NCBI GenBank assembly: GCA_903859815.1
Contig: CAIOOA010000016.1
Location: forward strand, 1-34,559
Direction of reading: 5' to 3'
DNA: 34,559 nt
Origin: an uncultured Methylococcaceae bacterium
Lineage (GTDB): Bacteria > Pseudomonadota > Gammaproteobacteria > Methylococcales > Methylococcaceae
The notes below the pieces were generated by a model, which was not told where the DNA came from, made no database searches, and saw only the letters and a program-made list of their open reading frames with translations. How positions within the stretch are numbered: position 1 is the stretch's first letter; each line of letters opens with the position of its first letter. The translations under genes and the position numbers were made by a program. Of this stretch, positions 1 to 34,559 are shown piece by piece.

Positions 1-40
1 GTTCATATCACTTTGGCTGGTTCCCAAGCTCTTGCTCTGG

Positions 41-237
41 TCGTTATACACAAGTGGTTGAAGCCCGTCATTCCGGCATGGACTGCCGGAATCCAGTCAC
101 AGGGAGGTGAATCTGCGGGGTGGTAAATAGCTTGAATCAAATACTTACATAACGACGAGTTACCATCCATGGCACTGGATTCCTGCATCCCTGCTGGAAT
201 GACGGCACTACGTCTTGGCTGGACTTGTGTATAACGA
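41..237. mobile_element. MITE-like element with 15-bp terminal inverted repeats
   Basis: Perfect 15-bp inverted repeats (TCGTTATACACAAGT at 41-55 and its complement at 223-237) bound 197 bp with no credible gene. Inside, two inverted copies of one unit face each other: 65-97 (CCGTCATTCC... to ...AATCCAGT) and 174-205 (ACTGGATTCC... to ...GGAATGACGG). The whole can fold as a long imperfect hairpin. I see no clear target-site duplication. Open reading frames across it are by-products of the repeats. A non-autonomous transposable element is the likeliest reading; a REP-type composite is the alternative. Confidence 0.5.
65..97 (+). repeat. 33-bp dispersed repeat, copy 1 (copy 2 at 34432-34464)
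   Basis: Thirty-three bases identical to 34432-34464 near the other end of the window. The core is an inverted repeat, ATTCCGGCA-TGGAC-TGCCGGAAT (9-bp arms). This copy lies inside the MITE-like element at 41-237. Confidence 0.75.
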
Positions 238-305
238 TGAGATATCTTGTTTGAGAACCCAGTATTTGAAGCTCCAGCTTCTGTCGGGATGGCAAGCTGG
301 AGTTT

Positions 306-341
306 GTAAAGCAAAGGTTCCCAAACTGGAGTTTGGGAACC
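306..341 (-). terminator. Strong hairpin after the hup operon, terminator-like
   Basis: On the minus strand a perfect 12-bp stem (arms 330-341 and 316-327, GGTTCCCAAACT and complement, 2-nt loop) is followed by TTTGCTTT (315-308). It lies 36 nt past the hupH stop codon, so it may end the hydrogenase transcript. The T-run is interrupted, and the same motif recurs next to it (GGAGTTTGGGAACCAGC at 328-344 and 353-369), so it is also part of a small repeat family. Confidence 0.4.
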
Positions 342-369
342 AGCTAAAACCTGGAGTTTGGGAACCAGC
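328..369 (+). repeat. Short direct repeat, two copies, 25-bp period
   Basis: The 17-mer GGAGTTTGGGAACCAGC occurs at 328-344 and again at 353-369. The first copy is also half of the hairpin at 316-341. A related stretch, GGCTGGTTCCCAAGCT, lies at 15-30 in the opposite sense. Confidence 0.6.
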
Positions 370-376
370 CAATCTT

Positions 377-1228
377 TCAATTCGTAAAATCAAACCACTC
401 GGTCAACACATTTGCCAAACGGCTGGCAGAATCCTCCAAATCTTCCTCTGCTGCCATGACGACGTTGGGCAACTGGGTAATTTCCAAGGTGTTAAGAATC
501 AGCTTTCCGGGTGAATTAAAATATTGTACCCACCAGACATAGGGCAAACCAGTGCGGCGTATATGGCAATCGCCATAGCCCTTGGAAAGGATCGACATGC
601 CTAGCAGCCCTAGGCAGTCGATCATGTAGGTCATATCTTCCGGGGTCAGCGGCAATAAGGTTAAATTGATGACTTCTTCTGAACCTACAGCAAAGTCTCT
701 GGATTTGGCAAAAATCTCGTATAGCAATGCAGGGGCATTCATCAGGTTATCTGGAAATGTAGCAGGGAGGGTTTTCTGAGCATTATCCACCGACAACCAT
801 TCTGCCAGTATTTTAGGATAGGGGCCAGTTTCCAGATACTCCTGAATCAAGGCATCATCATGGTAATGCTTGACTCGCCAAACGCCTGCAAAAACGGACT
901 CACTGATGATTAAGCGTCTTGTTGGCCGGTCTGCTAGGATGCTGATTTCACCTTCCCCTAAGATTTGACCGATCAAGTCGCGGGTATCTGTATCATATTC
1001 AGTCAAGTCAATGACGGTCGATTCCGTCCCGACTGGTTTGGAGTTTAATCCGTCTACCAAGCTTGATAGTATCGCGCCGACTTTGGGGTTGTGCCGCCAG
1101 TCCTGCATACTGGGTGACACAAACGTACTCATCGTTTCCGGCAACGCGACATAAAGGCATTCGGGGTCGTCAAACGGGCTTACCGGCTCTGCGGTTTCGA
1201 TGGCAATGGGAGGGTGATTGAATAGCAT
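377..1228 (-). CDS. hupH: Hydrogenase expression/formation protein HupH (HyaF family)
   Basis: This is a cytoplasmic accessory protein for maturation or expression of the uptake [NiFe]-hydrogenase; HyaF/HupH proteins are linked to small-subunit processing. The N-terminal stretch YVALPETMSTF, the ILGEGEIS segment and the C-terminal GYGDCHIRRTGLPYVWWVQYFNS block are what I associate with the family, and 283 aa fits it. The frame extends to a GTG at 1282, but I prefer the ATG at 1228: it has AGG about 8 nt upstream and places the conserved LPETM motif about 25 residues from the start, as in other HupH proteins. It is the last gene of hupSLCDH, separated from hupD by 215 nt that carry a large palindromic repeat, so its expression may be partly uncoupled. 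Confidence 0.85.
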   Translation of the reverse strand: MLFNHPPIAIETAEPVSPFDDPECLYVALPETMSTFVSPSMQDWRHNPKVGAILSSLVDGLNSKPVGTESTVIDLTEYDTDTRDLIGQILGEGEISILADRPTRRLIISESVFAGVWRVKHYHDDALIQEYLETGPYPKILAEWLSVDNAQKTLPATFPDNLMNAPALLYEIFAKSRDFAVGSEEVINLTLLPLTPEDMTYMIDCLGLLGMSILSKGYGDCHIRRTGLPYVWWVQYFNSPGKLILNTLEITQLPNVVMAAEEDLEDSASRLANVLTEWFDFTN

Positions 1229-1316
1229 GGGGAAACCTAAAGTCCGATAGTCAGAAGGTATGGCGGGTGCGAGAAGACTCACCCCTTTGCCAAGGGTGCG
1301 ATTAAAAAATAATGCA

Positions 1317-1373
1317 GGAGTGCAAGGCTTGCCTTGCGGGGGTTATGTTCAGGCAAGGCAAGCCTTGCACTCC
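1317..1373. repeat. Perfect 21-bp inverted repeat with nested hairpins
   Basis: Arms at 1317-1337 and 1353-1373 are perfect complements over 21 bp with a 15-nt loop. Each arm is itself a hairpin, GCAAGGC-TT-GCCTTGC. The repeat lies between hupD and hupH. The same design, short stems closed over TT, recurs at 13383-13454, which suggests one REP-like family. Confidence 0.75.
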
Positions 1374-1443
1374 CGACGTGGTTTCAAGCTTATCCAGTAA
1401 CTGTGTGCATCACTTTTAATCAACCCCCTGCCAACGTTATTAT

Positions 1444-2040
1444 TCAAAGAAACCGGCTATCGCCGATTCGACAGGCGGCATGGGCAGAAGGGCGTAGTCG
1501 TTCATATTCGTCCATACCGGATGCAGCCTTGGGTTGATCTGAGTTAGGGGTTTTTAAGCCTGTGTGGATACCCAATTGTGCCAAGTAAGCCAATACCCGA
1601 TCCATCGCTGCTGTTATTTGGGATTTTACCACTGCCGTCAAACTGCCGCCATAATCTTCCAAGGTTGCCGGCTGAACTCCAATCAGTACTAACCGTTCTG
1701 GACATTGACCCAATAATTGGCTTAAAACCAATACCTCTTGGAAGCTGACCTGATGCAAGCTCATCTTGTTTGCGCCCAAATAGGCCGGGACTTCAGCATC
1801 GTGAAGTTCGACCAAAGTTCCGGGGTTTAATTGAAAGTCCACCGCGTCGATGATGATTAAAATGTCCGCTTGTTGTACATAAGGCATTAATGCCAAACCT
1901 TGCGTACCGCCGTCCATTAAGGTGATGGATGGCGGGAATTCATACAATTGCTGCAAAGACTGGACCACGCGAACCCCAAACCCTTCATCCGCCCACAGGA
2001 TATTGCCTATGCCAAGAATCAAGATAGCCGGTTGATCCAT
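1444..2040 (-). CDS. hupD: [NiFe]-hydrogenase maturation endopeptidase HupD (HyaD)
   Basis: This cytoplasmic nickel-dependent protease trims the C-terminus of the hydrogenase large subunit once the NiFe site is assembled. The N-terminus ILGIGNILWADEGFGVRVV is the family signature. The nickel-recognising residues of HybD/HyaD correspond here to Glu19 (ADEG), Asp65 (IDAVDF) and His96 (SLHQVSF). At 198 aa the length is normal; the last 25 or so residues look unconserved. It starts 3 nt after the hupC stop, so the two are co-transcribed and probably translationally coupled. Its substrate should be the HupL in this operon, cut after His582. Confidence 0.92.
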   Translation of the reverse strand: MDQPAILILGIGNILWADEGFGVRVVQSLQQLYEFPPSITLMDGGTQGLALMPYVQQADILIIIDAVDFQLNPGTLVELHDAEVPAYLGANKMSLHQVSFQEVLVLSQLLGQCPERLVLIGVQPATLEDYGGSLTAVVKSQITAAMDRVLAYLAQLGIHTGLKTPNSDQPKAASGMDEYERLRPSAHAACRIGDSRFL

Positions 2041-2043
2041 GGC

Positions 2044-2730
2044 TTATGGCCTATCATCTTTCCATGTCCGCCAACCGTCTATCATCGTGCTGACCATGGA
2101 CTGGCGGGAGACATATTGTTCGCGGATGGCAATATAAATATGCACCATCATGAAAATCACCAAATACCACATGCCCAGATGATGCCAGCTATGTGCGGAC
2201 TGACTACCGCCCAGTAATGGGATGACCCAACCAAACAATCGGTCGGCCCAACTGCCTTCGCCTAAGCCCTGACCATAAAGGGCAAAGCCAGTGACGATCA
2301 TGAATAATGACCCTAGCACAAAAAATAGGAATATTGCCAAATCGGCTAAAGGATTGTGGCCCACATGTTTTCGCGGCTCGGACACTAAAAACAAATACCA
2401 GAGGATTTCATGCCATACGCCTTTCCAATACGTCAGCCGATAAACCTCCGGCATGAAGAGTTGGCGGGAATAGCGATTGCCCACCAAGGCCCAGTAGGCC
2501 CGACCTATCAAGCCGATTGCCAATACATAGCCGGCGGAAAAGTGGATGAAGCGGATATAGCCAAATAAATAATGATCGCTGGCTTCGCCCCCTGTCACTA
2601 CAGGCGGGTTGCCAATCAAATACCCAGTGACTGCCAATACCACTAATGCCAAGGCATTGACCCAATGCCAAAGGCGCACAGGTTTCTCGTAGACATAGAC
2701 AGGTTCTTGTGTCATAGCAGGGGAAGACAT
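2044..2730 (-). CDS. hupC: Ni/Fe-hydrogenase b-type cytochrome subunit HupC
   Basis: This diheme membrane cytochrome b anchors the hydrogenase and passes electrons from H2 to quinone. Four hydrophobic segments are visible at about residues 21-40, 61-82, 126-152 and 185-203. Histidines His22, His63, His183 and His197 lie at or near membrane segments and are candidate heme ligands. The N-terminal pattern YVYEKPVRLWHWVNAL is typical of HyaC/HupC, as is the 228-aa length. The start is supported by TAGGAG 7 nt upstream. A 70-nt gap carrying a 12-bp hairpin separates it from hupL. Confidence 0.92.
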   Translation of the reverse strand: MSSPAMTQEPVYVYEKPVRLWHWVNALALVVLAVTGYLIGNPPVVTGGEASDHYLFGYIRFIHFSAGYVLAIGLIGRAYWALVGNRYSRQLFMPEVYRLTYWKGVWHEILWYLFLVSEPRKHVGHNPLADLAIFLFFVLGSLFMIVTGFALYGQGLGEGSWADRLFGWVIPLLGGSQSAHSWHHLGMWYLVIFMMVHIYIAIREQYVSRQSMVSTMIDGWRTWKDDRP

Positions 2731-2756
2731 GGTTTTCTCCTATGGTCAGTCATCAA

Positions 2757-2787
2757 GACCGACTCGGTATTTAAAACCGAGTCGGTC
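2757..2787 (-). promoter_or_regulatory. 12-bp hairpin between hupL and hupC
   Basis: Perfect inverted repeat GACCGACTCGGT (2757-2768) and its complement (2776-2787) with a 7-nt AT loop. No T-run follows on the minus strand. It lies just after the hupL stop. It probably protects the upstream hupSL message or lowers read-through, giving more structural than accessory protein. Confidence 0.6.
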
Positions 2788-2800
2788 TACAGAAGAGTCA

Positions 2801-4594
2801 TTACAGGACTTTAACTCGCGTCAGTTCCTTACCCTCTTTGTCGATGATATGGGTGGAACAGGCCAAGCAAGGATCAAAGCTGTGCAAGGTGCGCAAGATT
2901 TCCAAAGGCTGCTCGGCATTGACGACTTGGGTATTCATCAGTGCCGCTTCAAATGCGCCAATATTGCCTTGCGGGTCACGCGGCGAACCATTCCAAGTCG
3001 TCGGCACGATGCATTGGTAATTGTCGATTTTGCCGTCTTTGATGACGACCCAATGCCCCAATGCCCCACGCGGAGCCTCTGTCGTCCCCACCCCCTTGGC
3101 TTCTTGCGGCCAAGTGTCGGGTTCCCATTTGGTGGTATTGGCAGTGGACAAATCCCCGGCTTTGATGGTCCGTATCAATTTATCTTGGAAATGTCGCATC
3201 AAATGGGCGCAATACTGTGCCTCCAAACCCCTCGCCGCCGTGCGCCCCAAGGTGGAAAACAAAGCGGTGACCGGCAAGCCCAAATCCGTCAGCAGTTTGT
3301 CCACGGGTTCTTTGATCGCCGGTATGCCCTTGGCATAGCCGACAATATAGCGAGCCAACGGACCCACTTCCATGGCGTGACCGCGCCAGCGAGGGGCTTT
3401 GATCCAAGAGTATTTTGCACTTTCGTCCAAGTTTACGATGTTCGTCCGCGTGCCTTTGGTCTTGCTGCCCAGTTCAAAGCGCGGCTCGGTGACACCTTGG
3501 AACGGATGCAAGCCGACATTTTCATTGTCGTAGCGATACCAGGAATGGGTCACGAATTCTTGAATTTGATTGACATCCTTCAAATCAATCTCGTGAATTT
3601 CTTTCAGATTGCCGTTGAGTATGGCCCCATGCGGCAACAGTAGATTGTTCAGCGAGCGGTCATTGGCATGTTCGGGTATGTCACCATACGACATGACGTT
3701 TTGACCTGATAACCCGCCGCCATACAGCCAATCCTTATAGAATGAGGCGATGGCTTGCAAATCCGGCAGATAGACTTGTTCGATGAATTCTATCGTCCGG
3801 TCGATAATGGAAGACACCAGATTCAGCCGTTCCATGTTGACCGCGCCCACCGCACCAACCCCGTCGACGTTGATGGCGCACGGCACACCGCCCACCAGCC
3901 AATTCGGATGAGGGTTTTTGCCGCCGTACACCGTATGGATTTTGACGATGTCCTTTTGGAAGTCCAAAGCTTCCAGATAATGCGCGACGGCCATTAAATT
4001 AGCTTCGGGGGGCAGCTTGTAAGCCGGGCTACCCCAATAGCCATTGGCGAAAGGCCCAAGCTGGCCGCTTTCGACAAATTTTTTCAAGCGACTGGCAATG
4101 TCGAGGAAATAGCCCGGTGAAGATTTTTCCCAAGGAGAAATGCTCTGAGCCAATTCAGAAGTTGCTTTCGGGTCGGCTTTCAACGCACTGACCACATCCA
4201 CCCAATCCAAAGCATGCAAATGGTAGAAATGCACTAGATGATCTTGCACTTGCAAAGTCAATTGCATGATGTTGCGGATGGTGTTGGCATTCTCAGGAAT
4301 TTGGATGCTCAGCGCATCTTCCACCGCCCGCACTGAGGTCAGGGCATGGGTTCCGGTGCAAACACCGCAAATCCTCTCGGTGAAGGCCCACGCATCGCGA
4401 GGGTCGCGGCCTTTCAAAATCACTTCCAAGCCGCGCCACATCGTGCCGCTGGACACCGCATTGCGGATGATATTGTTCTCGTCGAGGTTGACCTCGCAAC
4501 GCATGTGGCCTTCAATGCGCGTGACTGGATCGACAACGACGCGCTTGCCGCTGTTGTCCAAGGAAAAGCCGTTAGGGGTTTGGATGGCGTTCAT
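2801..4594 (-). CDS. hupL: Uptake [NiFe]-hydrogenase large subunit HupL (HyaB)
   Basis: This catalytic subunit binds the NiFe(CN)2CO centre and oxidises H2 to protons and electrons; it faces the periplasm after co-export with HupS. The N-terminal metal-binding motif [11 protein letters not shown] has Cys76 and Cys79, and the C-terminal motif DPCLACSTH has Cys576 and Cys579. The 15 residues after His582 ([15 protein letters not shown]) are the tail expected to be removed by HupD. Other family landmarks are [10 protein letters not shown] and [16 protein letters not shown]. At 597 aa the length is that of group 1 enzymes. Start and hupS stop overlap as ATGA (4591-4594), indicating translational coupling. 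Confidence 0.97.
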
Positions 4595-5679
4595 AAGCTA
4601 TCCTTTTTATGGGTTTCGGTGTTTTTATGTTTATTGATGGAAACCGCCGCATGGGCCGCTATGCCCACACCGACCGCCCCGGCAGTGACCAAACCCATTT
4701 TATCGGCATTGGCTTCCACCCCAAACACATTCAGTTCAGTGACTCTGTCGTAGAACGAGCCTTTGTCCCAGAAGGCTTCCTCGGAACAGCCGATGCAGCC
4801 ATGACCGGATTGGATGGGGAAGGAAACCCCGTCGTTCCATTTGACCGTGGAGCAGGCGTTGTATGTAGTCGGTCCTTTGCAACCCATTTTGTACAGGCAA
4901 TAACCTTTGCGGGCGGCCTCGTCATCCCATTGTTCGACGAACTGGCCGGCATCGAAATGCGGACGCCGGTAGCATTTGTCATGGATGCGTTGACCATAGA
5001 ACATTTTCGGACGGCCTTGGCTGTCCAAGTCAGGCAGTTTGTCGAAGGTCAGCATATAAGTGATGACCGCCGTCATGACCTCGGCGATGGGTGGGCAACC
5101 GGGAACTTTGATGACAGGCTTGTCGAGAATGACTTTATGGACTGGCGTAGCCTGGGTTGGGTTTGGCTTGGCCGCTTGGACACATCCCCAAGAAGCGCAG
5201 GAACCCCAGGCAATCACCGCCGCGCAATCCTTGGCCGCATAGCGCAGCTTTTCGACGAAGGGCTTGCCGCCAACGATGCAATACATGCCGTCTTCGTTCA
5301 ATGGAGGGTTGCCCTCCACCGCGAGGATATAGCGGCCTTTATATTTGCGCATGGTCTCTTCCATGACTTCCTCGGCTTGAAAACCCGCAGCCGCCATCAG
5401 CGTGTCATCGTAATCCAAGGAAAGCATGGATAACACCACATCTTTCGCCAGTGGATGCGCCGAGCGAATGAAGGATTCCGAACAGCAGGTGCATTCCAAT
5501 CCATGCAACCACAATACAGGTGTGCGCGGTTTGGTTTCCATGGCATGGACGATGTTACCGACAAACTGCGGCCCCAAAGCCAAAGACGATGCAGTCAGGC
5601 TGCAATATTTTAGAAAACTACGCCGACTGATTCCCTGACGGCGCATGACATCGTAGAAACTATCGGGACGTGTGGACAT
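4591..5679 (-). CDS. hupS: Uptake [NiFe]-hydrogenase small subunit HupS (HyaA), O2-tolerant type
   Basis: This Fe-S electron-transfer subunit is exported by the Tat system with HupL. The signal SRRSFLKY (Arg19-Arg20) precedes a hydrophobic stretch. The proximal cluster region reads LECTCCSES (Cys63, Cys65, Cys66) and [10 protein letters not shown] (Cys161, Cys166), then GCPP (Cys195). Cys65 and Cys166 are the two supernumerary cysteines that define the [4Fe-3S] cluster of oxygen-tolerant group 1 enzymes. Distal ligands are His233, Cys236, Cys261 and Cys267; medial ligands are Cys276, Cys295 and Cys298. A weak C-terminal hydrophobic anchor (about 328-350) precedes a lysine-rich tail. GGGGAGGAG 3 nt upstream supports this start. 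It is the first gene of hupSLCDH. Confidence 0.97.
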
Positions 5680-5781
5680 TTCTCCTCCCCGTGAGTCTTC
5701 GTTTTTGTTATTGAAACGGACAGGGTTTTAAACTGCCCCATGTCGCGCATTAACGTTTGCCTAATCAAGGCAATTGTCAGC

Positions 5782-5797
5782 GGCAATTTGTGCGCCA
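5782..5797 (-). promoter_or_regulatory. Sigma-54 (-24/-12) promoter of hupSLCDH
   Basis: Minus-strand TGGCGCAcaaaTTGCC matches TGGCACR-N4-TTGCW with two mismatches and keeps the invariant GG-N10-GC. It would start transcription near 5770, about 90 nt before hupS. Sigma-54 control with an HoxA/HupR or NifA-type activator is known for many uptake hydrogenases. I found no TGT-N10-ACA site upstream, which argues against direct NifA binding. Confidence 0.6.
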
Positions 5798-5830
5798 GCT
5801 TTAATTCTTCAATTGATACAGTAACCTAGC

Positions 5831-5849
5831 CATAACCTACAAGGTTATG
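5831..5849. promoter_or_regulatory. Perfect 19-bp palindrome upstream of the hup promoter
   Basis: CATAACCT-aca-AGGTTATG, perfect 8-bp arms, about 35 bp upstream of the hup -24 box. Its size and position suit a dimeric regulator. The regulator is unknown; closeness to the -24 box is tight for a classic enhancer-binding protein. Confidence 0.45.
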
Positions 5850-6163
5850 AACAGGATAAAATACGACACAATCATAAAAAATTGTCGGTTTTGCTCCATT
5901 CACCTAATAAACCAAATGAGGGCAACTATTGCTTATTTGAAAATAATTCTAAAAAATAGATTGCCTTTGTGGTATGGGTACTGTATTATTGGAGTCGGTG
6001 TAAAGAGGTTCGCGCCAAGCAAGTCAGCGTTATTTTATTTGTCAAAAAATACATTCCTGCTCCAACTGCCCGCCATTCCAGAATACCCATTTTTTTTCAA
6101 TTTCTCATACTTTGAGTTATTGAAAGTTTTTGCGCATACAGCGCGTATTTCAAGAGATTTAAT
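5850..6163 (+). other. AT-rich leader region of the cold-shock gene, no supported gene
   Basis: About 310 nt between the hup control region and csp. A reading frame over 5847-6191 has no recognisable motif, runs into csp in another frame, and its start overlaps the palindrome at 5831-5849. I read the stretch as promoter plus a long 5' untranslated leader, which is usual for cspA-type genes. I could not fix a promoter with confidence. Confidence 0.4.
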
Positions 6164-6373
6164 ATGTCACAACAGCAAAATGGAACCGTAAAATGGTTCA
6201 ACGAAGCCAAAGGATTTGGATTTATTCAACGCGAAAACGGTGCCGACTTGTTCGTGCATTTCCGTTCGATTTCTGGTCAAGGATTCAAGTCCCTGACTGA
6301 AGGTCAGCGCGTTAGCTTCACCGAGGTCAGCGGACAGAAAGGTCCGCAAGCTGAAAACGTTGTTGCCCTGTAA
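6164..6373 (+). CDS. Cold-shock domain protein (CspA family)
   Basis: This small single-stranded nucleic-acid binding protein is an RNA chaperone. At 69 aa it is a single cold-shock domain. The RNP1-like motif KGFGFIQRE and RNP2-like motif LFVHFRSI are both intact, and the N-terminus [16 protein letters not shown] is the family signature. The start is followed directly by conserved sequence, and a rho-independent terminator follows closely, so it is monocistronic. Which Csp paralogue it is cannot be told from sequence alone; induction by cold is family knowledge, not shown here. Confidence 0.96.
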
Positions 6374-6399
6374 TATCAGCGGGTAAACGTTCAAGCCAG

Positions 6400-6432
6400 A
6401 AAAGCAGGCTGCTCACAGCGCCTGCTTTTTTT
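6400..6432 (+). terminator. Rho-independent terminator of the cold-shock gene
   Basis: Perfect 10-bp stem AAAAGCAGGC (6400-6409) with its complement (6420-6429), a 10-nt loop and a run of seven T. It starts 27 nt after the csp stop codon. Confidence 0.9.
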
Positions 6433-6507
6433 GCCCTGCCGTCGGATGCGTTAACCACTACGCATCGTCTTTTATCAAAGTTGTCTTCAACATAAGGAGG
6501 CCAACGC

Positions 6508-6771
6508 ATGTTGACCCTTTTCGTTCGTGGGTTACCCCCAAGCACAACCGAAACCAGTCTGACTGAATTATTCGGTGGTTATGGTAAAGTTTTTGGTTTG
6601 AAATTAAGCCGTGATTTATTCACCGGCAAAGCACGTGGCATTGCCACCATTGACATGGAAGGGCATGAAGCCCGCTCAGCCATTTCCGGGCTAGACGGCC
6701 AGGATTTTCAAGGCAACACCATTTATGTCGCCTTGGACAAAGGACCCAAAAACGGACGTGGCCGGCGCTAA
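6508..6771 (+). CDS. RRM-domain RNA-binding protein
   Basis: This small glycine/arginine-ended RNA-recognition-motif protein (87 aa) is of the kind found in cyanobacteria and many proteobacteria. RNP2 is LFVRGLPP (residues 4-11) and RNP1 is KARGIATIDM (about 41-50), where the usual aromatics are partly replaced by Ile and Ala. The tail KGPKNGRGRR is basic. A strong ribosome site, AAGGAGG, lies 8 nt upstream. It follows the cold-shock gene but has a terminator between, so it likely has its own promoter; a shared role in cold or RNA metabolism is plausible. Its stop codon overlaps that of the convergent gene. Confidence 0.9.
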   Translation: MLTLFVRGLPPSTTETSLTELFGGYGKVFGLKLSRDLFTGKARGIATIDMEGHEARSAISGLDGQDFQGNTIYVALDKGPKNGRGRR

Positions 6772-7067
6772 GTTCGCCTACTGTTTTCGTCAAACGTCAA
6801 CACTGTCACTTCTCCGTCTATATCGCTGATTTCAGCCCGCCGCAGTACGCCGGTTTCGTCGTACTGGTAGCGGTGCTCCATCTCCACCTCGCCGTAAACC
6901 ATTTTCTGCACACCGGTTAAGCGGTCTTGCCCGTCATAAACCCCACTAAAAAATGCAATCCGGTTTTTAAGCTGATCCGGTTCCAGCTCATTCAGCAGGG
7001 TCAGCGGCAAATTGACACCGCTGTAGGTCAAAAAATAGCGCCTAATTCCAGTGGTCTCTTCTGTCAT
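6768..7067 (-). CDS. Small conserved hypothetical protein at the end of the nif accessory run
   Basis: I cannot give this 99-aa protein a function. The sequence is rich in short beta-strand-like stretches (RYFLTYSGVNLPL, KMVYGEVEMEHRYQYDETG, RAEISDIDGEVTVLTF), with no cysteines and no membrane segment. It recalls small uncharacterised proteins coded near nif genes (possibly the DUF6156 type; from memory and unverified). It starts 46 nt after the SIR2-like gene in the same direction and is probably the last gene of that transcript. Its TAG stop overlaps the TAA of the convergent RRM gene by 2 nt. Confidence 0.65.
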   Translation of the reverse strand: MTEETTGIRRYFLTYSGVNLPLTLLNELEPDQLKNRIAFFSGVYDGQDRLTGVQKMVYGEVEMEHRYQYDETGVLRRAEISDIDGEVTVLTFDENSRRT

Positions 7068-7113
7068 CGTTTGTTCTCAACAGGCAATTTTGTTTAACCG
7101 GGTTTTGCTTGGC

Positions 7114-7977
7114 TCAAGCCACTGCCTTCTCGTCGACAACGCCCGTCCACCCTGCCGCTGTCAGTAAGTCTTCAACCCCAATGTCGAGTATTTCCAAACC
7201 GATCTTGGCACAATACTTCTTTTCCTTGTTGGTGGGGGATTTGTTCAGTACCCAACCCTTGGGTTCGGCGGCACTATAAACAATATCGGACATGACCATG
7301 CGCTCGGAATCCCGGTTTAGCGGCAAACCAATCAATAGGTATTGCTTGCCTTGACGATATTCTTTCAAGAAGGAAGGTATGGCAAAACCGCCCATTAGTT
7401 CACTGATGTAATCGACATAATCGGCATCGGAAGCGATGAATTTAGGGGAGGGCAGGGGGCTACCCATCGGCTTGAATAGTATCGGTAGGTTGGGGTCGAC
7501 TTCCTCCTGGAGGATTTCCCGATATTGGCTACCATCATAATGATGGATGATAAAACGGTAATTAGTCCCGGCAATGCGGGCGATTCCGCGGATCAAGGTG
7601 TGTGGCTGACCGGCATAGGTTTCCTGTAGCTGAGTGTCGCGGTTAATGTCGATGACATAGCGCGGTTTCCAACTTGCCAGCCAATCATGCAGCGCAGAAC
7701 GAGTCCAGCGAGTTTGCCCGTAAGTCTTTTCCAAGAATCGCTCAACGAAGCTGCGCCCCCGTTTGAGTTCCAGATTCATCGCGGCGCGAGGAAATTCGTA
7801 CATTAGCTTCGGGGCCATGGGCCTGCCGTCGTTCATGGCGATAATCAGGCTGTCGCTATCGGCGGGCATGGGTGCGCCCGTTTCCAATTGGGTGACACCG
7901 GCCAGCACACCGGGTCCAAGATAGGGGACTACACGGTTTTCATATAAACCGGCTAGGATTTCGTCAATATTACTCAT
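7114..7977 (-). CDS. SIR2-like domain protein linked to the nif accessory genes
   Basis: This 287-aa protein looks like a divergent SIR2/SIR2-like fold. VVPYLGPGVLAG (about 16-27) sits where the NAD-binding GAGxS loop is expected. RYVIDINRDTQLQETY resembles the TTNYD region, and PILFKPMGSPLPSPKFIASDADY resembles the K-x-H-G-s strand seen in SIR2-like proteins. A clear catalytic histidine is not obvious, so deacetylase or NADase activity is uncertain. The start codon shares a base with the stop of the preceding 58-aa membrane protein (TAATG), so the two are coupled. Its place behind nifQ suggests a nif-related role, while many SIR2-like proteins act in defence; I favour the former from context only. 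Confidence 0.65.
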   Translation of the reverse strand: MSNIDEILAGLYENRVVPYLGPGVLAGVTQLETGAPMPADSDSLIIAMNDGRPMAPKLMYEFPRAAMNLELKRGRSFVERFLEKTYGQTRWTRSALHDWLASWKPRYVIDINRDTQLQETYAGQPHTLIRGIARIAGTNYRFIIHHYDGSQYREILQEEVDPNLPILFKPMGSPLPSPKFIASDADYVDYISELMGGFAIPSFLKEYRQGKQYLLIGLPLNRDSERMVMSDIVYSAAEPKGWVLNKSPTNKEKKYCAKIGLEILDIGVEDLLTAAGWTGVVDEKAVA

Positions 7978-8153
7978 TAAAGTCTCTCTTTCGCGTTAGC
8001 CATTAGACTGCTCCGCACGACATCCCTTGCCATGATGCGTTTGGAACGTTTCTTGGCATTGATGTAATAACCGATGAGGGCATTCAAGATCAGCCCCAAG
8101 GCCGCCAGTAAGACGGTGATTTCAGGCCCATTCAACAAATGTGGGTTTGACAT
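7977..8153 (-). CDS. Small single-span membrane protein, 58 aa
   Basis: A short gene lies exactly between nifQ and the SIR2-like gene. The product starts MSNPHLLNGPEITVLL, has one hydrophobic helix (about residues 11-32, with VLLAALGLILNALIGYY) and then a strongly basic stretch (NAKKRSKRIMARD), which predicts the C-terminus in the cytoplasm. AGGAATAAGCC lies just before the ATG. The start is 3 nt after the nifQ stop, and its stop overlaps the SIR2-like start (TAATG). Such tight packing on both sides supports a real gene. Function unknown; it might tether the SIR2-like protein to the membrane. Confidence 0.75.
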   Translation of the reverse strand: MSNPHLLNGPEITVLLAALGLILNALIGYYINAKKRSKRIMARDVVRSSLMANAKERL

Positions 8154-8156
8154 GGC

Positions 8157-8741
8157 TTATTCCTCAGATCCGAAACAACGTGAATAATCAACACAAACAG
8201 CGCAAGAAGGCGCACGACAAACATAAATACCCTCTGCTTCGCACAATTGCTTATACAGAAATTTTTTCCATTTCATATCATGGGTGTTGGCGGCTGCAAT
8301 CTCCGGGAAGTTGTAGGCGATCAGGCCGCTTAAATCTTGCCGCGACCACAATCCCAAGTCTTGCCAAAGATGGTCGTCCCCTAGGCAACCCGCCACTAGG
8401 ATTGAAGTGATCCAGCCCGTCTCCTGCCGTTCCGGGTAGGCGGCGCGGGCGAGCAAATAGCGGGTCAGATCATCCTTTTCCAACATGCGGCTGAAATCGG
8501 CTGTCCTCCCCGATGGGGCTTTGGCAGGCATCACAAGCGTGTGAAAAAAATCATTGACCAGCCCATGAAACTCTGTTGCCTCCAAGCCTAAGCCATCAGG
8601 CAATGCGCCTAAGCCAGCGCTCCAACTGGCAAGCATTCGGCTGATCCATTCTGAATTAGGCGACAACTTTGCCAAATGGCGTTTGAAGTACCGATGGTAC
8701 TGCTCGCGGTCTGGCGCGGCGAACTTGGGGATGGCGTTCAT
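8157..8741 (-). CDS. nifQ: NifQ, molybdenum donor for FeMo-cofactor synthesis
   Basis: NifQ carries a Mo-Fe-S cluster and supplies molybdenum to the NifEN/NifH machinery. The C-terminus CRAPSCAVCVDYSRCFGSEE has the diagnostic C-x4-C-x2-C-x5-C arrangement. I chose the ATG at 8741 (194 aa, MNAIPKFAAPDREQYHRYF), with GGAA about 11 nt upstream; a longer frame from 8795 begins in repeat-like sequence (TAGGGGCG at 8781-8788) and has no ribosome site. As in Azotobacter, nifQ follows fdxN and nifO, but here four redox genes intervene. A 110-nt gap separates it from the FeSII-like gene; no promoter could be recognised there. Confidence 0.9.
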   Translation of the reverse strand: MNAIPKFAAPDREQYHRYFKRHLAKLSPNSEWISRMLASWSAGLGALPDGLGLEATEFHGLVNDFFHTLVMPAKAPSGRTADFSRMLEKDDLTRYLLARAAYPERQETGWITSILVAGCLGDDHLWQDLGLWSRQDLSGLIAYNFPEIAAANTHDMKWKKFLYKQLCEAEGIYVCRAPSCAVCVDYSRCFGSEE

Positions 8742-8851
8742 GGCGGTTTTATTCCAAAAAATAATTTCATGATTAAATCGTAGGGGCGAATTCATACGCC
8801 AATGGGTGGCTGAAGCCGCCCCGAAATTTCATCTCTGCAAAAACATTGGAA

Positions 8852-9199
8852 TCAATACTCAACCAGAATATCTTCATCGCGGACAATGAACTGACAAGCC
8901 AGACGCCAAGTGGCCGGCATGTCAGTGACCGCGATTTCGTCTATTTCCTTCTGAGTGATTTTACCCAATTTTCTGAGAACGGCGATTTCCTTGGCGGTCA
9001 GATGACCGCTCATTCTCGGTTTGCTGTCCACGCTGCTGACTTTGACCAAACACGTGCCGCATTCCCCGTCCTTGCATTCAAATTGGATCGGAACCTTGTT
9101 TTCCAAGGCCAGCTTTAACAAGGTTTGGGTGTGACTGCCTGCCACGGCGTAAACGGTTTTGTCCTTATATTCGGGACTGCTAAAAGTGACTAATGCCAT
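8852..9199 (-). CDS. FeSII (Shethna protein II)-like [2Fe-2S] ferredoxin
   Basis: In Azotobacter vinelandii, FeSII binds oxidised nitrogenase and holds it in an inactive, O2-protected complex. This 115-aa protein shares its layout: an N-terminal FSSP stretch, VYAVAG, FECKDGECGTCLVKV (Cys42, Cys47, Cys50), an insertion with LTAKEIAVLRKLGKI that ordinary ferredoxins lack, then ATWRLACQFIVRDEDILVEY (Cys102). Both the insertion and the ending match my memory of FeSII closely. The start at 9199 is set by GAGGAATT upstream; the longer frame to 9283 is not credible. It sits inside the nif accessory run, bracketed by inverted TAGGGGCG repeats (8781, 9305). A general adrenodoxin-like role is the alternative. 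Confidence 0.8.
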   Translation of the reverse strand: MALVTFSSPEYKDKTVYAVAGSHTQTLLKLALENKVPIQFECKDGECGTCLVKVSSVDSKPRMSGHLTAKEIAVLRKLGKITQKEIDEIAVTDMPATWRLACQFIVRDEDILVEY

Positions 9200-9283
9200 A
9201 ATGAATTCCTCAAAATTACTTTTACCCTCTTTCACCACTGGGGGAGGGGGGTTGATGGGTTGGTTTTGAACCCTCGCCTGCAC

Positions 9284-9305
9284 GGGCGGGTGGAACCCGC
9301 CCCTA
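9284..9305. repeat. GC-rich hairpin repeat between two ferredoxin genes
   Basis: GGGCGGG (9284-9290) pairs with CCCGCCC (9296-9302) over a 5-nt loop, and the minus strand continues into TGTAGGGGCG, a widespread intergenic repeat motif. A partial copy in the opposite sense (GTAGGGGCG, 8780-8788) lies on the other side of the FeSII-like gene. It could also act as a weak terminator or processing site. Confidence 0.55.
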
Positions 9306-9341
9306 CAATTCTCTCAATCGGAGATGGTTCAAGGGGCAGGG

Positions 9342-10934
<1,593 letters not shown>

Positions 10935-10938
<4 letters not shown>

Positions 10939-11387
10939 GGATGCGATTCGCTCTTTGGGTCGGCTTCACCCGGCCTTGGTGAGTTGACGCCTTCCTTACA
11001 GCAGGTTTCCAATTCCTGCTGGGTCGCGCCCTTCGCATCCAACCCAATCCACGCCTTGATGAGATCAGGGTCGAAACCCATTTCATGGCGTTCGCCCACT
11101 TTTAGCAACGGTCGGCGGATCAACGCCGGGTCGGCTGCCAGCAAGCGCAAGGCTTGGCTTTCGGTCAGGCACTCCGGGAAGATCAAGCCCAGTTTCATTG
11201 CTTTGGCACTGGGATTGAACCACTCGGTGATCGGCGAATCCCCGAAAAAGCGCTTGAGGGTTTCGGTATCCCAAGGCTCAGCCATCAAATTGCGTTCGAT
11301 GACTTCGTGACCCGCATCCTGTAACAGTTGTTTCTGCCTGGCATTGCTGATGCAGCCGGGCTTTTCGTAAAATTCAATAATGGCCAT
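10935..11387 (-). CDS. nifO: NifO, ArsC/thioredoxin-fold nitrogenase-associated protein
   Basis: This 150-aa member of the ArsC-like nitrogenase-associated family has the N-terminus IIEFYEKPGCISNARQKQLL, with one cysteine (Cys12) in the thioredoxin-fold active-site position, followed by LLAADPALIRRPLLKVGERHEMGFD, the ArsC-type cis-Pro region (RRPLL). In Azotobacter NifO affects molybdenum use for nitrogenase, acting with NifQ. It starts 2 nt after the fdxN stop and overlaps the flavodiiron gene by ATGA. The C-terminus (last 20 residues or so) is polar and probably disordered. Confidence 0.88.
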
Positions 11388-11389
11388 GA

Positions 11390-11668
11390 CTAATGTGCTC
11401 TCAATTCCGCCATGGCTTGTTCCATCCGCTCTGGCGGGATGCCGGTCAAAGATCCCGGCGGGTTGATGGGTTCTCCCAACGCGTCGAGAATAGCCCCCTC
11501 AATGGGGCAAATGGTGGCGCATTGGGGATCGGCGTGCGCACCCTCACATTCGGTGCATTTCTTAGGGTCGATTAGAAAATGCGGCTTGGCCTCGTAAATG
11601 GCCTCGCTAGGGCACAGCGGTAGGCAGGCCCAGCAATTGACGCAGGATTCGATGATTTTCAAAGCCAT
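11390..11668 (-). CDS. fdxN: FdxN-type 2[4Fe-4S] ferredoxin
   Basis: Low-potential bacterial ferredoxin with two cluster motifs: C-x2-C-x2-C-x3-C (Cys9, Cys12, Cys15, Cys19) and CTEC followed after eight residues by C-x3-CP, the extended second motif of nif-linked FdxN. It is thought to donate electrons to nitrogenase or to NifB-dependent cofactor synthesis. I chose ATG 11668 (92 aa), since GGGAG lies 9 nt upstream; a GTG 6 nt earlier is less likely. It is the first gene of the accessory operon, about 50 nt behind a -24/-12 promoter. In Azotobacter nifB precedes fdxN; here nifB is absent and a P450 gene lies upstream. Confidence 0.92.
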   Translation of the reverse strand: MALKIIESCVNCWACLPLCPSEAIYEAKPHFLIDPKKCTECEGAHADPQCATICPIEGAILDALGEPINPPGSLTGIPPERMEQAMAELRAH

Positions 11669-11717
11669 TGGCACTTTCTCCCGCTTAGTCGTCCAAAAGG
11701 ATTTTCAACAGAGATAA

Positions 11718-11733
11718 AGCACTCGCCGTGCCA
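11718..11733 (-). promoter_or_regulatory. Sigma-54 (-24/-12) promoter of the fdxN operon
   Basis: Minus-strand TGGCACGgcgaGTGCT matches TGGCACR-N4-TTGCW with a single mismatch and has GG-N10-GC. Two NifA-type sites lie 55-105 bp upstream, with an AT-rich spacer between, as usual for NifA-driven promoters. Confidence 0.85.
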
Positions 11734-11787
11734 GTCGTCGTGCGAGTTATAACATTATGACTTTTAAGAGTTTATGTACTTTGAAGC

Positions 11788-11803
11788 TGTAGCAAGCCCA
11801 ACA
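11788..11803. promoter_or_regulatory. NifA upstream activator site 1 (TGT-N10-ACA)
   Basis: TGT-agcaagccca-ACA, an exact match to the NifA consensus. Its centre is about 64 bp upstream of the fdxN -24 GG and 33 bp (three helical turns) from site 2. Confidence 0.8.
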
Positions 11804-11820
11804 AAGGCCGTCAGAAGGAT

Positions 11821-11836
11821 TGTCGGAAATGCGACA
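11821..11836. promoter_or_regulatory. NifA upstream activator site 2 (TGT-N10-ACA)
   Basis: TGT-cggaaatgcg-ACA, an exact match, within a longer inverted repeat ATTGTCG...CGACAAT. It lies 19 nt past the P450 stop codon, on the same face of the helix as site 1. Confidence 0.8.
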
Positions 11837-11855
11837 ATGGCCGCAAGAAGCAGAA

Positions 11856-13208
11856 TTAACGCGGAGTGACTGCCAGCCTCACGCCGCCTTTGGGTCGCAA
11901 GGTCACTTCAAGCTCCGGTTCGACAGACTCACCGGGCAGGGTTTCAAAACGGTAGTGCTTGGCAATCATCGCCAATAACAACATGCTCTCGGTCAGTGCA
12001 AAGGCATTGCCCACGCACAGCCTATGCCCCGCACCGAAAGGCATGAATGCCAAACGGTGCTTAGGCTTGAATTGCTCCGGTAAAAACCGCTCCGGTTGGA
12101 AGCTGTCCGGCATTTCCCAAAATTCGGGATGGCGATGGATATTGGCCAAATTGATGATTAACATGGAGCCTTTGGGTATCCGATAACCGCCCAGCAAGGT
12201 TTCACTGACATTTTCGCGAACCATGACGGCGGCAGGCGGATAAAGCCTCAGCGTTTCATCCAGCACAGCACGAGTCCAAGCTAGCCGGGGCAAATCATCC
12301 GTGGTGGGTTCTCGGTCTCCCAACACAGTGTCCAACTCGGTTTTGAGGCGGTCAGCCGCAATCGGATGGCAAGCGAGCATGTAACATGCCCAAGTCAATG
12401 TCAGAGCCGTAGTTTCATGTCCGGCGGTGAAGATGGTCAGCACCTCGTCGCGGATCTGCCTATCATCCATAGGCAATCCGGTTTCATCATCGGTTGCCCG
12501 GATCAAGCGATCCAGCAAATCATCCTTGGGTATGGCCGCGTCACGTCGCTCGCGGATGAGTCCATAGACCAATTGATCTATGGATTGCATCGCACTTTGA
12601 AATTCCCGATTTTTTCGAGTGGGTAGCCATCTGGGCAGGCTCAATGGATTGCGCATGTCGTCAGCGGCAAATTCCAAGACCGTCTGCAAGGCTGGTTCTA
12701 GCCAGTCCAATTGATCTAAAACACTGATATTGAACATGGTTCTAGTGATGACTTCCAGCGTGGTGCGCATCATCTCAGCCCCGATGTCGACAGGTGTTGA
12801 GGGTGCGAAGCCCTGCCAATGGCTGACTAGGTTACGCCCTGCTGCCACGATTTCACCTTCATATTCGGCGACGCGGCTTTTTACAAACAAAGGTTGAATC
12901 AGTTTTCGCTGACGCTTCCACAATGCGCCCGTGCTAGTAATCAAGCCTTGCCCCAGAATCAACGCCAAACCTTTAGGCCGGTTGACCAGATACATTTTGA
13001 TGAATTGCTCGGGGCGTTCAATCAATATGTCCTCGACCAGTTCGGGATGGCTGACCACATAAATCGTAACCGGTCCCATGCGGAAGCGAATCAAATCGCC
13101 ATGGAGTTTCTGCCATTCCCGCATCGATTGGTAAGCATTGCTGTTGAATTCTCGGAAATTGCCGAGAATCAGATGTCCAGTTGGAATAGGAGGAAGAGGA
13201 TTAGGCAT
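11856..13208 (-). CDS. Cytochrome P450
   Basis: Heme-thiolate monooxygenase, 450 aa, a normal length for a soluble bacterial P450. The I-helix oxygen-binding motif is AGHETTA, the K-helix ExxR is ETLRLYPP, and the heme loop FGAGHRLCVG has the thiolate ligand Cys398. There is no fused reductase or ferredoxin and no N-terminal membrane anchor, so it needs separate redox partners; several ferredoxins are coded nearby. The substrate cannot be read from sequence; the ETLRLYPPA region and overall look suggest a fatty-acid or terpenoid type hydroxylase rather than CYP51. It is flanked by nif-type control sites downstream and repeats upstream. Confidence 0.95.
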   Translation of the reverse strand: MPNPLPPIPTGHLILGNFREFNSNAYQSMREWQKLHGDLIRFRMGPVTIYVVSHPELVEDILIERPEQFIKMYLVNRPKGLALILGQGLITSTGALWKRQRKLIQPLFVKSRVAEYEGEIVAAGRNLVSHWQGFAPSTPVDIGAEMMRTTLEVITRTMFNISVLDQLDWLEPALQTVLEFAADDMRNPLSLPRWLPTRKNREFQSAMQSIDQLVYGLIRERRDAAIPKDDLLDRLIRATDDETGLPMDDRQIRDEVLTIFTAGHETTALTLTWACYMLACHPIAADRLKTELDTVLGDREPTTDDLPRLAWTRAVLDETLRLYPPAAVMVRENVSETLLGGYRIPKGSMLIINLANIHRHPEFWEMPDSFQPERFLPEQFKPKHRLAFMPFGAGHRLCVGNAFALTESMLLLAMIAKHYRFETLPGESVEPELEVTLRPKGGVRLAVTPR

Positions 13209-13463
13209 GATTTGGGTCTCAGGTTAATCTGGCATACTTACGGGTCTAGGCATTCATTATTTTAAAACGATTGGGCTAACGGATTGTCATTTTACTGTGA
13301 CTTCGTCGGTACAATGTTAGCCTAAAATTTAAATCAACCCATCATATTTAACATAAGACCGATTATGCGCAATAAATTTGGAGCGTCAAAGCTTGCTTTG
13401 ACATGAGTTTGAATAAGCGAAGCTTGCTTCGCCTGTCAAAGCAAGCTTAGACGCGCCCAGGGT
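13209..13463. other. Intergenic stretch: P450 leader and repeat cluster
   Basis: Between the P450 start and the Rieske oxygenase stop. The part near the P450 is AT-rich and should hold its promoter, which I could not identify with confidence. The rest is the triple-hairpin repeat at 13383-13454. I see no gene. Confidence 0.5.
13383..13454. repeat. Triple nested hairpin repeat (cruciform-like)
   Basis: Outer arms 13383-13403 and 13434-13454 are complementary over 21 bp with one mismatch. Three short hairpins lie inside: TCAAAGC-TT-GCTTTGA, GCGAAGC-TT-GCTTCGC (13417-13432, perfect) and TCAAAGC-AA-GCTTAGA. The design is the same as at 1317-1373. It sits downstream of the Rieske oxygenase gene and could end or stabilise its transcript. 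Confidence 0.75.
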
Positions 13464-14480
13464 TTAAGCCCTTTCATCGATATTCGGCAGTGGTTCAGGC
13501 TGTGTCGCTTCCAATAAACGGGCATGGATTTGCCGAAACTGGCTAATGGCGCGGTCAGCCCCAATCAACCGGTCTTCGCCATCGGCGCTTTTCAGCGGGG
13601 TTTGCGTCACCACGACCCGCCGGTCTTGATTCAAAATGAATCGGTTGCTCAAACCAATGAGCCACTCATACGGTTTTGCCAGCAAGGGATTTTGAATGCG
13701 GTGGTAGACGCGCAGATAGTAAAGAGTCGTTTGGTCGTTAACCGGCACGAATGCAATGAAGTTTTTCATGCGTGGGCTGATGTTGAGCAACCATACGCCT
13801 GGAAATAGAAAGCTTAAACTCGGTTCTTTGCCGACGGCTGCCGCTGCCAATTCGGTCTGGCTGCGTGAATGACGGCCTTCGTCCACCGAATTGCTCACCC
13901 AAACCTTGATGCCTTCCGCGTCGGACTCCACATAAGGCCCATCGACAAAACTGCGGCCCCCTGCGCCTATGTTGGTGCGATGGACAAACGCCAGATGGGC
14001 GACATCCAATTGGTTTTCGATGGCGCGAGTGTAATGCACGGGCCATTCGACTTTCACCGTGCCATAACGCCAACCCGATTCCAATGGCGGGAAATAAGGC
14101 ACTTTGGGTAAAACCTCCCGGTGTTGCCCTAGCCATAGCCAGATCAGTCCGTGTTCCTCACGCAAGGTAAACCCCGTCAACGCCATGCCTTTAGGAATTT
14201 TGCCGAGTCGGCCATTGGCTGGAATATGCTGGCACTGTCCAGTGCCATCGAACTCGAAGCCGTGAAACGGGCAAACTAAACGGCCCCCCATCGTCTGACC
14301 GCCACTCAAGGCAGCGCCCAGATGCGGGCAACGATCAATATGGGCATGAGGTTCGCCGTTGGCAGACCGCCAAAACACCAGTTTCAGCCCCAGCCGTTCG
14401 ACCGCTAGCGGCTTGTTTCTGACTTCGCCACTTTCTAATACCGGATACCACTGATTTTCAGGCAGATGCATTGAAACCAT
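13464..14480 (-). CDS. Rieske [2Fe-2S] aromatic-ring-hydroxylating-type oxygenase
   Basis: Oxygenase component of a Rieske non-heme iron enzyme. The Rieske cluster motif is CPH-x16-CPFH, in the N-terminal third. The mononuclear iron motif is NQLDVAHLAFVH (D-x2-H-x4-H), so both metal sites are complete. The 338-aa form begins at ATG 14480 (MVSMHLPENQWYPVLESGEV); an upstream extension to 14648 would run through the divergent gene and is rejected. ATG 14471 is nearly as likely. Substrate unknown: single-component members of this group act on sterols, aromatics, carnitine-like compounds and others. The neighbouring P450 and Rieske ferredoxin could belong to the same pathway. No reductase is present in the window. 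Confidence 0.9.
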   Translation of the reverse strand: MVSMHLPENQWYPVLESGEVRNKPLAVERLGLKLVFWRSANGEPHAHIDRCPHLGAALSGGQTMGGRLVCPFHGFEFDGTGQCQHIPANGRLGKIPKGMALTGFTLREEHGLIWLWLGQHREVLPKVPYFPPLESGWRYGTVKVEWPVHYTRAIENQLDVAHLAFVHRTNIGAGGRSFVDGPYVESDAEGIKVWVSNSVDEGRHSRSQTELAAAAVGKEPSLSFLFPGVWLLNISPRMKNFIAFVPVNDQTTLYYLRVYHRIQNPLLAKPYEWLIGLSNRFILNQDRRVVVTQTPLKSADGEDRLIGADRAISQFRQIHARLLEATQPEPLPNIDERA

Positions 14481-14500
14481 TCGTGAATGGGTTGAGAGGT

Positions 14501-14516
14501 TGTCGATTCTATCACA
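14501..14516. promoter_or_regulatory. NifA-type site (TGT-N10-ACA) ahead of the Rieske ferredoxin gene
   Basis: TGT-cgattctatc-ACA, an exact match. It lies only about 20 bp (centre to GG) from the -24 box of the plus-strand promoter at 14528, closer than usual for NifA, so activity is less certain than at fdxN or nifE. Confidence 0.5.
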
Positions 14517-14527
14517 AAGCCATTGTT

Positions 14528-14543
14528 TGGCCTGTTGTTTGCT
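14528..14543 (+). promoter_or_regulatory. Sigma-54 (-24/-12) promoter of the Rieske ferredoxin gene
   Basis: TGGCCTGttgtTTGCT matches TGGCACR-N4-TTGCW with two mismatches and keeps GG-N10-GC. The start would be near 14554, just before GGAGG at 14556 and the ATG at 14569, giving a very short leader. Confidence 0.55.
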
Positions 14544-14568
14544 GGGATGAATGATGGAGGTTAACATC

Positions 14569-14940
14569 ATGACAGTCAGACACAATATTCCACAACCCAT
14601 TTGCTCAGGCTTGCAAGTGCCTGAATTGGGTAAATTTCCGTTTTCCATTCACTATCGTGGCGAGAAGCGCGATGCCATCCTTGTGCGTTTCGAGGGCTTG
14701 GTTTACGCCTATTTGAATCTTTGCGTACACATGCCCAAGCCCTTGGATTGTGAGCAAGCGCACATTTTTGACGAATCAGGGCGTTTTTTGCAGTGTTCCA
14801 TGCATACCATTTGTTACGACCCAGTGACCGGTGAATCACTGAGTGAGATTACCGCAGGGAAAAGCCTGACGGCCATTCAAGTCAGGGAGGAAGGGGGTTG
14901 GGTGTATTTGGTCGATAAGCGGGCGGTGATGAGTGCGTAG
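14569..14940 (+). CDS. Rieske-type [2Fe-2S] ferredoxin, probable NifA-regulon member
   Basis: Small Rieske protein, 123 aa. Ligands are CVH (Cys52, His54) and CSMH (Cys76, His79). The 21 residues between the two pairs are more than the usual 15-17, so the cluster loop is enlarged. I chose ATG 14569 because GGAGG lies 8 nt upstream and because the sigma-54 promoter would start transcription at about 14554, after the earlier ATGs of the frame. It is divergent from the Rieske oxygenase by only 88 nt. It may serve that oxygenase or the P450, but the promoter signals suggest use during nitrogen fixation. Confidence 0.82.
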   Translation: MTVRHNIPQPICSGLQVPELGKFPFSIHYRGEKRDAILVRFEGLVYAYLNLCVHMPKPLDCEQAHIFDESGRFLQCSMHTICYDPVTGESLSEITAGKSLTAIQVREEGGWVYLVDKRAVMSA

Positions 14941-15027
14941 TCAATTCCCTATGTGACAGGTTCCCCAAAGTCATTAGTAATGGTAGCTTTTTTTGCCAAA
15001 CTGACTTGATTAGGGTGGCGTGTTACA

Positions 15028-15048
15028 CTGTTTTACATTGTAAAACAG
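15028..15048. promoter_or_regulatory. Perfect 21-bp palindrome, operator of the antitoxin-like gene
   Basis: CTGTTTTACA-T-TGTAAAACAG: perfect 10-bp arms around one base. It ends 15 bp before the start of the ribbon-helix-helix gene and just ahead of its ribosome site. Autorepression by the gene product is the obvious reading. Confidence 0.75.
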
Positions 15049-15063
15049 ATGGAGCGCATCGCT

Positions 15064-15297
15064 ATGGCTACTTTAAACATTCGCATTGCAGATGACATTA
15101 AAAACCAACTCGACGCATTGGCCAGTGCGACCGGGCGTAACAAATCATTCTTAGTCGTTGAAGCCATCCGCGGCTATTTGCAACAGGAAGCTTGGCAAGT
15201 CGCTGAAATTCGGCAGGCGATCCAAGAAGCGGATGCGGGAGACTTCGCCGAAGAATCCGAGATAAAGGCGGTGCGCGACAAATGGCTGAATAATTAG
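15064..15297 (+). CDS. Ribbon-helix-helix (CopG/RelB-like) antitoxin, no toxin adjacent
   Basis: This 77-aa protein has an N-terminal RHH DNA-binding fold, TLNIRIADDIKNQLDALASATGRNKSFLVVEAIRGYL, and an acidic C-terminal tail typical of toxin-binding regions of type II antitoxins. I chose ATG 15064, with GGAG 9 nt upstream; the frame extends 15 nt further but that part overlaps the operator region. A RelE/ParE toxin gene normally follows directly; the next 120 nt contain none, so the antitoxin is an orphan or simply a self-controlled repressor. Confidence 0.85.
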   Translation: MATLNIRIADDIKNQLDALASATGRNKSFLVVEAIRGYLQQEAWQVAEIRQAIQEADAGDFAEESEIKAVRDKWLNN

Positions 15298-15355
15298 GGT
15301 TAAGAAGTGTTGTGCTTTTTCCATTCGTTAAGGCGATGACCGGAGATTTTGTGAA

Positions 15356-15377
15356 TTTTCTAGAATAGGCTAGAAAA
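15356..15377. promoter_or_regulatory. 22-bp palindrome upstream of the ImmA/IrrE pair
   Basis: TTTTCTAG-aatagg-CTAGAAAA, perfect 8-bp arms; a further TCTAG half-site follows at 15385. It lies 44 bp before the first gene of the pair and is a likely operator. Confidence 0.55.
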
Positions 15378-15420
15378 ACAATTGTCTAGCTTTACTGAGT
15401 CCACCGAATAGAGTTTTTTT

Positions 15421-15825
15421 ATGGATGACACCGAATGGCCTTGCCCAAATAAAAGCCTAAAATACGATAAAGGTGATAATCGACATAAACATTCAGGGAA
15501 AGACAAAGAAGCTAAAGTAGTTTATGAAGAGGGTAAATGGGTGGGAAAATGTCCTAAAGGGTTTTCTATTAAAGTTGCTCAGAATCTACTTGAAAATGGT
15601 ATACCTGAATTTCGCAAGACAATACCGGAAAAGCCTCGTAGAATTTGGTCTTATTATTCAGGCGTAATATACGCGGCATGTTCTTCTGAAAGCGAGGAAG
15701 GAAAAATTTGGCATGGCTACCCAGTAAAAGATGAACCCCCACGAAAAATTTTGGAAAAACTCAAAAAATTGGCTTCTGAACGAGGCGAGGAAAAACTAAT
15801 CAAAAAGTGGTTGAAAAAAGAATGA
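15421..15825 (+). CDS. Lysine-rich hypothetical protein paired with an ImmA/IrrE protease
   Basis: I do not recognise this 134-aa protein. It is rich in Lys and Glu, with cysteines in CPNK near the N-terminus and KCPKGF in the middle, and a basic coiled C-terminus (KILEKLKKLASERGEEKLIKKWLKKE). No HTH is visible, unlike the Xre-type partners usual for ImmA proteases. Base composition is AT-rich compared with nif neighbours (23 G+C in the first 60 bases). Its stop overlaps the start of the protease gene (ATGA), so the two are coupled. Ribosome site is weak (AGAG). It could be the protease's substrate, inhibitor or antitoxin. Confidence 0.72.
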   Translation: MDDTEWPCPNKSLKYDKGDNRHKHSGKDKEAKVVYEEGKWVGKCPKGFSIKVAQNLLENGIPEFRKTIPEKPRRIWSYYSGVIYAACSSESEEGKIWHGYPVKDEPPRKILEKLKKLASERGEEKLIKKWLKKE

Positions 15826-17297
15826 GTAAAAAAAGTCTGACTTTTGGTTCCAAAGATGGAATGCGTTTTATATTAGACTGGCGTAGCGATTATCCGACGG
15901 GCAATGGGCCTATTGGTAAATCTTGGGGGGAAATGCAACTATGGGTACAAGATACTTTGGTATGGGGATATAAAGACAAATCAGGAAAAACTAGAGGGAT
16001 TGCTTGGAATTGGATTGATATTCTTGAATTTTTGGGAAACGCTTGGCCTTATTTAATTGAGGAAGAGCAACATCCAATAGCCTTTGGCTCTGATTCCAAA
16101 CAGCCTACCTATTTAAACGAACTTTGGGTTAATGTAAAGCAGCGACTGCACAATCTTCCTGATACTGAAGCAGATGAAGAAGATGAGTTATTCCGTGATT
16201 TCTTAGCAGTACACGATTTTTCGGAAGCGCTTCATGGAGCATCTGTTCCGAAGTTACTATGTTTGCGGCGAGGGAATCAGCTATTGGCAGCAACAGAACG
16301 GCAGGAATGGGTGCTGCCTTTTGCAGATACCTTATCGACCTTGCAAAGCTTAGGCGACAGCATTTTGTCTCGCCTTGATGAATTAAAGGATCGGCGTTCG
16401 GAGATTGCCCGTAATCGTTGGAATGAGCGTGATTCCAGTATGCCTTTGATGCAGCGTTGGCAAATTGCCACCGGTATGGAAGCGGATCAACTCCGTCGAA
16501 TTTTGCCAAAAAATATCAATACTGCTGCTGCGAACGATGAAACTTATCAAATCAAAGCTGCCGCTCGAATGCTTGGCAAAAAACTTACAGAAGGCCAGTT
16601 ACGCGACTTGCTTGAAAGTATTAACAACATAGAACATACTGCTGGTTTTGATCTATCCGATTTGTGGCTTGATGCGACGAATATATTGCGTCAACATGAA
16701 TCTGACAAACCAGCGATACAGGGCTATAACTTGGCGAATATGCTGAGAGAAGCCATAAATTGCCCTAGCGGGAAAGTTGATCCAGAAGCCTTGTTATCAG
16801 AGTGGGGCGTTGTAATTCAAGAATTTGAAATGGGCTCTAGTGATTTAGATGCCATTGCCGTATGGAGAAATAAATCCACTCCAATCATAATGTTAAACAT
16901 GGCAGGCCCACGTACCAAGTTCTCGACCGGGAAACGGTCAACGCTCGCACATGAGATTTGTCATATTTTGGTTGACATGGATGGTGCTTTACCAGCCATT
17001 GAAGTGCTTGGAGGAGAGGTAGCCCGACCCATTGAACAAAGGGCTGATGCTTTTGCCGCCGAATTCCTGCTGCCCCGCGCTCAAGCTAGGTTCTATTTCG
17101 AGCAGAAATTGGCGATTGCCTCTGATGAAGAACGTGAGAATGCAATTCGTCTAGCGGTAGGTGATCTTGCCAAAGAATATGAAGTCAGTCACGAAATGAC
17201 TGTTTGGCAAATACGAAATTCTTCTGCTATCTCAAGAGAAGATGATGACCAGAAATTAAATAAATACATCAACTCAATCTATAAGCCAAATACCTGA
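15822..17297 (+). CDS. ImmA/IrrE-family zinc metallopeptidase with long N-terminal extension
   Basis: The C-terminal third is an ImmA/IrrE gluzincin domain: TLAHEICHILVD holds the HExxH zinc motif (His377, Glu378, His381), and EQRADAFAAEFLLP provides the third ligand (about Glu405). These peptidases typically cleave repressors to switch phage, stress or toxin genes. The N-terminal 270 or so residues, which include a tryptophan-rich start (SWGEMQLWVQDTLVWGY) and a helical DELKDRRSEIARNRW segment, have no match I can name. The start at 15822 (491 aa) overlaps the previous stop (ATGA); the longer frame from 15807 is less likely. Composition is AT-rich, suggesting transfer together with the upstream gene. 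Confidence 0.85.
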   Translation: MSKKSLTFGSKDGMRFILDWRSDYPTGNGPIGKSWGEMQLWVQDTLVWGYKDKSGKTRGIAWNWIDILEFLGNAWPYLIEEEQHPIAFGSDSKQPTYLNELWVNVKQRLHNLPDTEADEEDELFRDFLAVHDFSEALHGASVPKLLCLRRGNQLLAATERQEWVLPFADTLSTLQSLGDSILSRLDELKDRRSEIARNRWNERDSSMPLMQRWQIATGMEADQLRRILPKNINTAAANDETYQIKAAARMLGKKLTEGQLRDLLESINNIEHTAGFDLSDLWLDATNILRQHESDKPAIQGYNLANMLREAINCPSGKVDPEALLSEWGVVIQEFEMGSSDLDAIAVWRNKSTPIIMLNMAGPRTKFSTGKRSTLAHEICHILVDMDGALPAIEVLGGEVARPIEQRADAFAAEFLLPRAQARFYFEQKLAIASDEERENAIRLAVGDLAKEYEVSHEMTVWQIRNSSAISREDDDQKLNKYINSIYKPNT

Positions 17298-17347
17298 ATT
17301 TAAAAATGGACGTTCAAAGCTAATAAAGCCTTTAGAAGGAAACAACA

Positions 17348-17581
17348 ATGCCCACCTCAGTCGTCCAATTATTTAAAGAAGCCTGCCGCTTGGACGAAGG
17401 CGACCGGGCTGCGTTGGCAGGTTTGCTTTTGGAAAGCCTGGATCAAGTGCCTAGCCCCGGCGTGGAAGCAGCTTGGGCCGAGGAAATCGAACGCCGGATA
17501 CGCGAACTGGATTCCGGCGAAGTGAAGACAGTGGCTTGGGAAGATGTCAAAACCCGGCTCTTGGAGCGAAAGAACGAATAA
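17348..17581 (+). CDS. Addiction-module component family antitoxin, orphan
   Basis: At 77 aa it matches in length and pattern the putative addiction-module component family (VVQLFKEACRLDEGDRAALAGLLLESLD, then a C-terminal AWAEEIERRIRELDSGEVKTVAWEDV). These proteins are usually followed by a RelE/ParE toxin; here the next gene is nifE, so the toxin is missing. AGAAGG lies 8 nt upstream of the ATG. GC-rich codon use like the nif genes sets it apart from the ImmA pair just before it. Confidence 0.85.
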   Translation: MPTSVVQLFKEACRLDEGDRAALAGLLLESLDQVPSPGVEAAWAEEIERRIRELDSGEVKTVAWEDVKTRLLERKNE

Positions 17582-17608
17582 CATCCACTAGGGATGTAAT
17601 CCGTTCTT

Positions 17609-17624
17609 TGTCCTATTCCCTACA
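17609..17624. promoter_or_regulatory. NifA upstream activator site of nifE
   Basis: TGT-cctattccct-ACA, an exact match to TGT-N10-ACA, centred about 77 bp upstream of the expected start site, in the normal NifA range. Confidence 0.8.
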
Positions 17625-17667
17625 AACCCCCATCACTATCCTTCTTTAATATCAACCAGATAAACTC

Positions 17668-17683
17668 TGGCCCATAGTTTGCT
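17668..17683 (+). promoter_or_regulatory. Sigma-54 (-24/-12) promoter of nifE
   Basis: TGGCCCAtagtTTGCT matches TGGCACR-N4-TTGCW with one mismatch and has GG-N10-GC. Transcription would start near 17694. This excludes the frame start at 17683 and leaves ATG 17707 or 17722 for nifE. Confidence 0.85.
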
Positions 17684-17721
17684 TGGTTCCTTCCAAAGTC
17701 CAACCAATGGCAGGAACAGGT

Positions 17722-19104
17722 ATGAAATCAAACAAACAAATTGCCGAGATTTTGGATGAACCGGCTTGTGAACACAATAAGAAGTCCAAATCAGGCTGTT
17801 CCAAGCCGAGTCCCGGCGCCAGTGCCGGGGGTTGTGCTTTCGACGGGGCGCAGATTGCCTTATTGCCCATCGTCGATGTGGCCCATATTGTCCACGGGCC
17901 GATTGCCTGTGCCGGCAGTTCTTGGGACAACCGGGGAACCCGCTCTTCTGGGCCGACCCTCTATCGAATGGGCATGACGACTGACCTGACCGAACAAGAC
18001 ATAGTCATGGGCCGGTCGGAAAAGCGTTTGTTTCATTCCATTAAACAAGCGGTGGAAACCTATGCCCCACCTGCCGTTTTCATTTACAACACCTGCGTTC
18101 CGGCCTTGATTGGCGACGACATTGAAGCGGTGTGCAAAGCTGCCAGTGAACGCTTCGGTGTGCCCGTGGTTCCCGTTGATTCGGCGGGTTTCTATGGAAC
18201 CAAGAACATGGGCAACCGCATTGCCGGCGATGCCATGGTGAAATATGTCGTCGGAACCCGCGATCCTGACCCCCTACCTGCTTCGGTGCAAAGACCGGGC
18301 ATTACGGTGCATGACGTGAACCTGATTGGCGAATACAACATCGCTGGCGAATTTTGGCATGTGTTGCCGTTATTGGATGAGTTGGGTTTGCGGGTGCTTT
18401 GCACCTTGTCCGGCGATGCCCGTTTCCGCGAAGTGCAAACCATGCACAAGGCCAAGGTCAATATGATGGTGTGTTCCAAAGCCATGCTCAATGTGGCTCG
18501 CAAGCTGGAAAAGCAATTCGGCACGCCGTGGTTCGAGGGCAGTTTTTATGGCATTAGCGACACTAGTCAAGCCTTGCGCGATTTCGCCCGTTTGATCGGC
18601 GACCCTGACTTGACGGCCCGCACCGAGGCGTTGATCGCCCGCGAAGAGTCCCGCATCCTTGCCGCGCTGGAACCGTGGAAGCAACGGCTCAACGGTAAAC
18701 GGGTATTGCTAAACACGGGTGGCGTGAAAAGCTGGTCGGTCGTGTCGGCTTTGCAAGACTTAGGAATGGTGGTGGTTGCCACCGGCACCAAGAAATCGAC
18801 CGAAGAGGATAAGGCTCGCATCCGCGAACTGATGGGCGAGGAAGCCTTGATGTTGGACGATGTCAGCCCAAGGAAATTGCTGCAAGTGGTCAAGGATTAC
18901 CGCTGCGACATTCTGATTGCCGGCGGTCGCAATCTATACACTGCGCTTAAGGCACGGCTGGCGTTCCTAGACATCAATCAAGAACGGGAATTCGGCTATG
19001 CCGGTTATGACGGTATGTTGGAGCTAGTTCGACAATTAGCCTTGACCATCGAAAGCCCGGTGTGGGAGGCTGTTCGCACCCCTGCGCCTTGGCGCACTTT
19101 GTAA
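17722..19104 (+). CDS. nifE: NifE, nitrogenase FeMo-cofactor scaffold alpha subunit
   Basis: NifE forms with NifN the scaffold on which the NifB-cofactor becomes FeMo-co. The sequence parallels Azotobacter NifE nearly throughout: [10 protein letters not shown] near the start, [74 protein letters not shown] and [20 protein letters not shown]. Cys38 and the cysteines in GPIACAGS and YNTCVP are the expected cluster ligands. I chose ATG 17722 (460 aa) since it aligns with the known N-terminus and has AGGA 8 nt upstream. Notably nifN does not follow; the next genes are an unknown and nifF. It has its own NifA/sigma-54 promoter. Confidence 0.96.
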
Positions 19105-19301
19105 GGTTTGCGACAAAGACGGCGATTGGGGCGCATCCACCACAATATTGATTAGCGGGTGGGGTAGCTTAAGCCATGATTTATCGAGAAAATTTCCGTA
19201 GGAAGGTAAACACGCATTATTGGCCTAATTTGTGTATGGATGTTACCAAGAGTCTTAAATACACAGTCACCCATTGATGCACGACCTAGGCGTAAACTGT
19301 G

Positions 19302-19628
19302 ATGAATGTTTGGGCAATTAACAAAGATAATGCGATCAGGCGGTTATTGCATGTTTTGAGTGAACGTTTTGGTTCCGATGTGTTTGTCCTGAGTGAACGC
19401 TGGGAAAAAGACGATAGTGCTGTTGGCATATACCTACCGGGCGAGGAATTTCTTCTTGCCTATATTTTCACCTATGGGCAGGAAATGGGTAGATACGGCC
19501 TGCATTTGGAATACCCAGATGCACAGAACCTCGGCGCTACGACGCAAATGCAGGAAAACCTTGGCTTAAACCAGTTGGTTGAATTATTGCAAGCGCATTT
19601 TAATATCGAGCCGCGTCAAAGCGGGTGA
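19302..19628 (+). CDS. Hypothetical protein between nifE and nifF
   Basis: I do not recognise this 108-aa protein. It begins MNVWAINKDNAIRRLLHVLSERFG, followed by an alternating strand-like region (VGIYLPGEEFLLAYIFTYGQEMGRYGLHLEYP) and a C-terminal helix; no cysteine, no membrane segment. It is probably a compact alpha/beta protein. ATG 19302 or GTG 19299 could start it. It lies 48 nt before nifF in the same direction, so it may share a transcript and be nif-regulated, but no clear sigma-54 box lies in the 197 nt before it (a poor GG-N10-GC match at 19160 only). Confidence 0.65.
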   Translation: MNVWAINKDNAIRRLLHVLSERFGSDVFVLSERWEKDDSAVGIYLPGEEFLLAYIFTYGQEMGRYGLHLEYPDAQNLGATTQMQENLGLNQLVELLQAHFNIEPRQSG

Positions 19629-19676
19629 TTTGAAGAAAACCTAAAGTTAAGTTTAATTGTTGAAGAGGATAATGAT

Positions 19677-20213
19677 ATGGGCAAAATTGGCATCTTTTTT
19701 GGTTCCGACACCGGCAATACTCGCCGGGTTGCAAAATCCATCCACAAAAAACTGGGCGATGATGCTGATGCACCTGTCAACGTCAATAAAGCCACTGTGG
19801 AAGACCTGCTTAAGTACGATGCATTAATACTCGGTACGCCAACCTTGGGCGATGGCGAACTCCCCGGCTTAACATCCGGGGCAGGTGCCGAAAGTTGGGA
19901 GGAGTTTTTGCCGAAATTGAAAGATGTAGACTTATCTGGAAAGGTTGTCGCGTTGTTCGGTTTGGGCGACCAAGAAGGATATGGACATGAATTTGTCGAT
20001 GCTTTGATTTTCATCTATGACCAAGTGATTGAATGCGGCGCAACCGTCGTCGGTTCTTGGCCTACCGATGGCTATAGCTTTGAAGCGTCGAAAGCCGTAG
20101 TCGAGGGTGATTTTGTCGGCTTGGTGCTCGACAACGACAATCAAAAGGATCAGACCGAAGAACGTATCGACGAATGGCTGGAAATCGTCAAGCCTGAGTT
20201 GCTGGCTGATTGA
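19677..20213 (+). CDS. nifF: NifF, long-chain flavodoxin, electron donor to nitrogenase
   Basis: FMN-binding flavodoxin that reduces the nitrogenase Fe protein (NifH). The phosphate loop is GSDTGNTR near the N-terminus. The long-chain insertion and the TSGAGAESWEEFLPKL segment match Azotobacter-type NifF, as do ILGTPTLGDGELPG, VALFGLGDQ and SWPTDGYSFEASKAV. At 178 aa the length is right. A ribosome site GAAGAGG lies about 9 nt upstream. The context, behind nifE, supports NifF over a housekeeping flavodoxin. Confidence 0.93.
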   Translation: MGKIGIFFGSDTGNTRRVAKSIHKKLGDDADAPVNVNKATVEDLLKYDALILGTPTLGDGELPGLTSGAGAESWEEFLPKLKDVDLSGKVVALFGLGDQEGYGHEFVDALIFIYDQVIECGATVVGSWPTDGYSFEASKAVVEGDFVGLVLDNDNQKDQTEERIDEWLEIVKPELLAD

Positions 20214-20296
20214 TTCCTGCTTCCACATTAATCTTAAGATACGGCCCTTGATGCCGGATACCGAGCCGGGGTCGCAATAGTTTTGGACAAATTAAC

Positions 20297-20515
20297 ATGA
20301 GCATTAAAGTCATCAAAGCCTTCTCTGAAAAGGCCAAAACCGATCCTGAGGTCAAGGAAAAACTCTTGGCCTGTGAGAGAATCAAGGAACTCCTTACCTT
20401 AGCCAAAGAACAAGGTTTTGAAATTGACGAGGATGAGTTATATCCGCCGAATGAACCGCAATTCACCGCCGACCAGCTTTCCGCACGGATGGGCAAGGCG
20501 CTGTTGCGAGTTTGA
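20297..20515 (+). CDS. Nif11-like small protein
   Basis: This 72-aa protein resembles the Nif11 domain: an N-terminal helix with KAFSEKAKTDPEVKEKLLACE, then ELLTLAKEQGFEIDEDEL. Nif11 proteins were first noted near nif genes and a subset became leader peptides for modified natural products. Here there is no GG-type cleavage site, no core-peptide tail and no modification enzyme nearby, so a nif-related role is more likely than a leader. It starts 83 nt after nifF and may be co-transcribed. Confidence 0.75.
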   Translation: MSIKVIKAFSEKAKTDPEVKEKLLACERIKELLTLAKEQGFEIDEDELYPPNEPQFTADQLSARMGKALLRV

Positions 20516-20766
20516 TGGATTAGGATGCGGTGGGCAGTGGTGCTTAGACCACCGCTTCACCGCTCCTCACCCGAAGAAAGTCGAGACAAACCCCAATAGA
20601 TGCATTACAACCTTGCTTTATTTGAGTCAATCATGATTCAATCGAACGGTTATCTTGCGCAGCAAACGTAAAATCTCCCAAGTCTCAAAATCGAGTATAA
20701 TTATCTGACCAAGCACAAGAAAGGCTTGTTTCTGTTCAAATAAAACAATTATACGGGAGAGTCATC

Positions 20767-21933
20767 ATGTCCGAGAATATCGCTTGCCCACAAACAAGTA
20801 CCCCAAAAAACATCGTTGTCTTTTGTGACGGAACTTGGAATCAGCCAGACCAGAAGACTAAGGAAGGTGGCAAACCATGCCCCACCAATGTCGCTAAATT
20901 GTTTGAAGCCGTGTGTCCGTTCGACATCAACGGGAATCCACAACTCGTACATTACCTCAGAGGAGTCGGAACCCGTCGGATGGAACGGATCAAGGGTGGC
21001 GGTTTTGGCTACGGCATTTCCGACAACATCAAGGAAGGGTATCAGTTCATTTGTAGCAATTATCAACCCGGTGACCGCATATACCTATTCGGCTTCAGCC
21101 GGGGTGCTTATACCGCTCGTAGTATTGCAGGTTTTATCAATAATGTAGGGATTTTACGAAAGTCCCTTTTTTATAAGACCAATGAAGCTTTCGATCATTA
21201 TCGGGATAACTCCAAGGAATGGCAGCCGGACGCTCAGAATTCCATCGATTATCAGAAAGCCAACGGATATCTAGATGACCATGGCGAGCCAAGCAAGAAA
21301 ATCCATTTCCTGGGCGTGTGGGATACGGTAGGTGCCTTGGGAGCGCCCTATGGAGTGGTCATACGCTGGATTATTGACAAGTTATTCAAATGTAGTTTTC
21401 ACCATACCGATTTGTCTTCGAGCATTGAAAGTGCCTACCATGCGGTTGCCATGGATGAAAAGCGCTGGCCGTTTCGTCCGACTCTTTGGGATCAGGAAGC
21501 CATTGATCCGGCTATTCGAGACAATTTTGAACAAATCTGGTTTCCCGGCGTGCATTCTGACGTAGGTGGCGGTTACCCGGAAACCGCGCTTTCGGATATA
21601 CCCTTAAACTGGATGGCAACAAAGGCGAGTCATCGCGGATTGTGCTTGGACCTCAACTTGGTGCAAGATCCTGAGGTTTCCCCTGTCCCAAACTCCATCA
21701 ATGCAGCAGCCAATATGCATGATTCTCAGACATGGCTTTACCGTCTGGCAACCGTGTTGTTTGTCAAACTACCCTCTGTCTTAAAGATACCGCTGCCAAG
21801 TTGGGATAAGAAAGAGGCGGCCACCGATCCAATAGAGATTAAACGGATTGACTGGAATGGTAACTATAATAGGGCAGTTCCAGACGATGCCAAATTTGAC
21901 ATTACCCTTACTGGCTCAAGCCAGCACCCTTAG
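20767..21933 (+). CDS. DUF2235 (Tle1-like) alpha/beta-hydrolase, putative phospholipase
   Basis: The DUF2235 domain fills the 388 aa: NIVVFCDGTWNQ at the start, the nucleophile elbow GFSRGAYTAR (Ser111), FLGVWDTVGALGAP (Asp186) and FPGVHSDVGGGY (His263), i.e. a complete Ser-Asp-His triad as in type VI lipase effectors of the Tle1 family. There is no signal peptide or membrane segment. GGGAG lies 8 nt upstream of the ATG. No type VI secretion genes (VgrG, adaptor, immunity protein) are next to it. It faces the five-gene GTPase operon, with only 41 nt between stops, and could be that system's membrane-attacking effector or an unrelated neighbour. Confidence 0.88.
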   Translation: MSENIACPQTSTPKNIVVFCDGTWNQPDQKTKEGGKPCPTNVAKLFEAVCPFDINGNPQLVHYLRGVGTRRMERIKGGGFGYGISDNIKEGYQFICSNYQPGDRIYLFGFSRGAYTARSIAGFINNVGILRKSLFYKTNEAFDHYRDNSKEWQPDAQNSIDYQKANGYLDDHGEPSKKIHFLGVWDTVGALGAPYGVVIRWIIDKLFKCSFHHTDLSSSIESAYHAVAMDEKRWPFRPTLWDQEAIDPAIRDNFEQIWFPGVHSDVGGGYPETALSDIPLNWMATKASHRGLCLDLNLVQDPEVSPVPNSINAAANMHDSQTWLYRLATVLFVKLPSVLKIPLPSWDKKEAATDPIEIKRIDWNGNYNRAVPDDAKFDITLTGSSQHP

Positions 21934-21974
21934 GCTAATACACTCAACAACAATTCGGGCGGATACTAGAAAAC

Positions 21975-23081
21975 TCACCCTGACGGCAAACAGGCGCTAG
22001 TCAACCACTCGCCATAACTCCCGCCATGCCCGATTAGGCCGGACAAGCTACATGCCTGTTCGGCTTCCCGCTTCCCGTCAAAATGCGAGGCGACAAACGC
22101 AAATTCGGGCAGGGAAGCCAGCCGTAAATATTGGTCTTGGGCATACTGTTGGAATTCGCGGGGCGGGCCGATGAGGTCGTTTAAAAATTGATGATCCGGC
22201 TCATGGTAGAGGGTGAGTATCTCAACGCCGAGACGGTGCAGACGCGACGCTTCGGTTTCGACATCTTGTTGGCGGACACAGGCATCCCCTCCCTTTGGCA
22301 CGGGCCGCACAATGGAATGGCCGGGCGAGTCGCCACTGAGCAGCAGCAGCTTGCGCGCAGCGGGTCGCCAATGAAAAGACTGACAGGCTGCCAGTGCGTC
22401 CGCCAAGGCATCGACAAAATCCCCCCCGCTGCTGGGTTTATTCAATAGCAATTGTCGCTCGATTTGTTCCGGGCTGGACACTCGCAACAAACCCGGGTGG
22501 ATGTCCGTTGGAAATAGCCGGTAGGCAGGTTGCAAATCGGCTGCGGTGACATTCGGAATCGGTTGGTCGCCAAAGGCTAAGACGGCACAGCGGCATTCTT
22601 GAAAATGCCCCATTAACGCATCCATAAAACCGCGCAACTTCGCCACATGAGCGGCCCAGCGGTCCTGGTCTGCCAGCAGCGGCCAAGATTTTTTCCCCGG
22701 CTCAAAAACCCGCACCGTCGCATCAATGACGATAACCATATCCAAATTCCCATGGTGTCTCGTCGGCACTATAGGATGCACAGGAGGCTGCAAGGCAGGA
22801 TTGTTCGGCAATAAAGCCATGGGGCGGCCGGGACATTCGACAAGCAACTTGCCTGCTTCGTCTTGTCGAATTACCAGCGACAGTATTTCCCCGCCGTCGC
22901 CAGGTATCTCGGCGCGAAACAACACGGTGTCACCCGTTTGCACCAACACATGCAAATGCGTCGCCCCCGGCAAATTGCGCAATTCCACCCGACAGCCAGT
23001 TCCCGCCCCGTTCAAGGGCAGTGGATGGGCATGCAAGTCCGATGCATTGGCGGGAAAGGCGATTAGGTCAAAGGTGGGCAT
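21975..23081 (-). CDS. vWA-like domain protein, last gene of the GTPase-system operon
   Basis: This 368-aa protein has an N-terminal beta-rich region (1-100) and then a von Willebrand A-like Rossmann domain: MVIVIDATVRV (Asp120) at the place of the MIDAS DxSxS motif, here degenerate, CAVLAFGDQP, SSGGDFVDALADALAAC and RKLLLLSGDSPGHS. Metal binding is therefore uncertain. No signal peptide is seen. It starts 41 nt after the preceding gene and is GC-richer than it. vWA proteins in conflict systems usually act as adaptors or assembly platforms; that is inference here. Confidence 0.7.
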   Translation of the reverse strand: MPTFDLIAFPANASDLHAHPLPLNGAGTGCRVELRNLPGATHLHVLVQTGDTVLFRAEIPGDGGEILSLVIRQDEAGKLLVECPGRPMALLPNNPALQPPVHPIVPTRHHGNLDMVIVIDATVRVFEPGKKSWPLLADQDRWAAHVAKLRGFMDALMGHFQECRCAVLAFGDQPIPNVTAADLQPAYRLFPTDIHPGLLRVSSPEQIERQLLLNKPSSGGDFVDALADALAACQSFHWRPAARKLLLLSGDSPGHSIVRPVPKGGDACVRQQDVETEASRLHRLGVEILTLYHEPDHQFLNDLIGPPREFQQYAQDQYLRLASLPEFAFVASHFDGKREAEQACSLSGLIGHGGSYGEWLTSACLPSG

Positions 23082-23122
23082 GATGTCTCATGATTAGCTA
23101 AGCTTATTACTCATTGTCTTTT

Positions 23123-24511
23123 CTATTTTGGTTTGATTTTGTCCAGCCTAGCGGTTAATTGTTTGATTTGCTCAAGGGCTTTTTCAGGTGCTGTTGCGAC
23201 GCAAATTTTTGCATTGAATACCTGCTCAAAATTTTTCTTTAGCTCATCATCTTGAAAATCAATGTTTGTAGGAGATTGCGGCCAACATGTTATATTGGCA
23301 TCTGAGGTTAATGATATGTCCTTGTTGCTATAAAGTTCATCGAATTTATTGGCTATCTTGTTCCATGACTCCGTACTTAAATGACTTTTTGCTTCGGCAT
23401 TGGCGAGTAAGGCTTGAAGTTTGATGATACCCCAAAAGAATGATCTTTCTACCGATAGGGCAGCGGCATTTTCCACATTTAATTCAACAATATCTTCTTG
23501 TGTAAAATATGGACTTAAAATCGTTTTAAATCGATTGTCGGTGGCAGATTTGGATTTTAGTTTTGTGACTAGAGCAAAGATGGCATTCTGTAAATCAGAG
23601 TTGGATTTTGCTGTCTTTTTACTTTGATCGCTATTTTCATTCAAGGCTTTGGCAGTCGCTGTTTCAACGTTACTTGAACTTAAAGGTGTTGAAGCCTTTG
23701 CGTCGGCAGCTTGCTCGGAAAATGATGATTGACCTAATGGTTGGCCACTATGACTATCTTGTTGCGTTTCAGAATGTGAGTGGGCTGCTATGGTGGGGGT
23801 TAGAGCGAGCCAAAGATGAGGGTAAGCATAACTTAATACCAATAGCACAACCACAAAACCTAAACTTATCCATGAGGTTAGGGTGAACGGAGACTGCATG
23901 TCACCATTAAATGCGGCAGTTCCGTTTTCTGTCAGGCCAGCTCTTTCACTAATAATTCGTTCCAAGCGTTCAATTCTCAAATCTAAGCTCGGTCTTCTTA
24001 GGATATGCAACATATTGGTTTCGAAGTCAGCAGGAAACCAGGAAGAATAATTTTCGCGAAAAGAGCGAAAATGGGCTTCCGCCTCGGTGTCGACGGGTAT
24101 GATGAGATGGGCATCTCTTGCCAGCGGTAAGCGTAAGGAAATATTCGTAAACGGATATGAGCGCAATTCACCACCATACTCAATGCAAAAAATAGTTTGT
24201 GGCGGTTCAAACCCACCCACATTTTCTTCTCCGACTTTGGATATTTCGACGATTAGACGACCGTCAGATCGATTTTCTTCAACCAGCAAGCCACCACCGC
24301 TTTGACGCATAGACTCACGTAGGTTGGCTTTAAAGGCTGTGTATATTGCCGGGTTGCCGGTACTAAGCTTCTCTTGATAAAAACCATCATCTAACAGTTG
24401 CTTAGTATAAAATAGCAGAAAATGAAGACTATCTTTGAGTTCAATTCTAATCCGCTGTTCTTTTCCACCATCCGACTGACGGTTGCGGAAGAATGTCAAT
24501 AGATCGTTCAT
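23123..24511 (-). CDS. Single-span membrane protein of the GTPase-system operon
   Basis: Not recognised. The 462-aa protein has a soluble N-terminal region (about 1-205) with strands such as RIRIELKDSLHFLLFYTKQLL and IFCIEYGGEL, one transmembrane helix (about 212-235, WISLGFVVVLLVLSYAY), a Ser/Gln-rich linker (245-300) and a helical C-terminal domain. It starts 11 nt after the large GAP1-like gene, so the two are co-transcribed. The sequence is AT-rich like the 3' half of its neighbour. It may connect the cytoplasmic GTPase machinery with the membrane. Confidence 0.72.
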   Translation of the reverse strand: MNDLLTFFRNRQSDGGKEQRIRIELKDSLHFLLFYTKQLLDDGFYQEKLSTGNPAIYTAFKANLRESMRQSGGGLLVEENRSDGRLIVEISKVGEENVGGFEPPQTIFCIEYGGELRSYPFTNISLRLPLARDAHLIIPVDTEAEAHFRSFRENYSSWFPADFETNMLHILRRPSLDLRIERLERIISERAGLTENGTAAFNGDMQSPFTLTSWISLGFVVVLLVLSYAYPHLWLALTPTIAAHSHSETQQDSHSGQPLGQSSFSEQAADAKASTPLSSSNVETATAKALNENSDQSKKTAKSNSDLQNAIFALVTKLKSKSATDNRFKTILSPYFTQEDIVELNVENAAALSVERSFFWGIIKLQALLANAEAKSHLSTESWNKIANKFDELYSNKDISLTSDANITCWPQSPTNIDFQDDELKKNFEQVFNAKICVATAPEKALEQIKQLTARLDKIKPK

Positions 24512-24522
24512 GGTTCTGCACT

Positions 24523-27500
24523 CTATTTTAAAATTAATTGTTCAGAATATTGAGTATAGCCTTTATGATTTAAGGCGGCATTAAGCGCTTTGTTTATTTT
24601 TATGATGTCACCTATTGCATTAGCTTTAGTTTCTTTATTATCGTTTAAAATATTATTAGTGGTTTCGCATATCGCTTTAATGGAACGTTCTAAGCTATTG
24701 CTTGGGTATTCACGGCGACGTTTGTCTATACTTTCTAGTAAAGCCACCCACCAAACGTCTTGATCTTGAAATTTAACCAGCTTCTTTTTATATTTGAATG
24801 CATAGTCTTCTATAACATAAACATGCTTCACAAACTGTGAAATAACAATAGCAAGCCTATCTTCTGGAGATAGACTGGCATATAATTCAAAAATCGGCAG
24901 ACGATGGTTAGTAGGGTATTGGCTGTTAATATGTCTAAGGAGGTCTAGGTGATTTTTTATCGATTGTTCTAATATTTTAATGCTACCATCGTTTATCAAA
25001 TGTTTAGTTTTGTCCTTCTTATTGTATTCGACAACTTCAAGAAAAGGATGTTTAGATTCTTGAAAATCATTTGAAGCAATAACATTCCAAGCCTGATTAT
25101 TAATGTCTAACTTTTCTAGTGCTGTTATTATATTCTTTGCGTACCAACTATTAACTGAAAGACTTTGGCTGACATCTTTATCTAAATAATTGGCAATAAA
25201 GGTGTACCCCTTTTCTAGTAGCCTATTAGCGGCTGCTCTTCTTATAGATGTTGGTGGCCGTGGCAGCATAATTCTGGATTTTGACGAGATATACTTATCA
25301 AACTGATCAAGTATGCTTTTGTTGACCTGATCTCCACCTAACCAGTTGGCGCATTGATCAACAAGTATGGGATCATTCCAGCAAATATTCTTAGTTTCCT
25401 CCATTGCAATCAATGCTTGTTCGGGATTTTTTCCAAATTCAGCTAAAACTGATTCAATCCGGGCATGTTCAGCCTTGGCCGTATGATTAGGACCACTATG
25501 TTCGAGCAAATACTTGGAAGAAGGCAAATCCATTGGCTTCAATTCCTTAATCTGAGTTTCAGTTATCCAGAGAAGTGTCTCGCCCGTAAACGAAGATGGT
25601 ATTTCATTTGGGTGAGTTTTTTTGTATGCTTTCAGAATATTTTCCCGTATTTCTGTTTTTTCTATATCTGTTTTGTCACGAATAGAGTGAGCAATTTCCG
25701 CCAACTCGACTAAGGCATCCAAATCGACGCACAACTCGGCAAAGTCTGCCCATTGCTCTTCTTCGAAGAATTCAATCCTAGGCCATGGCATCCCGCCTTG
25801 ATGCTCTGTGCCACAGCGCAGGTTACGCATTTCTTGCCCAGACAGGCGACTTAAGTCATCCTTCACCTGCTTCCAAGTTTCCAGCGTAGGCTCAGGGGTA
25901 TCGGCTTCCTTCCATAAAGGGCAAGTTAACCAAGCCATTCCCGCTTTGCGGCAGTCTTTCTTTTCCTTCAGATTGGATTCAGCTTCACGCCGCCAACCCA
26001 ACCAAGCACCTGCATTGACCAATGCCTTGGTGGTTTTCTCAATATCCTGTCGCCACTCTTTCGTTAATCTTGCATACACACCCTTTACTCGCTCGGCATT
26101 TAGTTTCGAGCCAGCGAGTCTTAAATATCTGAGCAATCTTGTTGTGTCTAACAACGTCGCCGTCTTTTCAGAATTCAAATAGGGTTGGGCAAGAAGCGCA
26201 TCCCATTGCTGTTTCTGTTTGGCAGACTCCTCGTTATATAAAACCAACAACCATTTGGGATTCAGGCAACGCCAACCGTCATCGAATGCGACTTCTATTA
26301 TGCGTTTTCGAGCTTCATCATTGCCGAAACGCCAACGGTCATCCAGCATTCTTTGCATCAACGGATTGTCATTCGATGGGTCGCTATTGGAATCGGGAGC
26401 TGGAAGCAGATCGGCAAGCCGGATATACAGTTCCCAGTCATTGACGACATCCAAGGTTTTCCCCAGAGTCTGAACAAAATTAGCCAATTCTTCGGGGATG
26501 CGGGCGCGAAACTGGCGCAAACCGTCCACGATGCGCGAGGGAAGTTTGCCCCAACGTCGAAAACCTTGTGGGTCACTTAGCCAATCCCTAGCCATTTGTT
26601 GCAAGATGGGCACGTCATTTTGCGTTGCGCGGTCAAGGAATAAGCCGACCCAAGCGGCATTTAGCTGGTCGGAAACAGTGGCCTCGGCCAAGACCTGATA
26701 GTTTTCTGCCTTTTTCGCCAGTTCCGCCAATGTTTCACTCTCGGCGACACGATGCTGCAACACGCCTGCATCCTTTTCTATTTGTAACCATCCATGCGCA
26801 GGTGTCGCTACGTTAAGACTTGATAAAGGAACCTTTCGGGTTTGTTCGGCTACGTTGGCACGGTCATCGATTAGGGTGGGATGTTCCGCCAGCAACTGCA
26901 TCAGGCGTTGGAACGGGTGTGAACCGTCCGCCATGCCTTGCCCGATCTGTTGCCACCAGCCGGACAGGCTATTGTCTAAAGTCAGATGCAAACGCTCCAT
27001 TACTTTGGTGACAATCGACTGCAATTTCCGCTCGCCATCACTCCTCAACAAGTCGGGATGGGCCAGCACAAGCTCGCTCAAGACATTAACCGGAAACTGC
27101 GCCCAATCGCCATCGTCCAGCAATTTCTCCCAAGGCAGAATGGGCGTTTTGGTTCGCATATAGTCCCGGAACACTTCCTCACGGTCGGCTGCATCACCCG
27201 CCAGCGCCATTGCCAAGATATAGTCCAATTGCAGCAGGTCCACGTCATCTGCCCGTAAGTCTCGCTTTCGCTGCTGACCGGCAAACGCGCTAAACGGCAG
27301 CAAGCCTTGGGGTTGATTGAGGGCTCCCGCCACCGCCACTTTGGCATAGGCTTCCACTGCGGGGTCCAAGGGCCGACTGGATTTAAGCACCTTGCCTTGG
27401 TGGTCCAGCAAGGTGGCATGGGCTTGCGCCGACAAGGCTTCGGCTATGTTGTCATCCGGTAGTGCCACCAAATTGGCAGCCAAATTGCGGATAAAGCGTC

Positions 27501-28182
27501 CGGGTTGGCGGGTGTACAAGCGTATCTTGCAGTGTTCTTTCAGGTTGGCCGGCAAAGCGGCACGGGAGAAGGAGATCAAGGTGTACAAGGCCGAACCCGT
27601 TTTGAATTCCTCCAAAGGTGCGGCAATCAGCAGTGGATGCTTGGGTTGTTCCATCGCTTGCAGCAGATGGGCAAGAAAGGACGTTGCTGCCGAAGCTTGG
27701 GTTCGCAATTGTGTCAGCCAGTGGGCTGGCATGTCCGTGGGTGAAAGTCTGGACAGTCTCGCATTCGATTCACCTATTTGATCTTGTGTAGGATCGAACA
27801 CAGCCGAGCAGCCTAGATAAACACCGGGGTCGAATGGGTTGCACGGATCGTCCACTAAAAAGGCTCGGGCATGGCTGAAATAAGCAGCGCGACGGTCATA
27901 AATACCCGCCGACGTCAGTCGCACGACGAATAATTTGCCCCCTTGACTGAAGCAAGACCAAGCTTCCAACCGGTCTTGTAGGCTTTGGTGGTCGGCAGGG
28001 ACAGAATCCAGCGTCATCCATGGGCGAATGACTCGCAGCAGTTCCTCATCTTCGAATAGTGTGTCATCCGTGCCCTGCAAATATTGCTCGCCGTGGGCAA
28101 CGGGCATGGACGGTCCCTCGCCACGCCCAGACTGGGCTTGGCCGCGATAGGCGGAAAGTGGCTGCTGCGCTTGAGATTCCAT
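24523..28182 (-). CDS. Giant GAP1-like (GTPase-associated protein 1) protein
   Basis: This 1219-aa cytoplasmic protein has no membrane segment. The N-terminal part (about 30-250) looks like the N-terminal domain of GTPase-associated protein 1: a stretch GKLFVVRLTSAGIYDRRAAYFSHARAFLVDDP recalls the G-R-x-(G/A)-N/Y-F-x-H-A pattern of that family, followed by a P-F-D-P-G-VYLG segment. The rest is helical. The gene starts 9 nt after the GTPase gene with TAGGGG as ribosome site, which is strong support for a GTPase partner. From about residue 830 on, the DNA becomes clearly AT-rich (24523-25700), so the C-terminus may be a swapped module. No catalytic motif was recognised. Confidence 0.7.
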   Translation of the reverse strand: MESQAQQPLSAYRGQAQSGRGEGPSMPVAHGEQYLQGTDDTLFEDEELLRVIRPWMTLDSVPADHQSLQDRLEAWSCFSQGGKLFVVRLTSAGIYDRRAAYFSHARAFLVDDPCNPFDPGVYLGCSAVFDPTQDQIGESNARLSRLSPTDMPAHWLTQLRTQASAATSFLAHLLQAMEQPKHPLLIAAPLEEFKTGSALYTLISFSRAALPANLKEHCKIRLYTRQPGRFIRNLAANLVALPDDNIAEALSAQAHATLLDHQGKVLKSSRPLDPAVEAYAKVAVAGALNQPQGLLPFSAFAGQQRKRDLRADDVDLLQLDYILAMALAGDAADREEVFRDYMRTKTPILPWEKLLDDGDWAQFPVNVLSELVLAHPDLLRSDGERKLQSIVTKVMERLHLTLDNSLSGWWQQIGQGMADGSHPFQRLMQLLAEHPTLIDDRANVAEQTRKVPLSSLNVATPAHGWLQIEKDAGVLQHRVAESETLAELAKKAENYQVLAEATVSDQLNAAWVGLFLDRATQNDVPILQQMARDWLSDPQGFRRWGKLPSRIVDGLRQFRARIPEELANFVQTLGKTLDVVNDWELYIRLADLLPAPDSNSDPSNDNPLMQRMLDDRWRFGNDEARKRIIEVAFDDGWRCLNPKWLLVLYNEESAKQKQQWDALLAQPYLNSEKTATLLDTTRLLRYLRLAGSKLNAERVKGVYARLTKEWRQDIEKTTKALVNAGAWLGWRREAESNLKEKKDCRKAGMAWLTCPLWKEADTPEPTLETWKQVKDDLSRLSGQEMRNLRCGTEHQGGMPWPRIEFFEEEQWADFAELCVDLDALVELAEIAHSIRDKTDIEKTEIRENILKAYKKTHPNEIPSSFTGETLLWITETQIKELKPMDLPSSKYLLEHSGPNHTAKAEHARIESVLAEFGKNPEQALIAMEETKNICWNDPILVDQCANWLGGDQVNKSILDQFDKYISSKSRIMLPRPPTSIRRAAANRLLEKGYTFIANYLDKDVSQSLSVNSWYAKNIITALEKLDINNQAWNVIASNDFQESKHPFLEVVEYNKKDKTKHLINDGSIKILEQSIKNHLDLLRHINSQYPTNHRLPIFELYASLSPEDRLAIVISQFVKHVYVIEDYAFKYKKKLVKFQDQDVWWVALLESIDKRRREYPSNSLERSIKAICETTNNILNDNKETKANAIGDIIKINKALNAALNHKGYTQYSEQLILK

Positions 28183-28191
28183 AGTCGGCCC

Positions 28192-29670
28192 CTACATCAA
28201 TGCATTTTCCCGCTCACAGAGCGCCACCAGCAACGGCAGTTCCACGTGAACCGGAACGGGCGGATCGAAGCGCCCCTGGAAATGATGTTCAGAATGATCC
28301 CTTTCGATAGTGTCCAAGGTTTTTCCCTCAATGGCGCTCAAAGGAATAAACCAAGGTTGCCCGCCTTTGAAATTTAGCAAGTTGGGAATCCCGCTGACGC
28401 GGGTGTCGCTAATTTTTGTAAACTCAAGCCGTATATAGTCGGAAATCTTTCGCGCATTCGCCATGTAACGGGCCACCCCATGGCCTTTGGCGAGTTCGCT
28501 TAGATAAGTGTCGGGGGCATCTAGGTAGGGTGTGATCCAACGGTCACGCAGAGCCGACAATTTGGTACGGGTATCGTCGGCCATGGTCAGGGCTAAAATA
28601 GCGCGAACCGGGTTATCGCACTTATTCTTTTCCCGCAATTTGTCATAGTTATGCAATACCTGATGAAAGCCTTTGATGGTTTTTTCGCGGGTTTTCCAAT
28701 CATCCTCCGACAAGTCGGGCCGGGGGAAGGCAGCCCATAAGGGCAGACAAAACACCATGACGGTGGCATCCAGATAGGCGTCTTTCCATAACTCCAACTC
28801 TTCCTTGCCCATGTATTCCAATTCCAGCAAACCTTCCCCGGAGGCTTCGAAAAACTCGACATCCAAGGTCGCATGGCCTAGCCCTAAAATCCCGGTGCGA
28901 TAGGGCAAGCTCAAGCGATACCAGCGTTGGGTGTCAGCCAAGGTCTGCGCAATCCGTTTCCATTCATTGTAATGCTCGACAAAACGAAGCAGGTTAAGCA
29001 ATCTTGCCGGATCATTCCGGTTGACGGCGGTGTGTAAACGGGTACCCTGCGGGGCCAAATAATAAGATAAGGAACCCGCCTTGTCGGTGTTAAAGCTACG
29101 TGCCACCATGGCTTGGAACAAGTAGCTTTTACCCACCCCCTTGCCGCCGATGATCCCTAGTTTGGGTTCGCCAGCCTTGCGTTCAAATGACGGGTCGTCA
29201 CTCTGACCGGATTCATACACGGGTTCGGGTGAGAGATAAGCGGTCGAGATCGGGTCATGATGAGTGGATGCCGAGGGTTCTGATGTTGATGAGGTTTCCA
29301 CTGGCGGATGTTGCGGTGCCGCCTCCTCGCCAAAATTGGAAAGAATAGACTCAAAAATGGATTCTTGATTGATGGACTCTTGGCTTATCTCGTCTTGGGT
29401 CTGATCTTTGGAAAAAATGTCAAACTTTGATTTTGACAGCGAAACGGGCTTTCTTTCCGATTCAGGTGGAAATAGTGGCTCCTCGTCAGGCTGACTATCA
29501 GCGTCGTCATCCATTTCAGCCAGTTCTGGCGCTTGATTGGCCGAGTAGCCCAAGCGATGGGAGGTCACTGGCGAGTCCTGATCCGACTCCTCATCAAATT
29601 CTGCAATGACAGGCAGTGCTTCATCCTGTGGAGCCTTTAAGGGGTTTCTGTTGTCTTTATTCATAGGCAT
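28192..29670 (-). CDS. P-loop GTPase with acidic disordered N-terminus (TRAFAC/double-GTPase-like)
   Basis: The first 165 residues or so are acidic and serine-rich, with no fold apparent. The P-loop is GGKGVGKS (about 175-182), the Asp of the next strand is in LDVEFFEASGEG (about 270-280), the place of Walker B/switch II, and LALTMADDTRTKL fits the place of the NKxD base-recognition motif, though not its letters. I read it as a divergent GTPase of the kind coded with GAP1-type proteins. Starts at 29673 (GTG), 29670 or 29664 are possible; the first sits directly on the upstream stop (TAAGTGATG). The tight junctions put it at the centre of the operon. Confidence 0.75.
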   Translation of the reverse strand: MPMNKDNRNPLKAPQDEALPVIAEFDEESDQDSPVTSHRLGYSANQAPELAEMDDDADSQPDEEPLFPPESERKPVSLSKSKFDIFSKDQTQDEISQESINQESIFESILSNFGEEAAPQHPPVETSSTSEPSASTHHDPISTAYLSPEPVYESGQSDDPSFERKAGEPKLGIIGGKGVGKSYLFQAMVARSFNTDKAGSLSYYLAPQGTRLHTAVNRNDPARLLNLLRFVEHYNEWKRIAQTLADTQRWYRLSLPYRTGILGLGHATLDVEFFEASGEGLLELEYMGKEELELWKDAYLDATVMVFCLPLWAAFPRPDLSEDDWKTREKTIKGFHQVLHNYDKLREKNKCDNPVRAILALTMADDTRTKLSALRDRWITPYLDAPDTYLSELAKGHGVARYMANARKISDYIRLEFTKISDTRVSGIPNLLNFKGGQPWFIPLSAIEGKTLDTIERDHSEHHFQGRFDPPVPVHVELPLLVALCERENALM

Positions 29671-29673
29671 CAC

Positions 29674-31518
29674 TTAATGGCGGTAAAACACTAGCTTGAT
29701 GTACTCTTGCCCCGAACCCTTGACATACTCCCAAGCCTCTGCGCAAGCGGAATTGCCGGATTTGGGAGGGCATTGGGGCGGGATTTGCAGTTGATCGGCC
29801 TGCTGTAAACTTTTCTGCAAATCGATCACCTTCAACAGTTGCTGTAAAGCTTGGCGGGCTTCGGGAAAGGCATTTTCCAGTTCATATGCGAAACTTTCCA
29901 GGTTGGTCCCCGGTGGAACGGGAAGGAAAAAGAAAACACGGTCCGGTTTGTCCGTACTGCTGCGCGAGTCGTAAATCAAGCGCAACTCGGCGCGCAACGC
30001 AAGCTTGTCTTTCGCCGTGGCGACATAGGTTCGGCAATGCAAGCTGAATATTTTTTCATCGCGTTTCTTCTTTTCACAATTGGAGGCGCGATGCGTGTCC
30101 ACTCGCTTTTCCGCATCTTGCTTGGACAGGTCGAGCAATTCCTGTATGTCGGCTGCCCCAATGTTTCCAATCACCGGCATATGCAATACTTTGGACAGGG
30201 GAAGCCAAGGATAACTGGTTTCGTCTTTTGCAGGATGGTCGTCAAAATAAGGCAGCAGCCAGTGTTCCGCCCAACTGTCTTTCATCGCCAGCATCTGCTT
30301 GTCCCAGCCGTCATGGTATTTTTTACGGAATTCGGTTTTAAGCGTTTGCAAGGCTGGGCTGTCATTGACTTCAATGATGCTTTCCATCTCATCAAACAAG
30401 GATTTCCTGCGCTTGTAGCGCTCAACCACTTGCCGACTGTTGGCATCAAACGATAGATTTTTGTCCCAAGGACCGTCATTGACAAACGACGTGTAAATGA
30501 CGGGGGCTTCTTGCAATGGGATGCGAGGGCTGTTGATGAGCGTGTCCAGCAACGCGGCATAAGCCTGTTTGGCCTTTTCGGGTTTGCCTAGCTTCAGTGC
30601 GACAGCCCATAATGCTTTGAAATCATCAAGGGTCCCGGTGGACAAGGCCGGGTCAGGCTTGCCTTCGTTGTCTGCGGCAAGCTGCCGATCCAATCGACGG
30701 GGTAATTCAGCCACCAGACCGTCCAGCAACGTCTTTTCTACCTCAACGAGTTCGGCATGACGTTTGACCATCCCCTCATCTTGGTGGAACCGGGTGGGAA
30801 TGTCGCGGAAAGAAAGATTGTTGACCGCACTGGCGAGTCCGTCAAAAGCAGCGGAATATTCCTGCTTGGAGCATCCGCCGGCCGCCTCGCTGCAACGTCC
30901 CAAGTCTTCGGTTTGCGTCCGCAATTCGTTGATCGCACCCTCCAATCCGTGCCTCCAAACTTCGATGACATCCCCTCCCATGAAGTAAAGGCTTGGCAAA
31001 ATCAACAGCAACACCCAAACTAAGCTGAACGGAGCGATTCGCTGCACCCAATCGGTGTCTGGATGCAGGCGCAACAGCCTAGGCGAAAGCGTCAGGGTGG
31101 CGGCAAAACCGGCCACGCTCGCCGCGTCAACCAAAGGAACCCAGTCCGGCGAGGGGCTGAAGAGTTGGATCAATGCAAAGACTAGGGTCAGTCCCGTCAA
31201 CATAAGCGCCCAAATGCGAGGCAAAAGCGGGCCGGGACGATGCCTGCAACGCAGCATAATGGCACTCGCCAAGCCGGCCGCGCAGAAGCCAAGCACAACG
31301 ACAATCAATCGGTTGAGGCTGGGATTGTCAACCAAGGCTATTTTAAACAATCCCCTCAAATCCGCGTTGCGCTGCAAAAACCCAAAGACGAGCAAACCCA
31401 CGATGGCTGATGCGAGCGACAACGCCGCCGCTGGTGGCGCCCAAGTTCCCACGCCGCCACTTTGCAAAGGGTCGGGCAATTGGTTTTGCATTTCGCGACT
31501 ATTGACTTCATCGCTCAT
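29674..31518 (-). CDS. Polytopic membrane protein, first gene of the GTPase-system operon
   Basis: This 614-aa protein has five hydrophobic segments (about 28-48, 68-90, 102-120, 128-148, 160-182), then a soluble domain of some 430 residues with cysteines in RCSEAAGGCS and near the C-terminus (CPPKSGNSACAEAW). I do not recognise the family. The domain side depends on topology; with an odd number of spans and a cytoplasmic N-terminus, the large domain would be periplasmic. The start has AGGGG 10 nt upstream and a plausible sigma-70 promoter behind. It could be the membrane sensor or pore of the system. Confidence 0.75.
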   Translation of the reverse strand: MSDEVNSREMQNQLPDPLQSGGVGTWAPPAAALSLASAIVGLLVFGFLQRNADLRGLFKIALVDNPSLNRLIVVVLGFCAAGLASAIMLRCRHRPGPLLPRIWALMLTGLTLVFALIQLFSPSPDWVPLVDAASVAGFAATLTLSPRLLRLHPDTDWVQRIAPFSLVWVLLLILPSLYFMGGDVIEVWRHGLEGAINELRTQTEDLGRCSEAAGGCSKQEYSAAFDGLASAVNNLSFRDIPTRFHQDEGMVKRHAELVEVEKTLLDGLVAELPRRLDRQLAADNEGKPDPALSTGTLDDFKALWAVALKLGKPEKAKQAYAALLDTLINSPRIPLQEAPVIYTSFVNDGPWDKNLSFDANSRQVVERYKRRKSLFDEMESIIEVNDSPALQTLKTEFRKKYHDGWDKQMLAMKDSWAEHWLLPYFDDHPAKDETSYPWLPLSKVLHMPVIGNIGAADIQELLDLSKQDAEKRVDTHRASNCEKKKRDEKIFSLHCRTYVATAKDKLALRAELRLIYDSRSSTDKPDRVFFFLPVPPGTNLESFAYELENAFPEARQALQQLLKVIDLQKSLQQADQLQIPPQCPPKSGNSACAEAWEYVKGSGQEYIKLVFYRH

Positions 31519-31558
31519 AGTTTTACATCCCCTGTTAAATAACTGGATTCAGTCTCAT

Positions 31559-31587
31559 ATCTTAAAGGGTTCGGCCTTGATAATCAA
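31559..31587 (-). promoter_or_regulatory. Possible sigma-70 promoter of the five-gene operon
   Basis: Minus-strand TTGATT (31582-31587), a 17-nt spacer and TAAGAT (31559-31564), four of six matches in each box. Transcription would start near 31552, about 34 nt before the first ATG. Confidence 0.4.
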
Positions 31588-31809
31588 AACGGTGGTTGGT
31601 CGGATCGTTTGGGGTCCGCTTCCATGGGTCTGCCTGAGTAGGTATAATGATGACCTTTATTAAACACACTCAGGGCCAATCCGAAGCGGCCTTGCTTTGC
31701 GTAGGTTGACTTGCGCATCCATCAATCAGGCTAAGCTCGGCTTTCACCCTGCGAACATTCCTTATGCCCTCATTATTGTATCTAGTTTTCCCGAGTAGGA
31801 CGAATCTTC

Positions 31810-33096
31810 ATGGCAAACACTGATTTTGCCATCCGAGCCCAGGGATTGTCCAAGTGTTATACCTTATTCGACCATCCGGCAGATCGCCTGAAACAAATGC
31901 TAATGCGCGGAAGGCGCAAATATTTTCGCGAGTTTTGGGCCTTGCGCGAAACCAATTTTGAGCTTGCCAAAGGTCAAGTGATGGGTTTGATCGGACGCAA
32001 CGGCGCAGGCAAATCCACGCTGTTGCAGTTGGTTTGCGGAACCGTGACACCCACTGGCGGAAACTTGGAGGTGCGAGGTCGTGTCTCGGCCTTGCTGGAA
32101 TTAGGGGCGGGCTTCAACCCGGAATTCAGCGGACGCGAAAATGTCTATGTGTCCGCCGCCATTTTGGGTTTGTCCAAGGCCGAGATCGACCAGCGCTACG
32201 ATGAAATCGTTGAATTTTCGGGCATCGTCGATTTTATCGACCAACCGGTCAAAACCTATTCGAGCGGCATGTTTGTGCGCTTGGCTTTTGCCGTAGCCAC
32301 CAGCGTTGACCCTGACATTCTCATCATTGACGAAGCCCTTTCAGTGGGCGACGGCGAGTTCGCCAGGAAATCGTTCGACCGCATTCGCGAAATGAAGGAG
32401 GCGGGGAAAACCATCTTGTTCTGTTCGCATTCGCTCTACCAAGTGGAAGCTTTTTGCGATCAGGTGCTATGGCTGGATCAGGGCCAAACCATGTCGTTTG
32501 GCGATCCGCAGCAGGTCATACAGAAGTACAGCGCTTTTTTGATGGCCGGGTCGTCAACAAACTTGTCTGTCTCCGAAGCCTATAAGTCAATAACGGAAAT
32601 CCCCGCCGACGAACCCCTAACCATCGAAAACCACAATAAAGCTATCGGATACGCCACCTTCACATTGATTGAAGTCAGTCTGGATGGTCAGGTGGGAAAA
32701 AACCTCAGAGGACGACCCGGCGAAAACACACTGTCCATCCTGATGCGCTTTGAATCCGACCCATCGTTACCCAGCCCGCATGTCGGAGTCACCTTGGACT
32801 ACGGCACACTATTGGCCGTCACCAGCGCCATTACCCGTTCGGATAACGTGCCCATCAATCGCGATGCTTGCGGGCGGGGCGAGGTGATAGTGGAATTTCC
32901 CAAGCTTGCCTTGCGTAAAGGGGAGTATTTCGTCGGAGTCTATTTAGGATGCGAAAATGCTTTGCACATTTATGATAGCTCACCAGTTGCCGCCACGCTT
33001 ATCATCGAAGATCCCTTGCCCGATCCCGGTTTAGTGAATTTACCGCATTCCTGGAACACTTATGCGGGTCATAGCGAAACTAAACCTGACAAATAG
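31810..33096 (+). CDS. Polysaccharide/O-antigen export ABC ATPase, Wzt-like
   Basis: ATP-binding subunit of an ABC-2 type exporter for polysaccharides or teichoic-acid-like polymers. Walker A is GRNGAGKST (62-70), the signature region is TYSSGMFVRLAFA (149-161), Walker B is LIIDEAL (171-177), and a His switch is in FCSHSL. The residues after about 270 form a Wzt-like C-terminal domain that in relatives binds the glycan end (EVSLDGQVG... GEYFVGVYLGCENALHIYD). The 428-aa length fits. AGGA lies about 9 nt upstream. Its permease (Wzm) is not next to it; the gene before is divergent and the one after is a GNAT-like protein, so the permease must be elsewhere. Confidence 0.92.
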   Translation: MANTDFAIRAQGLSKCYTLFDHPADRLKQMLMRGRRKYFREFWALRETNFELAKGQVMGLIGRNGAGKSTLLQLVCGTVTPTGGNLEVRGRVSALLELGAGFNPEFSGRENVYVSAAILGLSKAEIDQRYDEIVEFSGIVDFIDQPVKTYSSGMFVRLAFAVATSVDPDILIIDEALSVGDGEFARKSFDRIREMKEAGKTILFCSHSLYQVEAFCDQVLWLDQGQTMSFGDPQQVIQKYSAFLMAGSSTNLSVSEAYKSITEIPADEPLTIENHNKAIGYATFTLIEVSLDGQVGKNLRGRPGENTLSILMRFESDPSLPSPHVGVTLDYGTLLAVTSAITRSDNVPINRDACGRGEVIVEFPKLALRKGEYFVGVYLGCENALHIYDSSPVAATLIIEDPLPDPGLVNLPHSWNTYAGHSETKPDK

Positions 33097-33121
33097 CTAG
33101 GTACATTTTAGGTGGTTGCGA

Positions 33122-33244
33122 ATGATAAATATGACAAGATACCAAAAAGCCTCCCGTTTGCTAAGGCAAAATGGACGGATCATCATCATGGACGAAGCCC
33201 CCCTGAGCAAAGATTCACCCACGAACTCCAGTCCATCCCTATGA
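33122..33244 (+). CDS. Possible 40-aa coupled leader ORF before the GNAT-like gene
   Basis: A short frame (MINMTRYQKASRLLRQNG and on) starts 9 nt after AGGTGG, the best ribosome site in this gap, and stops in an ATGA overlap with the next gene. That geometry suggests translational coupling, but the peptide has no known motif and may be chance. Confidence 0.3.
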   Translation: MINMTRYQKASRLLRQNGRIIIMDEAPLSKDSPTNSSPSL

Positions 33245-34221
33245 CATTTAAGCAAAAATCCACAGAGCAGCCACAATGGATTGCAGATTGGGCGCATCCT
33301 GATGACGAGGGCGAGTTATTGGCTTTGTTCAGCCGGGCTTTTAAAAGCGAAATGCCGGAAACGGTATGGCGTTGGAAATATGCCGGACTCGACCCCTTTG
33401 GCGCATTGGCGCGCAGGAATGGGCGAGCGGTGGCTTTCTATGGGGGCATTCCCCGCACGGTCGAACTATTTGGCTCCACGGTGACTGCCGTGCAAATTGG
33501 CGATGTGATGGTGGACCCAGACGAACGCGGTGTGTTGAGGCGGCGTGGGCCGTTTTATTTTGTCGCTGCACATTACTTACAGCATCAAGTTGGCAAGGGT
33601 AAACGCTTTCCGCTTGCCTTTGGCTTCCCATCACGGCGGGCTTATCAGTTGGGCGCGAACCTTGGGCTTTATGCCAAAGCGGGTGAAATCATGCGAGTCG
33701 ACTGGGCCGCATTGAATGCCCGGTTCAATCTCTTATTGCGCACCCGCCTGTTGAACCATTCGCTGGCTGCCCATGCAGACCAACTGTGGCTGGAAATGGC
33801 GGCGGCTTTGAGTCGGCAGATCGTCGGCGTGCGCAATTATGCCTTTCTGAAACAGCGTTACCTCGAACACCCGACTCTCAACTATCGGATATACCTAGTC
33901 TCCCATCGCTTGAGTAACAAGCCTTATGGCATCCTCGTAGTCCGCGAGGAGGGCGATGAACTGTTCTGGGTGGATATGGTCGCACCGCCCGAACGTGTCC
34001 CAGCATTAGTGAGCATCGTCCGCAGATTGGCCTCAGACTTAGGGAAGCCTAGGACTTACACTTGGATCACCGCACAACACGCAGCCTTGTTCGCAGGTGA
34101 ATCGGGCGTGATAAACCCTACCGAAATCGTCATCCCGGCCTTGGATTGGAATCCTGCCATCCTTGCGGACCAACTCCATGATCGTTGGTGGCTGATGGCC
34201 GGCGACACCGATTTCCTTTAA
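33241..34221 (+). CDS. GNAT-fold N-acyltransferase-like protein
   Basis: This 326-aa protein has an N-terminal GNAT domain: DEGELLALFSRAFKSEMPETVWRWKYA, then VAFYGGIPRTVELFGSTVTAVQIGDVMVDPDERGVLRRRG (the strand and acetyl-CoA loop region), and PLAFGFPSRRAYQLGANLGLY. The C-terminal part may be a second, weaker GNAT-like half. Such proteins next to glycan exporters often modify sugars, but the substrate is not evident. I prefer ATG 33241 to the GTG at 33112, whose 43-residue extension looks unlike protein. It follows the Wzt-like gene by 144 nt and may be co-transcribed. Confidence 0.8.
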   Translation: MTFKQKSTEQPQWIADWAHPDDEGELLALFSRAFKSEMPETVWRWKYAGLDPFGALARRNGRAVAFYGGIPRTVELFGSTVTAVQIGDVMVDPDERGVLRRRGPFYFVAAHYLQHQVGKGKRFPLAFGFPSRRAYQLGANLGLYAKAGEIMRVDWAALNARFNLLLRTRLLNHSLAAHADQLWLEMAAALSRQIVGVRNYAFLKQRYLEHPTLNYRIYLVSHRLSNKPYGILVVREEGDELFWVDMVAPPERVPALVSIVRRLASDLGKPRTYTWITAQHAALFAGESGVINPTEIVIPALDWNPAILADQLHDRWWLMAGDTDFL

Positions 34222-34237
34222 TTTCTAAGCACAAAAA

Positions 34238-34300
34238 TTGTTCGTAGTCCCGGCTTTAGCCGGTCTTCATTGTTCGTAGTCCCGGCTTTAGCCGGTCTTC
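34238..34300 (+). repeat. Tandem REP-type repeat, two 31-nt copies plus related hairpin
   Basis: Two identical copies (34238-34268, 34270-34300; 32-nt period) each hold the hairpin CCGGCTTTAGCCGG after TTCGTAGTC. A third, diverged unit with CCGCCTGAAGGCGG follows at 34311-34324 in the opposite sense (GTACTAC). REP-like extragenic palindromes behind the GNAT-like gene; they may also stabilise or end its transcript. Confidence 0.75.
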
Positions 34301-34431
34301 TGTGATCTTTCCGCCTGAAGGCGGTACTACAAACCTGTCCAGATGGCTTCAAAAATCTAAAATGAGAATGACTAGGGTGGCCCGGATGAAGCGAAGCATC
34401 ATCCGCAGCAATTCTCAGTTTGGCGTGGAAG

Positions 34432-34464
34432 CCGTCATTCCGGCATGGACTGCCGGAATCCAGT
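34432..34464 (+). repeat. 33-bp dispersed repeat, copy 2
   Basis: Identical to 65-97. Here it stands without the 15-bp terminal repeats found around copy 1. The flank from 34465 (GCCATGGAC) matches the outer part of the inverted unit at 165-173, so this copy may be a solo unit of the same family. No gene is seen between 34222 and the end of the window. Confidence 0.75.
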
Positions 34465-34559
34465 GCCATGGACGGTATCGGGTCGGCTGCGTAAGTGTTT
34501 GATTAAGCGCTGTGAGTGAACCCAAGTTTCACGTCCATGTGACTGGATGCATTCGGAAC

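Follow-up and report, generated by a model that had tools for sequence, protein, structure and literature searches.

The question raised by this locus is what five closely packed genes, none of whose proteins is named by any Pfam, NCBIfam or PADLOC model, contribute to the lake methane-eating bacterium that carries them, the genome of which groups with Candidatus Methylumidiphilus (Methylococcaceae). The window, that is the whole stretch of DNA analysed (34,559 nt), holds them on the minus strand in the order MEM, GTP, BIG, TM1 and VWA. An earlier note had described five tight minus-strand genes, which is what we find, with intergenic gaps of 0, 9, 11 and 41 nt; the range is 0 to 41 nt, and not -1 to 41 nt as given there. 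All five genes are under purifying selection when compared with the relative G029 (dN/dS 0.20 for MEM, 0.18 for GTP, 0.23 for BIG, 0.39 for TM1 and 0.23 for VWA), and the protein identity to that relative is 94-96%, with TM1 at 86%.

GTP (493 aa, GTG start; 28192..29673, minus strand) is, judged by profile comparison, a diverged DO-GTPase, and its similarity to this family extends beyond the P-loop. Its first 160 residues are acidic and of low complexity, with pLDDT below 50 in the predicted structure. The divergent P-loop GTPase with the motif GGKGVGKS that had been claimed for this gene is borne out: the P-loop (G1) lies at 29125..29148 and follows GGKG-x-GK[ST] in 13 of 14 sequences, the window included, the sole exception being an open frame at L013 that has no P-loop. 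Further along the same strand, the Walker B (G3) stretch FFEASGE (28834..28854) conforms to F[FL][ED][AG]SGE in 14/14 sequences, SGE being invariant and its glutamate conserved as described for DO-GTPases; the G4-like LTMADD (28573..28590), likewise found in 14/14, aligns with the SKxD stretch of DO-GTPases; and the G5-like PLSAIEG (28324..28344) is recognised by motif and profile alignment. The hhalign comparison of GTP with known DO-GTPases reached 96.5% (E 7.4e-10 for a single comparison) over 252 columns, in which the P-loop, the G3 glutamate, G4, G5 and a C-terminal element of DO-GTPase1 and DO-GTPase2 (PF19975 and PF19993) are aligned; the DO-GTPase profile comprised 14 sequences, seven above the Pfam cut-off, one below it and six homologues that were not Pfam-scanned. 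An earlier comparison with seven sequences gave 94.7% over 167 columns. Reversed-sequence controls yielded 0.7% and 0.5%, FtsY 6% and ParA 0.3%, and ABC proteins reached 85% over 24 P-loop columns. None of the 13 family members matched PF19975 or PF19993 at the cut-off (best member E 0.15), and 12 had no match at E up to 10, under filters that discard most weak matches. Sub-cut-off PF19993 matches at L026-L033 were read as LptB, FtsY and ABC proteins and reused as hhalign controls. The top Foldseek matches of GTP are the GTPases G-alpha, Ran, Ras and EngB, all at E above 0.001, and a PADLOC match to mad8 (E 0.011) falls outside the limit of E 0.01. An N-terminal zinc ribbon, present in 60% of known DO-GTPases, is missing from GTP, which has cysteines only at 309, 352 and 486.

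BIG (1219 aa; 24523..28182, minus strand) begins 9 nt downstream of GTP, the position that GAP1 takes in known systems; it directly follows GTP in 11 of 13 carrier genomes and lies on a separate contig in G787 and G788. The predicted structure of residues 1-720 starts with an alpha/beta part at the N-terminus and continues as alpha-helical repeats. The GAP1-like N-terminus formerly ascribed to BIG was not recovered: ten of ten family members had no Pfam GAP1 match at E up to 10, and G000 gave no match to GAP1-M or GAP1-N1. The hhalign comparison with GAP1 proteins of L038 and L043 was likewise not significant, although the GAP1 profiles held one to three sequences each and control pairs failed too, so that this null result does not disprove GAP1 homology of BIG. 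WGK, the marker of the second gene cluster treated below, had no GAP1 match by Pfam or by an underpowered profile comparison, and hhalign detected no likeness between BIG and either 3 or 17 WGK sequences. GAP1-M matches in G670 and G636 were set aside, as the genes in which they sit were read as unrelated ones, among them respiratory-complex genes. Foldseek matches of BIG were weak and mostly to solenoids, and in neither PDB nor BFVD did one reach E 0.001; the type VI secretion (T6SS) regulator TagF appeared at E 0.25 and rank 24 and was not relied on.

Both membrane proteins agree with their earlier descriptions. MEM (614 aa; 29674..31518, minus strand) has four strong N-terminal hydrophobic, presumably transmembrane, segments plus a fifth, weak one around residues 127-145 (mean 1.44), followed by a soluble part, so that "five-span" is a fair description; a homologue directly precedes the GTPase gene in 9/13 carriers. 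A CoxE-like vWA gene was observed near MEM in L020. TM1 (462 aa; 23123..24511, minus strand), which has the highest dN/dS of the five, is a single-span membrane protein with one hydrophobic segment at residues 209-227. VWA (368 aa; 21975..23081, minus strand) had been called a degenerate vWA protein, for which there is a motif-level resemblance and no Pfam match: by our own reading it carries the vWA-like motifs VIDATVR (22710-22730), GGDFVDALADAL (22392-22427) and SGDSPGH (22317-22337), the DxTxR of the first being invariant in 9/9 sequences (the MIDAS motif is DxSxS). Its hhalign comparison with linked vWA-like proteins was not significant (P 0.08), with a control that was weak also (P 0.025), and profile matches to LexA and an aminotransferase were judged to be noise.

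Other genomes carry homologues of these genes in the same order, and the five-gene arrangement is therefore not due to chance. The neighbourhood survey recovered the complete order in 9 of 13 carriers (the first gene being short in two of the nine), among Methylococcaceae, Chromatiaceae, an uncultured proteobacterium and Acidobacteriota. Contig ends interrupt the set in two carriers, where the order is kept as far as the contig reaches, and in two others, G787 and G788, the genes are split, with no VWA in the stretches that were read. The distribution is patchy, with 3/7 genomes of one genus and 7/194 in the family of G783. A GTPase homologue was absent from the phage, plasmid and viral-contig collections searched; a match in G326 was dropped (30% over 77 residues, with stops). 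The operon flanks lie on separate contigs in sister genomes, so that no clean empty site is readable.

The five genes are thus a conserved unit, as had been proposed, but seem to make up only about half of the complete one. Module B, the apparent other half, lies outside the window on contig C82 of this genome. It encodes a Tubulin_2 protein, another large protein, a membrane protein whose end is MZB-like, a protein with coiled coils and the WGK proteins. The latter carry or neighbour a second DO-GTPase, which exceeds the Pfam cut-off in G000, G025 and G791; GTPases are paired in 38% of known DO-GTPase systems. WGK is present in 13/13 carriers of the five genes (module A) and in 1/67 non-carriers, with a Fisher p of 4e-14 that is overstated because the carriers are not independent, seven coming from one family and G785, G789 and G791 having no relatives among the 67 controls. 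Within a single genus, WGK occurs in 3/3 genomes with module A and 0/4 without it (p 0.03). The VWA and WGK genes are moreover adjacent and convergent, tail to tail, in five profile-checked genomes that span proteobacteria and Acidobacteriota (gaps of 31 nt in L105, 2 in L106, 3 in L143, 140 in L102 and 91 in L148), and both modules share one contig in two further genomes, G025 and G783. Co-occurrence and linkage show that the two clusters, although on different contigs here, belong together. The GTPase distances of the two modules also correlate (r 0.94, 0/5000 permutations), which shared species history alone could cause.

All four TUB1 proteins that were scanned contain Tubulin_2 (E 9e-41 to 9e-45). 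TUB1 homologues lie in the module-B stretches of five of the 13 carriers, namely G000 (partial, at a contig end), G025, G029, G791 and G897, and also in G806; none appeared in the stretches covered for the remaining eight carriers, several of which have coiled-coil and WGK genes without tubulin, and they are present wherever the whole length of module B is readable. TUB2 as a second tubulin was not significant. Hydrophobic segments occur in four proteins of the two modules (MEM, TM1, MEMB and TUB2), and a search of PDB sequences with the WGK profile gave no match up to E 10. G025 further encodes an array of proteins whose vWA matches are weak and below the cut-off and whose hydrophobic segments suggest an outside location.

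Selected ORFs around module B were scanned, and SIR2, calcineurin-TIR, TIR or restriction genes were found in 5/14 genomes and no named effector in 9/14, counts that have no background rate. These effector-type neighbours match models of the PADLOC systems bSEFIR, ThsB, SIR2-Ago, DrmD and TmtA; the scanned module proteins themselves match no PADLOC model at E up to 0.01. In the window, a Tle1-like alpha/beta hydrolase gene (PF09994, E 7.5e-87; 20767..21933, plus strand) is convergent with VWA at a distance of 41 nt and occupies the spot at which module B starts in five other genomes. It is also present in G029, with no homologue in the other loci searched, and is a candidate for a lipase effector, or else a bystander.

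We consider it reasonably probable, with ample room for doubt, that the five genes, as module A, belong to a membrane-associated GTPase/tubulin conflict system of two modules, probably directed against phages. The earlier reading as a conflict system survives in its genomic company, since module B markers in 13/13 carriers and SIR2, TIR and calcineurin neighbours in some of them fit the GTPase-centric systems as described in the part of the source used here (PMC7159879), but not in its GAP1 homology or in vWA identity by profile. In such a system MEM and TM1 would be the membrane proteins, GTP the switch, BIG a helical-repeat scaffold in the GAP1 position and VWA a vWA-like adaptor. The membrane and vWA-like parts might sense a disturbance of the envelope, and GTP exchange on the DO-GTPases would remodel the scaffold and, at the membrane, nucleate or release the tubulin-like polymer. 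Once assembled, the complex would license one of several exchangeable effectors, which in relatives would be SIR2-TPR, calcineurin-TIR or TIR and here perhaps the Tle1-like hydrolase, and the infected cell would stop growing or die. A more daring version, which we regard as rather improbable in its entirety, is a membrane-anchored, tubulin-based bacterial "inflammasome", common to distant large-genome phyla, in which paired DO-GTPases and BIG and WGK, two scaffold families not recognised before, control from two separable modules the assembly of a polymer that would both recruit and activate effectors, these being interchangeable and either NAD-cleaving (SIR2, TIR) or lipases.

The same parts could serve cell organisation instead of defence: in large bacteria, or in those that aggregate, a tubulin-like filament with GTPase switches and vWA-like proteins might position membranes, inclusions or contacts between cells. 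This is unlikely, though to be taken seriously: a tubulin beside several GTPase or scaffold proteins, large carrier genomes (4.9-8.0 Mb), the apparently outside-located array of G025 and the nine surroundings in which scanned ORFs gave no named effector would all suit it, but the patchy occurrence in both the genus and the family of G783, the effector-type or restriction neighbours in five genomes and the placement of DO-GTPases in operons predicted to serve conflict or membrane stress (PMC7159879, PMC11237479, in the parts considered) argue against it. Membrane stress leads to a third and distinctly improbable reading, a response to envelope or lipid damage in which the GTPase module senses injury, for example by phospholipases like the Tle1-like enzyme, and mends or strengthens the membrane. 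The four proteins with hydrophobic segments, the adjoining hydrolase and a DO-GTPase reported in some psp operons (PMC11237479, in the part considered) are consistent with it; however, the hydrolase gene is confined to G000 and G029 among the loci searched, and no PspA-like family was named in Pfam scans of chosen ORFs.

The Tle1-like catalytic domain and the weak TagF match of BIG would also fit a T6SS-linked or secretion-like accessory module, but this is very improbable, given that Pfam scans matched no T6SS family in the module proteins and that WGK found no counterpart in the PDB search. Hardly credible, finally, is that the co-occurrence reflects only shared ancestry or genome size and that module A is an independent housekeeping operon: carriers do cluster in few lineages with large genomes, yet the modules abut convergently in both proteobacteria and Acidobacteriota, and the 3/3 versus 0/4 pattern holds inside one genus.

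On the preferred reading as a conflict system, module A makes up half of a bigger membrane machine of molecular switches and a tubulin relative that had not been annotated before. Five protein families and about six that travel with them, most without a Pfam name, are thereby defined, and these roughly eleven genes are a concrete set in which to look for defence or a new bacterial cytoskeletal function. The tubulin-bearing branch of GTPase-centric systems would be extended to Gammaproteobacteria, with related modules in Acidobacteriota.

GTPase-centric conflict systems were predicted by Kaur et al. (2020, eLife; PMC7159879), and we found no experimental test of them in the literature searched. 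As far as the part of that paper considered here goes, the GAP1-N2 tubulin theme of the DO-GTPase/GAP1 systems has a parts list similar to that of modules A and B, with DO-GTPases, a large protein directly downstream of the GTPase, a tubulin-domain protein and a membrane location in common, as well as vWA proteins, some of them outside-facing with transmembrane segments, for which the matches here are weak. In contrast to GAP1-N2 systems, the modules have no detectable GAP1, no zinc ribbon on GTP and two separable halves, and no FNIII-repeat or GASH component was named in Pfam scans of chosen ORFs. For GAP1-N1 systems, the paper reports TIR and calcineurin as effectors. The tubulin theme is called restricted to firmicutes and actinobacteria in the same part of the source, whereas we find it in Gammaproteobacteria, together with an uncultured proteobacterium, and the WGK, coiled-coil and membrane parts in Acidobacteriota as well. 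The MoxR-vWA ternary systems, as that part describes them, likewise combine an NTPase switch, a vWA protein, a large third component and exchangeable effectors, and the modules described here use a GTPase in place of MoxR.

The parent genome measures 5.8 Mb and the window makes up its contig C16. ORF calling recovered the five minus-strand genes of the operon at 21975-31518 where the earlier note had placed them, with intergenic gaps of 0, 9, 11 and 41 nt. In the order of transcription we name them MEM, GTP, BIG, TM1 and VWA (together, module A). Their closest relatives are found in Methylococcaceae records, including Candidatus Methylumidiphilus alinenensis AMbin10, a record that belongs with the window to genomes of one genus. 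Identity to the proteins of the sister genome G029 amounts to 94-96%, except for TM1 (86%), and dN/dS between the two ranges from 0.18 to 0.39 over the five genes, so all five proteins are maintained. Searches of Pfam, PADLOC and NCBIfam assign none of them to a family (E up to 0.01). Elsewhere in the window, a stretch of ~60-140 bp at 34229-34369 has many copies, roughly 73-96% identical, on other contigs of the window's genome, of G028 and of G029, which suggests a small dispersed element. A 496-aa protein with model matches to spr1629-type antitoxin, RmrA and CapP is encoded at 15807-17297, upstream of nifE (17683-19104) and a flavodoxin gene (19677-20213).

GTP is a diverged DO-GTPase. Its G1, G3, G4 and G5 motifs are conserved, and in profile comparisons its core matched seven DO-GTPases, two of them from a second gene cluster outside the window (module B), at 94.7% over 167 columns, and 14 DO-GTPases, nine from module B, at 96.5% over 252 columns (E 7.4e-10 as a single comparison). 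The reversed-sequence controls of these comparisons gave 0.7% and 0.5%, FtsY 6% and ParA 0.3%; ABC proteins reached 85%, but confined to 24 P-loop columns. In the AlphaFold prediction (mean pLDDT 61) the chain is disordered up to residue 160, and the best fold matches are G-alpha, Ran, Ras and EngB, none reaching E up to 0.001.

The model of BIG residues 1-720 (mean pLDDT 74) comprises an N-terminal alpha/beta part followed by helical repeats. The earlier note had called this N-terminus GAP1-like; Pfam gave no GAP1 match in 10/10 family members, and profile comparison with GAP1 was powerless because control pairs failed too, so that the label describes gene position and general architecture only. 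In VWA, DxTxR is invariant in 9/9 sequences and, in our own reading, its motifs look like those of a vWA domain whose metal site has changed, a likeness at motif level that neither Pfam nor profile comparison supports. MEM and TM1 are membrane proteins as predicted by hydropathy, and MEM has no convincing match among sequences of solved structures. In a second copy in a Holophagales assembly, a single open frame (L013:8284-9984) joins a ParA/MinD-like domain to the N-terminal part of MEM, and at locus L020 a CoxE-like vWA gene (5298-6485; PF05762, E 7e-8) precedes MEM by ~1.4 kb, on the opposite strand.

A profile search of genome contigs with a three-sequence GTP alignment yielded 12 loci, and 74 stretches matched a pattern; contig scan and whole-genome searches together gave 13 carriers (G000, the window's genome, and G025, G029, G783-G791 and G897). 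Distribution is patchy: 3/7 genomes of the genus, 3/38 of the family and 7/194 of the family of G783, while a class-level search of 369 genomes returned only G000 itself and one weak match with stops, which was discarded. BIG was found in 12/12 carriers searched and also in G897. The order MEM-GTP-BIG-TM1-VWA is intact in nine carriers (G000, G029, G025, G791, G785, G783, G784, G786 and G897), with a MEM open frame of just 221 aa in G783 and G786. In G790 the contig starts within GTP, followed by BIG-TM1-VWA; G789 has GTP-BIG and the start of TM1 on one contig and TM1-VWA, then module B, on another; G787 and G788 carry GTP and BIG-TM1 on separate contigs, with no VWA found within the stretches read.

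Module B was recognised at L020, where a gene pair, named WGK after a conserved motif, adjoins VWA tail to tail, one member having a DO-GTPase domain that passes the Pfam threshold. Its full order is TUB1-TUB2-MEMB-CC-WGKD-WGK. TUB1 carries Tubulin_2 in 4/4 proteins scanned, with a GGTGSG loop, and was read in G000 (contig C82, whose end cuts it), G025, G029, G791 and G897, plus the non-carrier G806; the stretches read from the remaining eight carriers show no TUB1, the contig having ended or other genes being in place. In a Holophagales genome, one ORF (L150:398-3658) unites the coiled-coil protein with a protein kinase domain. A ~360-aa gene near module B at L037 (G000:C82) and L152 (G029:C416), without Pfam match (E up to 0.01), may resemble plasmid replication initiators.

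Among 80 genomes searched with a WGK profile, WGK occurs in 13/13 with module A versus 1/67 without (these controls, all lacking a GTP match, comprise 35 genomes from the family to which the window belongs and 32 from that of G783); the Fisher p of 4e-14 is overstated, since the controls hold no relatives of G785, G789 and G791 and genomes are not independent. Within the genus the counts are 3/3 carriers versus 0/4 non-carriers. The sole exception, G806, carries TUB1, TUB2 and MEMB in a more distant module B, where the contig stops inside or just past the last WGK gene. VWA lies directly next to a WGK gene in G791, G785 and G789, and the same junction recurs at second loci in G786 (BIG-VWA only) and G897 (BIG-TM1-VWA only). 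Both modules share one contig in G783, and on a single 38 kb contig of G025 module A is accompanied by an array of proteins that match vWA weakly, by a SIR2-TPR gene and by module B. GTPase distances of the two modules correlate (r 0.94, 0/5000 permutations), as shared species history would also produce. The earlier view of the five genes as one unit is supported as regards their order, kept in nine carriers, but they appear to form about half of a two-module system, WGK being present in every carrier.

Effector or defence-type genes lie near module B in 5/14 genomes read, a count from chosen ORFs and without a background rate: the SIR2-TPR gene in G025, calcineurin with TIR or SEFIR in G897 and G790, in G785 a TIR-AAA-TPR gene at a distance of about 4 kb, and type I restriction genes in G788; DrmD-like and TmtA-like genes lie beyond TUB1 in G897. 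In the window, a Tle1-like hydrolase adjoins module A at the site where module B begins elsewhere, a candidate effector by proximity only; Kaur et al. 2020 (PMC7159879) count an alpha/beta-hydrolase among the effectors of such systems, and likewise FGS domains, with which we equate the FGE-sulfatase domains of two G897 proteins (L103:8381-10027 and L141:548-3775) beside module A or near module B. At L038 (G029:C485), a GTPase whose DO-GTPase2 match stays below the cut-off is followed by a protein that passes the Pfam cut-offs for GAP1-N2/GAP1-M, so G029 apparently has a conventional GTPase-centric system too.

On balance we lean towards the five genes being half of a new two-module variant of GTPase-centric conflict systems, with slightly less confidence because tubulin was read in only 5/13 carriers. 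A scaffold at the membrane would be remodelled, driven by GTP, a tubulin-like assembly might form, and an interchangeable effector would be released. Alternatively, and this is the strongest rival, the genes could encode a cell-organisation apparatus. PMC11237479 mentions a DO-GTPase in psp operons with a predicted role in membrane-related stress, and the literature-search matches listed include no experimental study of such GTPase-centric systems. The two-module conflict-system reading follows from the combined parts list, which resembles the systems of PMC7159879, in the tubulin theme above all; that paper describes this theme as restricted to firmicutes and actinobacteria.
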